From assembly GCF_004348525.1 (NCBI RefSeq), contig NZ_SMKG01000001.1, positions 124,001-188,000 on the forward strand: 64,000 nucleotides of DNA, read 5' to 3'. Below, piece by piece: positions 1 to 64,000 of this stretch. The notes under the pieces were generated by a model. The model did no database searches. It was given only the letters and a program-made list of their open reading frames with translations, and was not told where the DNA came from. The translations under genes and the position numbers were made by a program. Within the stretch, counting starts at the first letter, position 1; every line of letters begins with the position of its first letter. Source of the DNA: Micromonospora sp. 15K316. Its GTDB lineage: Bacteria > Actinomycetota > Actinomycetes > Mycobacteriales > Micromonosporaceae.

Positions 1-2
1 AA

Positions 3-767
3 CAGGGCCGCTGGCGGGACGCGGACGAGTGCTGGGCGCGCGTGCAGGCCGGCGACCCGGAGCATGCCGGCGCCGCCGAGGGGCGGCGGATCCTCGCCGG
101 GATCGTGGCCGGGAAGCGTCCGTCCCGGCCGGTCGCCCAGCCGGGGCGGGTCGCGGTGGCCGGCGGGGTGCTGGTCGTGGCCGCCGTAGCCGGTGGCGCC
201 GTCGCCGTGGCCGGTGACGATCCACGCCGGCCGGTGGCGACCGCCCCGGCTGCCGCCACCTCGTCGCCGACGGAGGCCGGTGAGGAGCAGCGACGGCGCG
301 CCGAGGAGCTGGCCCACCGGCTGGCACAGGTGGAGGCCGAGCGCTCCGCCGCGGCCGAGCGGCTGACCACCCGGCTCGACGTGATCAGCCGGCGGCTCAC
401 GATGCCCGGAGTCATCGTGAAACGCGGGTCGGGCACCGTCGAGGTCTACTTCCGGGAGGGTCTGTTCATCGAGGACACCCGCCTGACCGCCGACGGGGCC
501 GCGCTCCTCGACAGGGTCGGCCGCCGACTGGACGGGCTCGACGCGTCGATCACCGTCGTCGGGCACAGCGTGCCGGTTCCGGGCGGGCGGACGAGCGGCG
601 GCTCCGGAACGGCGCTGAGCCGGGCCGAGGACGCCGCCCGGCAACTCGCCGAGGCGAGCGGCCTGCCGCTGACGGCGTTCGCGATGAGGTCCGCGGAGCA
701 GTCGGAGCGGCCCTTCGAACGGGAGGCCCGCAACCGGACGGTCAGCCTCGTCCTGACCCCGCGCTGA
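3..767 (+). CDS. OmpA-like membrane protein, 5' end cut by window
   Basis: The reading frame is open to the left edge and the upstream codons look coding (RWRDADECW), so the GTG at 42 is probably not the true start and the gene begins outside the window. Visible order: a cytoplasmic stretch, one hydrophobic segment (VAVAGGVLVVAAVAGGAVAV), a Pro/Ala/Thr linker, a charged heptad-like coiled coil (EEQRRRAEELAHRLAQVEAE), then a C-terminal domain that resembles OmpA/MotB peptidoglycan-binding modules (FIEDTRLTADGAALLDRVG, a central VVGHS, and SRAEDAARQL). OmpA modules in actinomycetes usually anchor a membrane protein to the wall; that role is inferred. The family assignment rests on pattern only. 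Confidence 0.7.
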   Translation, partial: QGRWRDADECWARVQAGDPEHAGAAEGRRILAGIVAGKRPSRPVAQPGRVAVAGGVLVVAAVAGGAVAVAGDDPRRPVATAPAAATSSPTEAGEEQRRRAEELAHRLAQVEAERSAAAERLTTRLDVISRRLTMPGVIVKRGSGTVEVYFREGLFIEDTRLTADGAALLDRVGRRLDGLDASITVVGHSVPVPGGRTSGGSGTALSRAEDAARQLAEASGLPLTAFAMRSAEQSERPFEREARNRTVSLVLTPR

Positions 768-832
768 GACCAACCGCGACGCCGGCCGGCCCGGCGGCCC
801 GTGCACGCGGCGCCCGGGTGGGCCGTGCAGGC

Positions 833-852
833 GGACCCGTGCGGGCGGGTCC
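833..852. terminator. GC hairpin between convergent genes
   Basis: A 7-bp inverted repeat (GGACCCG / CGGGTCC) with a 6-nt loop lies between the convergent OmpA-like gene (ends 767) and the VOC gene (ends 877). There is no T-tract, as is common for actinomycete terminators; it could serve both strands. Confidence 0.5.
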
Positions 853-876
853 CGGTGAGCCGTGCGGGCTGCCGGT

Positions 877-1308
877 TCAGGCGGCGAAGACCTGGGAGTC
901 GTCGGCGAACGCCTTGAACTCCAGGGCGTTCCCGGCCGGGTCGTAGAGGAACATCGTCCACTGCTCGCCGGGTTTGCCCGCGAAACGCAGGTAGGGCTCG
1001 ATGACGAAGGTCGTACCGGCGGCGCGGAGCCGCTCGGCGAGGTCGTGGAACTCGGGGATGGTCAACAGCAGGCCGAAGTGCGGGACGGGTACGTCGTGGC
1101 CGTCGACCTGGTTGTGAGCCGCCGGCCCGCGCGCCGGGGCGAGGTGGGTGACGAACTGGTGACCGCGCAGATTCCAGTCGATCCAGGTCTCGGAGCTGCG
1201 CCCCTGCTCACAGCCGATGATCTTCCCGTAGAAGTGCCGGGCGGCGTCGAGGTCGTCGACGGGCATCGCCAGGTGGAACCGCGGGACGGGCGAGTTGAGG
1301 GTGGTCAC
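877..1308 (-). CDS. VOC (glyoxalase/bleomycin-resistance) family protein
   Basis: This 143-residue protein has the typical single vicinal-oxygen-chelate fold pattern: an N-terminal [18 protein letters not shown] segment and a C-terminal [13 protein letters not shown] segment with the metal-ligand-type Glu. It matches the common family of lyases/dioxygenases that bind a divalent metal; the substrate cannot be told. The frame stays open upstream, but GTG at 1308 is chosen because GGAG lies 9 nt before it and the homology starts there. It diverges from the lipase gene at 1496 and converges with the OmpA-like gene. Confidence 0.82.
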
Positions 1309-1451
1309 GTGGGCTGGCTCCTCTCTCGGAAGGTCGCGGCCGCTCCCGTCGCGCGTCGGGACGGAGTCGGCGGCCGCGCCTGTTCCGCCATCCTCCGCCA
1401 TCCTCCGGTACGGCGGAAGGGTTGGCCTGCCCGCCGCCTTCTGGCACGATA

Positions 1452-1470
1452 CTTGCGCTCGTAGTGCAAG
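1452..1470. promoter_or_regulatory. Imperfect palindrome, candidate operator
   Basis: CTTGCGCT-N3-AGTGCAAG has 7 of 8 arm positions matched and lies 26 nt upstream of the lipase start codon at 1496, close to a -10-like GATACT at 1448. The position suits a TetR/MarR-type repressor site; no regulator gene is adjacent. Confidence 0.35.
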
Positions 1471-1495
1471 AACTTCGTCGATCGATGGAGGACCG

Positions 1496-2827
1496 ATGCA
1501 CACTCTTCGCCGGCGGACGCTCGCAATGCTGACCGCGGTCACGGTCGCGGCCGGGCTCGCCGTCACCACCAGCCCACCCGTCGCCGCCGAGGCCGCCGCC
1601 CGGGCGGCGTACCGTCCCGTGGTCTTCGTACACGGCAGCGCCGGATCGGCGTCGCAGTTCCAGACGCAGGCCAAGCGCCTGGCCAGCAACGGTTACCCGA
1701 TCGACATCATCGAGGCGCAGGAGTACGACTCACCCAACGTCGCCACCATCCTGCCCCAGATCTACGCGGAGTTGGACGCCCGGATCAGCCGGCTGCTGGC
1801 GGCCAGCGGCGCGGACAAGGTGGATCTGCTGGCACACTCCCTCGGCACCTTCGTCATGCAGAGCTACCTCACCAGCTCCCCGGCGCGCGCCGGCCGGGTC
1901 GCGCACTACGTCAACCTGGACGGGCGCACCGCGGCGTCTCCGCCGGGCGGGGTGCCCACGCTCGCGATCTGGGGCGAGGGCGACCCGGCCCGGGCCATCA
2001 CGGGCGCGACCAACGTGTACCTCCCGGACCAGTCGCACACCCAGACCGTGTCGTCGGAGGAGTCGTTCCGCGAGATCTTCCGGTTCTTCCGCGGCCGGGC
2101 CCCGCACACCACGCGAATCGTTCCCCAACTCCTCGGGAAAGCCCGGGTCTCCGGCCGCGCGGTGCTCTTCCCGAGCAACGTCGGCGTCACCGGCGCGACG
2201 CTCGAGATCTACCCGGTGAGCTCCCTGACCGGCCGTCGGCTCGCCGACCGTCCCGCGCACCGGCTGGCGCTGACCGGCGACGGCTCGTTCGGTCCGATCC
2301 CGGTGCGCGCCACCGCCCGGTACGAGTTCGCGATCGTGCGGACGGGCGCGCCGACCCACCACTTCTACTTCCAGCCGTTCCTGCGCTCCGACACGTTCCT
2401 CCGGCTGCTCACCAGCCGGCCCGGTGAGGGGCTCAGCGCGCTGATCGACACCAGCGACCGGCACACGGCCCTGACCATCCAGCGGCAGAAGGAGTGGTGG
2501 GGCGACCAGGGCGACGCGGGCGACAAGCTGTGGATCAACGGCCGTGACGTGCTGAACGCGGCGAACACGCCACGCGCCAAGCGGACCATCGGCATCTTCG
2601 CCTTCGACGACGGCAGCGACCGGGTCACCGACCTGACCGCTCCCCTGCCGGAGTTCTTCAGCCAGACCTTCATGACCGGCATGGACGTCTTCATCCCGGC
2701 CGCGCCGGCGCACCTCGGCCTCGTCTCGATCGCGGTCGACCAGCGGGGCGGCGGGTTCGACCTGATCAGCGTGCCGAACTGGAGGTCGAGCGAGCACCGC
2801 GTGACGGTGAACGTCGACGACTTCTGA
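1496..2827 (+). CDS. Secreted lipase/esterase, alpha/beta hydrolase fold
   Basis: A 443-residue exported enzyme. Residues 1-31 form a Sec signal (three Arg, hydrophobic core, Ala-rich cleavage zone). The mature part starts with a lipase-type beta strand and oxyanion region ([10 protein letters not shown], 42-51) and carries the nucleophile elbow AHSLG with Ser115; a DQSHT motif further on probably supplies the His. About 200 residues of C-terminal beta-rich sequence follow and resemble a binding domain. It belongs with LipA/EstA-like triacylglycerol lipases of actinomycetes, so extracellular ester hydrolysis is likely. ATG 1496 is preferred over earlier in-frame codons because GGAGG lies 3 nt upstream and the signal peptide starts exactly there. 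Confidence 0.85.
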
Positions 2828-2834
2828 CCACGAG

Positions 2835-4748
2835 CTAGTCGGCGACGATCCGGAAGCCGATCCCGGCCGCCGTGATGCGGTCGAGGTCGGCCGCCGTGAT
2901 GCCGTATCCGGTGAACCGCTCCACCGCGACCAGACCCTTCTGCCCCCGGTCGACGTGGTCGTCGAGATCGAGCCCGGCGAGCGCCGCCGCGACCGCCGGC
3001 TCCGCGGCGATCATCGCTTCGAGGTCCCCGCCCGTCCCGGGCTCGAACGCGGCGAGCAGTCGCCCGTGCTCCGCGAAGGAGAGCCGGGTGAGCGCCCTGA
3101 CGTTCCAAAACATGCTGGCCGACCGACCGCCTGCGGAGGCCCGCCGCAGGACCGGTCCCCGCGAGCCGCGGAAGCCGTTGAACTCGACGGCCAGGATCGC
3201 CGGCCCGGTGTCGAGCACCGTGACCCAGGGGAAGTTCGAGTCCCCGGCGAACAGGTCCTCCTCGATCGAAGGGATCGGCTCCGGCCGCTTCGGGTCGGCA
3301 CCGAAGGCGCGCAGCACCTCCTCGACGGTGGCGCCGGTCGTCACGGTGACCGTCGCCGCCTCCGACAGTGAGCTCCGGCGGACCCACCGGTACGCCTGCT
3401 CCGGCCGGGGCGCGCGCACCGGCTCGGGCTCGCCCCGCAGGCGGTGCCCCAGCCGATCGGTTCGCCGATGGACGACCTCCGGACCGGCGGGCGCCGACCA
3501 GACGACCAGCTCGTACGTCTCCGCGTCCGGGTCGTCGGCCTCGTCGCGGCCGCGCGCGTGCACCCGCAGGCGGTAGTCGCCGGGCCAGGGTGGGGTCTCG
3601 GCGCGCAGCTGCGGCTCGCTCGTGCCGTCGGGGCCGAGCACCGACGCGAGCCCCTCGGCCGCGCGCCAGCTGACCTCGACGATCTCCTCCCAGCCGGACG
3701 CCACCTCGGACGGCGCCTCGGCCAGCACCGTCAGATGGACCCGCACCGCGCCGTCGGCCCGGCCGGTCCGGATCACGGCACCGCCGTCGACCACGGTGAC
3801 CAGCCCGTTGCCGGTAACGTCGACGGAGTCGGGGAACGCCCCCTCGGCCAGGGCGAAGCGGTGCCCCGACACCCGCACCGAGCCGAACGACCGCCGGGGC
3901 AGCAGGTACTCGGCTCGGATCTTCTCCCGCCGTGCCGCCGCGTACGCGGCGGGCATCGGCGTCTCCCCGAGCACGACCGCCGCCGCGCCGAGCCCGACGC
4001 CCACGATCAGCGCGGCCCGGTCGACGGCGGGTGGCACCTGCAGCTGACCGACGACGGCGTGCGCCGCCGCCACGGTGAGCGCCAGGTGCGCCCGTCCGTG
4101 CCGCGCCGCGATGGCGGCCTCGTCACCGGCGGTCGACGTCTCCGCCATGAGGGGAACGATGGACGGGTGCGCCGCGAGCCGCCGAGCCAGGGCGAGAACC
4201 AGGTCGGCGAGGCCGGGGCGCAGCCGCTCCACCAGCAGCGCCGCGGTCAGCGTCTCGCTCTCCTGGCCGAGCGAGGCGAACCCGTAACGGCCGTCGGCGG
4301 GCGGCGGCGGAAGATACGCCACGAGGCCCGGCACGTCGGGTGGCTGCGTGCCGGTCACCGTCAGCTCCAGCGCACCGAGCAGTCGTTCGGCGACCAGCGG
4401 CCCCAGCTCGCGTAGCGCGGCCAGCACCACCGGTTCGGTCGATGCGGGATCGCGGTGCGGCGACGCGGCGGGCAGTTGCCGCGGGTTCAGCGTGCCCAGG
4501 CGGCGTAGCCCGTGCAGCGCCGTCGATTCGCCCTTCACGACCACGGGGTGGTGTGGCGGCGGGAGGGCCACCCGGTCGTGGTCGACCCGTACGACCGCGG
4601 GTCGCCGCTGTTGTCTCGCCTCCCCCGGCACGCCCCACCGCCCCAACCGTGCCGCGGGGCCCGGTGGGATCAGCTCCAGGAGCGCCCGCATGACGGCACC
4701 GACCGGCGGCGCGAGTTCGTCGACGAGCCTGCCGGGAACGTCGAGCAT
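2835..4748 (-). CDS. Large protein with C-terminal DUF6461-like domain
   Basis: A 637-residue cytoplasmic protein with no signal or membrane span. The last 200 residues match what I recall of DUF6461: VEEVLRAFGADP, a PWVTVLDTG strand, an EFNGFRGS turn, and RRASAGGRSASMFWNV followed by TRLSFAEHG. These domains occur alone or fused to other modules in actinomycetes and have no known function. The N-terminal 420 residues are unfamiliar: an Ala/Leu-rich helical part (about 100-260), then beta-rich segments resembling the small secreted-like domain of DUF6461 neighbours. ATG 4748 has GGAGG 6 nt upstream. The gene converges with the lipase gene with only 7 bp between stops, and diverges from the excalibur gene. 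Confidence 0.75.
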   Translation of the reverse strand: MLDVPGRLVDELAPPVGAVMRALLELIPPGPAARLGRWGVPGEARQQRRPAVVRVDHDRVALPPPHHPVVVKGESTALHGLRRLGTLNPRQLPAASPHRDPASTEPVVLAALRELGPLVAERLLGALELTVTGTQPPDVPGLVAYLPPPPADGRYGFASLGQESETLTAALLVERLRPGLADLVLALARRLAAHPSIVPLMAETSTAGDEAAIAARHGRAHLALTVAAAHAVVGQLQVPPAVDRAALIVGVGLGAAAVVLGETPMPAAYAAARREKIRAEYLLPRRSFGSVRVSGHRFALAEGAFPDSVDVTGNGLVTVVDGGAVIRTGRADGAVRVHLTVLAEAPSEVASGWEEIVEVSWRAAEGLASVLGPDGTSEPQLRAETPPWPGDYRLRVHARGRDEADDPDAETYELVVWSAPAGPEVVHRRTDRLGHRLRGEPEPVRAPRPEQAYRWVRRSSLSEAATVTVTTGATVEEVLRAFGADPKRPEPIPSIEEDLFAGDSNFPWVTVLDTGPAILAVEFNGFRGSRGPVLRRASAGGRSASMFWNVRALTRLSFAEHGRLLAAFEPGTGGDLEAMIAAEPAVAAALAGLDLDDHVDRGQKGLVAVERFTGYGITAADLDRITAAGIGFRIVAD

Positions 4749-4847
4749 GGCCTACCTCCGCCTCGGGACCAATTTAGCGCGCCGCGAGGGTATCGGAGGG
4801 AGCCGACAAGCGCTGCACCCTCGTGGTGGAGGCGGCAGTCGACCGCC

Positions 4848-5456
4848 GTGCAGTCCTTCCTCATCAGCGCGGTGGTGCTCCTGCTGTTCCGCTGTGGCGG
4901 CGCCCTGTCCGAGGCCGTCACCTGCGACGAACCCGAACCCGAACCCGACGCGAGCGCGCCCGCCGACGCCCGCACGGAGCCGGCCCAGACCGGGGCCGCG
5001 TCGTTGCCGTCCTCGACGTCCGCGTCCCCCACGCCGGCCACCACGTCGGCGGAGCCGTCGCCGTCGAAGGTCGCACCGAGCAAGGCCTCGTCCACTACCG
5101 CACCTGCGACGCCGTGCGCGCGGCGGGCAGGGATCCGCTCCTGGCGGGAGAACCAGGCTCTCGCGCCGGACTCGACCGCGACGGCGACGGGATGACCTGC
5201 GAGTCGGGCGGTGACGCCGGTGACGACGGGAACGGCGGTGGCGACTCGGGCGGGAGCGAGACGGGTGGCGGTGACACCGGCGACGCGGACGACGCCGACC
5301 CGCGCTTCTCCGCCTGCGCCAAGGCCAAGGCGGCCGGCTACGGTCCGTACCGTCGTGAGGTGGATCCCGAGTACCACTGGTACCAGGACCGCGACGGCGA
5401 CGGCGACGGATGGGTGCGAAGAGCGGAACCCCGGCCGTCGATGCCCCTCAATCTGA
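4848..5456 (+). pseudogene. Secreted excalibur calcium-binding protein, two frameshifts
   Basis: Three pieces in two frames spell one protein. From GTG 4848: a hydrophobic segment (FLISAVVLLLF), an acidic stretch and a Ser/Thr/Pro/Lys linker, in one frame to about 5090. A second frame then gives a full excalibur domain (YRTCDAVRAAG ... LDRDGDGMTCE, about 5092-5203), a Gly/Asp linker and most of a second domain (FSACAKAKAAGYGPYR ... DRDGDGDGW). The terminal Cys-Glu of the second domain is found only back in the first frame (DGCEERNPGRRC, stop at 5456). A 1-nt loss near 5090 and a 2-nt loss near 5410 explain it. As written, translation from 4848 would stop at 5195. GGAGG lies 15 nt upstream of the start, which is loose. 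Excalibur domains bind calcium outside the cell. Confidence 0.65.
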
Positions 5457-5538
5457 TCTTCGCTCGACGGACACCCGCCCGGCGTCCGACGCCGCGATAA
5501 TCCACAGTGGTCTATTCGTTCGGACGCGGGAGCGGAGC

Positions 5539-6612
5539 ATGCGCGACAGGAACAGCAGAAGCCGGCGGTCCAGAGTGGTAAGGGCGTTGACGGCGGTGGG
5601 CGCCGCGGCGACCCTGGCGGCGGCGCAGCTCGCCGTGCCCACACCGGCGAGCGCCGCCGTCAGCCGGGCCGAGCTCGCCCTACGCTGGGCCCCCATCCAC
5701 TACCAGGACGTCGACGCCACCGGGGCCCACGCGCTGGGCGGCCAGTCCGACTACATCGCGAAGGTCGACTTCGACGGCGACCTGAACGGGCGCAACAACT
5801 GGGACCGGACGGGCCAGGCCGGCACCTCGCTGGCCGCGCACGCGTACTACTCCGTCGTCGAGACCAGCACGCACTGGTATCTCACATACCTCTTCTTCCA
5901 CCCTCGGGACTGGACGGACCACCCATTCTTCGAGACGGAGCACGAGAACGACGGCGAGGGTGTGTTGCTCACCGTCGAGCGCGACGGCTCCACGTACGGC
6001 GTCCTGCGGGGCGCGGTCACCGTCGCGCACAGCGACTTCTACTCGTACACGCCGGCGGGCAGCACATGGACCAGCGGCCGCGAGACCGTCGACGGCACCC
6101 TCCAGTTCCAGGCGTCACCGCACGACTCGTTCCCGCACCCGGTGACCGCGCAGGAGGCGCAGGGCCACGGCCTGAAGGCGTACCCCCAGTACACGATCAA
6201 CGGCGACGGCTTGGTCTACTACCCGTCCACGGTCGCCGAGACCCCGAGCGACGGCAACGACCGCGACGTGCGGTACAAGCTGATCGACATCTTCGCCGCC
6301 GACGGTCTCTGGGCGCAGCGGTCGAACCCGAGCCTCTTCGCCGGTCTCGGCACGTTCGCCGGTGACACCTCCGGCGACTGCGGCTCCGGCACCTGGAGCT
6401 GCTCGGCGAACTCGGCCAACGCGCCGTGGGGCTGGGACGACGGCAACGACCTGCCCGCCCGCGGTGAGCTCGCCAGCGATCCGGCGAAGCTGTCCGCCGA
6501 GTACTTCACGATCCCCGCCGGGTTGGCCCGCACGTACACCTCCAACCCGTACGCCGGTGCGGCCGCCGAACTGGCGAGGGCGGCGAAGACGGCGCCGCCG
6601 GTCGTCGACTGA
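5539..6612 (+). CDS. Secreted protein of unknown function
   Basis: A 357-residue protein with a clear Sec signal (MRDRNSRSRRSRVVRAL, hydrophobic core, cleavage near ASA-AV around residue 41). The mature chain is rich in aromatic and acidic residues, with motifs such as RWAPIHYQD, a WYLTYLFFHPRDW block and TEHENDGEG, and a Cys pair in GDCGSGTWSCS. I recall similar hypothetical secreted proteins in bacteria and fungi that recall Vps62/NPP1-like folds, but I cannot assign a function. ATG 5539 has GGGAG 6 nt upstream. It follows the broken excalibur gene and converges with the gene ending at 6720. Confidence 0.78.
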   Translation: MRDRNSRSRRSRVVRALTAVGAAATLAAAQLAVPTPASAAVSRAELALRWAPIHYQDVDATGAHALGGQSDYIAKVDFDGDLNGRNNWDRTGQAGTSLAAHAYYSVVETSTHWYLTYLFFHPRDWTDHPFFETEHENDGEGVLLTVERDGSTYGVLRGAVTVAHSDFYSYTPAGSTWTSGRETVDGTLQFQASPHDSFPHPVTAQEAQGHGLKAYPQYTINGDGLVYYPSTVAETPSDGNDRDVRYKLIDIFAADGLWAQRSNPSLFAGLGTFAGDTSGDCGSGTWSCSANSANAPWGWDDGNDLPARGELASDPAKLSAEYFTIPAGLARTYTSNPYAGAAAELARAAKTAPPVVD

Positions 6613-6667
6613 TCCCGGAGCGCGGTGCGCGGTCGGCCTGATCGGGCCGGCCGCGTCGCGGCGGCAC

Positions 6668-6711
6668 GGTCGCCGGGTCGGCGGGGCGCTGCGCCACGCC
6701 GGCCGGCGACC
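6668..6711. terminator. Hairpin between convergent genes
   Basis: Arms GGTCGCCGG (6668-6676) and CCGGCGACC (6703-6711) pair perfectly and enclose further GC-rich pairing. It lies between stops at 6612 (+) and 6720 (-), so it may terminate both transcripts. Confidence 0.5.
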
Positions 6712-6719
6712 GCCGCGCG

Positions 6720-7685
6720 TCACTGCTGGAACTGGCCGGGTCCGAGAACCTTCCACGCCGGCCCAGCCGGGTCGGCCAGCGAGCGGAACGGCACGGTGAA
6801 GCTGAACGCTTGCTCGGTGGACCGCTTGATCGCCCAGAGCCTGGACCGGGCACCGGCGTGCTCCCACGCGATGCCCTGGCCCTCCACACCCGGCAGGGTG
6901 ACCGTGCCCGCCCACACCAGCTCGGAACCGGCGGACGGCAGCGTCATCACGTACGCCTCACCGAGGTCGTGGCCGGTGAGCCAGAGCCGCCCGTCCGGTC
7001 CCCAGGATCCGCCCGAGTTGCTCATCGGCTTGAACCGGTCGAGGATCGGCTTCGGGATCGTCCACGCCTCGACGACCTGGAAGTGGTCGTCGAGCTTCAC
7101 GACCTGCGTCTGGTACGTCTCCCCGTACGGCTCGGTGCCGCCGTCGGGAATCTCGTCGTAGTTGGCGAAGCCCGCCCACCACGCGCCGTCGTGGCGGTCC
7201 AGCCAGGTCAGCGAACCGCGGAAGATCCCGAAGCTGTGCGTCTCGAGGTGGCGCATGGTCCGGGTGTCGAAGACCTCGATCGAGCTCTCCATGGGCGACT
7301 CGTCGTAGTTGGAATGCGCGGCGTAGAGCCGGCCGCCGACCACGACGGCGCTGTCCAGATGGATGATCGGCCCGTCCGGGTCCGACACGAACTGGAGCAG
7401 CGGCCGTCCCGTGGCCTTGTCGTGCTTGGTGATGCTGCGGTTGTCCACCACGTAGAAGTAGCGGTCGTCGACGGCGACGGCCTGCCGGGCGTCGAACGCG
7501 TCGTAGCTGCGGGCCAGGGTGGCCGATACCACCGGCGGCTCGGCCATGGCCGCCTGCGTGCCCGCCGCGGGCACCAGGCCGGACGGCGCGGGCGCCGCAA
7601 CGGCCACCAGGCCGGCTGCGAGCGCCGCCGCGCCGGCGGTCGCCGAGGCGGCCAGGCCGGCGACGATCCGGGTTCGGGTCGACAT
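6720..7685 (-). CDS. Secreted beta-propeller-like protein
   Basis: A 321-residue exported protein. The signal peptide is MSTRTRIVAGLAASATAGAA with a long Ala/Gly core. The mature part has repeated strand-turn units typical of a propeller or SMP-30-like fold: DDRYFYVVDN, GGRLYAAHSNYDE, DGAWWAGFANYDE, DGRLWLTGHDLGE and RSRLWAIKRS, each ending in a similar aromatic-rich strand about 50-60 residues apart. Such folds bind ligands or metals or act as lactonases; no catalytic residues can be assigned. ATG 7685 has GGAGG 5 nt upstream and is the start of the signal peptide, although the frame is open further upstream. Confidence 0.75.
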   Translation of the reverse strand: MSTRTRIVAGLAASATAGAAALAAGLVAVAAPAPSGLVPAAGTQAAMAEPPVVSATLARSYDAFDARQAVAVDDRYFYVVDNRSITKHDKATGRPLLQFVSDPDGPIIHLDSAVVVGGRLYAAHSNYDESPMESSIEVFDTRTMRHLETHSFGIFRGSLTWLDRHDGAWWAGFANYDEIPDGGTEPYGETYQTQVVKLDDHFQVVEAWTIPKPILDRFKPMSNSGGSWGPDGRLWLTGHDLGEAYVMTLPSAGSELVWAGTVTLPGVEGQGIAWEHAGARSRLWAIKRSTEQAFSFTVPFRSLADPAGPAWKVLGPGQFQQ

Positions 7686-8120
7686 ACTTTCCTCCGTACG
7701 GTCTCGACGTGCGCCGGGTGCGCGCCTGTCGACCCTCGCCGGGCTGCCGCTCCCTCGATCGAACTGGTCCGGACGGCCCGATGAACGGATCATGAAGGTG
7801 ATGACGGCCCGAGGTCCCGCACCGCCGCCACGGGACACCCCGTGTCGCACCCATGACGACCTGTTAATGGCACAGCCGGATCGGCTCTGTCGCTGATGGG
7901 TTCCGGCGGGCCGTCGGGATGGGGTGCCGGAGACGAACCCCTCGGGGCTGACACAGAGGCGATGTTAGCGATCACATCGCTTCGTCCGGAGTGGACCTGC
8001 GGGATCCGCACCGGCCGACCTCGGTGATCTACTTTTCCGGAGAAGGCGCGTTCCGCTTTCGCGATGCGCCCACCCGAGACGTCGTCTAGATCACCGGGGT
8101 CGCCCGGCGCGGATCGTCGC
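7686..8120. other. Intergenic region with one operator-like palindrome
   Basis: No convincing coding frame is visible in this 435-bp stretch. It holds the leader of the gene starting at 7685, the 3' flank of the sugar permease gene and the palindrome at 7961-7978. No clear terminator hairpin was seen after the permease gene. Confidence 0.5.
7961..7978. promoter_or_regulatory. LacI-type operator-like palindrome
   Basis: GATGTTAGCGATCACATC is an 18-bp palindrome with 14 matched positions and a near copy of the TGTTAGCGCTCACA site upstream of chvE at 12271. It lies 143 bp beyond the permease stop and 276 bp upstream of the gene starting at 7685. The shared sequence suggests the same regulator. 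Confidence 0.45.
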
Positions 8121-9367
8121 TCAGCGGGCCGACCCGGCCCGGCGCTTGTTGTACACGTCGAAGGCGACGGCGACGAGCAGGACGAGCCCCTTCACCACCG
8201 ACTGCGTCGACTGGTCGACGCCCATCAGCTGCATCCCGTTGCTCATCACGGCCATGATCAGACCGCCGACCATGGCGCCGACGACGGTGCCCACGCCACC
8301 GGTGACCGCCGCGCCGCCGATGAACGCCGCGGCGATCGCGTCGAGCTCGAACATGTTGCCCGCCGCCGGCTGGGCCCCGTTGGAGCGGGAGGAGTAGATG
8401 ACTCCGGCCACCGCCGCGAGAAAGCCCATGTTGACGAACATCCAGAAGTTGACGGTGCGGACCTTCACCCCGGACAACGTCGCGGCCGAGAGGTTGCCGC
8501 CGATCGCGTAGACCCGCCGGCCGAAGACCGTACGCCGGGTGACCAGGCCGTAGACGAGCACGAGGACGGCGAGGATGATCAGTACGATCGGCAGTCCCCG
8601 CGCGTGGGCCAGCTGCCAGGCGAAGTACATGATGACCGCGCCGACCAGCAGCACGCGGGCCACGAAGAGCGGGAACGACTCGACCGGCTGCTGGTAGCGG
8701 ATCCGGGCGAGCCGGGTCCGGAAGACGCTGACCGCGTAGCCCGCCACCGCCACCGCCCCGATGAGCAGTGTGAAGGCGTCGTAACCCTGCCCGCCGATGA
8801 GCCCGTTGAGGAAGCCGGCCGCGACGCGCTGGTACTCGGACGGGAACGGCGACAGCGAGATGTTGTCGAGCACCCGCAGGGTGAGCCCACGGAACAGGAG
8901 CATGCCGGCGAGGGTCACGATGAACGCCGGGATCCCCGCGTAGGCCACCCAGAACCCGTGCCAGGCGCCGACCGCGATGCCGACGGCGAGCGCGGCCAGG
9001 ATGCCGATCCACCACGGCTGTCCCTGCCGGATGACGAGGACGGCGGAGACCGCGCCGGTGAGCGCGACCACCGATCCCACCGACAGGTCGATGTGGCCAC
9101 CGATGATCACGATGACCATGCCGATCGCGAGCACCAGGATGTACGAGTACTGCAGGACGATGTTGGTGATGTTGCCGGGGCTCAGCGAGACGCCGTCGGT
9201 GAGGACCGCGAAGAGGGCGACGATCACCACGAGCGCGACGTAGATCCCGCTCTGGCGAAGGTTGCCCAGGATCAGTGTCCGCGGATCGCTGGTGCCGGTG
9301 TGCAGCGCGGCGGCGGGGGTGTCGTCGGACGATGGGCGCTGCGGGGTCGCCGACGGTTTGGTGGTGG

Positions 9368-9371
<4 letters not shown>
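8121..9371 (-). CDS. mmsB: Monosaccharide ABC importer, permease
   Basis: A 416-residue integral membrane protein of the ribose/xylose/galactose (CUT2) permease family. It has about ten hydrophobic segments, the family signature [16 protein letters not shown] after the second/third span, and the cytoplasmic coupling region [20 protein letters not shown]. The long form with an extra cytoplasmic insertion around residues 235-265 matches MmsB/GguB/XylH-type permeases. It would form the membrane channel with MmsA and receive sugar from ChvE. Its ATG overlaps the mmsA stop by 4 nt (ATGA), so the two are translationally coupled. Sugar specificity (arabinose, galactose, xylose or glucose) cannot be read from sequence. 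Confidence 0.92.
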
Positions 9372-10906
<1,535 letters not shown>

Positions 10907-11033
10907 GGTCACCGTCCTGGTCGTACCCGTCGTGAACGAAACCCTGGTCGATCGGGACCGCCGTGCCGGCCGTGTCCCGGTCCGCACCTGCCGCCACGAC
11001 GGACCGCGAGCGGAGGGACGAAGGTTCAGGGAT

Positions 11034-11071
11034 TCCGTCGGGCCCGGCGCGATGCAGCCGGACCCGACGGA
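11034..11071 (-). terminator. Intercistronic stem-loop after chvE
   Basis: Fifteen-base arms (TCCGTCGGGCCCGGC and GCCGGACCCGACGGA) pair with one mismatch that can form G-U, around an 8-nt loop. It begins 4 nt past the chvE stop and lies upstream of mmsA. This position suits a partial terminator or mRNA-stabilising element that raises binding-protein levels over the ATPase and permease. Confidence 0.6.
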
Positions 11072-11075
11072 GGTG

Positions 11076-12218
11076 TCAGCCCTTGGCCTGGCCGCTGGCG
11101 ACCTCTTCGGCCGTCCAGTAGCCGGAGTCGACGAGGACGGGCTTGATGTCGTCCTTGTAGACGGTCTGGACCGGAAGGAGGTTCGACGGGACGACCTTGA
11201 CGCCGTTGTCGTACGTCTTGGTGTCGTTCGCCTGCGGCTCCTTCTCCTGCAGGAAGGCCTCGGCCGCGACGACGGCCTGCTCGGCCAGCAGACGGGTGTC
11301 CTTGAAGATGGTCGAGTTCTGGACGCCGTCGTTGATGAGCTTGACCGATGCGATCTCCGCGTCCTGGCCGGTCACCACGGGCATCTTGACGCCCGAGCCG
11401 CCGTAGCCGGCGTTCTGCAGGGCGGTGATGATGCCCCGGGACAGGCCGTCGTAGGGCGACAGCACGCCCTGGACCCGGGTGCCGTCGTTGTAGCTCGACG
11501 TGAGCAGGTCCTCCATGCGCTTCTGCGCGGTCTCCTGCTGCCAGCGGAGGATCGCCACCTGCTCGATGGCGGTCTGACCCGACTTGACCCGAAGCGACTT
11601 GTCGTCGATGAACGGCTTGAGCGTGTCCATGGCGCCGTCGAAGAAGAAGTGCGCGTTGTTGTCGTCGAGCGAGCCGGCGAAGAGCTCGACGTTGAACGGC
11701 CCCTTCGCGGTGCCCTTCGAGCCGTCCTTGTTCTGCAGGCCGAGGCCGACGAGCAGCGCGGTGGCCTGCGCGACGCCGACCTTGTAGTTGTCGAAGCTGA
11801 CGTAGAAGTTCACGTTCGGGCTGTCGCGGATCAGCCGGTCGTAGGCGATGACCGGGATCTTCGCGTCCGCCGCCGCCTGCAACTGGCTACTGAGAGCGGT
11901 GCCGTCGATCGCCGCGATGACCAGGACGTCAGCGCCCTGGGTGATCATCTGGTCGACCTGCTGCGACTGGGTCGGGATGTCGTCTCCCGCGTACTGGAGA
12001 TCGACCTTGTAGCCCTTGGCCTCCAGCTTCTCCTTGACCGAGTTGCCGTCGGCGATCCACCGCTCCGACGTCTGGGTCGGCATGGCGACGCCGATGGTCA
12101 GGTCGGCCGGCTTGTCGCCGCTGGTGTCGCCGCCACCTCCGGCTCCTTCGCCGCCGCAGGCCGTGAGGCCCAACGCCAACACCGTCGCACCGAGAACGGC
12201 TAGAAATCGTTTACTCAC
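11076..12218 (-). CDS. chvE: Monosaccharide-binding lipoprotein
   Basis: A 380-residue periplasmic-binding-type lipoprotein: signal [17 protein letters not shown] with lipobox LTAC (Cys21), a Gly/Asp linker, then the type 1 binding fold starting [16 protein letters not shown]. The conserved sugar-binding motifs [20 protein letters not shown] and [15 protein letters not shown] are typical of ChvE/XylF/GguE proteins. It would capture an aldose outside the membrane for MmsA-MmsB. The start is GTG 12218 with a GGAGAGGAG-like site upstream. A -35/-10 promoter overlapped by a LacI-type operator lies 53-79 nt before the start, implying repression lifted by sugar. No LacI-family gene is in the window. 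Confidence 0.92.
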
Positions 12219-12270
12219 AAGCTGTCTCTCCTCTCCGGACTCGCCGGAAACGCGGGTGACACTGCCGTAG

Positions 12271-12297
12271 TGTTAGCGCTCACAAAGAGGGCGTCAA
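12271..12297 (-). promoter_or_regulatory. chvE promoter with overlapping LacI-type operator
   Basis: On the minus strand TTGACG (12292-12297) forms a -35, and TGTGAGCGCTAACA (12271-12284, 12 of 14 palindromic positions) covers the spacer and the expected -10 (TAACAC/AACACT). The central GCGC and flanking arms are typical of LacI/GalR-family operators of sugar transporters. Confidence 0.7.
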
Positions 12298-12400
12298 CAC
12301 TTGTTCTCGAAATACACCCGTCACGGTCTCGTAACGGTGGCGACCATCGAGCGTCGGCGTTGGCGGAGAGCGGTGCGCAGTCACGGCCGCGTCACCCAGC

Positions 12401-12434
12401 GTCCGCGATCGGTGGTGAACCACCGATCGCGGAC
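12401..12434 (-). terminator. Terminator of the hydroxyproline operon
   Basis: A perfect 14-bp stem (GTCCGCGATCGGTG / CACCGATCGCGGAC) with a 6-nt GTGAAC loop starts 12 nt after the last stop (12446) of the operon. No T-tract follows. Confidence 0.75.
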
Positions 12435-12445
12435 GAGGAGAGCGG

Positions 12446-13972
12446 TCAGGTCGTCGGGACGCCGTCGACCAGGCGGGGCAGGCGCAGCGGGTTGGCCTCC
12501 CGCAGCTCCGGCGGGAGCAGCGGGTCCGGAACGTTCTGGTAGCAGACCGGGCGCAGCCACCGCTCGATCGCGGTGCTCCCCACCGAGGTCGAGCCACTCG
12601 TAGCGGCCGGGTACGGTCCGCCGTGCTGCATGGCGGGAGCGACAGTCACCCCGGTCGGCCACCCGTCCACCACGACACGTCCCGCGATCTCACCCAGCGC
12701 CGCGACGAGGTCCGCCGCCGCCTCGTCACGCTCGTCGACGCCGAGCTGCACAGTGGCCGTGAGGTTGCCCGGCAGGGCGTCGAGCAGCGCGTCCCGCTCG
12801 GCCGTCGAGCCGTAGCGCACCAGCACGGTGACCGGACCGAAGCACTCCTCCAGCAGCTGCTCGTACGGCCCGCCCTCGGCCAGCAGTGCCGCCCCGACGG
12901 AGAGCACACCGGGACGTACGGCCAACGGCGTGTCGCCGTCGCCGGCCTCGCCCGCCGCGAGCGGTTCCGCCACCCCCGGCAGCGCCGCGCGGGCGCGGAC
13001 CCCGGCGAGGAACGCCTCCCGCATCCGCGGATCGAGCAACGGACCGGACGGAACCGTCGCCGACGCCGTCGCCCGGGCGACGGCGTCGCCCGCCGCACCC
13101 TCCGGGAGCAGCACGAGGCCGGGCTTGACGCAGAACTGGCCCATTCCCAGGGTGTACGAGGCGGCGAGTCCCGCCCCGATCTCCTCCGCCCGGGTCTCGG
13201 CCGCCCGCTCGGTCACCACCACCGGGTTGAGACTGCCCAGCTCGCCGTGGAACGGGATCGGCCGGGGACGGGCCGACGCGATGTCGAAGAGCGCGCGGCC
13301 GCCACGGACCGAGCCGGTGAATCCCACCGCCGCGGTCAACGGGTGTCGGACGAGCTCCGGGCCCGCGTCGAAGCCGTGGACCAGGCCGACGACGTCCTCG
13401 GGCAGCCCGGCCTCGGCCGCCGCCGCCCGGAGGATCCGGGCACACAGGACGGAGGTGGCGGGATGGTCCGGGTGGGCCTTCACCACCACCGGGCAGCCGG
13501 CGGCCAGGGCGCTGGCGGTGTCACCGCCCGGCACGCTGAAGGCCAGCGGGAAGTTGCTCGCCGCGAAGACCGCGACCACCCCGAGCGGCACCTTGTAGCG
13601 CCGCAGATCGGGGCGGGGTGCGGGCGCCGCCGCCGGGTCGGCGTGGTCGATGATCACATCCAGGTACGTGCCGGCGTCGACCACGTCGGCGAACGCGCGC
13701 AGCTGGTAGCAGGTGCGGGCCAGCTCGCCGGTGAGCCGCACCCGGCCGAGCGCCGACTCCGCCTCCGCGGTCGCGACGATCTCCTCGCCGCTCTTCTCCA
13801 GCAGCGCGGCGGCGGTGCGAAGAAGGTCCGCACGCCGGACCGGGTCCCGCAGCGCGGCTCCGGCGGCTGCTGCGGCGCGTACCGCCCGGTCCACCTCCTG
13901 CGGCGTCGACTCGGTCGCGACGCGTTCCCGCGGCCGGCCGGTACGCGGGTCGCGGCTCAGCACGTCAGTCAC
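12446..13972 (-). CDS. 2,5-dioxovalerate (KGSA) dehydrogenase
   Basis: A 508-residue aldehyde dehydrogenase. The catalytic Cys lies in LGMGQFCVKPGL, the general-base Glu in PFHGELGSLNP, and the NADP-binding turn in GFTGSVRGGRALF; the FCVKPG form is that of alpha-ketoglutarate semialdehyde dehydrogenases (AraE/LhpG type) rather than general ALDHs. It would oxidise 2,5-dioxopentanoate to 2-oxoglutarate, the last step of hydroxyproline breakdown. It is the final gene of the operon. Two starts compete: ATG 13990 and GTG 13972. GTG is chosen because AAGGAGG sits 8 nt upstream; it overlaps the previous gene by 8 nt. The nearby sugar importer could also feed this enzyme through pentose oxidation. 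Confidence 0.88.
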   Translation of the reverse strand: MTDVLSRDPRTGRPRERVATESTPQEVDRAVRAAAAAGAALRDPVRRADLLRTAAALLEKSGEEIVATAEAESALGRVRLTGELARTCYQLRAFADVVDAGTYLDVIIDHADPAAAPAPRPDLRRYKVPLGVVAVFAASNFPLAFSVPGGDTASALAAGCPVVVKAHPDHPATSVLCARILRAAAAEAGLPEDVVGLVHGFDAGPELVRHPLTAAVGFTGSVRGGRALFDIASARPRPIPFHGELGSLNPVVVTERAAETRAEEIGAGLAASYTLGMGQFCVKPGLVLLPEGAAGDAVARATASATVPSGPLLDPRMREAFLAGVRARAALPGVAEPLAAGEAGDGDTPLAVRPGVLSVGAALLAEGGPYEQLLEECFGPVTVLVRYGSTAERDALLDALPGNLTATVQLGVDERDEAAADLVAALGEIAGRVVVDGWPTGVTVAPAMQHGGPYPAATSGSTSVGSTAIERWLRPVCYQNVPDPLLPPELREANPLRLPRLVDGVPTT

Positions 13973-15458
13973 CGTTTCGTCCTCCTTCATCCATCGCCTC
14001 GAGCGGTGTGGTCTCCTCGGCCAGTGCGGCGAGCTCGCCCAGGGGCACCGGCACGGCGAGGCTGCGGCCGGCCAGCGGACGCAGGTCGTCCACGCCGGTC
14101 TCACGTCCGCCCAGCCAGGCGGCGATGCCCGCGGTGGCGAGGCCGCACACCCGTCCCTGGCACCAGCCCATCCCCGGTCGCGCCAGCAGCTTCAGCGTGC
14201 GCGCGTCCTCCGCGCCGAGCTCGTGGTGGGCCCGGCGCAGGTCGGCGTAGGGGACCTCCTCGCAGCGGCAGACGAGCGTCGTCTCCGTCAGCCACTCGGG
14301 CCAGGCGCGGGGCAACGGGTAGGTCCGGTGCATGGCCGTGGCGAAGCGGCGGGCCCGCCGGACGGCACCGCGCAGGCGCCTGACCCGGGTCGGGTCGGCC
14401 GGCAGGCCCCGGTCGCCGGCGAGCGCGAGCGCGCTGAGGCGTCCCTCCGTCACGGCCAGCGTCGCACCGCCGACACCGGTGGCCTCACCGGCGACGTAGA
14501 GCCCGTCGACGCTGCTGCGCTGGAGCTCGTCGACGGTCACCACGAGCGAACCGTCGGTGTCCTTCGCCGTCTCGGCGCCGAGCATGAGGGGCAGTTCGAG
14601 CGAGGGCGTGAAGCCCCAGCCGAACGCCACGAAGTCGACGGTGATCTCCTCGTCCGGTCCGGTCGGGCGGCCGTCGCCGTCCACCCGGGCGACGCGGACC
14701 GCGTCGACCCGGCCGTCCCCGAGCACCTCGCGGATCACGGTCCTCGTCCGGTACGGGATGCGGTGCCGGGCCATCGACGCCGCGTAGCGCAGGGCCTCGA
14801 CGCCCTTGCCCGGGGCGGAGACGGCGCCCGCCGGGGAACGCAACCAACCGACTGTCGCGTTGGCCTCGATCACGGCCGCGACCCTCACCCCCGCCCGCGC
14901 GAGGCCGGTCGCCACGGGCAGCAGGAACGGGCCGGTGCCGGCGACGACCGCCCGCCGTCCCGCCGAGGTGCGGTGTCCCTTGAGCAGAGCCTGCGCGCCG
15001 CCCGCGGTCAACACGCCGGGCAGGTCCCAACCGGGCACGGGCAGCTGCCGGTCGTACCCGCCCGGGCAGAGGATCAGCGCGTGCGCGGTGAGCGTCTCCC
15101 CGGAGGCTCCGCCGGCAGCGGTCGACGTGGACGTGGTGGCGGTGACCCGGAGGGTGAAGGCGGCCTCGGAGTCGCGGGTGATGAGCCAGACCTGGTGTCC
15201 GGGGAGGTACCGGATCCGACCTTCGGCCTGCAGCTCGTCGAGGCGGGTGCGCAGCCGGGTGAAGACCGGCCAGTCGTGGTGGCCGATCCGGTCCTCGGGG
15301 CGGGCGTGGGTCCGGTCGTAGTGTCGCCAGTACTGCCCGCCGGGCTGCCCGGCGGTGTCGATCAGCAGGACGTCGAGTCCCGCCTCGGCGGCTTCGACCG
15401 CGGCGGCGAGTCCGGCCGGGCCGGCGCCCACCACTGCCACGTCAGGCACGTGCGGCAT
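13965..15458 (-). CDS. D-hydroxyproline dehydrogenase, FAD/Fe-S subunit (LhpE/HcnB-like)
   Basis: A 497-residue flavoprotein. Residues 7-25 hold the dinucleotide fold VVGAGPAGLAAA, a second nucleotide fold starts at AVVAGTGPFLLP, and the C-terminal part has a BFD-like [2Fe-2S] motif: CRCEE and, 34 residues later, GWCQGRVCG. This is the layout of HcnB and of the LhpE subunit of the heteromeric cis-4-hydroxy-D-proline dehydrogenase. With the small Fe-S protein at 15442 and the DadA-like oxidase at 15741 it would oxidise D-Hyp to 1-pyrroline-4-hydroxy-2-carboxylate and pass electrons onward. ATG 15458 overlaps the previous gene by 17 nt. Related complexes use octopine or opines; the neighbours favour hydroxyproline. 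Confidence 0.88.
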   Translation of the reverse strand: MPHVPDVAVVGAGPAGLAAAVEAAEAGLDVLLIDTAGQPGGQYWRHYDRTHARPEDRIGHHDWPVFTRLRTRLDELQAEGRIRYLPGHQVWLITRDSEAAFTLRVTATTSTSTAAGGASGETLTAHALILCPGGYDRQLPVPGWDLPGVLTAGGAQALLKGHRTSAGRRAVVAGTGPFLLPVATGLARAGVRVAAVIEANATVGWLRSPAGAVSAPGKGVEALRYAASMARHRIPYRTRTVIREVLGDGRVDAVRVARVDGDGRPTGPDEEITVDFVAFGWGFTPSLELPLMLGAETAKDTDGSLVVTVDELQRSSVDGLYVAGEATGVGGATLAVTEGRLSALALAGDRGLPADPTRVRRLRGAVRRARRFATAMHRTYPLPRAWPEWLTETTLVCRCEEVPYADLRRAHHELGAEDARTLKLLARPGMGWCQGRVCGLATAGIAAWLGGRETGVDDLRPLAGRSLAVPVPLGELAALAEETTPLEAMDEGGRNGD

Positions 15459-15744
15459 CCTCGCCTCCCGTCCGTCCGGCGTCGGCGAGGTCCGCGCCCG
15501 GTTCGGCGTCGCCGAGGCGCATGCCGTCGGCGGCGGCGACGAGGCAGGCCCGCTGGTCGGGGAGCCCGTCGACGGTGATCAGGCAGTCGAAGCAGACGCC
15601 GATCCCGCAGAACAGTCCCCGGGGCCGGCCGCCCCTGCGGGTGGTACGCCAGTCCGTGATTCCGGCGGCGATCAGGGCGGCGGCGACGCTCTGGCCGGGC
15701 TCGGCCGGGATGGTGGCGCCGCGGAAGGTCAGCTGGTGGGTCAT
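15442..15744 (-). CDS. D-hydroxyproline dehydrogenase, small [2Fe-2S] subunit (LhpF/HcnA-like)
   Basis: A 100-residue ferredoxin-like protein. The cysteine pattern GLFCGIGVCFDC ... QRAC is that of HcnA/SoxA-delta-like subunits, which carry a plant-type [2Fe-2S] cluster and transfer electrons within three-subunit amine dehydrogenases. ATG at 15744 overlaps the stop of the preceding DadA-like gene by 4 nt, and its end overlaps the HcnB-like gene, so all three subunits are coupled. The length is normal for the family. Confidence 0.9.
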   Translation of the reverse strand: MTHQLTFRGATIPAEPGQSVAAALIAAGITDWRTTRRGGRPRGLFCGIGVCFDCLITVDGLPDQRACLVAAADGMRLGDAEPGADLADAGRTGGEDAARA

Positions 15745-16898
15745 CGGGTTCCCTCCTCGGCCGGCGGGAAGCGGTCCGGGGCGAACGGGCTGAGGTTCAG
15801 GTCGGTCGGCCGTCCCACGAGGGCCTGGCTGATCAGCTTCCCGGTGCCGGCGGAGAGCCCGATGCCCGCGCCCTCGTGGCCGCAGGCGTGCCAGAGGCCG
15901 GGCGCGCGGGGGTCCGGACCGATGACCGGCAGGTGATCCGGGCAGTACGGGCGGAAGCCGAGGTAGGTGCGGATGGCGCGAACTCCCCGGAGCATCGGGA
16001 AGAGCGCTATCGCCTTCGCCGCGAGCGTGCCGATGGCGGCGACGGAGACGGTCCGGTCGAAGCCGACGCGCTCCCGGGACGCGCCGATGAGGACGGTGCC
16101 GCCGGCGGTGCCCTCGACCACGGGTGAGGTCTGCAGCGCCGCGTCGGAGCTGGCCACGTCACCGACGTACTCGGCGGCGTAGACCTTGTGCCGGATCGTG
16201 CGGGTCGGCATCGGCTGGGTGACGAGGATGAAGCCGCGCCGGGGCAGCACGGGCACCCGCACCCCGGCCAGGTCGGCGATGCCGCCGGCCCAGGTGCCGG
16301 CGGCGTTGAGCACCGCGCCGGCGGCGACGTCACCGGACGAGGTGCGCACGCCGGTCACCCGGTCACCGGCGCGTAGGAAGCCGGTCACCTCGGTTCGGGT
16401 ACGCACCTGCGCGCCGCCGGCCCGGGCGAGCCGCAGTAGGTGAGCCGCGACCAGCATCGGCTGGACCTGTGCGTCCTGCGAGTAGAAGGCGCCCCCGGCG
16501 AGCTGCGGGGCGAGGTGGGGCTCGTAGTCGGGCAGCTCGTCCCGGGCGACGTCGCGGACCTCGATGCCGGCGCGACGCTGCCGCACGGCGAGGGCGCGCA
16601 GCGACGCCACGCCCTGCGCCGAGGACGCGACGACGAGCCCGCCCTTGGACTCGAACTCCCAGAGGTCGCCGTGTTCGGCGAGGTCTTCCCGCCAGACCCG
16701 CTGCGAGTAGCGGGCCAGGTCGAGTTCGGGTCCGGCCTCCTTGTCGGAGACCAGCACGTTGCCCTCGCCGGCGCTCGAGGTGCCGCCGGCGATCGCACCG
16801 CGTTCGACGACGACCACCCGCAGCCCGGCCATCGTCGCGAAGTACGCGCTGGCCGCGCCGACCACACCCGCCCCGACGACCACCAGGTCCACGCTCAC
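15741..16898 (-). CDS. D-hydroxyproline dehydrogenase, catalytic FAD subunit (LhpB/DadA-like)
   Basis: A 385-residue DAO-family flavoprotein with the N-terminal FAD fold VVVGAGVVGAASAYFATMAG and the C-terminal FAD contact HACGHEGAGIGLSAGTGKL. It matches HcnC/DadA/glycine-oxidase-like enzymes and, given its partners, is the catalytic subunit that removes hydride from cis-4-hydroxy-D-proline. The start is GTG 16898, overlapping the GntR stop by 4 nt. Sarcosine, proline or opine oxidation are alternatives for the family, but the epimerase and deaminase genes beside it make D-Hyp the best guess. Confidence 0.88.
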   Translation of the reverse strand: MSVDLVVVGAGVVGAASAYFATMAGLRVVVVERGAIAGGTSSAGEGNVLVSDKEAGPELDLARYSQRVWREDLAEHGDLWEFESKGGLVVASSAQGVASLRALAVRQRRAGIEVRDVARDELPDYEPHLAPQLAGGAFYSQDAQVQPMLVAAHLLRLARAGGAQVRTRTEVTGFLRAGDRVTGVRTSSGDVAAGAVLNAAGTWAGGIADLAGVRVPVLPRRGFILVTQPMPTRTIRHKVYAAEYVGDVASSDAALQTSPVVEGTAGGTVLIGASRERVGFDRTVSVAAIGTLAAKAIALFPMLRGVRAIRTYLGFRPYCPDHLPVIGPDPRAPGLWHACGHEGAGIGLSAGTGKLISQALVGRPTDLNLSPFAPDRFPPAEEGTR

Positions 16899-17578
16899 GG
16901 CGCGTCCTCGACGCCGCCGGCCCAGAGGCCTCGTACGTGGCCGATGTGGCGGTGCATGAGCAGTTCGGCGCCGGCCGGGTCACGGGCTTCGACGAGGTCC
17001 AGCAGCTCGTGGTGTTCGGCGGCGGAGCGGCCCAGCCGTCCGCTCTCGAGCAGCGGGGTCAGACCGAGCAGCCGGGTCCGGGACCGCAGGTCGGAGACGA
17101 CGTCGACCAGGAAGCGGTTCCCGCTGTAGCCGAGCAGGGTCAGGTGGAAGACGTGGTCGGCCTCGATGTAGCCGACCAGGTCGCCGCACTCCACCGCGTC
17201 GACGATCGCCTGCGCGAGGGCCCGCAGCTGCGGGAAGTCCGCCGCGGGGACGACGGGAACGACGTCGCGCACGGTCGGCGGCTCGATGAGCCTCCGGACG
17301 GCGGCGAGATCGTCGAGGTCCTGCTCGGACATCTCGGTGATCCGGAACCCCTTGTTGGCGTGCGTGACGACCAGGCCCGCCTTCACCAGGTCGAGCATGG
17401 CCTCCCGCACCGGGGTGGGCGAGACGCCGAGCTGCGCGCCCAGTGCCGGGGCCGAGTAGACGACGCCGGGCTCCAGCTTGCCGGAGATGATCGCCGCGCG
17501 GAGGGCCTTCCCGATCCGGTCGCGGAGGTTCTCCCTGGGGCCGATGTCGGGCAGGTCCGGCACGGGCGTCGGGCTCAC
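16895..17578 (-). CDS. GntR/FCD-family transcriptional regulator
   Basis: A 227-residue regulator: an N-terminal winged helix (NLRDRIGKALRAAIISGKL and LGVSPTPVREAMLDLVKAGL, about 20-80) and a C-terminal all-helical FCD ligand domain with metal-binding His candidates in DHVFHLTL, EHHELL and MHRHIGHV. FCD regulators bind carboxylates or amino acids, so control of the surrounding hydroxyproline operon is likely. The GTG start at 17578 shares GTGA with the epimerase stop; an upstream ATG-like start would overlap the epimerase by more than 60 nt. Being inside the operon it is probably autoregulated. Confidence 0.9.
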   Translation of the reverse strand: MSPTPVPDLPDIGPRENLRDRIGKALRAAIISGKLEPGVVYSAPALGAQLGVSPTPVREAMLDLVKAGLVVTHANKGFRITEMSEQDLDDLAAVRRLIEPPTVRDVVPVVPAADFPQLRALAQAIVDAVECGDLVGYIEADHVFHLTLLGYSGNRFLVDVVSDLRSRTRLLGLTPLLESGRLGRSAAEHHELLDLVEARDPAGAELLMHRHIGHVRGLWAGGVEDAP

Positions 17579-18576
17579 AGCAGGAACCCCGCCGGGAACG
17601 GGTCGGTGGGGTCGAGGTGCAGCTGCGACGTCGCGGTGATCCACGCCCGGCCGGTGATCGAGGGCAGCACCGCGGGGAGCGACCCGACAGTGGTGTCGCC
17701 GAGCAGCCGCCCGGTGAACCGGGTGCCGATGAACGACTCGTTGACGAAGTCGTCACCGACGGCCAGCTCTCCCCGGGCGTGCAGCTGCGCCATCCGGGCG
17801 CTGGTGCCGGTGCCGCAGGGCGACCTGTCGAACCAGCCGGGGTGGATGGCCATGGCGTGCCGCGACAGCCTCGCGGTCGAGCCGGGAGCCTTCAGGTAGA
17901 CGTGGTGGCAGCCGTTGATGTCGTCGCGCTCGGGGTGGACCGGCCGGTCGTGCTCGTTGACCGCCTCCATGATCGCCAGACCGGCGGCGAGCAGGTCGTC
18001 GCCGCGTGAGCGCTCGAACGGCAGGCCCAGCTCCGCCAGGTCGACGATGGCGTAGAAGTTCCCGCCGAAGGCCATGTCGTACTCGACCGTGCCGAAGCCC
18101 GGGACCTCGACCTTGCGGTCCAGCGCGTAGGCGAACGACGGGACGTTCTGGATGGTGACCGACTCCGCCGCGCCGTTGCGTACCGCCACGGACGCGACGA
18201 CCAGCCCGGCCGGCGTGTCGAGCCGGATCGTGGTCACCGGCTCGACGACGGGCACCATCCCGGTCTCGACGAGGACTGTCGCCACGCCGATCGTGCCGTG
18301 CCCGCACATCGGCAGCAGGCCGGAGACCTCGATGAAGAGCACACCGTAGTCGGCGTCGGGGCGGGTCGGCGGCTGCAGGATCGCACCGCTCATCGCGGCG
18401 TGGCCACGGGGCTCGTACATCAGCAACGTACGGATGTCGTCGCTGTTCTCCATGAACCACAGCCGCCGCTCGGCCATCGTCGCGCCCGGGATGGTGCCCA
18501 TGCCACCGACGACGACCCGGGTGGGCATGCCCTCGGTGTGCGAGTCGACGGCGTGGAAGGTACGGCGGGACCTCAC
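17575..18576 (-). CDS. lhpA: 4-hydroxyproline 2-epimerase
   Basis: A 333-residue proline-racemase-family enzyme. The two catalytic cysteines are visible: Cys91 in LPMCGHGTIG and Cys254 in DRSPCGTGTSA, so it is an epimerase/racemase and not a Cys-to-Thr/Ser 3-hydroxyproline dehydratase. The DSHTEG N-terminal motif is also present. It converts trans-4-hydroxy-L-proline to cis-4-hydroxy-D-proline, the substrate of the dehydrogenase encoded downstream. The GTG start at 18576 overlaps the deaminase stop by 4 nt. The 4-hydroxyproline role is inferred from the family pattern plus complete pathway context. Confidence 0.9.
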   Translation of the reverse strand: MRSRRTFHAVDSHTEGMPTRVVVGGMGTIPGATMAERRLWFMENSDDIRTLLMYEPRGHAAMSGAILQPPTRPDADYGVLFIEVSGLLPMCGHGTIGVATVLVETGMVPVVEPVTTIRLDTPAGLVVASVAVRNGAAESVTIQNVPSFAYALDRKVEVPGFGTVEYDMAFGGNFYAIVDLAELGLPFERSRGDDLLAAGLAIMEAVNEHDRPVHPERDDINGCHHVYLKAPGSTARLSRHAMAIHPGWFDRSPCGTGTSARMAQLHARGELAVGDDFVNESFIGTRFTGRLLGDTTVGSLPAVLPSITGRAWITATSQLHLDPTDPFPAGFLL

Positions 18577-19478
18577 TTGTAGCCCTTGCCGAGAACGGCC
18601 TCGGTGTCGGCGGTGATCCGGGCGGCCACCTCGGCCGGCAGCGCCAGGCGCGGCGGCCGGCAGGCGCCGCCCTTGCGGCCGGCGATGTCCATCGACAGCT
18701 TGATCGACTGGACGAACTCGGTCTTCGAGTCCCAGCGCAGCAGCGGATGCAGGTCCCGGTAGATGGGCAGCGCCTTGGCGATGTCGGCGGCGTCGCCCGA
18801 GGTGACCAGCCGGTAGAGCTCCACGGTGCTCTCCGGGATGGCGTTCGGGTAGCCGGCGATCCAGCCGACGGCACCGGCGACGCCCAGTTCGAGCAGCACG
18901 TCGTCCGCGCCGACCAGCAGATCCAGGCCGGGCGCGAGCTCGGCGATCTCGTACGCCCGGCGGACGTCGCCGGTGAACTCCTTCACCCCGACGATCAGGC
19001 CCTCGTGGAACAGCTCGGCGAGCAGCGCGGGGGTCAGGTCCACCTTGGTGTCGATCGGGTTGTTGTAGGCGACGACCGGCAGCCCGGCGCGGGCCACCTC
19101 CCGGTAGTGCTCGACGACCGCCTGGTGGTCGGCGCGGTACGCGTTCGGAGGCAGCAGCAGTACGGAGGTGGCGCCGGCCGCGGCGGCCTGCTCGGCCCAG
19201 CGGCGGGCCTCGAGCGCGCCGTACGCGGCGACGCCGGGCATGACGCCGAATCCGGCGGGGGCGGCCTGGACGGCCGTCTCGACGACCCGTTCCCGCTCCT
19301 GCGGGGTCAGCGTCTGGTACTCGCCGAGCGATCCGTTGGGGGTCACGCCGTCGCAGCCGCCGTCGGCGAGGAAGCGGACGTGTTCGGCGTAGGCGTCGTA
19401 GTCGACGGAGAGGTCGTCGTGCAGGGGCAGCGCCGTCGCGACGTGTACGCCGCGCCACGGCTTGGCAGGGGTGGTCAT
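18573..19478 (-). CDS. lhpC: 1-pyrroline-4-hydroxy-2-carboxylate deaminase
   Basis: A 301-residue dihydrodipicolinate-synthase/N-acetylneuraminate-lyase-family barrel. The Schiff-base Lys is in LIVGVKEFTGD and the catalytic Tyr in PVVAYNNPI; GVTPNGSLGEY replaces the usual GTTGE motif. In hydroxyproline clusters this family member removes ammonia and ring-opens the pyrroline to 2-oxoglutarate semialdehyde. The context (epimerase, dehydrogenase, KGSA dehydrogenase) identifies the step. ATG 19478 has GAGGAG 7 nt upstream; the frame continues upstream but without homology. Confidence 0.88.
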   Translation of the reverse strand: MTTPAKPWRGVHVATALPLHDDLSVDYDAYAEHVRFLADGGCDGVTPNGSLGEYQTLTPQERERVVETAVQAAPAGFGVMPGVAAYGALEARRWAEQAAAAGATSVLLLPPNAYRADHQAVVEHYREVARAGLPVVAYNNPIDTKVDLTPALLAELFHEGLIVGVKEFTGDVRRAYEIAELAPGLDLLVGADDVLLELGVAGAVGWIAGYPNAIPESTVELYRLVTSGDAADIAKALPIYRDLHPLLRWDSKTEFVQSIKLSMDIAGRKGGACRPPRLALPAEVAARITADTEAVLGKGYK

Positions 19479-19525
19479 GGTGTTTCTCCTCGGCGTCGTA
19501 GGGGGAACGCGTGGTGGTCGGGGTG

Positions 19526-20854
19526 TCACGAGGTCTGGGCGGCGGCCATCCACTTCTCCAGGCCGTCGACGTCCAGCGGGAGCGCGCGGGACAGCACCTC
19601 GGAGCCGTCCGGGGTGACCAGGATGTCGTCCTCGATGCGGACGCCGATGCCGCGCAGCTCCGGGGGCACGGTCAGGTCGTGGGCGTGGAAGTAGAGGCCG
19701 GGCTCGACGGTGAGCACCATGCCGGGCGCCATCACCGCGTCCTGGTACGCCTCCCTGGACGCCTGGGTGCAGTCGTGCACGTCCAGCCCGAGGTGGTGGC
19801 CGATGCCGCAGACCAGGTAGCGCCGGTGGTGCTGCCCGGTATCGGAGAGCGCCTCGTCCACGGAGACGGGCAGCAGTCCCCAGTCGTCCAGCCCGTGGGC
19901 GATCACCTCCATCGCCGCGTGGTGGAACTCGGTGAAGCGGCGGCCCGTGCCGACCGCCGCGAGCCCGGCCCGGTGGGCACGTTCCACGAGGTCGTGCACC
20001 TGCCGTTGGGCCTGTGAGAACCGTCCGGCGGCGGGGAAGGTGCGGGTGACGTCGGCGGTGTAGTAGCTCCTCACCTCGACGCCCATGTCGAGCAGGAGCA
20101 GCTCGTCGGGGCGTACCGGGCCGTCGCAGCGCACCCAGTGCAGCGTGGGCGCGTGCCGTCCGCTGCCGACGATGGTGGCGTAGCCGGGGCCGTTGCCGTA
20201 CGCCCGGGCGTACCGGTCGAAGGTGCCCTGCAGCCACCGCTCCCCCGGCCCCTCGATCGCGGTGGGGAATTCGCGGACGACCGCGGCGAAGCCCTCGACC
20301 GTGCGGTCCACCGCCTCCCGGAGCTGGCCGATCTCCCAGTCGTCCTTGTACATGCGCAGCTCGGCGAGGGTGCGGGCGACCTCCTCGTCGCGGGTCACGT
20401 CCTCGGTGAGTTCGGCGAGCGGTCGGACGTCGACGCCCAGGGCTCGCGCCCAGTCGTCCAGGCTGGGGGCCGCGCCCACCCACAGCTCCCCGTAGCGGGC
20501 GTCGGAGAAGAAGCCCGGGTCGCCGGGGTAGGCCGGTGGTGGGAGGTAGAGGGTGGGGTGGCCGTCGCGGAGCACCACCGTGGCGTTCTCCACGGCGCAG
20601 CCGGTGGTCCAGAAGAAGTCGCTGTCCGGTCGGAAGTCGTACGCGGTGTCGTTGCTGCGTACCGGCGCCTCCCCGGCGGTCAGCACGATGGTCCGGCCGG
20701 GCAGGGCCTCGGCGAGCCGGGCCCGGTGGGCGGCGGCGGCCTCGGCGGCGCCGGCGACGACCGGTGGGGTCCGGTCGGGTACGTCCCACCCCGTCGCCAT
20801 GTACTGCGTGAATGCCGGGATCTCGGACAGCTTCGGCGGTCTACCGGTGCGCAT
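19526..20854 (-). CDS. M24B Xaa-Pro aminopeptidase
   Basis: A 442-residue creatinase-fold metallopeptidase. The five metal ligands of M24B enzymes are seen in order: LLLDMGVE and YTADVTRTFP (two Asp), GIGHHLGLDVHD (His), VLTVEPGLYF (Glu) and RIEDDILVT (Glu). The N-terminal half is the creatinase/aminopeptidase-P N domain (RPDSDFFWTTG, ENATVVL). It would cleave the first residue from Xaa-Pro or Xaa-Hyp peptides in the cytoplasm (no signal). ATG 20854 has AAGGAG 6 nt upstream and overlaps the previous gene by 14 nt. Its place ahead of the hydroxyproline genes suggests it supplies them. Confidence 0.9.
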   Translation of the reverse strand: MRTGRPPKLSEIPAFTQYMATGWDVPDRTPPVVAGAAEAAAAHRARLAEALPGRTIVLTAGEAPVRSNDTAYDFRPDSDFFWTTGCAVENATVVLRDGHPTLYLPPPAYPGDPGFFSDARYGELWVGAAPSLDDWARALGVDVRPLAELTEDVTRDEEVARTLAELRMYKDDWEIGQLREAVDRTVEGFAAVVREFPTAIEGPGERWLQGTFDRYARAYGNGPGYATIVGSGRHAPTLHWVRCDGPVRPDELLLLDMGVEVRSYYTADVTRTFPAAGRFSQAQRQVHDLVERAHRAGLAAVGTGRRFTEFHHAAMEVIAHGLDDWGLLPVSVDEALSDTGQHHRRYLVCGIGHHLGLDVHDCTQASREAYQDAVMAPGMVLTVEPGLYFHAHDLTVPPELRGIGVRIEDDILVTPDGSEVLSRALPLDVDGLEKWMAAAQTS

Positions 20855-22196
20855 CGCAAGCTCCTTCCTGCCGGGTGTCGCTCTTGGTGCTGGCGGGTTC
20901 CCGCTGGTCGGTGATCCCGCCGCCGGTCTCGCGGACCAGCTGGGCCAGCCGGGCGAAGACCCGCTCGTCCTCGCGGACACCGTCGTGTTCGTACTCGTTG
21001 GTGATCCACGTCCGGACGTTGCCGACCCGGGACGCGGTGTCGAGTTGCAGGCCGGCGTCGACGTACATGTCGTCGTAGTAGACGGCGGCGGCCACCGGGA
21101 CCTCGTTGGCCGCCAGCCGGTCCGGGTCGTAGAGCGGCGGCCACTGCTCCCGGGTGGCCAGCAGCTCGACGGCATCGCGGAACGGACGCAGCTCGGCGAT
21201 CTCCTCGAACATCCAGGGGTAGATCATCTCGCCGGTGAAGAGCAGCGGCCTGGCCTCCTCGGCGAACTGCGGATGCCTGTCGTGCTCGGCCTGGGCCGCC
21301 CACCCGGTGGCGCCGGCCCCGTGGGCGTAGATGCTCTCGTGCAGGGCCGCGAAGAGCGGATTGTCGGCGTACGACGTGCGGGTCAGCACCTCGTGCAGGA
21401 ACGTGGTCGACAGCTCGTCGGCGGAGAACGCCTCGTCGAGCAGCCAGTGCAGGCGCTCGGGTCCGGGCTTCATGCCGAGGTCCAGGCCGAGCGTCTGGAA
21501 CCGGCGGACGGTGAGCAGGTCCCCGTCGGGCAGCCGGACGTCCCCCTCGGCCAGCCGGTCGGCGATCCGGGCCACCTGCGCCACCTGGTGCGGGTAGCGC
21601 TGGTAGAACTGCCGGTTCTTGCCCTCGACGCGGGGGTAGGTGCGCCGGTAGACCTCCGCCGCCGACGGGTCGAGGCCGGGCAGACCGCCGGTGACGTAGC
21701 AGGCGTGCAGGCCTTCCGGGGCGTTCGACAGGTAGGTCAGGGTGAGGAAGCCGCCGTACGACTGCCCGAGGGTGGACCAGCGTTCGCCGCCGAAGACGGT
21801 CTTCCGCAGGTGTTCGTGGTCCGCCACGATCGAGTCGGCGCGGAAGCAGGCGAGGTGGGCGGCCGCCTGCTCGGCGCTCGGGAAGGCGCTCATCCGGCGG
21901 CCGTCGACGCGGGTGCTGCGGCCGGTGCCGCGCTGGTCGACGAGGACGACGCGGTGCTCGCGCAGCGCCCGGTCGAGCCACCCGGACCGGCTGAGCGGGC
22001 GGGGGCCCTTTCCGCCGGGCCCGCCCTGCAGGTAGACCAGGCACGGCAGCTCCTCGCCGTCGCGTACCGGGTCGACGATCTCCCGGGCGAAGAGCTGGAT
22101 GGTGCCGCGCGCCGGATCGGACCAGTCCAGCGGCACGTCCTCGACGTGGTCCCGGACGCGCAGGCCGGGAATCGTGTAGGTGGCGGTGACGGTCAT
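20841..22196 (-). CDS. S33 prolyl aminopeptidase (proline iminopeptidase)
   Basis: A 451-residue alpha/beta hydrolase of the prolyl-aminopeptidase type. It shows the oxyanion motif LQGGPGGKG, the VLVDQRGTGRS loop, the Ser elbow LGQSYGGFL and a late His in EYEHDGV. These enzymes free N-terminal proline (often hydroxyproline) from short peptides. No signal peptide, so it acts inside the cell. It is the first gene of the operon and sits behind a -35/-10 promoter and a leader of about 145 nt. A weak AGAGAGAAG site precedes ATG 22196. Confidence 0.9.
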   Translation of the reverse strand: MTVTATYTIPGLRVRDHVEDVPLDWSDPARGTIQLFAREIVDPVRDGEELPCLVYLQGGPGGKGPRPLSRSGWLDRALREHRVVLVDQRGTGRSTRVDGRRMSAFPSAEQAAAHLACFRADSIVADHEHLRKTVFGGERWSTLGQSYGGFLTLTYLSNAPEGLHACYVTGGLPGLDPSAAEVYRRTYPRVEGKNRQFYQRYPHQVAQVARIADRLAEGDVRLPDGDLLTVRRFQTLGLDLGMKPGPERLHWLLDEAFSADELSTTFLHEVLTRTSYADNPLFAALHESIYAHGAGATGWAAQAEHDRHPQFAEEARPLLFTGEMIYPWMFEEIAELRPFRDAVELLATREQWPPLYDPDRLAANEVPVAAAVYYDDMYVDAGLQLDTASRVGNVRTWITNEYEHDGVREDERVFARLAQLVRETGGGITDQREPASTKSDTRQEGACDAHR

Positions 22197-22349
22197 CGGC
22201 TTCTCTCTTTCGCGGTGCCGGTCGACCGTGGACGGGGCTCGACCAGCCGTCTCCCACCTCGTACGGCACCTCGCCGACCTGGGGGCACCGGCCCTGGGTG
22301 AGCCGCCGCGAGGCCAACGAACCTCGCAGTAGGGTGTGCCATTGCACTG

Positions 22350-22378
22350 ACCCTAATGTGAAAGCGAGTGCGTGCCAA
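22350..22378 (-). promoter_or_regulatory. Promoter of the hydroxyproline operon
   Basis: On the minus strand TTGGCA (22373-22378) and TAGGGT (22350-22355) are separated by exactly 17 bp. The predicted start of transcription is about 145 nt before the first start codon, leaving a long GC-rich leader. Confidence 0.5.
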
Positions 22379-22431
22379 GGGCCGGGCTTCGCGCGTGACG
22401 CACCGCAGCCGGACGAGCGCATGCCGCGAGG

Positions 22432-22461
22432 GCGCGGCGACGGCACACGCCGTCGCCGCGC
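22432..22461 (-). terminator. Terminator after gamma-glutamyltransferase
   Basis: A perfect 13-bp stem (GCGCGGCGACGGC / GCCGTCGCCGCGC) with a 4-nt loop begins 8 nt after the stop at 22470. It separates the CHAT-ggt operon from the hydroxyproline promoter. Confidence 0.7.
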
Positions 22462-22469
22462 TCCCCACG

Positions 22470-24275
22470 TCAGTGGCGCGGCCAGCGGCCGACGACAGCT
22501 GCGGCGCCGCCGCCGCGGCGGACCGGCTCGGCCGCGGCGACCATCCGTCCGTTCCGCAGGAATTCGATTCCGGTCGCGGCGCCGATCTCGGCGGTCGAGG
22601 AGAACGCATGCCCCGGCGGCAGACTGCCGGCGTAGGCGGTGATGAACGCCGGCTCGGCCTGGGTGCTGGCGCCGTTGCGCTGCGACGCCCGCGGCGCGGC
22701 CAGCGCCTGCGGCAGGGTCATGCCCAGGTCGATCCGGTTGACCAGCATCTGCAGGACGGTGGTGATGATCGTCGCGCCGCCGGGGGTGCCGACGGCGAGG
22801 AAGGGCCGCCCGTCGGCCAACACGATGGTGGGCGCCATCGAACTGCGCGGTCGCTTGCCCGGCGCCGGCAGGTTCGGGTCGGGAGCGCTGCCCTGGGTCG
22901 GCGCGAAGTTGAAGTCGGTGAGCTCGTTGTTGAGCAGGAAACCTCGACCGGGTACGACCATCCCGTTGCCGCCGGTCGCCTCGATGGTCAGCGTGTACTC
23001 GACGACGTTGCCCCACCGGTCGGCCACCGTGAGGTTCGTGGTGGACTTGCGGTCGTCGCGGGTGTCGGCGGCCGTCGCGGTCGCGCAACCGCCGTAGACG
23101 CCGTCGGGAACACCGGGCGCGACCGGCTTGGGTAGCGTCGCCGCGGCGTCGATCCGGCAGGCCCGCTCCTTGGCGTACCCGTCCCGGAGCAGCTCACGCA
23201 GGACGCTCTGCCGGGTGTGGTCGCCGACGTAACGGTTACGGTCGGCGAACGCGAGCGCGCTGGCCTCCAGGTAGTGGTGCATCGCCTGGGCCACCGACAT
23301 CGACCGCAGGTCGTAGCGCTCCAGGATGTTGAGCGCCTCCCCCACCGCGACGCCGCCGCTGGAGGGGGTGGACATGCCGTACACCTCGAGCCCGCGGTAC
23401 TCCGACCGGGTCGGCGCGGGGAAGCGGGTGCGGTAGCCGGCGAGGTCGGACGTGGTCAGCTCGGCCGGACGGATCGGATACGGCCACGAACCGACCGGCC
23501 GCGCCGCGAGCGGCGGGTGCTGCACTGTGGCCGCCACGTCGCGCCCGACCTCGCCCCGGTAGAAGACGTCGGTGCCGCGCTTGGCGATCAGCCGGTACGT
23601 GTCGGCCAGGTCCCGGTTGCGGAAGGTGCTGCCGACCGCCGGCGGCTGCCCGCCCGGCAGGTAGAGCGCGCTGGTGGAGCTGAACTGGCCGAACGCGGCC
23701 CGGTTCGCCGCGATCTGGCCGGCGAAGGTCTCGTCGACGGTGAAGCCCTTCTCGGCCACCCGCGCGGCCGGGGTGAGCAGCTGGGCCAGTGACCGGGTGC
23801 CCCAGCGGGCGAGCGCGTCGCGCCAGGTGAGCAGGGTGCCGGGAACGCCGACGGAGAGGCCGCTGATCCGGGCCTCGTCGAAGGCGTACGGCTGCCCGGT
23901 GGCCGGGTTGGTGAAGCTGCCGGCGGTCATCGAGGCCGGCGCCGCCTCGCGGCCGTCGATGGTGTGTACCCGTCCGGTCCTGGCGTCGTAGTAGACGAAG
24001 AAGCCGCCGCCACCGACGCCGGCGGAGAAGGGCTCGGTGACGCCGAGCGTCGCCGCGGCCGCGACCGCCGCGTCGACCGCGTTGCCGCCACGTCGTAGCA
24101 CGTCCAGTCCGACGGCGGTCGCCGTCTCGTCGACCGTGGAGACCGCGCCGCCGTAACCGATCGCCACCGGCTCCTTCGGTGGCCCGGCCGGCTTCGCCGC
24201 CTGGGCGGGGACTGTGGTTCCGGCCGCCAGCGCGGCCAGGGCGATGGTCGCGGTGAACAGGACCCGAGGTCTCAT
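22470..24275 (-). CDS. ggt: Secreted gamma-glutamyltransferase
   Basis: A 601-residue exported Ntn hydrolase. The signal is MRPRVLFTATIALAALAAG, cleaved near AQA. The self-cleavage/catalytic Thr is Thr412 in STTNLTVAD, giving a large N-terminal and small C-terminal subunit. The RGGNAVDAAVAAAATLG motif, the substrate-binding GREAAPAS and the GTPGGATIITTVLQ loop are also family hallmarks. It would hydrolyse or transfer gamma-glutamyl groups (glutathione, gamma-glutamyl peptides) outside the cell. Its ATG overlaps the CHAT-gene stop by 4 nt, so it is the last gene of that operon. That coupling to a CHAT protein is unusual. Confidence 0.92.
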   Translation of the reverse strand: MRPRVLFTATIALAALAAGTTVPAQAAKPAGPPKEPVAIGYGGAVSTVDETATAVGLDVLRRGGNAVDAAVAAAATLGVTEPFSAGVGGGGFFVYYDARTGRVHTIDGREAAPASMTAGSFTNPATGQPYAFDEARISGLSVGVPGTLLTWRDALARWGTRSLAQLLTPAARVAEKGFTVDETFAGQIAANRAAFGQFSSTSALYLPGGQPPAVGSTFRNRDLADTYRLIAKRGTDVFYRGEVGRDVAATVQHPPLAARPVGSWPYPIRPAELTTSDLAGYRTRFPAPTRSEYRGLEVYGMSTPSSGGVAVGEALNILERYDLRSMSVAQAMHHYLEASALAFADRNRYVGDHTRQSVLRELLRDGYAKERACRIDAAATLPKPVAPGVPDGVYGGCATATAADTRDDRKSTTNLTVADRWGNVVEYTLTIEATGGNGMVVPGRGFLLNNELTDFNFAPTQGSAPDPNLPAPGKRPRSSMAPTIVLADGRPFLAVGTPGGATIITTVLQMLVNRIDLGMTLPQALAAPRASQRNGASTQAEPAFITAYAGSLPPGHAFSSTAEIGAATGIEFLRNGRMVAAAEPVRRGGGAAAVVGRWPRH

Positions 24276-27172
24276 GTGGCCTCCGCAGATCGACGCAGGT
24301 GGACCTTCTGCCTACTCTCCTCGGCAGGAGCAGGCAACCCGCTCTTCCGGTCCGTCACCATGAGCCCGGCCCAGGCGAGTGGGTTGGTCCTGGTCGGGTC
24401 GACGCCGGCGGCGGCCGGTGCGGCGGCGGCGATGTCCCGTAGGGCGGCCCCGCTGGGGAGGCCCCGGTAGATGTGGCTCATCAGCCGCCCGGTCGGCCCG
24501 TCCGGTAGACGCCACAGCCCGGACAGGACCTCGGTGGCGCCGGCCGCCAGACACGCCGCGATCATCCCCGTGGCGTCGCTGCCCGCGTCGGCGCCGGAGT
24601 AGCAGGCAGGGGCGAGCACGGTTCGCGGTATCCGGGCGGTGAGCAGGCGCGCGGACGAGATGCCGCGCTCACTGTGGAACTGGAACTCGAACTCCAGGCC
24701 GTGTCCTCGGCCGTGCGTGGCGAGGACCAGCACCTCGTGGCGGCCGGTGGCCAGTTGGTCGAGCAGCTCGCCCCGGCTGCCGGCGACGGTCAGGTCGACC
24801 TCGCCTGAATCGTGCATCGTCTTCAGCAACTGGCGTTCCCGCTGTGCCCCGGCCAGTTCCGGATGGAAGTAGCCCAGAAGCGCCGGGCGTGGCGAGGGCT
24901 CTGTCGCGTGGCCTCCGATCAGGCGGAGAAGAGGCAGCCGGTTGACGGTGGCGTGGGAGATCAGGGCGGTCCGGTCGGTGAGCGGAAGGGCGGCGAAGGG
25001 CATCGTGCGTAGCGGCCCGTCCGCACAGATGATCAGCCGATGCCGGCCGGCCGGGTCGCCGGGTCCGGCCCGGAGCCATTTGCGGAGCTGCTCGGGCAGC
25101 AAGGTCTCGGCGAGGTCGTGGCGCGCCACGGCCCAGAGGTCGCCGAAGGCCCTCGCGGACTCCGCGCTGCCGGTCGCGGACCCGCTACGCAGCTGGTCGA
25201 CCGTGGTCGCCGCGGCGCCGGTCAGCTGGAACTCCTGGATCTGCGGCAGCTCACCGGGCACCCGGCAGACCAGGTGTCCGGCGTAGCCGGTGACGCCGCT
25301 GTCGGTGACCGTGAGGGAGAGCAGGCCGTCCTGCCCGCAACGGTCGAGCAGATCGGTGCCGGTGATCGGGGTCGGCACGTACAGCTCGGCGAAGGTGCCG
25401 CCGATCAGCTCGCTGAGCTGTCCCGTCAGCGCCGCGTGCTCGTCCCTGAGTTTGCCGGTCAGGACGTCGATCCCACCCAGTCGTCCCGCACGCGCGGATT
25501 CCGTGGCGTGGGCCAGGGTGTGCCGTACCTCGTCGGCCCGGTCGGCCACCTCCCGCAACCGCGGTGGCATCGCGGCCTTCGTCGCGGACAGTACGCCCAC
25601 CAACGTGTCCTCGCGTTGGGCCTCGGCGACCTCGATCCCGGCGAGCCCTGCCTGACTCGCCGTCGCGCTGGCCGTCAGGATCTGCATCAGTCGCGCGAAG
25701 GTGCTCTGCTTGTTGGCCAGCAGTCCTCTTCGCCGGCCGAGCCGCCCGACGTGACCGCTGAGCAGATGCAGGTTCCGCACCGCCTCCCGGACCCGGGTCA
25801 CCGCGATCGTCGGGTGGCCGCTCCGCGCCGCGATGTCGGCGGCGAGCCCGTACCCGTCGGCCGCCACCTCGGGTGCGCCGATGGTCGGGAGGAGCGCGAC
25901 CATCTCGTCGGCGGCGGAGACGGCCCGATCGACCTGGCCGTCCGCGTGGAGAGCCGCCGCTTCGACCTGCCGCGCCTGAAGATCCGCCAGCGGGTCGGTG
26001 AACGGTTGGCGGAGAGCGACCGAGAGGTGCCGGAGTGCCTCGGTGGCGTCGTCGCGGACGAGTGCGACATCGGCGAGCAGCGTGGAGGTCGCCTGCACGA
26101 CGTTCAACGCGTGGGCGGCCTCCCCCATCTCTCTGAGCGTCGTCAGCTCCTCCACCAGGAGGTCGTAGTCCCCGTCCGCCGCTCGGATCTTGGCCACCTC
26201 GAAGGCGGTCAGGGCCAGAATCTTGACAAGGTGGGCCACATGGGTGTTGGTGAGGATGACCTCGCGGTGCCGCTCGTCCCCCGCCAGCGTCATCACGGCG
26301 TCGATGCAGTGCCGGGCGTCGTCCCGCTCATCGACGCTGTGATGCAGGCCGGCGCGGGTGGCGGCGGCTGCGATGAAGACCGGCAGGTCCTGGCGCTGCC
26401 CGGCGGCCTCGAGGACGGAGTCGCAGCCGGCGGCGGCCTCGGCGAGATGTCCCCGCAGCATGTCCAGCCAGGCCAGCGAGAGCGCCGCCTGGTCGCGGTA
26501 GTGATCGGTCTCCGCCGTCAGGTTCATGCCGAAGCCACCGACTCGCTGGCGTAGCCGGGTCGCGGCCTCGATGGCCGTGCGGAAGGCCCGAGTGCTGCCG
26601 GCCAGGTCGCTGCGGGTCGCGCGCAGCTCTCCCTCGATGAAGTGCAGCTGGACGCCGACCACGTCCGCCTCGGGTGCTCGGGTCTTGCCCAGCAGCTCCA
26701 GGCCGCGCGTCACCGACTCCGCCGCGTCCTTCGGGCGGCCGAGCATGACCTGGGCGCGGGCGCAGACCATCCAGCCCATCGCCCCGTCCACGTACCGGCG
26801 GCGCCGCTCGCCGTCCTGCGCGGCGCGCGTCCCCGCGTCGACCGCTTCCGGGTACCGCAGGTGGTCGAAGGCCACCAGCGCCGAGACGAGCACCTTGTCG
26901 CCGCTCACCCCGGCGACCGCGATCAGTACGACGGTGTACCCGAAGGCGGCGAGCAGAGCCCACCAGGGAGCGTCGAGCAGATGCGCCACGCCCAGCAGCC
27001 CGGCGGCGACGAACACCTCGAGCCGTTGCGCCGAGGCTTTCGTGGGCCGCCGTTGGCCGATCACGACGCTGGCGACCACCGGGATCGCGGGCAGCCAACC
27101 GGCGGCCCGCCAGGTCGCCCAGGCCAGGAAGAGCAACGGCGTCCACCGGATCAGCAGACCGGGCGTGCGCAT
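24272..27172 (-). CDS. Membrane-anchored TPR-CHAT (caspase-like) protein
   Basis: A 966-residue protein. Two hydrophobic segments at about residues 11-38 and 52-88 anchor it; no cleavable signal is seen. Residues about 95-500 are Ala/Leu-rich paired helices of TPR type (for example DGAMGWMVCARAQVMLGR, DQAALSLAWLDMLRGHLAEA). The C-terminal third is a CHAT domain: the catalytic His820 in VLATHGRG and Cys857 in VLAPACYSGAD are both present, with GMIAACLAAGATEVLSGLW after them, so the protease should be active. CHAT proteins are caspase relatives used in separases and in some defence systems. It is coupled to a 59-residue acidic gene upstream (5-bp gap) and to ggt downstream (4-bp overlap). The target is unknown. 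Confidence 0.85.
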   Translation of the reverse strand: MRTPGLLIRWTPLLFLAWATWRAAGWLPAIPVVASVVIGQRRPTKASAQRLEVFVAAGLLGVAHLLDAPWWALLAAFGYTVVLIAVAGVSGDKVLVSALVAFDHLRYPEAVDAGTRAAQDGERRRRYVDGAMGWMVCARAQVMLGRPKDAAESVTRGLELLGKTRAPEADVVGVQLHFIEGELRATRSDLAGSTRAFRTAIEAATRLRQRVGGFGMNLTAETDHYRDQAALSLAWLDMLRGHLAEAAAGCDSVLEAAGQRQDLPVFIAAAATRAGLHHSVDERDDARHCIDAVMTLAGDERHREVILTNTHVAHLVKILALTAFEVAKIRAADGDYDLLVEELTTLREMGEAAHALNVVQATSTLLADVALVRDDATEALRHLSVALRQPFTDPLADLQARQVEAAALHADGQVDRAVSAADEMVALLPTIGAPEVAADGYGLAADIAARSGHPTIAVTRVREAVRNLHLLSGHVGRLGRRRGLLANKQSTFARLMQILTASATASQAGLAGIEVAEAQREDTLVGVLSATKAAMPPRLREVADRADEVRHTLAHATESARAGRLGGIDVLTGKLRDEHAALTGQLSELIGGTFAELYVPTPITGTDLLDRCGQDGLLSLTVTDSGVTGYAGHLVCRVPGELPQIQEFQLTGAAATTVDQLRSGSATGSAESARAFGDLWAVARHDLAETLLPEQLRKWLRAGPGDPAGRHRLIICADGPLRTMPFAALPLTDRTALISHATVNRLPLLRLIGGHATEPSPRPALLGYFHPELAGAQRERQLLKTMHDSGEVDLTVAGSRGELLDQLATGRHEVLVLATHGRGHGLEFEFQFHSERGISSARLLTARIPRTVLAPACYSGADAGSDATGMIAACLAAGATEVLSGLWRLPDGPTGRLMSHIYRGLPSGAALRDIAAAAPAAAGVDPTRTNPLAWAGLMVTDRKSGLPAPAEESRQKVHLRRSAEAT

Positions 27173-27177
27173 CCCGC

Positions 27178-27357
27178 CTACTCGTCCACCGGCGGCGGAA
27201 CCGGTTCGGGCAGCTCGGTGGCGGTCGGCGGGGGCACCTCGGGGTCGACGAGCTGCTGTCCGCCGCGGAAGTCGTCGAAGTCGAAGTCGGAGAAGTCGGC
27301 GAAGTCCGCGTCCGGGTCGTCGTCGAAGCCGGGAGTTCCACGAGGGTCGGATTCCAC
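27178..27357 (-). CDS. 59-residue acidic Asp/Phe-rich protein
   Basis: A small gene between the DUF6338-like and CHAT genes, with gaps of 2 bp and 5 bp. The start is GTG 27357; GAGAGGAG lies 5 nt before it, partly inside the previous stop codon. The product has 18 Asp/Glu and only 2 Arg. Its first half alternates Asp and Phe (DFADFSDFDFDDF, residues 18-30), the second is Pro-rich and ends in Asp-Glu. No family is recognised. Its position suggests a regulator, substrate or inhibitor of the CHAT protein, which is inference only. That it is translated is supported by the ribosome binding site, tight spacing and lack of an alternative frame. Confidence 0.6.
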   Translation of the reverse strand: MESDPRGTPGFDDDPDADFADFSDFDFDDFRGGQQLVDPEVPPPTATELPEPVPPPVDE

Positions 27358-27359
27358 GA

Positions 27360-28103
27360 CTACTCCTCTCGGGTGGGGATCGGTTGGGCGGGCAGGTTCA
27401 CGCTGTCGGGGGTCACCGGCTCCGGTGCCGACCGGTACGTGACCGTCAGCAGGACGATCCGCCGAGCGCTGATCGCGACCGCGCCGATGTTCGTCAACGG
27501 ATACGTCTGCTGGGCACCCTTCGGGCGGTAGACCAGGGGGTGGTCCGGATCGTGCCGGAGCGACAGATCCCGGTCGGCGGTCTCGTCGGAGACGCGGCTG
27601 AAGCTGTGCAACCGCCCGGCGACGTACGAGCCGTCGTCGAGGTAGCAGCCCACGTACTTCGGAAGATCCGAGTGCTCGCGCAGCAGCAACCACCAGGAGG
27701 ACTGCTGTGGATCGGCGTTCCGCCGCAGGTTGCCGAGGCGGGTGTTCGGGCGCCGCCAGCGGTGCCACGTACGCGCCGCCACGAAGTAGGCCCAGAGGCA
27801 GGCCAGAGCCATTCCTCCCACCGCCCACCCGGTGACGAGCCACGGCTCCGCGATCACGTACTCCCTCGGCGTGCGCAGCAGCGCCGCGAGGTCCGGCGCC
27901 CGCACGGGCAGGGTCGACCAGGCCGATGCCAGGATCAGACCGGCGACGCCGTCGGCGGCCACGCCGACGAAGAGGACGGACATGGTCTCGCGAAGCGGTG
28001 ACCTCGTCCGTTGCGGGATGTCCCGCTCGCGGCGCCGTTCGTAGAGGTATCCGGGCAGCAGCAGGCCGACGAAGATCACGACTCCGAGCACGGTCGTGGG
28101 CAT
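27360..28103 (-). CDS. DUF6338-like membrane protein
   Basis: A 247-residue protein. The first hydrophobic segment (TTVLGVVIFVGLLLPGYLYE) is followed by RRRERDIPQRTRSPLRET, a block I associate with DUF6338. Two more spans lie at about 42-60 and 90-110. The cytoplasmic tail has a small beta-rich domain with GCYLDDGSYVAGRLHSFS, recalling RNA- or ligand-binding SH3-like barrels. Function is unknown. ATG 28103 has GAGGAAA just upstream; an earlier in-frame ATG has no site. It is the first gene of the DUF6338-acidic-CHAT-ggt operon and diverges from the ThuA-ricin gene. Confidence 0.75.
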   Translation of the reverse strand: MPTTVLGVVIFVGLLLPGYLYERRRERDIPQRTRSPLRETMSVLFVGVAADGVAGLILASAWSTLPVRAPDLAALLRTPREYVIAEPWLVTGWAVGGMALACLWAYFVAARTWHRWRRPNTRLGNLRRNADPQQSSWWLLLREHSDLPKYVGCYLDDGSYVAGRLHSFSRVSDETADRDLSLRHDPDHPLVYRPKGAQQTYPLTNIGAVAISARRIVLLTVTYRSAPEPVTPDSVNLPAQPIPTREE

Positions 28104-28278
28104 CGTTTCCTCGCAGCGGGTGGCCCGGCAGTTGCCCAAGATGATGTCCGCACTGCCGGACGGATCCCGCGTGCGCGTCACGTTTCCGACAGGAGCGGCG
28201 AGGGGCGGGCCGTCGGCCGCCGACGGGAGGCTCGCGCCTGGGCGGATCGCAAGCCGCGCAATTCGCCCAAGTCCGAGA

Positions 28279-28307
28279 TTGACATGAGAATTCCTCGGAC
28301 ATAGCGT
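28279..28307 (+). promoter_or_regulatory. Promoter of the ThuA-ricin gene
   Basis: A perfect -35 TTGACA (28279-28284), a 17-bp spacer and -10 TAGCGT (28302-28307) point to transcription about 55 nt before ATG 28371. Confidence 0.65.
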
Positions 28308-28370
28308 GTCATCAATTCATGCGCCCCGTCCCGGCGCTCCGCAGCGCGACGACAACCGAGAGGACGCGCC

Positions 28371-29666
28371 ATGATCGCCCGTACTCGCCGCTCCGTGACC
28401 CGAGCAGTGGCCCAGCTACTCGCGCTCTGCCTCGCGCTGGCGACCGTCCTCGCCCCGCCCGCTCACGGGGCGGCGCGGGCCGCGGCACCCGACTTCAACG
28501 TCATCGCCTTCTACAACGGCACCTGGGACCCGGCGCACATCAGCTTCGTCCGGGAAGCCAACCAATGGTTCCCGCAGATCGCCGCGCAGAACAACTTCAC
28601 GTACACCGCCACCAACGACTGGAGCCGGCTGAACACCGCCAACCTCGCCCAGTACCAGGTGGTGATCTTCCTCGACGACCTGCCGCCGGCCGCCCAGCGC
28701 CCGGCCTTCGAGCAGTACATGCACGACGGCGGGGCGTGGCTCGGCTTCCACGTCTCCGCGTACACCGACAACCCGGGCGGTTGGGACTGGTACCACAACC
28801 AGTTCCTCGGCAGCGGCGCGTTCCAGACCAACACCTGGGGGCCGACCACGGCCGTGCTGCGGGTCGAGAACGGCAGCCACCCGTCCACCTCCCGGCTGCC
28901 CGCCACCTTCACCTCGTCGGTGAGCGAGTGGTACAGCTGGAGCCGCGACCTGCGGACCAACCCGGCCATCGACGTCCTGGCCTCGGTCGACGCCAGCAGC
29001 TTCCCGCTCGGCACCGACCCGAACCAGACCTGGTACGGCGGTTACTACCCGATCATCTGGACGAACACCAACTACAAGATGCTGTACGCGAACTTCGGCC
29101 ACAACGCCATGGACTACGACCGGGACGTGCCGCTGTCGTCGACCTTCGCCAGCGAGGTGCAGAACCGCTTCCTCATCGACGGGCTGCGCTGGCTCGGCGG
29201 CGGTGGCACCACTCCCCCGCCGACCGACCCCATCTCCCCGACGGCCTGGTACAGCCTGACCAGCAAGGTCAGCGGCAAGTGCGTCGACGCCCGCGCCGCC
29301 GGCACCGCCAACGGCACGGCGATCCAGCAGTACGCCTGCAACGCGTCCTTCGCGCAGCAGTACCAGTTCCAGCCCACCAGCGGTGGCTACCTGCGCGTCA
29401 ACAACCGCAACGACAGCAGCCGCGCCCTCGACGTGACGAACGTGTCCACCGCCGACAACGCCCCGATCCAGCTCTGGACCTACAGCGGCGGCAACAACCA
29501 GCAGTGGCAGGCGGTGCCGGAGGCCGACGGCTACTACCGGCTGGTCAACCGGCACAGCGGCAAGTGCCTCGACGTGCCGGGCGGGTCCACCGCCGACAGC
29601 GTCCAGTTGGTGCAGTACGCCTGCAACGACACCGCCGCCCAGTCGTTCCGGCTGGTGCCGCGGTAG
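28371..29666 (+). CDS. Secreted ThuA-domain protein with C-terminal ricin lectin
   Basis: A 431-residue exported protein. Signal residues 1-38 end in an Ala-rich cleavage zone. Residues 41-275 are a ThuA-type (glutamine-amidotransferase-like) domain: VIAFYNGTWDPAH, VVIFLDDLPP, GAWLGFHVSAYTD and a late YANFGHNAMDYD. A GGGGTTPPPTDP linker leads to a ricin B-type trefoil (about 290-431) with GKCVDARA and GKCLDVPGG repeats and a QQW motif. ThuA domains act in sugar metabolism, while the lectin would bind polysaccharide. GAGAGG lies 7 nt before ATG. A strong hairpin follows. Confidence 0.87.
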   Translation: MIARTRRSVTRAVAQLLALCLALATVLAPPAHGAARAAAPDFNVIAFYNGTWDPAHISFVREANQWFPQIAAQNNFTYTATNDWSRLNTANLAQYQVVIFLDDLPPAAQRPAFEQYMHDGGAWLGFHVSAYTDNPGGWDWYHNQFLGSGAFQTNTWGPTTAVLRVENGSHPSTSRLPATFTSSVSEWYSWSRDLRTNPAIDVLASVDASSFPLGTDPNQTWYGGYYPIIWTNTNYKMLYANFGHNAMDYDRDVPLSSTFASEVQNRFLIDGLRWLGGGGTTPPPTDPISPTAWYSLTSKVSGKCVDARAAGTANGTAIQQYACNASFAQQYQFQPTSGGYLRVNNRNDSSRALDVTNVSTADNAPIQLWTYSGGNNQQWQAVPEADGYYRLVNRHSGKCLDVPGGSTADSVQLVQYACNDTAAQSFRLVPR

Positions 29667-29674
29667 CGCGATCC

Positions 29675-29711
29675 GGTGGGTCGCCGGGCAACTGTCGCCC
29701 GGCGACCCACC
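29675..29711. terminator. Bidirectional terminator
   Basis: A perfect 15-bp stem (GGTGGGTCGCCGGGC / GCCCGGCGACCCACC) with a 7-nt loop lies between the convergent ThuA-ricin gene (stop 29666) and the hydrolase gene (stop 29731). Confidence 0.8.
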
Positions 29712-29730
29712 GTGGATCCGGCTCGGGCGA

Positions 29731-30570
29731 CTACCCGAAGAACTCGGTGAGTGCCCGTACGAGGTCGTCGGGACGCTCCTCGGCGAGATAGTGACCGGCG
29801 TCGGGGATCTCGAGGAATCGGATGTCCGTCGCCTTGCCCGCCAGCGCCAACGGCATGGCCTGGTAGTAGAGGCTGCCGAGAGCGAGCACCGGCACGGAGA
29901 GGGGGCCGTACGTCTGCATGTCCTCGATGTCCTGCGGGAACGCCTGGTACCAGCCGTTGGCGGCGCGGATCGCGCCGGGCTGGTCGTATGCCGCGGCGTA
30001 GATCTCCCGGCTCTCGTCGCCGATGGCGTTCAGGTCCCGGGCCATGTGGTCGACGCACCAGTCGATGAGCAGCCGGGCTCGGCCGGCGAGGAGACGCTCC
30101 GGCAGGTCCTTGACCTGGTTGAAGGCGAACCACCACAGGTGGGGCTGCCCCGGCTGCGGCAGCACGGTGAACTGGTAGAAGAACGTGTCCGGATGCGGTA
30201 CCTCGATCATCGCGAGCTTTCGCGTCAGGCCGGGGTGGTTGGCCGCGAAGCTGAAGGCGACCATCGCGCCGATGTCCGTACCGGCGATGTTGACCCGCTC
30301 GTAGCCCAGGTGGCGGACCAGTTCCGCCACGTCACGCGCCATGGTCTTCTTGTCGTACCCGGTCTCCGGCTTGCCGGAGTCACCCATGCCGCGCAGGTCG
30401 ACGGCGATCACCCGGTACCGCTCGGCCAGGACCGGCATGACCTTGTGGAACTCCCACCAGGTCAGCGGCCAGCCGGGCAGCAGGAGCAGGGGTTCGCCGG
30501 TGCCGCCCGAGACGTAGTGCAGCCGGACGCCGTTGACCTCGGCGTAGGCCTCTTCGAACCCGACGAGCAT
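29731..30570 (-). CDS. Epoxide-hydrolase/dehalogenase-like alpha/beta hydrolase
   Basis: A 279-residue cytoplasmic enzyme. The nucleophile elbow is AGTDIGAM, so the nucleophile is Asp99, not Ser; this marks the epoxide hydrolase/haloacetate-dehalogenase branch. The oxyanion part LLPGWPLTWWEF, the DLRGMGDSGKP loop and the late His in PDAGHYLAEERPD fit. The substrate is unknown. ATG 30570 has GGGGGAAG just upstream. It is divergent from a TetR regulator, and a palindrome lies within its promoter spacer, so it is probably the regulator's target. Confidence 0.87.
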   Translation of the reverse strand: MLVGFEEAYAEVNGVRLHYVSGGTGEPLLLLPGWPLTWWEFHKVMPVLAERYRVIAVDLRGMGDSGKPETGYDKKTMARDVAELVRHLGYERVNIAGTDIGAMVAFSFAANHPGLTRKLAMIEVPHPDTFFYQFTVLPQPGQPHLWWFAFNQVKDLPERLLAGRARLLIDWCVDHMARDLNAIGDESREIYAAAYDQPGAIRAANGWYQAFPQDIEDMQTYGPLSVPVLALGSLYYQAMPLALAGKATDIRFLEIPDAGHYLAEERPDDLVRALTEFFG

Positions 30571-30614
30571 CTGCTTCCCCCAGAATGTGAACGTGTGTTC
30601 TCAATGCGTCGCCC

Positions 30615-30643
30615 ACCGTAGCTCAATGTGTACGCGCATTCAA
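30615..30643 (-). promoter_or_regulatory. Promoter of the hydrolase gene with TetR-type operator
   Basis: On the minus strand TTGAAT (30638-30643), a 17-bp spacer and TACGGT (30615-30620) form a good promoter. AATGTGTACGCGCATT (30625-30640, arms AATGNG/CNCATT) lies across the spacer and -35, where a bound repressor would block it. Confidence 0.6.
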
Positions 30644-30663
30644 ATAAGAGCTATCCTGACCCC

Positions 30664-31269
30664 ATGTCCAGACCACGAGGCTTCGTCGAGGCCGACGTCC
30701 TCGAACGTGCCATGCAGTATTTCTGGACAAACGGGTACGAAGCGACCTCGATGAGCGCCCTCACCGGATACCTCGGGTTGCATCCCGGCAGCCTCTACCG
30801 CACCTTCACCGACAAGCACACCCTCTTCCTGCGGGCGCTCGAGCACTATCGGGACACCCAGACCCGCCAGCTGGCGCCGACCCTGCTCGCAGGCGGACCG
30901 GTCCTGCCCCGCATCCGCACGATCCTGATCGACTACCTCGAGGCCGCCGCCGACGAGTCCGTGCCCCGCGGATGCATCGCGGTCAACACGGTCGGCGAAC
31001 GACTGCCCCGGGACGAAGCCGCCGGGCGGATCGTCCAGGAGATCCTGGCGTTGGTGGAGGACGGGTTCCGGCAGGGCCTGGAAGCCGCCGCGCGCCACGG
31101 TGAGATCCCCGCCGACACCGACGTCGCCACCGAGGCGACCACGCTGATGACCCTGCTCCAGGGCCTACAGGTCGTCGTCAAGGCCGAGCGGGACCCACGA
31201 CGGCTCACCCGGATGATCGACGCCGTGCTGACCCGACTCGCCGAGCCGGTCCGGCACGTCGACGCCTGA
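30664..31269 (+). CDS. TetR-family regulator
   Basis: A 201-residue regulator. The N-terminal helix-turn-helix is VLERAMQYFWTNGYEATSMSALTGYLGLHPGSLYRTFTDK in two motif parts (about 10-50), followed by an all-helical ligand domain (RGCIAVNTVGER, DGFRQGLEAA) of the TetR_C type seen in NemR/AcrR-like proteins. It probably represses the divergent hydrolase and itself. ATG 30664 has no ribosome binding site, and a -10-like TATCCT ends 6 nt before it, so the mRNA may be leaderless. A GTG 36 nt upstream is possible but falls inside the operator. Confidence 0.87.
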   Translation: MSRPRGFVEADVLERAMQYFWTNGYEATSMSALTGYLGLHPGSLYRTFTDKHTLFLRALEHYRDTQTRQLAPTLLAGGPVLPRIRTILIDYLEAAADESVPRGCIAVNTVGERLPRDEAAGRIVQEILALVEDGFRQGLEAAARHGEIPADTDVATEATTLMTLLQGLQVVVKAERDPRRLTRMIDAVLTRLAEPVRHVDA

Positions 31270-31275
31270 TCCCGT

Positions 31276-32103
31276 TCAGCGCCCCTTGAACACGTCGTCC
31301 AGGAAGTCGGCGCTCGCCTCGATCAGACCACCGATGTCGGAGCAGCCGACGAAGCAGTGGTCGGCGTCGGGCACCGGGTACAGGTCGCAGCGCACGCCCT
31401 CGGCGCGTAGCGCCTCGGCCAGCCGTACGCTCTGCTCGAACGGGACCAGCTGGTCGTTCGTGCCGTGCATGTTGAGAAACGGCGGCGCCCCCGCGTGCAC
31501 GCGGTGCAGTGGACTCGCCCAGGCGGCCAGGTCACGCCGCTCGGCGGGTGGCCCACCGAGCAGCAGAGCCGGCGGTGTGAACGGATACAGGTCGTCGGGC
31601 TGGTCGACCAGGTCGATCACGCCGTACCAGTTCACCACCGCCTGGATCGCCGTGTCGCCCGCGCCGACCAGCCCGGCCATCGCGGCCAGGTGACCTCCGG
31701 CCGACTCACCCAGCGCAGCGAACCTGCCCGGGTCCAGCCGCAACTGGCGCCGATGGTGGCGCAACCACCGGATCGCCGACTGCACGTCGATCAGTTGAGC
31801 CGGGTACGGTGCCTCGAGGGAGAGCCGGTAGTCCACGTCGGCGACCGCGTAGCCACGAGCGAGCAGCCGTTCGTGGAAACCGAACGGGGCGACGGAATCG
31901 GGCAAGCCCACGCGGCTGCCTTCCTGCCAGCCGCCACCGTGCACCCACAACACCACCGGGAAGGGACCCTCTCCGGGTGGGAGATGCAGGTCGAGGTGCA
32001 GCGGCCGAAAGCCCGCCGGTGCGGAGACCGTGCAGTTGGCGTACGTGACGGTGGGGCGCTTCGTGGGCGGCGGCCAGAACTCAGTCACGACAGGCGATCC
32101 CAT
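31276..32103 (-). CDS. Alpha/beta hydrolase, carboxylesterase (BD-FAE/HSL-like)
   Basis: A 275-residue esterase without a signal. The oxyanion motif is VHGGGWQEGS, the Ser elbow LGESAGGHL, and the Asp and His are in GTNDQLVP and PDADHCF. The layout is that of small carboxylesterases acting on acyl or feruloyl esters. ATG 32103 is chosen over the upstream open frame; GGGAG lies 10 nt before it, and a GTG nine codons on is an alternative. It converges with the TetR gene (6-bp gap). Confidence 0.83.
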   Translation of the reverse strand: MGSPVVTEFWPPPTKRPTVTYANCTVSAPAGFRPLHLDLHLPPGEGPFPVVLWVHGGGWQEGSRVGLPDSVAPFGFHERLLARGYAVADVDYRLSLEAPYPAQLIDVQSAIRWLRHHRRQLRLDPGRFAALGESAGGHLAAMAGLVGAGDTAIQAVVNWYGVIDLVDQPDDLYPFTPPALLLGGPPAERRDLAAWASPLHRVHAGAPPFLNMHGTNDQLVPFEQSVRLAEALRAEGVRCDLYPVPDADHCFVGCSDIGGLIEASADFLDDVFKGR

Positions 32104-32175
32104 CCTCGGCGTGCTCCCGGAGCCATCGGCGCACACGATACCGGGCGCGCCGGTGTCCGCGCCGCGTCGCAATCG

Positions 32176-33624
32176 TCAGGGGGCGATTCCGACGTTCTCG
32201 ATCCGGCTCCAGCTCCGCTCCTGCCCGGCCGTCATGGCCGGCCAACGCAGCCCGCCCGGGCGCGGGTTGACCCGCGAGGCGTAGGGGGCGGGGCGGAACC
32301 GCGGGTCGTAGAAGCAGCCGGTGCCGTAGCTGCGGTCGAACCCGGCGCAGGAGGCCGCGATCGAGGCCGGCGTCGGCTTCCGGCCGGTGCGAACCCACCT
32401 GTCGAGCGCGGAGATCGAGGCGGCGTACTCGGCGCTGCTCAGCTCGCTGTGCTCGGACTCCCGGGTGAAGGTCTGCACCAGGTGCTCGTCCCGACCGGCG
32501 CCCTGGAGGCTCGCGCGGTACGCGGCCTCGTGCTCAACGAACGCCGTCGGGTCGTCGATCGCGTGCAGAGTCAGCACCGGAATGGAGACCTTGCCGGTGA
32601 GGTCGCTGTCGTAGGCGAGATCGCGCCGGGCGGTGGGATCGGCGGAGAAACGCTGCACACCGGCGTTGAGCGCCGCGTCGTCGTGCGAGCCGGAGTACCG
32701 GACTCCCCGGTTGCTGAACGGGTTACGCCCGCCGAGCCGGTTGTGGACGATGTCGCGGAAGGTGAAGGTGGCGAAGCGCAGGTGCGACTCCAGCGTGCGC
32801 TCCGGAACACCCGTCACGGCCAGGATGTCGTCGAGGTTGCGCTGCTGCGCCGCCGTACGCTCCTGCGGGTCGGAGGCGTAACCGGTGCACTCCTGCAGTC
32901 GGGCGCGCAGCCCGGCGGTGGTCATGGTCGAGTCGGCCCGCAGACCCTCCCAGAGCGGGTACTGGGGCTCGCTGGGACGTGGATGGTTCTGGCAGTAGTA
33001 CTGGTAGACGACGCGCAGGTCGACGCGGTAGTCGTAGCCACGGGAACCGCCGCCGAGGACGCCGCTGGTGAGCAGGGCGGCGTCGTACGGTCCGCGCTCA
33101 CCCGCGTAGCTCTCCAGGATCTTCGCGGCGACGTTCCCGCCCCACGACTGCCCGTGCAGGTACGTCCGCCTCGGTGTGCCGAACTCGGAGACGAAGAGGC
33201 GGCGCAGATTCTCGGTGTCGGCGGCGGCCATGCGTGTGCCGTAGCCGCCTCGCCGGTAGGAGGAGCCGGCCCAGGCGTACCCCTCGTCCACCATGACCGC
33301 CCAGCGGTCCAGGTCCTCGACGCTACGGCTCGGGTCGGACGCCTCGCCCAGGTCCGGCCCGCCGTGGGCGTGTACGACCAGCGACCCGTTCCACCGCTGC
33401 GGAACGGCGATCGCGTAGTAGGCCCCGTTGGCGTCCTGGCCGGTGTAGCAGGTGGCCTTGCCGGCCAGGTTCGCGGGACATTCGCTCACCGCAGGTCGCG
33501 GCCCGTCCGCCCGGGCGGCGGGTGCGGTGCTCAGGGTGCCGAGCATCGCCCCGACGAGCAGGACGGCCAGTCCGAGCGGGCGGCGGGACCGGCGGGGAGG
33601 CCGGGTGGTTCTCGACGTGATCAC
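32176..33624 (-). CDS. Secreted alpha/beta hydrolase
   Basis: A 482-residue exported protein. The Arg-rich start and hydrophobic PLGLAVLLVGAMLG form the signal. The mature part has VVHAHGGPDLGE, the Ser elbow HGQSWGGNVAAK and candidate acid/His residues in LTLHAIDDPTAF and RESEHSELSS. It resembles secreted X-Pro peptidase/esterase-like hydrolases of actinomycetes, substrate unknown. GTG 33624 is chosen because GAGGAG is 7 nt upstream; a GTG at 33645 would place that site inside the gene. It stands alone between a hypothetical gene and the esterase. Confidence 0.8.
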   Translation of the reverse strand: MITSRTTRPPRRSRRPLGLAVLLVGAMLGTLSTAPAARADGPRPAVSECPANLAGKATCYTGQDANGAYYAIAVPQRWNGSLVVHAHGGPDLGEASDPSRSVEDLDRWAVMVDEGYAWAGSSYRRGGYGTRMAAADTENLRRLFVSEFGTPRRTYLHGQSWGGNVAAKILESYAGERGPYDAALLTSGVLGGGSRGYDYRVDLRVVYQYYCQNHPRPSEPQYPLWEGLRADSTMTTAGLRARLQECTGYASDPQERTAAQQRNLDDILAVTGVPERTLESHLRFATFTFRDIVHNRLGGRNPFSNRGVRYSGSHDDAALNAGVQRFSADPTARRDLAYDSDLTGKVSIPVLTLHAIDDPTAFVEHEAAYRASLQGAGRDEHLVQTFTRESEHSELSSAEYAASISALDRWVRTGRKPTPASIAASCAGFDRSYGTGCFYDPRFRPAPYASRVNPRPGGLRWPAMTAGQERSWSRIENVGIAP

Positions 33625-33775
33625 GGCATCGCTCCTCGTCCTCACCGGCGCATCGATGCGCCTCGCTGGAGGCTAGGCGGGGCCGGCGGCAATCGTGATC
33701 ATTGCGTTCATACTGTTCATCGGCGTCGCCGCACCGCGCTTGACTACCGCCTGCCCGGCGGACGACTGTTGGCCC

Positions 33776-34303
33776 ATGAATCGTCAGGACTGGCCGGTGT
33801 ACCACGAGGATCTGGGGAGCCTGGAGCGTGCGCCGGCTCAGGTACGCACCGACTACCTGCGGATCGTCGAGCGGATGATGGCCGAGGTGCCGAGGCGTTG
33901 GGTGTCGAGGCTTTCCGTGCCCGTGCTGTGGCTGACACTGGGTTCGCACGGCGGTGACGGCATCGAGGTGGAGCCGACCGACGTCTACACGCTGTCCCGC
34001 CGGCACGGTTACCCCGACGAGTTCCACCGCTGGGTGACGTCGGCGGTGCGGTCCCGGGTCGATGAGACCGGGGCGCGCTGCGCCGCGCTCGTCTGTCACA
34101 GCGGGATGGGCAGCACGGTTCAGGGTCCCCTGTTGCGGGCGCTGACCGGTCCACCGGACCGGGAGGTCCACCTGTACGGCGCCCACCGGGACCACCAGCG
34201 GCCCTTCTCGGACGTGTTCGAGATCCAGCGCGGACCGCTGCGGCGGCCCCGGTTCACGCACGAGGTGCATCAGCGACTGGCCGAGGCCGGCCGTGCGGGC
34301 TGA
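33776..34303 (+). CDS. Hypothetical protein
   Basis: A 175-residue soluble protein not recognised. It has a WPVYHEDLGSL start, a GDGIEVEPTDVYTLSRRHGYP block and a His/Arg-rich C-terminus. No signal, span or known motif. There is no clear ribosome binding site before ATG 33776, so a leaderless mRNA or another start is possible. Codon use is like that of its neighbours and no overlapping frame looks better. Confidence 0.55.
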   Translation: MNRQDWPVYHEDLGSLERAPAQVRTDYLRIVERMMAEVPRRWVSRLSVPVLWLTLGSHGGDGIEVEPTDVYTLSRRHGYPDEFHRWVTSAVRSRVDETGARCAALVCHSGMGSTVQGPLLRALTGPPDREVHLYGAHRDHQRPFSDVFEIQRGPLRRPRFTHEVHQRLAEAGRAG

Positions 34304-34331
34304 CGGCGGCTCGCCACGCCGGGCGGATCGT

Positions 34332-35522
34332 TCAGCCCTTCGGCCGGAGCGTGTCGACCCGGGCGACGGACGTGTCGATACGCTCCTGGCTGAGCTGCCC
34401 GCGACGGACCAGGTCGACCACCGCGTCGACCGTCTTGCCGACGATCTCCGGGTCGTACACCTGCTGGTTGGCGAAGACGAGCAGGTCGACGCCGGCCTGC
34501 AACGCCAGGCGGACGGCCTCGGCGGAGCCGTGCCGGCGGGTGATGGCGGCCGCCTGCATGTCGTCGCTGACCACCGGGCCCTGCCAGCCGAGTTCACCGC
34601 GGAGCAGGTTCGTGACGACCGCCGGCGACAGCGACGCCGGCCGGTTCGGATCCAGCTGCCTGTTGAGCACGTGGGCGACGAGCACCGAGTCCGCCGCGCC
34701 GGCCCGGATCAGTCGCCGGAACGGCTCCAGCTCGACGCGGTTCCAGGTGTCGCTGACGTCGACCACCTCGAAGTCGGTGTTGCCGGCCGCGCTGCCGATG
34801 CCCGGGAAGTGCTTGATCGAGGTCTTGACGCCGGCAGCCCGGTGGGCGTGGATCTCCTCGGTGGCGTTGCTGACGACGACGTCCGGGTTCGCGGAGAAGC
34901 TGCGGTCGAGCCGTCCGATCGCCCGGCTCTCGGGGTTGACGTTCAGGTCGACCACCGGCGCGTAGTTGAGGTTGACGCCGATCCGGGTGAGGCTCGCGAC
35001 CAGGCCGCGCGCCCACTCCCGGGTCGCCGTCGCCGAGTTCTCGGCGCCGATCTCGGCTTCCGACCGGGTGGCCGGGAAGCCGTTGCTCGGGTTGAGCCGG
35101 GCGGTACGGCCCCCTTCCTGGTCGATCGAGACGATCAACCGGCGACCCGGTGCGGCGCTCTTCAGATCCCGGATCAGCGTGGTGACCTGCTGCGGTGAGC
35201 GGATGTTCCGCTCAGCGTCGGTCTCCAGGTCGCGATCGAAGAGGATCACCCCGCCGAGGCCGTTGCGGATGGCCCTGACGATCCAGTCGTCGCGCCCCAC
35301 CCGGTCCCCGCGGAAGCCCACCACCAGCAGACTGGCGATCTTCCGGCGGAGCGCCGCCTCATCCTGCTGCCCCGAGGTGGGTGGGTGAGACTGCGGGTTC
35401 GTGGGCTGCGGCGTGGGCGTGGTGGACTGGCTGACCTGGCAGCCCGCGAGTGCGGCCACGGCAGCCGAGCCGGCTCCCGTGAGCAACAGCCGGCGCGGCA
35501 CACGCGCTCTGTTCACGCCCAC
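34332..35522 (-). CDS. GH3 beta-N-acetylhexosaminidase-like lipoprotein
   Basis: A 396-residue lipoprotein. The signal has a twin-Arg-like RVPRRLLLTG and lipobox LAGC (Cys28), then a Thr/Pro linker. The GH3 barrel shows IVSIDQEGGRTARL, KHFPGIGSA and VVSDDMQAAA (nucleophile Asp). The KHFPG-x-G motif and single-domain length are typical of NagZ-like enzymes, which remove N-acetylglucosamine from muropeptides or chitin oligomers; in actinomycetes they are anchored outside the membrane. The GTG start at 35522 has a second GTG two codons on. No sharp ribosome binding site. Confidence 0.9.
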   Translation of the reverse strand: MGVNRARVPRRLLLTGAGSAAVAALAGCQVSQSTTPTPQPTNPQSHPPTSGQQDEAALRRKIASLLVVGFRGDRVGRDDWIVRAIRNGLGGVILFDRDLETDAERNIRSPQQVTTLIRDLKSAAPGRRLIVSIDQEGGRTARLNPSNGFPATRSEAEIGAENSATATREWARGLVASLTRIGVNLNYAPVVDLNVNPESRAIGRLDRSFSANPDVVVSNATEEIHAHRAAGVKTSIKHFPGIGSAAGNTDFEVVDVSDTWNRVELEPFRRLIRAGAADSVLVAHVLNRQLDPNRPASLSPAVVTNLLRGELGWQGPVVSDDMQAAAITRRHGSAEAVRLALQAGVDLLVFANQQVYDPEIVGKTVDAVVDLVRRGQLSQERIDTSVARVDTLRPKG

Positions 35523-35578
35523 ACGCTACGAGCAGGCCGGCAGCGCCGACGAGCGGACGCGAGCGTCTCACCCGTTCG

Positions 35579-35740
35579 GTGCGGCGCGGAAGCCCCGATG
35601 CCACGGCCTCGGACGACGCCGCGCTGGGCGGTTTCTGGGCGGCGGCTCTCGGCTGGGGCGTCTCCCGCGAGGGAACCGGCGTGACCGACCTCGGACCGGA
35701 GGGCAACGAGTTCTGCCTCCTCGCCCCCGGCTGGTCCACG
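35579..35740 (+). pseudogene. Remnant of a VOC-family gene
   Basis: An in-frame stretch reads DAALGGFWAAALGWGVSREG, typical of the N-terminus of a VOC protein, joined directly to GTGVTDLGPEGNEFCLLAPGW, typical of the C-terminus of the same family. The middle 60-80 residues are missing, and the frame runs on without homology past 35740 into the antisense of the thioredoxin gene. It looks like an internally deleted gene fossil. No ribosome binding site. Confidence 0.4.
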
Positions 35741-35767
35741 CCCGCTTCATCCGCTCGCCACGGCCGG

Positions 35768-36367
35768 CTACCCGGCCAGCACCAGCTCGCGCAGCTTGCT
35801 GTCGAGGGCGGCCGCGTCCACCCCGCCCGGCCAACCCCGCAGCAGCGCGCCGCCCTTGGCGATCAGCACCACGGTCGGGGGTTCCCGGACGGCGTACGAC
35901 CGCCCGATGGTGCCGTCGTCGTCGACCACGACCGGGTACTCCACCCGGTGCTCCCGCAGGTACTGCTGCAGATTCTGCGGTTCGTCCTCGGTGACCACCC
36001 CGACGAACACGACCGTGTCCCGGTGGGTGCGGGCGAGTTCGCTCAGCGCGTCCTGCCGCTGGGCGCAGAGGGTGCACCACGAGCTGAAGAAGGTCAGCAC
36101 GACCGGACGCTCGGCCCACAGGTCGGCGAAGGCGACGCCGCTGCCGTCGGTGAGCGCGCCCGTGACGGCGGGCGCGCCGGGCAGCCCGGACGGGGCCGGG
36201 CGCACTGCGAGATCCGCCGGCGCCGGACCGGGCAGCGCCGCGGCGCCACCGGCGACGGGTTCCGGTCGCGCCGGGGTGTCGCCGCCGCCGGAGCAGGCCG
36301 CCGAGGAGAGCGTGACCGACAGGGCCAGCACGACGGCGGCCAGCCGGGCGGCGTAGGTGCGGGTCAT
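35768..36367 (-). CDS. Thioredoxin-like (TlpA/AhpC-TSA) lipoprotein
   Basis: A 199-residue lipoprotein with lipobox SSAAC (Cys25) and a thioredoxin fold: the redox pair is in SSWCTLC, then VTEDEPQN and the cis-Pro region REPPTVVLI. Enzymes of this type reduce disulfides or hand electrons to cytochrome or oxidoreductase partners outside the membrane. ATG 36367 overlaps the upstream lipoprotein stop by 4 nt, so both are co-translated. The frame upstream of 36367 lies inside that gene. Confidence 0.87.
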   Translation of the reverse strand: MTRTYAARLAAVVLALSVTLSSAACSGGGDTPARPEPVAGGAAALPGPAPADLAVRPAPSGLPGAPAVTGALTDGSGVAFADLWAERPVVLTFFSSWCTLCAQRQDALSELARTHRDTVVFVGVVTEDEPQNLQQYLREHRVEYPVVVDDDGTIGRSYAVREPPTVVLIAKGGALLRGWPGGVDAAALDSKLRELVLAG

Positions 36368-36795
36368 GAGGGGACCACCGCGACGAGCGCCGGCCCTTCG
36401 CTGTCGTTCGCGGTGAGGGCGATCGGCGGGTGACCATCGACCACCAACCGGTAGGCGCTCCGGGCGGCCACCGTGACGGGGACGGCGAATTCGCAGTACG
36501 TCGGCACGCGAGTCACCTCCAGGTCCTCCTTGAACGTCGCCACCGACGTACCGGACGGCAGCGCGCCCTCGGCGAGGGTGCGACCGTCGCCGTCGATCAC
36601 CTGGAACGGTGACCTGTTGTGGAAGTGGGTGTAGGGGCCGGTGCCGGCGCACTCCACGCCCTCCGGCCGGATGTTGATGTCCCGGACGAGCACCCGCACG
36701 GTCATCGCCGAACGGGCCTCCTCGGCGCCGTCGCACGCGGTGAGCGCGCCGGTGGCCAGCGACGGCAGCAACAGCGCTGCGAGCAGACGCCGCAT
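36364..36795 (-). CDS. Small lipoprotein, unknown function
   Basis: A 143-residue lipoprotein: signal MRRLLAALLLPSLATGALTAC (lipobox LTAC). The mature part is beta-rich with two Cys (GVECAGTG and TYCEF) that may form a disulfide. No family recognised. GGAGG lies 4-5 nt before ATG 36795. Coupling to a thioredoxin-like protein suggests it is the redox partner or substrate, an inference. Confidence 0.75.
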   Translation of the reverse strand: MRRLLAALLLPSLATGALTACDGAEEARSAMTVRVLVRDINIRPEGVECAGTGPYTHFHNRSPFQVIDGDGRTLAEGALPSGTSVATFKEDLEVTRVPTYCEFAVPVTVAARSAYRLVVDGHPPIALTANDSEGPALVAVVPS

Positions 36796-36825
36796 CAGTC
36801 CTCCAGATCGTTCGGTGGCCGCAGG

Positions 36826-36862
36826 CCGGGGCGGTGGGCAAGTGATCATCCCACCGCCCCGG
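36826..36862 (-). terminator. Terminator after the M6 peptidase gene
   Basis: A perfect 13-bp stem (CCGGGGCGGTGGG / CCCACCGCCCCGG) with an 11-nt loop begins 78 nt past the stop at 36940. Confidence 0.6.
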
Positions 36863-36939
36863 ACCCGCGGGCGTGCTCCCGGGTCGCCGTCCGGGACTCG
36901 TGTCGACTCGACGAGATCCAGGAGCTCCGCCCTGGGTGG

Positions 36940-39003
36940 TCAGCCGAGCTGTGCGCGGGGCCGCTCGACCCGGCACTGGCTGGTCACGGTCTTGCCGGGG
37001 TCGCTCTCCGAGGTGGCGGTGAGCGTCACCAGGGTGGTCGCGCTCGCCCTCGCGCCGGCACCCACCGAGACGTTGACCGGCGTGGAGGCTCCGAACTCGG
37101 CCGTGGCCAGTTCGTTCGGCAGCTCCACCCGCCAGCCCTTGCCACCGACACTCGCCGAGAGCCGGTACACGTCGGACTTGAGGTACGCGCTGGCGTCCTC
37201 CGGGTGCTGCTGCCCGCCGGCCACGTACCGGCCGGTGTTGGTCAGGTCGAATGTGCAGGTCGCGCCCTTGCCGCTCGGCTTGCCCCGGGTCACCAGGTGG
37301 CCCTTGGAGAGCTTCACGCCGTGCCGGCTCGGACCGGCGCCGTCCAGCGAGCGGACCGCCACCGTGTACGACAGCACGCCGTCGCGGTCCCGGCGGAGGT
37401 TGAGCACGTAGAAGTGCAGCCGGTTGGCCTCGTCCACGTACTCGTACTCGCTGCCCGAGTTGGCGCCGGCGTGGAAGAGCGCGTCGGAGAGCTGCCGGTA
37501 GTCACCCATGGTGATCTTCTGCGGGGTGCCGTCCGGCTGGTAGAAGTCCACCATGTCGATGTCCTGCGGGTTGGCGTCGACGACCCAGACGAACGGCGCG
37601 CTGTCGGCGTTCTTCGTCTTGCTGATCAGCACGCCACTGTCCGGCGTGAACGAGTCCGCGCCCATCCGGTCGACGACCTCGACGGTGTAGTTGTTGTACC
37701 GGCCGCCGTCGCAGAGCGGGTCGGTGGCGACGGTGCACGCCGGCGAGCGGTCGGCGTCCATGGCGATGTTGATGCCGGTCAGCCCACCCTCGCCCGCGTC
37801 CACCGCGCGGGCGGTGACGTCGGCGACGACCATGCCCGACGTGCCGAGCGCCTCGCGGGAGAGCCGCAGCGCGTGCTCCTCACCGAGCAGCCCGATCTTC
37901 AGCTTGTCCCGCAGCGTGTGCAGCGACCCCATGGATCCGCCGTTCACCGGCGGGATCTGCCAGCGGGTGTGCGGGCCACCGGGACCGTTGAACGAGCCGC
38001 GCGACATCATGCTCCAGATGCCGGTGTACGCGCGGCGCAACGGGGTGCCGTACGGGTTGTTGTAGTTGTCGCCGATGCTCAGCAGGTGGCTGAGCTCGTG
38101 GGCGTAGACACCCATGCCCGAGCTCTCCGCCTGCGTCGACGAGCCGCCGCCGGCGTTCGGCCAGATGGTGGCCGCCGCCTTCCAGGACGTCCAGGGGACG
38201 TAGCGGGTCGACGCCCAGTTGGGCAGCGCGGGGTCCGGCGGGCCCCAGGCGTCCGGCACGTCCTCCTTGGTCTGGAACATCATCTGGCCGAACTCCTGCC
38301 AGGTGGAGGACTCGTCCTGGCCGGCGGAGAGGATGAAGACCAGCTCGAAGCTGTCGGCCACCTCCTCGCCGACCGCGGCGCGCCAGGCGCCGAGACCGTC
38401 GGTGCGGATGTTCTTCGCACACGTGTCCCCCGCCGGGCAGGCGCCGGGGTTGAAGCCGTTGTCGATGCCGTACTGGTACGACTTCGCCGGCATCTCGTAC
38501 GGGCCGAAGCCGGTGAGGTCGACGCCGTAGCGGCCGTTGGAGTCCTGCATCCAGTACTCGTGCAGGGTGTGCCCCTTGTTCAGGTCGCCCGGCTTGTTGA
38601 GGAAGTCGGTGTAGAACTGCGCGACCTGGGTTCGTGGCACGTTGGTGGCGGTCGCCTGCGGGTTGCCGAAGACCGTCGAGCCGGCAGGCTGGGTGATGAC
38701 GAACGGCTGGTCGACGTAGTCCAGGGTGACCAGGGCGATGTTGAAGTTGCGGACGGAGCCGCGCACGTTCGGGTCGGCCCAGTTCTTGCCCGGAACCCGC
38801 TTGTAGTCGTCCCAGGTCATCGAGTCCGGGTTCTGCCAGTTCTGCGGATCGATGGCCTGGAACGGCGCGGGACCGTCCGGCGGGTGGTGGCCACCTGGTG
38901 CGGCGGTGGCCGGCCCGGTGGCGCCGGTCGCAACCAGGACGGTCGCGACAGATGCGGCCATCACCGAACGCCACACCGCGCGCCTGGAGGGCAAAAGGTG
39001 CAT
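36940..39003 (-). CDS. Secreted M6 metallopeptidase (immune inhibitor A-like)
   Basis: A 687-residue exported zinc protease. Signal: MHLLPSRRAVWRSVMAASVA, cleavage near ATA-AP. The zinc motif is YAHELSHLLSIGDNYNNP (HExxH plus a third ligand region) and a Met-turn-like IWSMMSRGSF follows, which is the M6 pattern. A beta-rich C-terminal part (about 430-687) has DNR-type calcium/Asp residues and a final fibronectin-like unit. It would degrade proteins outside the cell. ATG 39003 has GAGAGG 7 nt upstream; the open frame upstream of it is not coding-like. Confidence 0.88.
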   Translation of the reverse strand: MHLLPSRRAVWRSVMAASVATVLVATGATGPATAAPGGHHPPDGPAPFQAIDPQNWQNPDSMTWDDYKRVPGKNWADPNVRGSVRNFNIALVTLDYVDQPFVITQPAGSTVFGNPQATATNVPRTQVAQFYTDFLNKPGDLNKGHTLHEYWMQDSNGRYGVDLTGFGPYEMPAKSYQYGIDNGFNPGACPAGDTCAKNIRTDGLGAWRAAVGEEVADSFELVFILSAGQDESSTWQEFGQMMFQTKEDVPDAWGPPDPALPNWASTRYVPWTSWKAAATIWPNAGGGSSTQAESSGMGVYAHELSHLLSIGDNYNNPYGTPLRRAYTGIWSMMSRGSFNGPGGPHTRWQIPPVNGGSMGSLHTLRDKLKIGLLGEEHALRLSREALGTSGMVVADVTARAVDAGEGGLTGINIAMDADRSPACTVATDPLCDGGRYNNYTVEVVDRMGADSFTPDSGVLISKTKNADSAPFVWVVDANPQDIDMVDFYQPDGTPQKITMGDYRQLSDALFHAGANSGSEYEYVDEANRLHFYVLNLRRDRDGVLSYTVAVRSLDGAGPSRHGVKLSKGHLVTRGKPSGKGATCTFDLTNTGRYVAGGQQHPEDASAYLKSDVYRLSASVGGKGWRVELPNELATAEFGASTPVNVSVGAGARASATTLVTLTATSESDPGKTVTSQCRVERPRAQLG

Positions 39004-39347
39004 CAGATCACCTCTCAGGTCGGGGGTTGGAGAAGGCGGGGCGATCGAAGGCCGATGAGGCTCACCGTCCACATGATCACTCCAGATTCCGAATCTAGGA
39101 GTCGGCCTGCCCGCGGTCACTGTGCAGATGTCGGCAGGTGGGCCGGGTCCGGTTCCGACACATGCAGGAGAGGAGCGCGTGCCCTTCCCGTCGTCAGCCG
39201 GGATCGGTCGTCCGCGGCGTCGAGTCGCCTCTTGCCGATGGCCCGCGCCGGGCGTAGGAAGAACACCACGTCGCACCCGGTCCGCGCCCGTCTCCGGTTC
39301 TCCCACCGGGTGTCCGTCCACCGAGTCCACCGTCGAAGGAGATGCGT
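39004..39347. other. Divergent intergenic region
   Basis: These 344 bp separate two divergent secreted-protein genes. The only palindrome noticed is AGATTC-C-GAATCT at 39084-39096. No clear -35/-10 pair or short gene was seen. Confidence 0.4.
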
Positions 39348-41384
39348 GTGACGACCCGCAGACGGCTCCGTCTTACCGTGTCCGCGCTGGTGACCGCCGG
39401 TGTCGTGCTGCTCGGCACAACCGCCGCCGCGGCCCCGGCCGTGACGCTGGCGCATCCGGCCACGAATGGCGCCTGCGATCCGATCGACCCGACCGCCTGC
39501 CTGCTGCCGTTCCCGAACGACTACTTCACCGTGCCCGACCCGGCCAGCCCCACCGGCAAACGGGTACGGTTCGCGGCCGACGCGATGCCCGCGAACGCGC
39601 AGGGCGTCCCGATCGACCCGACGGAGTGGAACCGGCAGGACGGGTTCAGTCCCGGCTCGCCGATCCTCGTGCACGTGCCCGGCCTGGACGCGACCGCCAC
39701 GGGGATCGCGCCGGTCACCGACATCGGCCGCTCGCTCGCCCCGGACGCGCCTATCGTGTTGATCAACAGCGCCACCGGCGCCCGTACGCCGTACTGGGCG
39801 GAGCTGGACGCGCACGCCACCGGGGAACCCGACCGGCAGCTGCTCATCATCCGTCCGGCGGTTGCCCTCGCCGAGGGCGCCCGGTACGTCGTGGGCCTGC
39901 GCGGCATGCGCGACCGGGCGAAGGCGCTGATCCCCACGCCGAAGGCGTTCCGGGCGTACGTCACCGGTGCCGGCCTCGGCCGCAAGGACCGCCGCGTTCC
40001 GCAGATGAAGCGCGTCCTCGCCGACCTGACCAGGGCCGGCGTCAGCCGTCACAGCCTCTATCTCGCCTGGGACTTCACGGTGGCGAGCCGGCAGGGTCTG
40101 ACCGGGCGGATGCTGGCGATCCGGGACGGGGCCTTCGCCGGTCTCGGCGCGGCGGCGCCGCCGGTCACCGTCACCCACGTCACCGAGTACCCGCCCGAGC
40201 AGGATCCGCGGATCGCCCGGCAGGTGGTCGGCACGATCGGGGTGCCGTCGTACCTGACCGGTGACGGCGGGCCCGGCTCGCGGCTGCACTACGGGCCGAC
40301 CCACGGCGACGGGACGGCGCCCAGCAGGTACGCCCTGCCCACACCGTCCGGCGCGACACTCCAGGCGGACTTCGTCTGCAACATCCCGCGCAGCGCCTCC
40401 GCGTCCCGCCCGGCGCACCTGTCGCTCTACGGTCACGGGCTGCTCGGCAAGCCGACCGAGATCAACGCCGGCAACGTCAAGACGATGTCGGCCACGTACG
40501 GCTTCACGTTCTGCGCGACCAGCTGGATCGGCATGGCCGACGCCGACGTGCCCTACGTGGCCGGCACCTTCGCCGACCTCAGCGCCTTCCCCGCCGTGGT
40601 GGACCGGCTACAGCAGAGCTTCCTGAACTTCCTCTTCCTGGGCCGGGCGATGATCCACCGGAAGGGCTTCGCCGCCGACCCGGCGTTCCAGGACGCCCAC
40701 GGACGGCCGCTGATCGACGTGGCCGGCGGCCTGCACTACGACGGCAACAGCCAGGGCGGGATCAACGGTGGCGCGCTCACCGCCGTCGCCCAGGACTGGA
40801 CCCGCTCGGTGCTCGGCGTACCGGCCATGAACTACTCCACCCTGCTGCAGCGCAGCGTGGACTTCGCCCCGTTCCAGGCGATCATGGATGGCTCCTACCG
40901 GGACCGCGCCGACCAGCAGCTCATCTTCGCCCTGCTGCAGATGCTCTGGGACCGGTCGGAGGCCAACGGGTACGCCCAGCACATGACCGATCGACCGTTG
41001 CCGCGCACCCCGGCCCACCAGGTGCTGATGCACGTGGCCTTCGGTGACCAGCAGGTCTCCCCCGCCGCGGCGGAGGTCCAGGCGCGCACCATCGGTGCCC
41101 GCCTGCACACGCCCGCCATCGCCGCCGGCTGGTCGTCCGACGTGCAGCCGTACTGGGGCATCCGGCCGATCCCGAGGTACCCGTACGCCGGCTCGGCGAT
41201 GGTGATCTGGAACAGTGGCGCGGCCTACGCGCCCCCGACGACGAACCTCGCCCCGGCCGGTCCCGAGTACGGCGACGACCCGCACGAGTTCCCGCGCGCC
41301 CAGCCCGGAGCGCAGAAGCAGAAGGCGACGTTCCTGCTCACCGGAAAGGTCATCGACGTGTGCGGGAGGCAACCCTGCGCCTGA
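39348..41384 (+). CDS. Secreted lipase-like alpha/beta hydrolase
   Basis: A 678-residue exported protein. Signal: Arg-rich VTTRRRLRL and a hydrophobic core ending ATA/AAA. The mature part starts with CDPIDPTACLLPFPNDYF, known from bacterial virulence-factor lipase-type proteins, and has an oxyanion region LYGHGLLGKPTE, a Ser elbow in DGNSQGGINGG and late His in LMHVAFGDQQVSP. Acts outside the cell on esters or peptides; unresolved. GTG 39348 is chosen because AAGGAG is 6 nt before it, while an ATG at 39342 abuts the site. Confidence 0.8.
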   Translation: MTTRRRLRLTVSALVTAGVVLLGTTAAAAPAVTLAHPATNGACDPIDPTACLLPFPNDYFTVPDPASPTGKRVRFAADAMPANAQGVPIDPTEWNRQDGFSPGSPILVHVPGLDATATGIAPVTDIGRSLAPDAPIVLINSATGARTPYWAELDAHATGEPDRQLLIIRPAVALAEGARYVVGLRGMRDRAKALIPTPKAFRAYVTGAGLGRKDRRVPQMKRVLADLTRAGVSRHSLYLAWDFTVASRQGLTGRMLAIRDGAFAGLGAAAPPVTVTHVTEYPPEQDPRIARQVVGTIGVPSYLTGDGGPGSRLHYGPTHGDGTAPSRYALPTPSGATLQADFVCNIPRSASASRPAHLSLYGHGLLGKPTEINAGNVKTMSATYGFTFCATSWIGMADADVPYVAGTFADLSAFPAVVDRLQQSFLNFLFLGRAMIHRKGFAADPAFQDAHGRPLIDVAGGLHYDGNSQGGINGGALTAVAQDWTRSVLGVPAMNYSTLLQRSVDFAPFQAIMDGSYRDRADQQLIFALLQMLWDRSEANGYAQHMTDRPLPRTPAHQVLMHVAFGDQQVSPAAAEVQARTIGARLHTPAIAAGWSSDVQPYWGIRPIPRYPYAGSAMVIWNSGAAYAPPTTNLAPAGPEYGDDPHEFPRAQPGAQKQKATFLLTGKVIDVCGRQPCA

Positions 41385-41467
41385 GCCGTGCCCGCCCGAC
41401 GCGGCTCAGGCGTCGTCGGGCGACATCCTGCCGCCGATGCCGGGTCGGCAGGTTCCGGCCGACGGGA

Positions 41468-41495
41468 ATTGAGTCGGGTCGACTCAAGTTATACC
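41468..41495 (+). promoter_or_regulatory. HspR-type (HAIR) operator and hsp20 promoter
   Basis: ATTGAGT-N7-ACTCAAG (41468-41488) matches the HspR inverted repeat CTTGAGT-N7-ACTCAAG at 13 of 14 positions. A -35 TTGAGT (41469) and -10 TATACC (41490) 15 bp apart overlap it, so HspR would repress. Transcription would start about 39 nt before ATG 41542. Confidence 0.75.
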
Positions 41496-41541
41496 GAGTG
41501 CCCGGCCGGTTGGCCGGCGCGAGGAACGTGGAGGAGACGAC

Positions 41542-42027
41542 ATGAGCACGCTGTCGTTGTGGACCCGACGAGACCCCTTCGCAGAGTTCGACGCCCTGGT
41601 GCGGCAGGCCTTCGGGCCGGTCGGGACCCGGCCGACCGGCTTCGTCCCGGCCGCTGAGGTCACCCGTGACGGCGACGACGCGGTGGTACGACTGGAACTG
41701 CCCGGACTGGACCCCGACAACGACGTCGCGGTCGAGGTGGACCGGGACTCGCTCGTCGTCCGGGGTGAGCGGCGCGATGAGCGGGCCGAGGAGCGCGACG
41801 GACGCGGCCTGCGGGAGGTGCGCTACGGATCGTTCCGCCGTTCCTTCCGCCTCCCGGCGCACACGACCGCCGACGCGGTCAGCGCCGCGTACGACGCGGG
41901 TGTGCTGACCGTCCGGGTCGCGGACGCGTACGCGGGTCGCGTGGCCCGACGGATCCCGGTCAGCTCCGCGGGCGAGCGGCCCGCGCTGGCGGCGGACGCC
42001 GACCAGCCGGAGCAGCCGACGGCCTGA
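41542..42027 (+). CDS. hsp20: Hsp20/alpha-crystallin small heat-shock protein
   Basis: A 161-residue chaperone. The N-terminal DPFAEFDALVRQAFG is typical of actinobacterial Hsp18/Hsp20. The crystallin core (about 38-130) has VRLELPGLDPDNDVAVEV, LVVRGERRDE, YGSFRRSFRLP and the terminal strand AGVLTVRV. It would hold unfolded proteins during stress. GGAGG lies 7 nt before ATG. The HAIR operator upstream indicates control by HspR, encoded elsewhere. Confidence 0.92.
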   Translation: MSTLSLWTRRDPFAEFDALVRQAFGPVGTRPTGFVPAAEVTRDGDDAVVRLELPGLDPDNDVAVEVDRDSLVVRGERRDERAEERDGRGLREVRYGSFRRSFRLPAHTTADAVSAAYDAGVLTVRVADAYAGRVARRIPVSSAGERPALAADADQPEQPTA

Positions 42028-42046
42028 CACCGCATCACGACCATGC

Positions 42047-42080
42047 CGGCCCGGCCGCCTGCCCCTTGGCGGCCGGGCCG
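42047..42080. terminator. Bidirectional terminator
   Basis: A perfect 13-bp stem (CGGCCCGGCCGCC / GGCGGCCGGGCCG) with an 8-nt loop lies between hsp20 (stop 42027) and the convergent cation-efflux gene (stop 42139). Confidence 0.75.
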
Positions 42081-42138
42081 CATGCTGTCCGCAGGTGAGA
42101 AGGTCGCCGGGTGGCACCGCACCCCGCGTCCCGTCCGG

Positions 42139-43095
42139 TCAGGTCCCTGACGCGGGGCGGTCGTCGGCCGCACCGCCTCCGGTCGGGTCGAGGAAGACGT
42201 AGCGGATCGTCGGGAAGAGCACGAGCAGGCGCCGCTCGGCCTCGTCGGCGGCGACCTCGACGTCGGTGCTGCTCGCCGTCGACACGAAGTCGACCTTCGC
42301 GGCGACGAGAATGCTGTCCGGGCCGAGGTAGAGCGTGAGCAACTGGTGCACGTGCTCCACCTCGGGCACCGCGAGCAGTTCGTGCCGGATCCGGGCCCGC
42401 CCGCGCTCCGGCACGGAGCGACCGATCAACAGGGTGATGTTGCTGTAGCCCAGGATCCCGGCGACGCAGATGAGCAGCGCGCCGATGGCTATCGACGCCA
42501 GGCCGTCCCAGAGCGGGTCGCCCGTCAGGTGGGTGAGGCCGACCCCGGCGGCCGCCAGCGCGAGACCGACCAGGGCCGCGGAATCCTCGAAGAAGACGGC
42601 CCTGGTCGGGGTGTCGGAGCCCTGACGCACCAGCAGGAGCGGGCGGACGACGAAGCGCCGGGCCCGGGCCCGGATCTGGCGGACCGACCGCGCCAACGAG
42701 ATGGACTCGAGTACGGCGGCGACGAGGAGCACGAGGTACGCGAGGAGTGGTTGCTGCTGCCGCTCGGGGGACCGGATCGCCTCGACGCCCTCTTCGATCG
42801 AGAGGCCACCGCCGATCAGGAACGTGGCGACGGCGGCGAGCAGCGCCCAGACGTACGTCTCCCCGCCGTGTCCGAACGGCCGCTCCTCGGTGGGGGGCCG
42901 GGCGCCGCGACGCAGGCCGACGAAGAGCAGCACCTCGGTGGTGGTGTCGGCGAGCGAGTGCATGGCCTCGGCCAGCATCGCCGCCGAGCCCGAGACGAAC
43001 CCCACGATGCCCTTCGCCACGGCCACACCGAGATTGACCACGCCGGCCACGACGACGGTGCGCAGATTCCCCCCGGACTCCGGCGATTCGGGCAT
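42139..43095 (-). CDS. Cation diffusion facilitator family transporter
   Basis: A 318-residue membrane protein with about six spans. Metal-site motifs are MHSLADTTTEV (HxxxD in the second span) and DSAALVGL/DGLASIAIG in the later spans; the cytoplasmic C-terminal domain (EVEHVHQLLTLYLG ... DVEVAADEAERRL) is the usual metal-sensing dimer part. It exports a divalent metal such as Zn, Mn or Fe by proton exchange; which one is unknown. No ribosome binding site stands out before ATG 43095. Confidence 0.88.
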   Translation of the reverse strand: MPESPESGGNLRTVVVAGVVNLGVAVAKGIVGFVSGSAAMLAEAMHSLADTTTEVLLFVGLRRGARPPTEERPFGHGGETYVWALLAAVATFLIGGGLSIEEGVEAIRSPERQQQPLLAYLVLLVAAVLESISLARSVRQIRARARRFVVRPLLLVRQGSDTPTRAVFFEDSAALVGLALAAAGVGLTHLTGDPLWDGLASIAIGALLICVAGILGYSNITLLIGRSVPERGRARIRHELLAVPEVEHVHQLLTLYLGPDSILVAAKVDFVSTASSTDVEVAADEAERRLLVLFPTIRYVFLDPTGGGAADDRPASGT

Positions 43096-43154
43096 GTGCG
43101 CAGCTTATTGCCCGGCGAGTAGCCGGATCGGACAGTCGGCCAGACCGGCGCGGC

Positions 43155-43188
43155 GTGGTGGCCGAGCGCGGACACGCCCGGCCACCAC
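43155..43188 (-). terminator. Terminator after the M14 peptidase gene
   Basis: A perfect 10-bp stem (GTGGTGGCCG / CGGCCACCAC) with a 14-nt loop begins 14 nt after the stop at 43202. Confidence 0.65.
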
Positions 43189-43201
43189 GATCCGCGTCAG
43201 G

Positions 43202-45790
43202 TCAGCGCCGGCCTCCCAGGTACATCGCGTTGAACAGCAGCCGGTAGGTGCCGTGCGACTGCGCTCGGTGCTGCGGCTTGAAGCCGATCATCACCACCTG
43301 ACCGTCGCCGACCTTGGCGGTCACCACTGCCGCCTTCCCGCCGATGACGTCCTCGCCGAGGAGGAAGCCGCTCTTGAGCAGGTTCGACTCCGGCCAGGTG
43401 GCCGCCACCGAGACACCCTTCGCGCCCTCCTCGACCTCGAACGCGGGCCCGTCGGCGACGAACGCCGACGTGCTCGATCCGAATCCGGAGCCGACCGGGT
43501 CGCTGCCGTCGACATTCAGGTTCAGCACCGAGCCGGGGATGTTGTACTCGGTCTCCTCCACCCCCTGGGTGACGTCCCTGACCGGCACGTCGAACGCCTG
43601 GATCGGCAGCTGGGCGGCCCGGTTCAGGGTCACCACGGTGCCGCCGGCCTCGACGAACGCCTTCAGGTTCGCCACGCCGGCATCGGTCATCCCGCCGGTG
43701 TACTCCGGCGGCAGGGATCCCGCCGCCCGGCCGTTGCGCATCGAGTTGTACGTGGCGTCGGGCAGCACGATGGTGTCGAACTTCGCCCGCAGATCGCCGG
43801 CGCGGACCGTCGCGTTCGTCAGCTTCTCGTACCCGAACCCGAACTGTTCCAGGATGAGCCGGGTCCAGCCTTCGTCGTAGTTGTTGAAGCCGTCGTAGAG
43901 GCCGACCCGCGGTGCGACGAGCTTGGTCGCCTTCTTCGGCTTCGCGTCCACGGCCGCGATGCTCAGGCCCAACCTGGTGGCGAGTTCGGTCACCCGGGTG
44001 TCGGTGCCCGACCCGGGCGTCACCAGGAAGGTCCCGGCCGGCAGCGTGCCGGTTCGGGTCTTCACCTCGCCGTCGCTCCGGGAGACCTTGTCCCCCGCCG
44101 CGAGCAGCGCGTTCACCGCGGTGGCGCTGTCGTTGACGCGGGGGTCGAGGGCGTACGCGTGCTTCGGCGCGCCGGCCACCACACCCTTGGGCACGGTCGG
44201 CCAGTCGACGTCGACGGTGCGGGCGCGCACCTTCTGGTCGAGCTTGTCGACGGTCACGCCCATCTGGAACGACAGGGTGTAGCCGGTGATGTCGTACGGC
44301 GGCTCCAGCGGGCCACCGGGGTAGAGCCGGCGGTCCGGGTACTTCTGCGGGTTGAGCAGGTCCAGGACCGCGGCCCGGTAGGGCTGCGCCTCACGTACCA
44401 GGTAACTGCCGGCCGGGTAGGTGCGGCCGCCCACGGCGAACGAGTCCGTCGCGCGCTCGACCCGGATGTTGTTCCACCGCAGCTTGTCCACCAGCTTCGT
44501 GGCGGTCGGGAAGTCCGCCTGGTCGGCGGGGATCACGTAGGTGGTCGTGGCGCCGTTCTTCGCGCCGTCCCGGGCCATCTTCGCCACGCCCGCGAGCAGG
44601 GCCTCCCGGTCGTCGCTGGCGACCCGCAGCATCGCCCACGACGCCGTCTTGATGTACTCGCAGCTCTGCGACAGGTGCCACTCCCCGCCCTTCCACGGGC
44701 TCGGGTAGAACACCGACGGCTCGCTGGTGGAGGTGCCGTCGGCGAACGTCTTCGGGAAGGTCGACGGGTCGTAGTAGCGGGGCGTCGCCGAGGCGTGCGC
44801 CGTCTCGGTCAGGATGCCGATCTGGTTGTGGTAATACGGCGCGGTCCGGGCGCCGCCGTTCCACCAGATGTCGTACGACTGACGGGCCAGCGCACCACCC
44901 TTGTCCTCGCGCTCCAACCGCTGGCCCATCGCGTCACCGACGAGGTTGACGCCCCGGACCACCTGCGGGTGGATGTTCGGGTTCAGCGGATCCTCGTAGG
45001 GCGGGATGCTGATCCGGGCGGGGAAGACCGCCGTCTGGTGCACGTTGTGCATGACCTGCGGGATCCACTCGTGGAAGAGCTGGCGCCCGACGTTCTGGGT
45101 CTCCTGCAGGTTGAACATGTACCAGTCACGGTTGTTGTCGTGGCCGGCGTACTTCTGGTACAGCTCCGGGTAGCCGGCGTCCTGGTACGGGCCGCCGAGG
45201 TTCTTGCGGTACCACTCGGCGACCTTCGTTCCGCCGTCCGGGTTGACGTTCGGCACCAGCAGGGTGACGACGTTGTCCCGGATCGCCCGCGCCTCGGGCG
45301 TCTCGCTGGTCACCAGGTCGTACGCGAACTGCGGCGCGGTCTGGTGCCCCGCCACCTCCGTGGAGTGGATGCCGAAGTCGACCCAGGCCACGGCCTTGCC
45401 GTTCTTCGCCAGCTCACGCGCCTCCTTCTCGGAGAGCGTGTCGCCCTGGGAGAGCCGGACGGAGGTCTCCCGGTACCGCTCGAGGTTCTCGTCCTTGAGG
45501 TTCTTCTCGGAGGAGACGATCGCCATCAGCTGCGGCCGGCCCTCGCTGGTCTTGCCGATCTCGACCAGCTTCATCCGGTCGCTGGCCTTGTCCAGTTTCC
45601 GGTAGTAGTCGGCGATCTGCTCGTAGGTGGCGAGCTTGAAGTCGGCGCACGGCACCCAGCCGAGCACGGCCTCCGGCTTCGGTACCCGTTTGTCCGCGGT
45701 GGCCACGGATCCGGACGTCAGCACCGGCGTACCGATCATCGCCAGCACGCAGGCGACCGGGATCGCGGTACGAGACAGTCTTCGTTTCAC
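43202..45790 (-). CDS. Secreted M14 zinc carboxypeptidase with GATase-like tail
   Basis: An 862-residue exported metallopeptidase. Signal: VKRRLSRTAIPVACVLAMIG. Residues about 50-380 are an M14 domain with the zinc pair in FGIHSTEVAG (HxxE), a later His in HNVHQTA and the general-base Glu in ILTETAHA. The remainder includes a domain with DTIVLPDATYNS and FVEAGGTVVTLN, resembling class I glutamine-amidotransferase-like folds that often follow M14 domains. It removes residues from peptides outside the cell. GTG 45790 has AAGGG 7 nt upstream; GTG 45805 is less likely. An 11-bp direct repeat lies 113 nt upstream. Confidence 0.87.
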   Translation of the reverse strand: MKRRLSRTAIPVACVLAMIGTPVLTSGSVATADKRVPKPEAVLGWVPCADFKLATYEQIADYYRKLDKASDRMKLVEIGKTSEGRPQLMAIVSSEKNLKDENLERYRETSVRLSQGDTLSEKEARELAKNGKAVAWVDFGIHSTEVAGHQTAPQFAYDLVTSETPEARAIRDNVVTLLVPNVNPDGGTKVAEWYRKNLGGPYQDAGYPELYQKYAGHDNNRDWYMFNLQETQNVGRQLFHEWIPQVMHNVHQTAVFPARISIPPYEDPLNPNIHPQVVRGVNLVGDAMGQRLEREDKGGALARQSYDIWWNGGARTAPYYHNQIGILTETAHASATPRYYDPSTFPKTFADGTSTSEPSVFYPSPWKGGEWHLSQSCEYIKTASWAMLRVASDDREALLAGVAKMARDGAKNGATTTYVIPADQADFPTATKLVDKLRWNNIRVERATDSFAVGGRTYPAGSYLVREAQPYRAAVLDLLNPQKYPDRRLYPGGPLEPPYDITGYTLSFQMGVTVDKLDQKVRARTVDVDWPTVPKGVVAGAPKHAYALDPRVNDSATAVNALLAAGDKVSRSDGEVKTRTGTLPAGTFLVTPGSGTDTRVTELATRLGLSIAAVDAKPKKATKLVAPRVGLYDGFNNYDEGWTRLILEQFGFGYEKLTNATVRAGDLRAKFDTIVLPDATYNSMRNGRAAGSLPPEYTGGMTDAGVANLKAFVEAGGTVVTLNRAAQLPIQAFDVPVRDVTQGVEETEYNIPGSVLNLNVDGSDPVGSGFGSSTSAFVADGPAFEVEEGAKGVSVAATWPESNLLKSGFLLGEDVIGGKAAVVTAKVGDGQVVMIGFKPQHRAQSHGTYRLLFNAMYLGGRR

Positions 45791-46147
45791 CTGACATCCC
45801 TTCACGTTGAACGACGAAAAAGGGACCGAGAGGGCGGCCGCGCCAGATCGGACTCGGTCGATTCAACAGGTTTCGATGAGTTTCGGGAACGCCGGCGGCC
45901 GCAATTGAGGAAATCTTGAGGCTTCATCGTGGTCGCGCGACGAGGCCGCGCGGCCCGCACACACGGCGGTCGGTGGCGGCGCAGATTCGTAGGCGACGAA
46001 TTCGCCAACGGCACCCGGGAGCGGCCGATCCACTCGACACGTGTGGACACGGCATCCGGTTCACCGGCGAGAACAAGCCCATAAAGCCGGACATGGAGAG
46101 CTCGTCACCCTGTCGGACGGCCACGGCACTGTGTTTCCATCTCTCCC
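45791..46147. other. Regulatory intergenic region
   Basis: No gene is visible in these 357 bp. The region contains the leader of the M14 peptidase gene, the direct repeat at 45903-45921, and the upstream flank of the broken membrane-protein gene. Confidence 0.5.
45903..45921 (-). promoter_or_regulatory. 11-bp direct repeat upstream of the M14 gene
   Basis: AATTGAGGAAATCTTGAGG contains TTGAG twice, 11 bp apart. A near copy lies upstream of the amidase operon at 49075. The 11-bp period is that of OmpR/PhoB-type response-regulator boxes. Confidence 0.45.
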
Positions 46148-46805
46148 ATGATCGAGCTCGGCACACCACGAGTGACCGACCTCGCGGCGGCACCCGCGCG
46201 CCGCCGCACTCTTCACATCCTGCTGAGCCTCCAATCCCTGTCGATCGTGCTGGTGTCGGTGAATCGGCTCAGCGACCTCACTCTCGGGTTCGTCGCGCCG
46301 AACGAGTTCCTGCGCTGGTCGATCTCAACAACATGGTCCTCGGCCTGGTCACCGTGCTCATCACGTACCTGACGTACCAGCACCTGCTCGCCCTGACCGA
46401 CCGGCGCGGCCTGGCCCGCCGTTTCCTCGACCTCACCTTCGTCGTCGCGGCCTACCTGTACGCGACGAGCTACGGCAGCCACGAGATCACGAACTATTGC
46501 ACGGCCGATTCTGCGCGGACACCATGGGCGACCCCTGCCGCATCGTCGCCTTCAACGACGACGAGTTCTCCCACTACCTGTTCTTCGCCGGCTTCCTACT
46601 ACTCAATCTCGTCGTCATGTTTGCCCAGGTCACGGCTCCGGACCGGGCTCGACTGCCCATCGTGGACTGGGTGCTGCTGACCGCCAACGCACTGTTCATC
46701 GCGGCCGGGGTCGTCGCGAACCTGGCGTTCGAACAGATCGGCCTCGACCTGTACGTGGTCGCGGCCATTGCCGCGCTCTCCGTCATCCTGCTCTGGTGTC
46801 AGTAG
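46148..46805 (+). pseudogene. Membrane protein gene broken by two frameshifts
   Basis: Three overlapping frames spell one four-span protein of about 220 residues. Frame one (from ATG 46148) gives LLSLQSLSIVLVSVNRLSDL and ends near FLRW; frame two continues VDLNNMVLGLVTVLITYLTYQ to HEITNY; frame three continues LHGRFCADTMGD to SVILLWCQ, stop 46805. Adding one G to the GG at about 46318 and one T to the TT at about 46497 restores a single frame, so both lesions are 1-nt losses in short homopolymers. No function is recognised. No ribosome binding site at 46148. It could be a true pseudogene or an assembly error. Confidence 0.6.
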
Positions 46806-47022
46806 GGCTGCGCGGTAGGGCGAGACGCGACCGGCGTATCGGATCGACGCCGCACCCCATTGTTTGAGTCGGTGAAAGCGAGTTCCCGTCGTTACGCTTC
46901 CGCGGAGCCTGGATCGGCACGAATACGCCGAATGCCAAGTGCGTTCTGTCCTCGAAGAGCAATCGCGTTATGCGGCGGCGGGCACGCAGAGACAGACGGT
47001 TTCGCGACTTCGAAACGCGGAT

Positions 47023-47050
47023 GTAGGGCGGAAGGGCGGTTCCGCCCTAC
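47023..47050 (-). terminator. Terminator after the amidase gene
   Basis: A perfect 11-bp stem (GTAGGGCGGAA / TTCCGCCCTAC) with a 6-nt loop begins 8 nt after the stop at 47058. Confidence 0.7.
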
Positions 47051-47057
47051 ACGCGCG

Positions 47058-48680
47058 TCACTGGGTGAGTTCGGCGACCTGCTCGGCCGTCAACCGGGGC
47101 GTGTCGGCCGCGGCGGGCGTGCGCAGCGCGGCGGGAGACGGGTCTGCGGGTCGCCGCAGGTGCCAGTCCGTCGTGGCCTGGTACGCGGCCACCACCGACA
47201 ACAGCCGGTCCTCGGCGTACGGAAGACCGCCGAGGATGGTGCCGATCGGCACCCCGGCGGCGGTGAACCCGATGGGGAACGCGATCTCCGGCAGACCCAG
47301 GATGTCGAAGGGCACCGGATCGGTCTGCACCACCACGTCGCAGACGTCGAAGAGCTCGTGCAGGACCCGTTCCATCAGCAGCAGCCTGGCCCGCTGCCCC
47401 GTGACGAACTCGTTGCCACCCATCAAGGCGCCCTGCAGCCAGCTGGTCACCGAGACACCGAAACCACGCAGGTCGGTTCGGAGGTACGGCATGAACGGCT
47501 CGCTGCGCTCGGGCAGGCGAACGTTGTTGAAGGTGCCGCCGGTCAGCTGGCTCCACCCCTCCGGCAGGGTCACGTCGACCAGCGTGACACCGGGGATCGC
47601 GGCGAGTTGCGCCAGGTACGCCTGCCGCGCCCGCGCGCTGGCCGAGGTGCCGTCGGCGAATCCGGGCAGCACGCCGATGCGGGTCTCCCAGCGCAGCCTG
47701 ACCCGGTTCCGCCGGTACACCGGGGTGGCCGCGTCGATCAGGTCGGGCACGCCGGGCAGGCCCTGGCTTCGCGGGTCCGCCGGATCCGCACCCGCCATCG
47801 CGGTCAGCATGATGGCGGCGTCCTTGGCGTCGCGGGCCAGCGGACCGGGGTGGTCGCGGGTGTAGGTGAGTGGAATGATGCCGGCCACCGAGACCCTGCC
47901 CATGGTGGGCTTGAGGCCGGTCAGGTTCTGCGCGTTGGACGGGGAGGTGATCGAGCCGCCGGTCTGGGTGCCGATGCCGGAGGTGGCCATCCGGCCCGCC
48001 ACCGCCGTGGCGGTGCCGGTGGACGACCCGCCGGGGTCGATGTTGCGGTTGGTGGGCGCCCAGGCGTTCACCGTGGTGATCACGCCGGCCGGCGTGGTGG
48101 CCCGGGTGGTGGCCAGCGGACCCATCTGGGTCTTACCCAGCAGGATCGCGCCGCCCGCCTTCAACCGGGCGACCGCTGTGGCGTCGTAGGGCGGCACGAA
48201 GTTCTCGAACAGGAAGGAGTTCGCGGTGGTGCGCACCCCTTCGGTGTAGTAGTTGTCCTTGATCGCCAGGGGGATGCCGTGCAGCGCGCCTCGCCGGGGC
48301 CGCCGGGCCGCGTCCCGCGCCGAGGCGATCGCCGCGTCGGCGAGCACCAGGTTGAACGCCTGGTAGATGCCGTCGTACGTGGAGATTCGTGCCAGCATGG
48401 CCTCGACGAGCCGCTGCGGGGTGAGCTTGCCGGCGCGGATGAGCCAGGCCGCCTCGGCGATGGTGAGCTCGGTCGGATCGGCCAGCGCCTCCGGGCGTGG
48501 CTTCGTGTAGGCGTTGGGCTGGTCCAGCGACGGTTCCCGCCTGCCCGCCGGCGCGCCGCTCGCCGTGGCCATCGAGGGCAGCGCGACGGTGACGCCCGCG
48601 GCGGAGGCGGTGGCCAGCACGGCGGCACGGGCCAGGAACGCCCGGCGGTCGATCGAACGGTCGAGTGGTTCGCCAGTCAT
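47058..48680 (-). CDS. Tat-exported amidase
   Basis: A 540-residue amidase-signature enzyme. The twin-Arg signal is DRRAFLARAAVLA with an Ala/Val core. The Ser-cisSer-Lys triad is visible: Lys in AIKDNYYTEG, cis-Ser in GTQTGGSITSP and the nucleophile in the GGSSTGTATAVAG loop. It hydrolyses amides in the extracellular space; the substrate is not known. ATG 48680 overlaps the 100-residue upstream gene by 4 nt (ATGA). The operon is preceded by the direct-repeat box also seen at the M14 peptidase. Confidence 0.9.
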   Translation of the reverse strand: MTGEPLDRSIDRRAFLARAAVLATASAAGVTVALPSMATASGAPAGRREPSLDQPNAYTKPRPEALADPTELTIAEAAWLIRAGKLTPQRLVEAMLARISTYDGIYQAFNLVLADAAIASARDAARRPRRGALHGIPLAIKDNYYTEGVRTTANSFLFENFVPPYDATAVARLKAGGAILLGKTQMGPLATTRATTPAGVITTVNAWAPTNRNIDPGGSSTGTATAVAGRMATSGIGTQTGGSITSPSNAQNLTGLKPTMGRVSVAGIIPLTYTRDHPGPLARDAKDAAIMLTAMAGADPADPRSQGLPGVPDLIDAATPVYRRNRVRLRWETRIGVLPGFADGTSASARARQAYLAQLAAIPGVTLVDVTLPEGWSQLTGGTFNNVRLPERSEPFMPYLRTDLRGFGVSVTSWLQGALMGGNEFVTGQRARLLLMERVLHELFDVCDVVVQTDPVPFDILGLPEIAFPIGFTAAGVPIGTILGGLPYAEDRLLSVVAAYQATTDWHLRRPADPSPAALRTPAAADTPRLTAEQVAELTQ

Positions 48681-48979
48681 GCCTTCCGCCATTCGGTGCT
48701 GTTCGCGGGGTAGAGGACGGGCGCGTGCTGCTGGGACAGCGCCTTGGCGACGTCGGGGTCGGTGCTGCCCGGCACGGGCAGCTGGTACGCGGCCAACGTC
48801 GCCACGGTGCCCCGCAGGAACGAGCGCAGCGACGCGAGTACGGAGTCCTGGCCCGGCGAGCCGGTGTCCGGATCCGGGGTGTTACCCGGCGGAAGCTGGT
48901 CCAGGTCGATGCCGAGCGCGGCGAGTCGGGCCCTGATCAGGATGTTCAGCTCGGCGTCGGTCGGTGGAGTAGGGGCCAT
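48677..48979 (-). CDS. 100-residue partner of the amidase
   Basis: A small protein of no recognised family: a helical N-terminal part (TDAELNILIRARLAALGID), a Pro/Asp linker and a C-terminal AAYQLPVPGSTDPDVAKAL. It is reminiscent of small subunits that pair with amidases, and its own gene overlaps the amidase by 4 nt. It has no signal, so co-export with the Tat-dependent amidase is a possibility. GGAGG lies 7 nt before ATG 48979. Confidence 0.7.
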   Translation of the reverse strand: MAPTPPTDAELNILIRARLAALGIDLDQLPPGNTPDPDTGSPGQDSVLASLRSFLRGTVATLAAYQLPVPGSTDPDVAKALSQQHAPVLYPANSTEWRKA

Positions 48980-49023
48980 GCGCTTCCTCCATCTGATGCA
49001 CGCGGGTGTGCCGTTGCGCGAAA

Positions 49024-49093
49024 TGATCTGAACCTAGGCCCGTCCTGGTGATCTGAATGCGCAGCACGCATGGAAATTGAGGAATATTTGAGT
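49024..49093 (-). promoter_or_regulatory. Amidase operon promoter region with direct repeats
   Basis: AATTGAGGAATATTTGAGT (49075-49093) has TTGAG twice at an 11-bp period, matching 15 of 19 bases of the M14 site. Between it and ATG 48979 a -10-like TAGGTT (minus) lies between two TGATCTGAA copies (49024 and 49049, 25 bp apart). Confidence 0.45.
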
Positions 49094-49124
49094 CTGCCGT
49101 CGGGAGTCCGCTCCCCCACCGATG

Positions 49125-49168
49125 CACGAGGGCCTGCTCCGCCCCGTGGGGTGGAACAGGCCCTCGTG
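49125..49168 (-). terminator. Long terminator after the GH92 gene
   Basis: Two 21-nt arms (49125-49145 and 49148-49168) pair throughout, with two positions able to form G-U, around a 2-nt loop. It lies 63 nt past the GH92 stop at 49231. Confidence 0.75.
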
Positions 49169-49230
49169 TCGAACCGGTGGCACGGGTCGGCGGCGCCGAC
49201 CCGTGCCCGGCCGCCTGTCGACGGCTGCGG

Positions 49231-52200
49231 TCAGGCGGTCGCCACGCCGAAGACGTGGATGACGCCGCCGTCGGCGTTGGTCGGCAGCGTCAGGCTGGCG
49301 AGTTGCTTGCCCGGCCGCAGCTCGATCGGGGTGGTCGCGAAGACGTACGTGCCCACCGGGTCGATGCCACTGCCCAGCACGTCGCGGTACGCGGTGTGCA
49401 CGGCGGTGAGGTTGCCGAAGGACGGCTGCTGGGTGCCGCCGGCCAACGTCCAGTCGCTGAAGCCGATCTCCGCCTGCTGGGTGGTGCCGTCGGTGTACGT
49501 GAGCGTCACCGTGCCGCTCGCGGCGCCGAAGGCGGCGCTGCCGAGCACGCTCAGCTTCGTGTCACCCGCGCCCGGGGCGACGCGCAGCACCTGGTTGCCG
49601 CCGCCGACGAGGATGTTGTCGGGGTCACCGGGGGCCACGTTCGGCCAGGTGAAGTCGAACCCGTTGACCGCGACGGTGGAGCCCGGCGTCACCCCGGCGG
49701 CCTTGAGGGCCGTGGCGGAGTAGCTCCACCCGCCGGTGTCGAAGTTGGCCTGGGGGTTGCTGTCGTCGGCCGAGATCCCGTTGTTGTTCAGGTTCCACAG
49801 CACACTGTCGCGTACGGCCACCGTCACCGGGAGCGTCACGGACGGCAGCGCCTGGCCGGACGAGGTGGCGGCGGTCACCGAGACGGTGTAGGCACCGGGC
49901 TTGAGGCCGGCGTCGGCGGAGACGCGCAGCGTCCGGACACCGAGCCCGTCACCGGAGAGCCGGAAGTCCCCCTCGGCGGGGGTCACGGTCAGCCCGGCGG
50001 GCGCGCTGACGTGCCAGCGGACCGTGGCCGGGTCGTCGGTGAGCGCCTGGACCTTGTAGGTCGTCTCGGCGGAGCTGCCCGGCTCCACCTTCATCGCCTG
50101 CGGGCTGACACCGGTCAGGTAGGGACGGCCGTGCCCGAACGACGGCGGCGCGTCCGCGGACGATCGTCCCCAGGACGGGCTGGGCTTGCTGCCGAGCACG
50201 TAGTCCAGCTTGCCGCCCTTCTCGACGAGCGAGGCGGGGACCCAGGTCCTGGTCGACTTCATGCCGTTGACCCGCAGCGACTGGATGTACAGGTTCTTCG
50301 CCGAGGCGTCGGGAGCGTTGACCGTGATGCCGCGGCCGTGTCCGGTGTCGATCACCGCGCGGGTGAAGAGCGGCGCGGTGAGCACTAGGTCGGCGCGGCT
50401 CGGGTTCTGCGGGTACAGGCCGAGCGCGGAGAAGACGTACCACGACGACATGGTGCCGGCGTCGTCGTTGCCGGGGATGCCGCCGGGGGTGTTGCTCCAG
50501 AGCTGGTCGACGACCGCGCGGACCGTCTCCTGGGTCTTGTGCGGAACGCCCAGGTAGTTGTAGACGTACGGCGCGTTCATGTCCGGCTCGTTGGTGGGGT
50601 CGTAGCGCGTGAGATCCCGGGCGGAGAAGTCGAAGGTGCCGTCCGGGGTGCGGAAGAAGGCGTCGAGCCGCTGCTCCGCCGCCTTGTCGCCGCCCATTGC
50701 CCGGGCCAGACCGGCCACGTCGGAGTAAACCATCCAGGTGTAGCGGGCGCTGCTGCCCTCGACGAACCCGTTCTCGGTCGCCGGGCTGAAGGACCGCTCC
50801 GCCCATGCGCCGTCGGACTTGCGGGCCCGCGGGTAGCCGCCCTGCGGGGTCGCCGTCAGGTCGAACACGTTGCGCCAGTTCCCCGAGCGGTCGAGGAAGG
50901 TCTTCTGGTTGGCGTGGTCGCCGAGCCGTCCGGCCAGTTCGGCCAGGCCGAAGTCGGCGACGGCGTCCTCCAGCGTCTCGGCCGCGCCGCCCCAGCAGGA
51001 GCAGCCGTCGGCCGGGACGTAGCCGAGCTCGAGGTACTTGTCCAGGGCGGGACGCTGACCGACGCAGGCGACGTTGCAGCCGGCGCTGTCCGAGTCGTTC
51101 GCCGTCGGGACCGTGGCGGCGGTGATCAGTGACCGGAGGGCGCCCCTGGCGTCGAAGTCCCGGCCACCGAAGGCGTAAATGCCGGCGAGCGCCGGGGCCG
51201 AGGGGTCACCGGACATGACGCTGGTCTTGCCGTTGCCCAGCAGCCAGCGGTCCCACTCGCCGCCGCGCTGAGAGGCGTAGTTGAACAGCGACTGCGCATA
51301 GTCACTGCCGGCCTTCGGATTGATCAGGGTCATCAGCTGCACCTGGGCGCGGTACACGTCCCAGCCGGAGAAGGTGCCGTACTGGGCCTTCTGCCCCTTG
51401 GCCAGCCGGTGAAGCTTGCCGTCGGCGCCGACGTAACGGCCGTCGACGTCGTTGGTGAGCGTGGGTTCGAGCATCGAGTGGTACAGCGCGGTGTAGAAGG
51501 TGCTGACCTGGTCGGCGGTGCCGCCCCCGACCTTGATCTTGCTCAGCTCCCGCTGCCACGCCTCGGTGGCCTCGGAGCGGACGGCGTCGAAGGTCTTCTT
51601 CTGCGGGTTCTCCGCCCGCAGGTTGGCCTCGGCGTTCTCCAGGCTGACGTAGGAGATGGCCACCTTGACGCCGACCTGCTTCGTGCCGCCGGCGAAGGTG
51701 ACGTACGCGCCGGAGCCCTTGCCCGCCGCCGGGTAGCCGTTGTCGAATCCGGTGCCGCCCGTGGCGGAGGAGCCACCCGGCGTCACGGTGCCGTCCTGCC
51801 AGGTGCCGAACCGGGCGAACGGCTGGTCGAAGTGCGCGGTGAAGTGCACGGTGTACAGGCCCGTACGGTTGTTCGCGCTCTGCGGGCCGCAGAAGTTGCC
51901 CGCGGTGACCGATCCGGTGACGGTCCGGGCCTTGGGGTCGACCTGGACGGTGGCGTCGGTGCTGCCGGTCTCCGAGTTGGCGGTACGGAACAGCATGCTG
52001 GCCGGCTGGTCGGCCGGGAATCCGAACCGGCCCGATCCGGTGCGCTCGGTGGTGGTGAGCTCCGCGGACGCGCCGCTGTCGAGGCCCACCCGGTAGTACC
52101 CGGCCCGCGCCGTCTCGTCGGCGTGCGAGAAGTCGCTCGCGTACTTCGCGTCGGAGGTGTCGGCCGTGGGTGAGGAGTCGACGTCACCCACGTACGGCAT

Positions 52201-52575
52201 GATCGGGATGTCGCCCGCTCCGCCGTTGCAGCCGACGCCGTTGAGGTGGGTGAGGCTGAAGCCGCGAATCCGGGTCGCGCCGTACTCGTAGCCACCGGGC
52301 GCGGGGGTGGAGACCTGGTTGCCGCGGGTGGTCTGTGGACTCCAGGCGAGCATGCCGAAGGGGCGTACCGCCCCCGGGTAGGTGTTGCCCAGATTGGTGG
52401 AGCCGATCAGCGGGTTGACGTAGGAGACGGGGTCGCTGACCAGCCGCGTGGCCGGGGCGGCCGAGGCGGGGGTGCCCGCGGCGGCTGCCGCGAGCGCGGC
52501 TACGGCCGCGGTCGCGATTCCGGCGAGGGTTCGACGTCGTGCGGTGTGTGCCGCACGCGCCAGTGGGTCTGACAC
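49231..52575 (-). CDS. Secreted GH92 alpha-mannosidase
   Basis: A 1114-residue exported glycosidase. The signal is RRRTLAGIATAAVAALA. GH92 features are clear: VNPLIGSTNLGNTYPGAVRPFGM at the N-terminus in two parts, the calcium/sugar site HLNGVGCNGGAGDIPIMP and the catalytic-region GNDDAGTMSSWYVFSALGLYP. GH92 enzymes remove alpha-1,2-type mannose with calcium. A NEW3-like beta domain (about 890-975) and a C-terminal beta-sandwich (NGFDFTWPNVAPGDPDNIL) follow. The GTG start at 52575 has AAGGG 8 nt upstream. A LacI-type palindrome sits just downstream of its promoter. Confidence 0.92.
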   Translation of the reverse strand: MSDPLARAAHTARRRTLAGIATAAVAALAAAAAGTPASAAPATRLVSDPVSYVNPLIGSTNLGNTYPGAVRPFGMLAWSPQTTRGNQVSTPAPGGYEYGATRIRGFSLTHLNGVGCNGGAGDIPIMPYVGDVDSSPTADTSDAKYASDFSHADETARAGYYRVGLDSGASAELTTTERTGSGRFGFPADQPASMLFRTANSETGSTDATVQVDPKARTVTGSVTAGNFCGPQSANNRTGLYTVHFTAHFDQPFARFGTWQDGTVTPGGSSATGGTGFDNGYPAAGKGSGAYVTFAGGTKQVGVKVAISYVSLENAEANLRAENPQKKTFDAVRSEATEAWQRELSKIKVGGGTADQVSTFYTALYHSMLEPTLTNDVDGRYVGADGKLHRLAKGQKAQYGTFSGWDVYRAQVQLMTLINPKAGSDYAQSLFNYASQRGGEWDRWLLGNGKTSVMSGDPSAPALAGIYAFGGRDFDARGALRSLITAATVPTANDSDSAGCNVACVGQRPALDKYLELGYVPADGCSCWGGAAETLEDAVADFGLAELAGRLGDHANQKTFLDRSGNWRNVFDLTATPQGGYPRARKSDGAWAERSFSPATENGFVEGSSARYTWMVYSDVAGLARAMGGDKAAEQRLDAFFRTPDGTFDFSARDLTRYDPTNEPDMNAPYVYNYLGVPHKTQETVRAVVDQLWSNTPGGIPGNDDAGTMSSWYVFSALGLYPQNPSRADLVLTAPLFTRAVIDTGHGRGITVNAPDASAKNLYIQSLRVNGMKSTRTWVPASLVEKGGKLDYVLGSKPSPSWGRSSADAPPSFGHGRPYLTGVSPQAMKVEPGSSAETTYKVQALTDDPATVRWHVSAPAGLTVTPAEGDFRLSGDGLGVRTLRVSADAGLKPGAYTVSVTAATSSGQALPSVTLPVTVAVRDSVLWNLNNNGISADDSNPQANFDTGGWSYSATALKAAGVTPGSTVAVNGFDFTWPNVAPGDPDNILVGGGNQVLRVAPGAGDTKLSVLGSAAFGAASGTVTLTYTDGTTQQAEIGFSDWTLAGGTQQPSFGNLTAVHTAYRDVLGSGIDPVGTYVFATTPIELRPGKQLASLTLPTNADGGVIHVFGVATA

Positions 52576-52678
52576 AGTAGATGCCCTTCAGTTGACGGAC
52601 CGTGTGCGCGGTGAGCACGGCGGATCTGACGCTCCACCGGTGCTCCATCCACACGGGAGGGCTGTCCCGCACCGTTCT

Positions 52679-52690
52679 GACAACGTTGTC
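52679..52690. promoter_or_regulatory. Perfect LacI-type palindrome for GH92
   Basis: GACAACGTTGTC is a perfect 12-bp palindrome with the central CG of LacI/GalR operators, 104 nt before the start codon and about 10 nt past the predicted transcription start, where a repressor would act as a roadblock. Confidence 0.6.
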
Positions 52691-52705
52691 GGAAGCCAAC
52701 GAAGG

Positions 52706-52734
52706 ATGTTCTTCCTTCACCGGAGACGTGTCAA
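52706..52734 (-). promoter_or_regulatory. GH92 gene promoter
   Basis: On the minus strand TTGACA (52729-52734) and GAACAT (52706-52711) are 17 bp apart. The start of transcription would be near 52699, just before the palindrome. Confidence 0.5.
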
Positions 52735-52874
52735 GATCTCGGGTGAAGGACAGGAATCCGGATCGGTCCGACCTCCGCCTGATCCGGCCGGACCCTCGGC
52801 TCGCCGCGACGGCGACCGGGAACGCGGTGACCCCGCTCCGATCGGCTGGAGCCAGGCTCCCCGGCTCTCCGGCG

Positions 52875-53504
52875 TCAGCGGTGGCCGGCGGGCGCCGCCG
52901 GGTCCGGTTGACGCGGCCGCGCTGCTGGGTCGGCCGCCGCAGGGCGCTCGCGGGGTGGCAGTCCGCGTCGGGCCCGCACCATCTCCCGCAACCGGTAGGA
53001 CCAGGCGGCGAGCAGCAGCAGGAGCAGTCCCGCCCCGAGTGACCAGGCGAGCAGGTCGGCCGGGTTGCGCACGGCGGGCAGGGTGACCGCCAGCGCCACC
53101 GTGGAGACGCCCGGAAAGATCAGGCCCATCGCCAGCGCCTGGGCGACGTGGCCGTCGCGCTTACGCTTCCAGTAGGAGCTCTCCCAACCGAAGATCGTGG
53201 CGTTGCCCGTGTACCGGGCGATGGCCGGGCTCAGGACCTGCTCGATGTACTCACCGGCGATCCGGATGTCCCGGTACTGCGACACGACGTTCAGACCCAG
53301 CGCGGCGCTGAGCAGCGGGAGGAGCAGCAGCAGGCGAAGGTCCGCCCGCTCGGCGAGGATGAAGCCGGCCACCGCCGCGACGACGGTCAGGTGCAGGCCG
53401 ATCACGTTCTGGTTGTGGTTCGCCTTGCGTTCGATGGTGCTGCGGATCGCCGCGGCGTCCGCCAACGCGGCGGTCAGTGCCCGGTTCTGCATCTCCTCGG
53501 TCAT
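52875..53504 (-). CDS. Membrane protein of unknown function
   Basis: A 209-residue protein with four hydrophobic spans in two pairs (about 35-75 and 130-180), separated by a soluble loop (SQYRDIRIAGEYIEQVLSPA, FGWESSYWKRKRDGH). A basic Pro/Arg/Ala-rich tail follows. No family recognised; the layout recalls small SLATT-like or effector-membrane proteins, but this is a guess. ATG 53504 has GGGAGGGAG upstream. It is isolated between GH92 and the ThuA gene. Confidence 0.72.
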   Translation of the reverse strand: MTEEMQNRALTAALADAAAIRSTIERKANHNQNVIGLHLTVVAAVAGFILAERADLRLLLLLPLLSAALGLNVVSQYRDIRIAGEYIEQVLSPAIARYTGNATIFGWESSYWKRKRDGHVAQALAMGLIFPGVSTVALAVTLPAVRNPADLLAWSLGAGLLLLLLAAWSYRLREMVRARRGLPPRERPAAADPAARPRQPDPAAPAGHR

Positions 53505-53590
53505 GGCGCTCCCTCCCGTGCGCGACGCCCTCCGGTGTAGCAACCGCGATCAATCCGGACAGTGCGAGCGGGCGGCCCCGGCGCAGACGA

Positions 53591-53632
53591 CGGCCGTGGC
53601 CGGCGCGAGACGATCCGCGCCGGCCACGGCCG
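53591..53632 (-). terminator. Terminator after the multidomain ThuA gene
   Basis: A perfect 17-bp stem (CGGCCGTGGCCGGCGCG and its complement) with an 8-nt loop begins 9 nt after the stop at 53641. It is the longest perfect stem in the window. Confidence 0.85.
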
Positions 53633-53640
53633 GGAATGGT

Positions 53641-56600
53641 TCAGCTGGTGTACGCCTCCACCTCCCAGAGCGAATGGCCCCACGGCGTACCCCGGGCGGT
53701 GCCGTAGATCCGCAGGTAGCGGCCGTTGGCGCCGAGCGCGGAGTGCTCGTCCACACCCCCGTCCGCCCCCGTCACGGTCTTCACGTCGACCCAGGTGGTG
53801 CCGTTGTTCGAGGTCTGGATGACGTACGAACTGCTGTAGGCCGCCTCCCAGGAAAGCTTGACCCGGCCGATCGCGGTCGGGCTGCCCAGGTCGACCCGGA
53901 TCCACTGCGGGTCGGAGAAGGCGCTCGACCAGCGGGTGGTGAGGCTGCCGTCGACCGCCTGCGCGCCGGACATGCCCGCCCCCTCGTCGCTGGAGGTCGA
54001 CGTCGGCTTGTTCAGCAGCAGATTGGCGCCCGGCGGGCCGGTCGGGCCGCCGCTGTCGCCGTACACCTCGAACTCGAAGAGGGAGTAGCCCCAGGCGGTG
54101 CCCCGGGTGGTGCCGGTGAGACGGACGTACCGGCCGCTGCCGGTCAGGCCGGTCAGGTCGTCGACGCCGCCGTCGCCGCCGGTCACCGTCCGGATGGTGG
54201 TGAAGGTGACCCCGTCCGGCGAGGTCTGGATCTGGTACCCGCTGGCGTACGCGGCCTCCCAGGTCAGCTTGACCCGTTCGATGTCGTACGTCGCCCCGAG
54301 GTCCACGTCGATCCACTGCGGATCACCGAACGCGCTGCCCCACCGGGTGCCGAGCGCGCCGTCGAACGCGTTGGCGGCGACGAACGCCCCCTCGACGCTG
54401 GACGCCCTGGCCGGCTTGCCCCGGGCCAGGTTGCTGCCCGGGTCCGGTCCGGGCCCGCCGCCGGTCGAGAGGGTGAACTCGTCGACGTCGAAGTACGGAC
54501 CGCTGCCCTTGAACACGAGGTAGAGCGTGCGGGTGCCGGTGGGGGCGGTGACTGCGCCGGTGACCGTGGCGAAGGTGGCGTACCCACCGGTGGGTACCAC
54601 CGTCGCCTGACCGACCAGCGGGCCGGTGGGCGAGTCGACGCGCAGTTCCAGGACCCCACCGCCGCCGGGCGGCGCGCCGACCCGGGCGCTGAACGACTGG
54701 ACGCCTGTCAGGTTGTACGGGTGGAACGAGATCCAGTCGTTGTTGTCGACGTACCCGATCGCGGCGCCGCCGTGGGCGCTGCCCGGGTTGACGACCTGGA
54801 TGCCGGAGGAGTCGCCGAAGTGCTCGGCCTGGCGCACCCGCGGTTGCAGGACGGCCTGGGTGTGCGTGGTCAGCGGCGGCTGTCCGCCTCCGCCCAGGTC
54901 GGTGTACTCGGCGTCGATGATGCCGAAGATGTTCGCCGCGGTGTCGTGCTCGCCGTCGACCGAGGTCTGGATGACCCCGGAGCAGCCCTGCACGCTGCTG
55001 AGCTGGTGGCCGTGCGAGTCGTGACCGAGAACGTAGTTCACCTTCACCCGGGCGCAGTTGACCGGGCCGTCCTGGGCGTCGGTGACGGTGACGGTGAACG
55101 GCACGGCGTCGCCGAAGGCGAACGTCTGCCCGTTCGACGGGGTGTTCACGGTGACCACCGGGGCGCTGTTGCCGACCGTGATGACGGTGCTCGCGGTGGC
55201 GACCTTGCCGGTGCTGTCCCGGACCGTCAGGGTCGGGGTGCGGGCGCCGTTGGTGGTGTAGGTGAAGCTCGGGTTGGCCGCTGTCGAGTCGGTGCTGCCG
55301 TTGTTGTCGAAGTCCCAGGCGTAGGTGAACGGGTCGCCGTCGGGATCGAGCGTGCCGGCCGAGGAGAACTGGACGGTCAGCGGGGCGACGCCGCTGGTCG
55401 GGGTGGCCGAGACGACCGCGCGGGGTGCGCGTCCCTCGCGGGCGTACTCGATGCGGTAGAGCGCCGAGTTGGCGTCGCCGTTGAACCAGCCGGTGCCGTA
55501 GTCGAGCACGTAGAGCGCCCCGTCCGGGCCGAACTCCATGTCCATGACCTGGGTACCGGTCCACGGGAACGGGTTGATCTTCAACGGTTGGCCGGCCGGG
55601 TCGAGCGTGACGTTCTTGATCCAGCGGCGACCGAACTCGCCGGCGAAGTAGGTGCCGTCGAAGTACTCCGGGAACGCCACGTCGGAGGTGCTGGCCGGGT
55701 CGTACCGGTAGACCGGGCCGCCCATCGGGGACAGGCCGCCGCCGGTGAACTCCGGCGGTGAGCCGGAGCCGCCGTACGGCAGCCAGGCCGGGACGGCCGG
55801 CGGCAGCTGGGTGATGCCGGTGTTGTGGGGCGAGTTGTTCACCGGCCCGCCGGCGCAGGCGAACTTCGGCCCGGACGGGCCGGAGGGGAAGGTGTAGTCG
55901 TTGTAGGCGTCGTTGCGGGCGGTGCAGTACGGCCAGCCGTAGAAGCCGGGCTGGGCGATGCGGGCGAACTCGACGTTGCCCGCCGGTCCCCGGTTCGGGT
56001 CGGCGGTGCCCGCGTCCGGACCGTAGTCACCGAGGTAGACGATGCCGGTGGCCTTGTCCACGCTCATCCGGAACGGGTTGCGGAAGCCCATCGCGTAGAT
56101 CTCCGGGCGGGTCCGCGCGGTGCCCGGGGCGAACATGTTGCCGGCGGGGATGGTGTAGCCGCCCGCCGCGCTCGGCTTGATCCGGAGCACCTTGCCGCGC
56201 AGGTCGTTGCTGTTCGCCGAGGTGCGCTGGGCGTCGAAGGCCGGGTTGCGGCCGGGCCGCTCGTCGATCGGGGTGAAGCCGCTCGACTCGAAGGGGTTGG
56301 TGTCGTCGCCGGTGGACAGGTAAAGGTTGCCGGCCGCGTCGAAGTCCATGTCCCCACCGACGTGGCAGCACATGCCCCTGTTGGTCGGTACGTCGAGGAT
56401 CAGGGTCTCGCTGGCCAGGTTGATGGTGTTGTCCGGGTTCACGGTGAAGCGGGACAGCCGGTTGACGCCGTCCCAGCGGGCGAAGTCGGCCGGGGTGCCG
56501 GTGGCCGGTGCGCCGCCGCCGGGGGTGTCCAGCGGGGGCGCGTAGTAGGCGTACACCCAGCGGTTGGTGGCGAAGTCGGGGTCGGCCTTGATCCCCTGCA

Positions 56601-57564
56601 GGCCCTCCTCGTCACCGGTGTAGACCGGCAGGGTGGCGGCGACCTTGGTGTTGCCGGCCGCGTCGGTGTGCCGGATCACCCCGTTGCGCGCGGTGTGCAG
56701 CACGCCCCGGTCGGGCAGCACGGTGAGGCTCATCGGCTCACCGGTCTCGGCCACGCCCTTGGCCAGCTCCACCTGCTGGAAGTTGCTGTCGACGGTGCCA
56801 CCGCAGTCGGCGTCGGTCGCGCCGGCCGCGGTCATGATGCCGCCGAGCAGGTGTTGGCGGAAGTTCGGGTCGGCGTACGACTCGTCGGTGTGGCCCATGC
56901 CGGTGTACCAGGCGCGGCCGCCGGAGTAGTTCTGGCACCACGAGATGGGGTGGTCGTACCCCATGCTCCCGCCGGTGTAGGTGCTCTCGTCGAGGGTGGC
57001 GAGGACGTGCACGCTGCCCCGGGGGTTGGCGCGGTAGTTGTACCACTCGTCGAGCCGGGTCCACCGCTGTGGCAGCGTCTCCGTGGAGGGGTGCACGTGG
57101 TCGGCGACCTTGACGGTGGCCGTCTGGTTGGCCGGGTGGGAGGCGAAGTACGCCCCGACCAGCCCGCCGTACCAGGGCCAGTCGTACTCGGTGTCGGAGG
57201 CGGCGTGCACGCCGACGTAGCCGCCGCCGCCCTGGACGTAGCGCTCGAACGCGGCCTGTTGGCCGGCGTTGAGGACGTCGCCGGTGGTGGAGAGCCAGAT
57301 CACCGCGGCGAACCGGTCCAGGTTGGCGTCGGTGAACTGTGTCGCGTCCTCGGTGGTCTCGACGGTGAAACCGTTGGCGGCGCCGAGTTGCTGGATGGCG
57401 GTGATGCCGGGGCCGATGGAGCCGTGCCGGAATCCGGCGGTCTTGCTGAACACCAGCACGGTGAACGGTGCGGCGCTGGCTGCGGGCGGAAGGGCGGTGA
57501 TGCCGCCGAGCACGAGGATCGCGCTCAGCGCAGCACCGAGCCATGCTCTCAGGGGTCTGCGCAC
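53641..57564 (-). CDS. Secreted ThuA / sugar-dehydrogenase-like / PKD / CBM multidomain protein
   Basis: A 1307-residue exported protein. Signal 1-33, then five parts. (1) ThuA domain, about 34-245 (VLVFSKTAGFRHGSIGPG, GYVGVHAASDTEYDWPWY). (2) A six-bladed glucose/sorbosone-dehydrogenase-like propeller, about 265-700 (ADPDFATNRWVYAYY, GNLYLSTGDDTNPF, FRNPFRMSVDKATG, DGALYVLDYGTGW). (3) PKD domain, about 715-800 (FSSAGTLDPDGDPFTYAWDF). (4) CBM6-like module, about 900-1035. (5) Two F5/8-type discoidin modules, about 1040-1165 and 1180-1307. It likely binds and processes complex glycans outside the cell. GTG 57564 has AAAGGA 6 nt upstream. Confidence 0.88.
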   Translation of the reverse strand: MRRPLRAWLGAALSAILVLGGITALPPAASAAPFTVLVFSKTAGFRHGSIGPGITAIQQLGAANGFTVETTEDATQFTDANLDRFAAVIWLSTTGDVLNAGQQAAFERYVQGGGGYVGVHAASDTEYDWPWYGGLVGAYFASHPANQTATVKVADHVHPSTETLPQRWTRLDEWYNYRANPRGSVHVLATLDESTYTGGSMGYDHPISWCQNYSGGRAWYTGMGHTDESYADPNFRQHLLGGIMTAAGATDADCGGTVDSNFQQVELAKGVAETGEPMSLTVLPDRGVLHTARNGVIRHTDAAGNTKVAATLPVYTGDEEGLQGIKADPDFATNRWVYAYYAPPLDTPGGGAPATGTPADFARWDGVNRLSRFTVNPDNTINLASETLILDVPTNRGMCCHVGGDMDFDAAGNLYLSTGDDTNPFESSGFTPIDERPGRNPAFDAQRTSANSNDLRGKVLRIKPSAAGGYTIPAGNMFAPGTARTRPEIYAMGFRNPFRMSVDKATGIVYLGDYGPDAGTADPNRGPAGNVEFARIAQPGFYGWPYCTARNDAYNDYTFPSGPSGPKFACAGGPVNNSPHNTGITQLPPAVPAWLPYGGSGSPPEFTGGGLSPMGGPVYRYDPASTSDVAFPEYFDGTYFAGEFGRRWIKNVTLDPAGQPLKINPFPWTGTQVMDMEFGPDGALYVLDYGTGWFNGDANSALYRIEYAREGRAPRAVVSATPTSGVAPLTVQFSSAGTLDPDGDPFTYAWDFDNNGSTDSTAANPSFTYTTNGARTPTLTVRDSTGKVATASTVITVGNSAPVVTVNTPSNGQTFAFGDAVPFTVTVTDAQDGPVNCARVKVNYVLGHDSHGHQLSSVQGCSGVIQTSVDGEHDTAANIFGIIDAEYTDLGGGGQPPLTTHTQAVLQPRVRQAEHFGDSSGIQVVNPGSAHGGAAIGYVDNNDWISFHPYNLTGVQSFSARVGAPPGGGGVLELRVDSPTGPLVGQATVVPTGGYATFATVTGAVTAPTGTRTLYLVFKGSGPYFDVDEFTLSTGGGPGPDPGSNLARGKPARASSVEGAFVAANAFDGALGTRWGSAFGDPQWIDVDLGATYDIERVKLTWEAAYASGYQIQTSPDGVTFTTIRTVTGGDGGVDDLTGLTGSGRYVRLTGTTRGTAWGYSLFEFEVYGDSGGPTGPPGANLLLNKPTSTSSDEGAGMSGAQAVDGSLTTRWSSAFSDPQWIRVDLGSPTAIGRVKLSWEAAYSSSYVIQTSNNGTTWVDVKTVTGADGGVDEHSALGANGRYLRIYGTARGTPWGHSLWEVEAYTS

Positions 57565-57741
57565 GGGGGGTCCTTTCGCGCGGTGGGGACGGCGTGCGCC
57601 GATCACGCCTCGGTGGTGGGGGGTGGTGGTCGGGCCTCGCTTGCCGCTCGCCCGGCGCGCCGACGCCACTACGAGCCTGAGATATGTAGATGTATCGTTG
57701 CCATCCGCCGGGCGGGCGTCAAGGGCTCTATCGCCATCTGT

Positions 57742-57755
57742 GAGAGCGTTATCTC
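57742..57755. promoter_or_regulatory. Candidate operator upstream of the ThuA gene
   Basis: GAGAGCGTTATCTC has matched 4-bp outer arms around a central CG and lies about 20 bp upstream of the TTGACG -35 of the ThuA gene. It resembles LacI/GalR sites but only 8 of 14 positions are symmetric. Confidence 0.3.
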
Positions 57756-57849
57756 CGCAGTTCAGAGGCGGCACGGCTGGACCGGTCGGGCATCTGCCCG
57801 AGACCGGCGAGAACGCGCCAGGTGGACCACGAGCGCTCCCGCGAGCCGA

Positions 57850-57873
57850 GGCACCGGTGGCGCCGCCGGTGCC
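57850..57873 (-). terminator. Terminator after the amidohydrolase gene
   Basis: An 8-bp stem (GGCACCGG / CCGGTGCC) with an 8-nt loop begins 18 nt past the stop at 57891. Confidence 0.55.
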
Positions 57874-57890
57874 CCGGGTCGCGCCGCGGC

Positions 57891-59264
57891 TCAGGCCGTC
57901 CAGGCGGGGCCCAGTACGTCGACGAGCTTCGCCCGGTCGAACACCCGGCTCCGGGACTCCTCGATGAGCTGCCGCGCCCGCTCGGCGACGGCTCCGACGA
58001 GCCGGCCGTCGCGCTTCACCACCACCCCGTCGACCAGCACGGTGTCGACGTCACTGGGACCGGCGTTGAGCACGATCGTGGTGACCGGCTCGTTCAGCGG
58101 ACCGAGGTGGGGCCGCGACACGTCGACGAGGATCAGGTCGGCCCGCTTCCCGGGCCGGAGGGTGCCGATGCGATCCGACATGCCCCAGGCCTCGGCGCCC
58201 GCGACAGTGGCGAAGCGCAGCACGTCGCGGTGGTCGAGGTCGACGGTCGCGGGCGGCTCGTCGCGGGCCAGCGCCGCCGCGTTGGCCCGCCCACGCTCCG
58301 CGGCGAGCGCCAACCGCATCTCGCTGAACAGGTCGGTGCCGGCCCCGGCGACGGTGTCGGTGCCGAGTGCGGGGAGCAGGCCGTGCTCGATGGCCCGGCC
58401 GACGAGCGGGAAGGTCCCCATCGCCATCGACATGTCGATGGTCGGGCAGGGCGTGACGGTCCCGCCGGTGGCGGCGATGCGGGCGAGGTCGGTCTCGCTG
58501 AACTGCGCTCCGTGAGCGTGGTGCACGTCCGGACCGAGCAGGCCGAGACCGTCGAGGGTCTCGATGGTCCGGTATTTGCGCAGGTAGCCGGGGATGCCGG
58601 AGTGGATGCTGATCGGCACGCCCAGTTCCCGGGCCAGGTTGAAGTCGTACTCGGTGGTCTCCGGGGTGGCGAACTCCGGTCCGCGCAGGGCCAGGCCCAT
58701 GGTGACACGGGCGCGGTCGTCGGCGAGCAGGTCGCGCATCCGGCGTACGTCGTCGGGGTGCCGTTCGGTGCTCTCGTGGAACCAGCGCATCACACCCTGA
58801 CCGACGGGCGGGCCGTAGAGGTAGAGCGCCCGGATGCCGGAGTCCTGCAGCGCGCGGACGTTCTCGTCGGCGTGCATGGGAGTGGTGCCGATGTGGGACC
58901 AGTCGGCGACCGTGGTGATGCCGGCATTGAGGGCCTGCAGCGCACCCCAGAGGACACCGGCGTAGACGTCGTCGGGCTGGTACTTGTCGAGCAGGCCGGC
59001 GAGGACGACACCGAAGTAGCCGCCGAGGGAGACCTTGCCGCCGGCGCCACCGATGGCGCCCTGCCAGACGTGCCGGTGCGAGTCGACGAGGCCGGGCAGG
59101 GCCACCTTTCCGGCCGCGTCGATGACGGTGGCACCGGTGTCGTCGAGGTCGACGCCGATGGCGGTGATGGCGCCGTCGTCGATCCGGAGGTCCGCGCGGG
59201 GCAGGTCGCCGATCTGGTCGTCGAGGCTGATCACGTGGGCGTTACGGATGAGGATGCTGGACAC
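57891..59264 (-). CDS. Metal-dependent amidohydrolase (AtzB/TrzN/cytosine deaminase-like)
   Basis: A 457-residue amidohydrolase-superfamily enzyme. Metal ligands are seen in DSHRHVWQG (HxH), ISIHSGIPG (His), HHAHGAQF (His) and ALGTDTVAG (Asp). The frame and length are those of chlorohydrolase/S-adenosylhomocysteine-deaminase-like or guanine deaminase-like enzymes, which act on heterocyclic amines. GTG 59264 has GGAG 7 nt upstream; the larger open frame above is antisense to the MFS gene. It is 31 bp downstream of the MFS gene and likely co-transcribed, suggesting import and deamination of a nucleobase-like compound. Confidence 0.87.
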   Translation of the reverse strand: MSSILIRNAHVISLDDQIGDLPRADLRIDDGAITAIGVDLDDTGATVIDAAGKVALPGLVDSHRHVWQGAIGGAGGKVSLGGYFGVVLAGLLDKYQPDDVYAGVLWGALQALNAGITTVADWSHIGTTPMHADENVRALQDSGIRALYLYGPPVGQGVMRWFHESTERHPDDVRRMRDLLADDRARVTMGLALRGPEFATPETTEYDFNLARELGVPISIHSGIPGYLRKYRTIETLDGLGLLGPDVHHAHGAQFSETDLARIAATGGTVTPCPTIDMSMAMGTFPLVGRAIEHGLLPALGTDTVAGAGTDLFSEMRLALAAERGRANAAALARDEPPATVDLDHRDVLRFATVAGAEAWGMSDRIGTLRPGKRADLILVDVSRPHLGPLNEPVTTIVLNAGPSDVDTVLVDGVVVKRDGRLVGAVAERARQLIEESRSRVFDRAKLVDVLGPAWTA

Positions 59265-59295
59265 GGAGGCACTCCAGGTATGAGAAGGACGGGCG

Positions 59296-60519
59296 CTATC
59301 GCGCGGTACCGGCCGCGAGGCCGGCGGAGGGGGACGTCGGTGGTTCCGGCCGCAGTCGGATGGCGGCGACGGCAGCCAGGCCGACCAGCGCCAACGCCGC
59401 GAACCCGGCCAGGGCACCGCGTGCTCCGGCGATCTGGCTGGCCACGCCGAGCCCGATGACCGGGATGGACAAGCCCGCGTAACTGGTGACAAACAGGGTA
59501 GCGAGCGTGCCGGCTCTTCGGTCCGCCGGACCGAGCTGCACGACCGTGGTGAGGCAAGCCCGGAAGAGCAGCCCGGCGGCGGCGCCGGTGACCGCGCCGC
59601 CCACGACGAAGGGGGCGAGCAGCGCCGTCCACACTCCAGCGACGATGAGACCGAGCCCGATCGGCATCGCCACGACGACGGCGCGCATCGCCGGGCGGGG
59701 TGGCAGCCGGCGCAGGCCGAGCTGGGCGATGGCGCCCGAGCCGAGCCCGATGAAGGCGACGAGACCGGCGAGGGCATGTGATCGGTGCCCCAGGGTGCCG
59801 GCGAGGAACGACGGGCTGAGCGCGCTGAACAGGCCGAACATCGCGAACGCCAGCAGGCCGCCGAGACAGGAGGCCACGAAGAGCAGGCGCCGCTCGGACG
59901 CCAGGGCGATCGGCCGCGACCAGGGTCGGATCACCGGCTGTTTGGTCTCCGGTACGACGGCCACCAGGAGCACGGCCAGTGCCAGCACCGCGCCGGTGAT
60001 GACGTAGGGCAGTTCCAGGGGGGCCGGGGCCCACTCGGCGAGCGCGCCGGAGATCAGCGGACCGGCCGCGATGCCGCCCAGGTTGGCGGCGGTCGCCACG
60101 ACCTCGGCGTGCGCCGGGGCCGTCTCCGGTCGGGCGTTGCGGTGCAGTTCGATCAGATAGGCGGTGGCAGGGCCGGAGAGCAGCCCGATCGACAGGCCGG
60201 ACAGCACCCGGCCGAGCAGCACGCCCGGCAGCGCCGGCCAGATCACGAAGACCATGCAGGCCAGCAGTTGCACCGCCAGGGCGGCAGCGAGCACCGGACG
60301 GCGTCCGACGCGTTCGGCGCGGGCTCCGGCGAGCAGCAGTCCGGCCACCACACCGACGACGTAGACGGCGAAGACGAGGCTCACCATCGTCGTACCGAAA
60401 TGGTCCCGGCGCTGGTAGAGCACGTAGAGCGGGGTCGGCACGGAGCCGGCCGCCATCGTCGCGCCGTACGCGGCGGCGACCAGCGCGAACCCGGCCCGGT
60501 GGGTGGTGGTGCGAGGCAT
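59296..60519 (-). CDS. MFS transporter
   Basis: A 407-residue permease with 12 predicted spans. The between-spans loop GARAERVGRRPVLAAAL and the central cytoplasmic loop with PETKQP are MFS features. It could import or export a small compound; linkage to the amidohydrolase suggests import of its substrate. ATG 60519 is favoured over the upstream in-frame ATG because homology begins there. It diverges from a LysR regulator, and its promoter overlaps the regulator's palindrome. Confidence 0.88.
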   Translation of the reverse strand: MPRTTTHRAGFALVAAAYGATMAAGSVPTPLYVLYQRRDHFGTTMVSLVFAVYVVGVVAGLLLAGARAERVGRRPVLAAALAVQLLACMVFVIWPALPGVLLGRVLSGLSIGLLSGPATAYLIELHRNARPETAPAHAEVVATAANLGGIAAGPLISGALAEWAPAPLELPYVITGAVLALAVLLVAVVPETKQPVIRPWSRPIALASERRLLFVASCLGGLLAFAMFGLFSALSPSFLAGTLGHRSHALAGLVAFIGLGSGAIAQLGLRRLPPRPAMRAVVVAMPIGLGLIVAGVWTALLAPFVVGGAVTGAAAGLLFRACLTTVVQLGPADRRAGTLATLFVTSYAGLSIPVIGLGVASQIAGARGALAGFAALALVGLAAVAAIRLRPEPPTSPSAGLAAGTAR

Positions 60520-60553
60520 GCGACGAGCTTGGTCCGGGCACCCATCAGGATCC

Positions 60554-60592
60554 AATATCAATTACGGATGCAGTTATCTGAACCTGAGATAA
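60554..60592. promoter_or_regulatory. LysR box and MFS promoter
   Basis: TTATCT-N7-AGATAA (60574-60592) is a perfect 6-bp inverted repeat containing T-N11-A. On the minus strand TTCAGA (60577-60582) and GATATT (60554-60559), 17 bp apart, form the MFS promoter, so the box covers its -35. It also lies 8 nt before the LysR start codon. Confidence 0.65.
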
Positions 60593-60599
60593 TGGTCGG

Positions 60600-61499
60600 G
60601 TGGATGTCCGAGAACTCAAGGTCTTCCTGGCCGTCGCCGAGGAACGAAGCTTCACCCGGGCCGCTGAGCGCCTGCACATCGCGCAGTCCGCCGTCTCCAC
60701 CACGGTACGCGCGCTGGAGCGGGACCTCGGCACGACGCTGTTCGATCGGACGACCCAACGGGTCGAGTTGACCGAGGCCGGGCGAGCCCTGCGACCCGAG
60801 GCCACCCGGATCCTCGCCTCCCTCGAAGCGGCCCGCGAGACGGTCGCCCACGTCGGGCAGGGACTGCGTGGCACCCTGCGCCTCGGCATCCTGCACGGCC
60901 TCACCCCTGGCCGGGTCCGCGAGGCGATCGCCGCCTTCCGCGCCGAGTTCCCGCTCGTGGAGATCTCGTTGACCGCCCCCGGCGGCCGCGGCTCGCTCGA
61001 TCACGTGGAGCGCATCCGGGACGGTTCGCTGGAACTGGCCGTGGTGATCACCCTCGGGTCCGAGCCGGGGATCCGCCGACAGGTGCTCTCGACCGACGAG
61101 GTCGTCCTGGCCTGCCCACCCGAGCATCCCCTGGCCGGCCGGGACGGCGTCGACCTCGCGGACCTGGCGGGCGAGTCGTTCATCGAGTTCCCGCCGGGCT
61201 GGGGCGTCCGATGCGCGGTGGATCAGTCGTTCGCCTCGGCGGGCGTGCAGCGCCGCAGCACGATCCAGATGAATGACATGTCGACGATCCTCGACCTGGT
61301 ACGCCTCGGGCTCGGGGTCGCCTTCGTGCCCGCTTCCGTCGCCGATCAGAACGCCGACCTGCGTTTCCTGCGGGTGCGGCACAACCCGCCCGCGTACCAG
61401 ATCGCGATCGCCGCCGCCGCCGATCGTCCGCTCGGCCCGGTCGCCCAGCAGTTCCTGCGGATCGCTCAGTCGATCACCGGCGGCCGGCCCGCCTCGTAG
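60600..61499 (+). CDS. LysR-family regulator
   Basis: A 299-residue regulator. The N-terminal winged helix is ELKVFLAVAEERSFTRAAE, AQSAVSTTVRALERDLGTTLF and GRALRPEATRIL (residues 5-66). The co-inducer domain follows (LRLGILHGLTPGRV, LVRLGLGVAFVP). It is divergent from the MFS-amidohydrolase pair and most likely controls it through the palindrome between them. The start is GTG 60600. Confidence 0.92.
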   Translation: MDVRELKVFLAVAEERSFTRAAERLHIAQSAVSTTVRALERDLGTTLFDRTTQRVELTEAGRALRPEATRILASLEAARETVAHVGQGLRGTLRLGILHGLTPGRVREAIAAFRAEFPLVEISLTAPGGRGSLDHVERIRDGSLELAVVITLGSEPGIRRQVLSTDEVVLACPPEHPLAGRDGVDLADLAGESFIEFPPGWGVRCAVDQSFASAGVQRRSTIQMNDMSTILDLVRLGLGVAFVPASVADQNADLRFLRVRHNPPAYQIAIAAAADRPLGPVAQQFLRIAQSITGGRPAS

Positions 61500-61521
61500 G
61501 CGCACCACCCGGTCCCGGCCC

Positions 61522-62010
61522 TCAGTGTGCCCAGCCGGCGGCGTGCATGGCGTTGTGGAACCAGCCACCCGAGTCCATCGGCCCGACCGTGCCGCCGGAC
61601 GGCGTCCCGGCGCCGGGGAGCTTGGCGACGTCCTCGGCGAGCGTGTCCTTGCCGATGTGCGGCAGCGCCGCGACGGCCTCGTCGGCGGGCATGCCGGCGA
61701 CCACCTCCGGGTGGCGCCGGATGTAGTCGCCGACGTGCCGGATCACGGCCGCCAGCCGCCCCTGGAGCAGGGCCGGGTCGGGCTCGTCCGACGTCGGCAC
61801 CAGGCCTCGCACCTCCCAGGCATCGGTGAGCAGCGGCGCGAGCCGGCGCCCCGACCGGTCGAAGAACTCGAGACCGCCCTTCGCGCGGAGGTTCCGGTCG
61901 CTCAACATCTCGCCGACACTGGCGTACGCGTGCGCGAAGGTGTTGTCGGTCGCGATCACCACCGGCTGAACGTCCGTGGTCGCGGCCGGCTCGGTCGGCA
62001 GTCGGGTCAT
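61522..62010 (-). CDS. Hypothetical protein
   Basis: A 162-residue soluble protein of no recognised family. It has VVIATDNTFAHAYASVGEM, LEFFDRSGRRLAPLLTDAW and a His-rich C-terminal end (GWFHNAMHAAGWAH). ATG 62010 has GGGGGAG 4 nt upstream. The open frame extends further upstream but looks antisense to nothing coding. It converges with the LysR gene (22-bp gap). Function unknown. Confidence 0.7.
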   Translation of the reverse strand: MTRLPTEPAATTDVQPVVIATDNTFAHAYASVGEMLSDRNLRAKGGLEFFDRSGRRLAPLLTDAWEVRGLVPTSDEPDPALLQGRLAAVIRHVGDYIRRHPEVVAGMPADEAVAALPHIGKDTLAEDVAKLPGAGTPSGGTVGPMDSGGWFHNAMHAAGWAH

Positions 62011-62200
62011 GGCACTCCCCCTTCGGATCTGCGCGGTTCCAGACAGCCCCGGTCGGCCGAGTGCCGCCTCCCGCAGCCTAGCGACGCACATCAATGGGAT
62101 GGCTCCGCCGGCATGCGCCAGCCGATGACGGCCGTGACCCGTCAGCAACCGGGCAGCGGAGTCCACGCCCGGCACGGCGCAGCTGTCTAGACTTCCCACC

Positions 62201-62923
62201 GTGGTGGACACCGGAGTCGATGAGCGGGTCACCGAGGCATGGACGCGGATCGAGGACGCGCTGGGTCGTGTCCTGCCGGCATCACTGGGGCAGCTCTCCG
62301 CGCCGGCCGAGACGCCGGAGATCGACGCGGTGGAGGCCGCCCTGGCCGTGTCCCTGCCGGAGGATTTCCGCGCCGGTCTCCGCGTGCACAACGGAACCGG
62401 TTGGGCCCACTCCGCCCCGGGTCAACCCAGCCCGGTGCCGCTGGATCAGCTCTACGGCACGGACCAGATCATCGAGGCGACCCGGATGTGGCGCGACAAC
62501 CATCATCCGGAGCCGGATTGGGACGGTCCTCGGGTCTGGGCGCACTTCGTCGACGAGGAGATGCTCCGCCTGAACGGGCCGGTGCGGCCGGTCGTGGGCT
62601 CGCCGGGCGCGGTGGTGGTGGGTGGCATGAACGGCGACGTGCACTGGCTGCTCGACCTTGACCCGGCCCCGGGAGGAACGCCCGGACAGGTGGTTCGGGT
62701 CGATGTCGAGTGCGCCTCGTGGGACGTGCTGGCGCCGTCCTGGACCCAGCTGCTCGTCCGCTACGCCGAGGATCTGGAACTGTTCGCCGCCGATCCTGAC
62801 AGTTCGACGTTGACTATCGATCAGGACTTCGGACCGGAGTGCGAGTGGGGCACGTCGTTCGACCTCTGGGGTACGCGGCCCGCCTGGCTCCGGGACGTCC
62901 AGGCCCGCAATCCGTACCGGTGA
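62201..62923 (+). CDS. SMI1/KNR4-family protein
   Basis: A 240-residue protein with the SMI1/KNR4 signature: TPEIDAVEAALAVSLPEDFRAGLRVHNG in two motif parts, LYGTDQIIEATRMW, and a late VVGSPGAVVVGGMNGDVHWLLDLD. In bacteria the family supplies immunity proteins against nuclease toxins and also housekeeping cell-wall roles. No toxin gene is adjacent. The GTG start at 62201 is preceded by a -10-like TAGACT 7 nt away and no ribosome binding site, so the mRNA may be leaderless. Confidence 0.85.
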   Translation: MVDTGVDERVTEAWTRIEDALGRVLPASLGQLSAPAETPEIDAVEAALAVSLPEDFRAGLRVHNGTGWAHSAPGQPSPVPLDQLYGTDQIIEATRMWRDNHHPEPDWDGPRVWAHFVDEEMLRLNGPVRPVVGSPGAVVVGGMNGDVHWLLDLDPAPGGTPGQVVRVDVECASWDVLAPSWTQLLVRYAEDLELFAADPDSSTLTIDQDFGPECEWGTSFDLWGTRPAWLRDVQARNPYR

Positions 62924-62987
62924 TCGCGCGGAGCTGTGGCGGCTGATCGGACGGGTCGTAGGCTGCGCCGCGACCCCGCTGGGGCAA

Positions 62988-64000
62988 CTACCCGAGGTAC
63001 TGCCGGTGCTCGTGGTCGCCGGCGGCGATGTCCTGGTCCAGGTCACCGTGCCGCAGCTCGACGCGGCGCGGGCCGGTCCGGCGGACGAGTTCGGCAAGCG
63101 CGGGGAGGTCGACGGTCGGCCCGGCTCGATCCGCCGCGCGTACGCCGACGACCAGGTCGTCGCCGCTCTCCCAGCGGCCGGTCTGCCGCGGCGGTGAGGT
63201 GAGCCAGTACCCGTCAGGCGAGAGCCGGGTTCCCGGGACCGGGACGGCGGCCAGCGCCGGCACGGGGCGGGCCCGGGTCGTCGCGACAGTTCTCGCCGTG
63301 ACCGGCGTCGTACGGGGTCGTGGCGCCACCAGCAGGATAAGGCCGAGCAGGGCCAGGGCGGCCACGGCGTCGAGCCAGTAGTGGTTCCCGGTGAGGACCA
63401 CGATGCTGAGGGTGAGCAGCGGGTGCAGCAGCCAGAGCCAGCGCCACCGACTGCGGCCGGCGGCGATCAGGACGAGGGCGACCACCGTGGCCCAGCCGAC
63501 GTGCAGGGAGGGCATGGCGGCGTACTGATTGGAGAGGGTGTCGGTGGCGGGATCCCCGTAGGCGCGCGGCCCCACCAGCTGCCCCGTGTCCAGCACGCCG
63601 GTGGTCGAGAGCAGGCGCGGTGGGGCCATGGGTACGAGCGCCTGGATGGCGAACCCCACCGCGGTCAGCACCGCGAGGAGCGTCCGTGCCCACCGGTAGA
63701 GGGCGGGGCGGAACAGGTACGTGAACAGCAGCAGCGCGCCGGTGGCCGGGAAGTGCACCGAGGCGTAGTACATGTTCGCCGCGCGGACCAGGCCGTCGTG
63801 TGAGAGGACGCCCTGCTGCAGCGTCGCCTCGTCCGGCAGCGCCAACGTGCGTTCCAGCGCCCAGATGTGGGTGGCGTTGTCGTACGCGGTGGAGAGGTCA
63901 CCGACGACGAAGAGCCGTCCGATCTTGTACGCCAGGAACAGGGCGGCGACGAGCAGCAGTTCCCGGAGGGGGTGCGGGCGCTTCCCGCGGTCGTCGGCAC
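62988..64000 (-). CDS. PAP2-superfamily membrane protein, 5' end cut by window
   Basis: The frame is open to the right edge; residues upstream of the first in-frame TTG (63845) read RELLLVAALFLAYKIGRLFVV and DNATHIWALERTL, typical of this family, so the start lies outside. It is a polytopic protein with the inositol-phosphorylceramide-synthase-like PAP2 motif AAMPSLHVGWA and GNHYWLDAVAALA. A 110-residue soluble tail with no homology I recognise follows the last span (GYWLTSPPRQTGRW ... ELVRRTGPRRVELRHGD). It probably transfers or removes a lipid phosphate at the membrane. Confidence 0.8.
   Translation of the reverse strand, partial: ADDRGKRPHPLRELLLVAALFLAYKIGRLFVVGDLSTAYDNATHIWALERTLALPDEATLQQGVLSHDGLVRAANMYYASVHFPATGALLLFTYLFRPALYRWARTLLAVLTAVGFAIQALVPMAPPRLLSTTGVLDTGQLVGPRAYGDPATDTLSNQYAAMPSLHVGWATVVALVLIAAGRSRWRWLWLLHPLLTLSIVVLTGNHYWLDAVAALALLGLILLVAPRPRTTPVTARTVATTRARPVPALAAVPVPGTRLSPDGYWLTSPPRQTGRWESGDDLVVGVRAADRAGPTVDLPALAELVRRTGPRRVELRHGDLDQDIAAGDHEHRQYLG

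Follow-up and report, generated by a model that had tools for sequence, protein, structure and literature searches.

Within the 64-kb stretch of DNA analysed here (the window), nine minus-strand genes probably form a hydroxyproline (Hyp)-inducible operon, whose products would take Pro/Hyp-containing peptides to 2-oxoglutarate. Seven of the nine are a Hyp catabolic set of the HypR type, already known from Streptomyces coelicolor (PMC6608401). What is new is a HypR-like site before the gene of a prolyl-aminopeptidase-like protein (PIP), the recurrence of the pair formed by PIP and an Xaa-Pro aminopeptidase (XPP) with Hyp genes and an oligopeptide importer, and the linked PF07944 beta-L-arabinofuranosidase genes.

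Operon organization and predicted hydroxyproline pathway

The nine ORFs occupy positions 12446-22196, and seven of their eight junctions overlap (by 14, 4, 4, 4, 4, 17 and 26 or 8 bp in operon order), the sole gap being the 47 bp between the XPP and deaminase genes. These coordinates, with start codons picked through Shine-Dalgarno-like sequences and homology, bear out the single-strand, overlapping layout claimed in the first-pass annotation. All nine proteins exceeded a curated Pfam cut-off, that is, had a profile match. Following the exopeptidase genes, the minus strand encodes a pyrroline-4-hydroxy-2-carboxylate deaminase (19478-18573, 301 aa, PF00701), with Tyr138 and Lys166 and with structure matches confined to the DapA superfamily; a 4-hydroxyproline 2-epimerase (18576-17575, GTG start, 333 aa, PF05544 at 439 bits); and a HypR-like GntR/FCD regulator of the FadR type (17578-16895, GTG start, 227 aa, PF00392 and PF07729). 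Then come the three D-hydroxyproline dehydrogenase subunits: the FAD (beta/DAO) subunit (16898-15741, GTG start, 385 aa, PF01266 at 241 bits), matching glycine/sarcosine oxidase-type structures; the 2Fe-2S/gamma subunit (15744-15442, 100 aa, PF13510), with Cys46, 51, 54 and 67; and the alpha subunit (15458-13965, 497 aa, PF07992, with a PF04324 match below cut-off), which ends in a BFD-like cysteine cluster. The last gene, running from 13990 (ATG) or 13972 (GTG) to 12446, encodes an aldehyde dehydrogenase of the NADP+ type (ALDH; 514 or 508 aa, PF00171) that is a candidate 2-oxoglutarate-semialdehyde dehydrogenase. It has Cys287 and Glu250, and two aldehyde dehydrogenase (NADP+) structures matched it, 1eyy with 394 bits and 3v4c with 357.

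The "both Cys" ascribed earlier to the epimerase proved to be the catalytic pair Cys91/Cys254. Together with Ser63 and His225 they form a HypE-type pocket at the sites described in PMC4364671, and all four residues occurred in 164/164 homologues, themselves chosen by similarity to the query. Specificity site 5 is Ile, which matches neither HypE (Cys/Tyr) nor ProR (Phe). The NCBIfam models tied, the proline racemase model giving 360.7 bits (cut-off 556) and the 4-hydroxyproline epimerase model NF010578 359.6 bits (cut-off 376), both under their cut-offs.

The HypR regulon of S. coelicolor (SCO6289-SCO6294) contains the same six proteins, namely the three-subunit dehydrogenase, deaminase, epimerase and GntR/FCD regulator, and its operator is closely related to the one predicted in the window (PMC6608401). 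As described in the available part of that paper, HypR represses this operon together with a gene for an M9 collagenase, and a strain that has lost the epimerase gene no longer grows on L-Hyp. The S. coelicolor operon differs in gene order and, in the same part of the paper, includes neither ALDH nor exopeptidase; the ALDH candidate, SCO1871, is unlinked, as is the M9 gene of the regulon. A neighbourhood of epimerase, DAAO, DHDPS and ALDH also figures among the 4HypE pathways that Zhao et al. (2014, PMC4113996) describe for the proline racemase superfamily, and Streptomyces lividans is reported there to grow on t4Hyp. In contrast to the window, the peptidase families named in the available part of that study belong to a Bacilli t3HypD-type cluster, and an actinobacterial PIP-XPP pair or arabinofuranosidase does not appear there. 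Families, active-site residues and the S. coelicolor operon, which has been studied by experiment, give good support to the earlier proposal that trans-4-Hyp is converted to 2-oxoglutarate with a GntR regulator in control (PMC6608401, PMC4113996).

The two exopeptidases

PIP (22196-20841, minus strand, 451 aa, PF00561) is an S33 prolyl-aminopeptidase-like alpha/beta hydrolase with catalytic positions Ser146 in GQSYGG and His404 in NEYEHDG. Among solved structures the closest is that of a plant protein, Arabidopsis At3g61540 (PDB 8jgn, 378 bits), for which a literature search returned no function. Because it fell short of both NCBIfam proline iminopeptidase cut-offs (34 of 259.75 bits for TIGR01249, 29.3 of 167.65 for TIGR01250), we call it PIP-like and do not assign it to that equivalog. 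XPP (20854-19526, minus strand, 442 aa) has both the AMP_N (PF05195) and the M24 (PF00557) domain and keeps D256, D268, H354, E384 and E408, which we take to be the metal ligands from the list for E. coli aminopeptidase P. It scored 182 bits against aminopeptidase P 5wze, and 205 of the 465 bits set as cut-off by NCBIfam PRK10879. Since a separate XPP paralogue (~51% identity) is found elsewhere in the genome, the operon XPP looks dedicated. In the proposed operon both enzymes would act specifically on Hyp peptides.

Predicted promoter and HypR-like operator

Upstream of PIP, reading the sequence and aligning it with eight same-genus operons brought out promoter-like hexamers on the minus strand (22350..22378), TTGGCA (22378-22373) and TAGGGT (22355-22350) with a 17-bp spacer, promoter-like by consensus resemblance only. 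Directly after the -10-like hexamer, 139 bp before PIP, lies the predicted operator GTGCAATGGCAC (22336..22347, minus strand). The segment 22336-22349 matches the published HypR operator CTNTGC(A/C)ATGTCAC at 12/14 positions; it is the best match in the window and the only one with two mismatches, the motif at up to three mismatches giving 10 matches in the 64 kb against 25 expected by chance, that is, below chance. The operator is kept in 8/8 same-genus operons, seven exactly and one (L167) with a single change, at distances from the start codon that range between 46 and 139 bp. With the best HypR-like site placed between the -10-like hexamer and PIP and conserved in all eight, PIP and XPP probably belong to the Hyp regulon.

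Across 179 Hyp-gene loci we counted 185 HypR-like sites, 161 of which lay at most 320 bp upstream of a scored start (Hyp, peptidase, glycosidase, collagenase or peptide-importer gene), a zone covering 8.9% of bases; the reversed motif gave 4 sites, 2 of them near scored starts. These loci share ancestry and some genomes entered twice (e.g. L086 and L218). The pattern was drawn up with knowledge of the published motif, of the promoter in the window's genus and of a few loci, so loci from that genus do not test it independently. Streptomyces loci had such sites before XPP, SBP_bac_5 and M9 genes.

In the own genome, scanned with the 12-mer and with the degenerate palindrome GTGNMATKNCAC (the TACAATGTCAC form being outside the genome-wide scan), the operator has one exact copy and six one-mismatch places, against 18 strand matches for the backward control. 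GTGNMATKNCAC had three places against five in the control; of the other two, one fell within a predicted ORF. The second, a different palindrome, lay in the space separating two ORFs, of which one encodes a response regulator. These motifs thus show no wider regulon.

Distribution in relatives

The nine genes recur in identical order in Nonomuraea rhodomycinica (L007, 68-90% identity) and in 6/8 same-genus loci (L162-L166 and L168), the eight being those with an epimerase at least 90% identical; this recurrence argues that the order is not due to chance. Matches above the coverage limit were lacking for PIP in L167 and for XPP in L169, and the PIP of L163 carries one in-frame stop. After the ALDH gene, the window has a ChvE-GguA-GguB multiple-monosaccharide ABC transporter (8121..12218, minus strand, all three above NCBIfam cut-offs), found likewise in 3/8 same-genus operons (L162, L163, L168) and possibly accessory to the operon.

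Nonomuraea, Microbacterium, Arthrobacter and three further genomes have a PIP-XPP pair next to Hyp genes, and in five of these loci the pair comes directly after an oligopeptide ABC importer. PIP nevertheless occurs in a minority of Hyp loci: 6/84 plasmid/genome loci and 1/53 stretches of the class survey, in which 63 genomes besides the own had an epimerase and 53 were fetched. The epimerase scan of named genomes covered the best 80 of at least 590. In a midpoint-rooted tree that left out eight rows (in-frame stop or short match), the operon-type PIPs formed one clade (support 100/99). Of its 17 rows, 16 had XPP, importer or Hyp genes as linked neighbours. L121 (G204) belongs to this clade and has no linked genes (L244), L023, beside a Hyp operon, falls outside it, and two of the rows kept, L120 and L229, are the same gene. 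Three PIPs at 20-25 kb from an epimerase were scored as unlinked. The own genome has no peptide importer linked to the operon; its best match to the Nonomuraea binding protein (36%) is on another contig.

Alternative explanations and source of hydroxyproline

A pathway for another substrate (proline racemisation, 3-Hyp or 4-Hyp betaine) would suit the tied epimerase scores and the Ile at site 5, but it is very improbable, given that Ser63 and His225 match HypE (PMC4364671), that the deaminase and ALDH suit 4-Hyp only, and that Hyp induces homologous operons (PMC6608401, PMC4113996). It is also unlikely that this is an ordinary free-Hyp operon into which PIP and XPP, as genes of general Pro-peptide turnover, were swept. 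Both families are general and most Hyp loci work without them; against this, the pair recurs across several genera, and here the conserved promoter in common, the tight overlap and the separate XPP paralogue speak for dedicated genes. The conserved site before PIP and the recurrent linkage support the first-pass placement of the exopeptidases in the operon.

As to the polymer, the favoured explanation has a narrower form, to which we give slightly less than an even chance: the source would be plant Hyp-rich glycoproteins of the extensin type, with glycopeptides imported, beta-arabinose removed by PF07944 and the remainder handled by PIP/XPP and the Hyp enzymes, the window being a shortened locus. 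A PF07944 gene lies directly before the importer in four of the five importer loci (Nonomuraea, G213, G131, G094), and two Microbacterium loci have one placed between the XPP and deaminase genes; PF07944 and importer share a locus in those four and L015, and are absent beside the window's operon. HypR-like sites occur in the PF07944 promoters of Nonomuraea (two), G131 and G213, and that of G094 has two copies of a one-off variant, outside the counted pattern. This arrangement suggests that the relatives use plant Hyp-O-arabinosylated glycopeptides. Pairs within 10 kb exceeded expectation for PIP-PF07944 (3 against 0.30, among the 150 places listed) and for epimerase-PF07944 (8 against 0.31, all 8 from one genus), and the adjacent sugar importer points the same way, as does an own genome with three PF07944 genes and no M9 collagenase. 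On the other side, the nearest of these three is ~52 kb from the operon and the rest are on other contigs, the three fetched stretches contain no HypR-like site, PF07944 includes enzymes with other pectin-type substrates, and the PIP-XPP pair of Arthrobacter (L004) has no PF07944 in the searched plasmid record. Collagen is an unlikely source here. In its favour, 7/13 M9 collagenase genes of the class survey lay within 10 kb of the epimerase against 0.03 expected (all from one genus), and M9 was found at 11/84 plasmid/genome loci (tblastn). A Pfam-confirmed M9 adjoins the XPP-containing Hyp operon of same-genus G307; Streptomyces and some other same-genus operons have M9 in place of the arabinofuranosidase; and the M9 gene SCO5912 is under HypR control (PMC6608401). 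M9, the sole collagenolytic family searched, is missing from the window's genome and from the fetched stretches of its eight sister operons. Of the collagen- or extensin-like source first proposed, the collagen half has no direct support in this genome, and the extensin half has indirect support, from relatives whose block includes arabinofuranosidase and importer. These two are unlinked to the operon in the own genome, so its polymer is something we infer.

Discussion

Hyp is plentiful in soil, from plant extensin and animal collagen, and we know of little description of the bacterial route from these polymers to free Hyp. The host is described as a soil-type actinomycete. In the Hyp-inducible operon proposed here, probably co-transcribed, HypR, the GntR/FCD gene product, would occupy the site after the -10 and be released once a Hyp metabolite accumulates. 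PIP would then cleave off N-terminal Pro or Hyp, and XPP the residue preceding Pro or Hyp. Free trans-4-Hyp would pass first through the epimerase, then through the three-subunit dehydrogenase and the DapA-type deaminase, with ALDH carrying out the last oxidation.

The closest parallel on the sugar side is HypBA1/HypBA2/HypAA of Bifidobacterium longum, acting on Hyp-linked arabino-oligosaccharides (PMC7263609), which like the window's relatives combines a GH127 beta-L-arabinofuranosidase with an ABC importer for Hyp-rich glycoproteins. There, by contrast, the sugar is imported and used, and the available part of the paper mentions neither catabolism of the attached Hyp nor a peptidase. In a search of titles and abstract openings, no listed paper described a Hyp operon accompanied by PIP/XPP or by an arabinofuranosidase.

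More tentatively, and with odds that we put somewhat against it, actinomycetotal HypR may govern a Hyp-polymer regulon of oligopeptide importer, PIP-XPP and either arabinofuranosidase or M9, swapped between lineages, of which the window form would have kept PIP-XPP and the promoter and lost arabinofuranosidase and importer. On that reading, beta-L-arabinofuranosidase corresponds to plant Hyp-O-arabinosides and M9 to animal collagen. If importer, proline exopeptidases and arabinofuranosidase do share a HypR operator, the regulon would predict which polymer a strain eats. It would also offer a testable route to Hyp-arabinoside use, with PIP and XPP as possible Hyp-releasing enzymes.

Organization of the operon and its predicted enzymes

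The first-pass annotation had described a nine-gene hydroxyproline (Hyp) operon at 12446-22196, and the window sequence bore this out: all nine genes lie on the minus strand and seven of the eight junctions overlap, the sole exception being a 47-bp gap. All nine proteins were matched above cut-off by Pfam, namely the two leading peptidases, an S33 prolyl-aminopeptidase-like hydrolase (PIP; Abhydrolase_1) and an M24 Xaa-Pro aminopeptidase (XPP; AMP_N and M24), the deaminase (DHDPS), the epimerase (Pro_racemase), the regulator (GntR and FCD), the FAD, 2Fe-2S and alpha subunits of the dehydrogenase (DAO, Fer2_4 and Pyr_redox_2, respectively) and the aldehyde dehydrogenase (ALDH; Aldedh). None of the nine reached a curated NCBIfam cut-off among the matches listed, and their names therefore rest on fold, residues and context.

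Both cysteines claimed for the epimerase were indeed present (C91 and C254). In a phmmer alignment to 6j7c, presumed to be TlProR from its fit to the published residue spacing, the enzyme carries S63 and H225 at positions where 4-hydroxyproline epimerases (HypE) and proline racemases differ, and Ile244 at site 5, which fits neither type. Tyr138 and Lys166 of the deaminase, Cys287 and Glu250 of the ALDH, and four cysteines of the ferredoxin (2Fe-2S) subunit were found, and all five metal-ligand positions of XPP are occupied. The structures nearest to the ALDH are the NADP+ ALDHs 1eyy and 3v4c. PIP has Ser146 and His404; its nearest structure is Arabidopsis At3g61540 (8jgn, 378 bits), and NCBIfam models place it far from short proline iminopeptidases.

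The genome holds a second proline-racemase-family gene, at 9501-10511 of L252 (G000:C310:8501-28500), neighbored by a GntR gene and branched-chain-type ABC genes, with an ornithine-cyclodeaminase-family gene about 6.5 kb off. Its product has Cys at both catalytic sites, yet its best NCBIfam model, below cut-off, is trans-3-Hyp dehydratase.

Distribution and linkage of the peptidases

The operon is accessory, since the epimerase occurs in only 28/151 same-genus genomes (this one included) and 64/246 genomes of the class. PIP and/or XPP was found in all eight sister operons (L162-L169, epimerase at least 90% identical) among 27 same-genus loci, and a more distant XPP in 7 of the other 19. In 84 loci, comprising 4 from plasmid records and the best 80 of at least 590 from named genomes, PIP was present in 6 and XPP in 21; in the 53 stretches fetched for the class survey, these numbers were 1 and 5. 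The pair also occurs in Nonomuraea (L007), Microbacterium (L015, L018), Arthrobacter (L004) and genomes G213, G131 and G094. In L007, L015, G213, G131 and G094, PIP-XPP lies directly 3' of oligopeptide-type importer genes, which encode a binding protein, a permease and two ATPases; Pfam was run on example loci.

In a tree, operon-type PIPs formed one 17-row clade (support 100/99), which includes a G204 PIP with no linked partner gene; the L023 PIP is linked, yet falls outside. The Nonomuraea PIP nests among same-genus PIPs, a position that suggests transfer. The window's genome has a second PIP relative (L254, G000:C80, about 4.4-5.2 kb; about 50% identity), whose match is split into two pieces in different frames and which is perhaps a decayed gene.

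Upstream of the operon, 22470-27172 encodes a gamma-glutamyltransferase and a CHAT-domain protein, a pair kept in sisters L162 and L163 and unmatched in the other six. M6-type and M14-type peptidase genes, possible peptide producers, lie at 36940-39330 and 43202-45805.

A HypR-like site in the PIP promoter

HypR is a GntR/FCD regulator of Hyp genes known from S. coelicolor. The best match to its motif in the window (12/14 positions at 22336-22349, minus strand), CAGTGCAATGGCAC, lies in the PIP promoter, with no other exact copy in the genome. Weaker window matches numbered 10 versus 25 expected, that is, below chance, so the importance of this site rests on its conservation. In 8/8 same-genus operons, the site sits directly 3' of a TAGG(G/A)T- or TAAGAT-like hexamer, 46 to 139 bp from the start codon.

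Across 179 loci carrying Hyp genes or PIP, we counted 185 HypR-like sites, of which 161 fall no more than 320 bp ahead of the start of a scored gene, in zones making up 8.9% of bases; with the motif reversed, there were 4 sites, 2 of them near gene starts. As these loci helped to shape the pattern and are related to one another, this count is a description and not an independent test. Among the sites counted are ones that precede XPP, oligopeptide importer (SBP_bac_5), M9 collagenase and PF07944 beta-L-arabinofuranosidase genes.

Collagen or plant material as the peptide source

The first-pass annotation had proposed a route from collagen- or extensin-like Pro/Hyp peptides. Its collagen part is not directly supported for this organism, as M9 collagenase was not found in its genome. 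In the class survey, 7/13 M9 genes lie within 10 kb of an epimerase, all 7 in one genus. In same-genus G307, a gene for an M9 collagenase that also contains PKD and PPC domains (L173, 17277-19847) adjoins an XPP-containing Hyp operon of a different type, whose XPP shows about 45% identity. Further tblastn M9 matches occur in L177, L181, L187 and L188; in Streptomyces L013, L029, L051, L062, L072, L075 and L082, an M9 gene lies directly upstream of the Hyp-operon dehydrogenase genes. On the Arthrobacter sp. Rue61a plasmid p232, typed as conjugative, an M9 family metallopeptidase (L006, 17149-18999) is encoded about 4 kb past a cluster of Hyp dehydrogenase genes.

On the plant side, a PF07944 gene lies directly 5' of the importer in Nonomuraea, G213, G131 and G094 (three of the four by Pfam), and between XPP and the deaminase in two Microbacterium loci. 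The Nonomuraea PF07944 promoter has two HypR-like sites, one an exact copy of the window's; those of G131 and G213 also have such sites, and that of G094 has two one-off variants. Another genus has 8 epimerase-PF07944 pairs within 10 kb versus 0.31 expected, among the places listed. By tblastn, a PF07944-type gene lies just 3' of the Hyp regulator gene in L086, L196, L198, L202, L206, L207, L209, L218, L219 and L221; that of Jiangella (L086) seemingly starts with a twin-arginine-like signal, judged by eye.

Since Hyp loci linked to PF07944 and to M9 both exist, both polymers would be served by related loci. In the lineage to which the window belongs, the missing M9 and the promoter shared with the Nonomuraea arabinofuranosidase make us lean toward plant material. 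Counting against this leaning, the PF07944 genes of this genome are unlinked to the operon and have no HypR-like site in the stretches fetched.

Relation to known hydroxyproline systems

PMC6608401 describes a homologous core operon in S. coelicolor, SCO6289-SCO6293, with its regulator HypR, which represses this operon and an M9 collagenase gene, and reports that S. coelicolor no longer grows on L-Hyp once the epimerase gene is lost. Trans-4-hydroxyproline supports growth of Streptomyces lividans, according to PMC4113996. The Hyp core is therefore already known. In Bifidobacterium, the GH127 enzyme HypBA1 takes part in the utilization of Hyp-linked arabino-oligosaccharides, as stated in PMC7263609. 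What is new within the literature searched is the peptidase head under putative HypR control, to which relatives appear to add peptide import and polymer-specific depolymerases.
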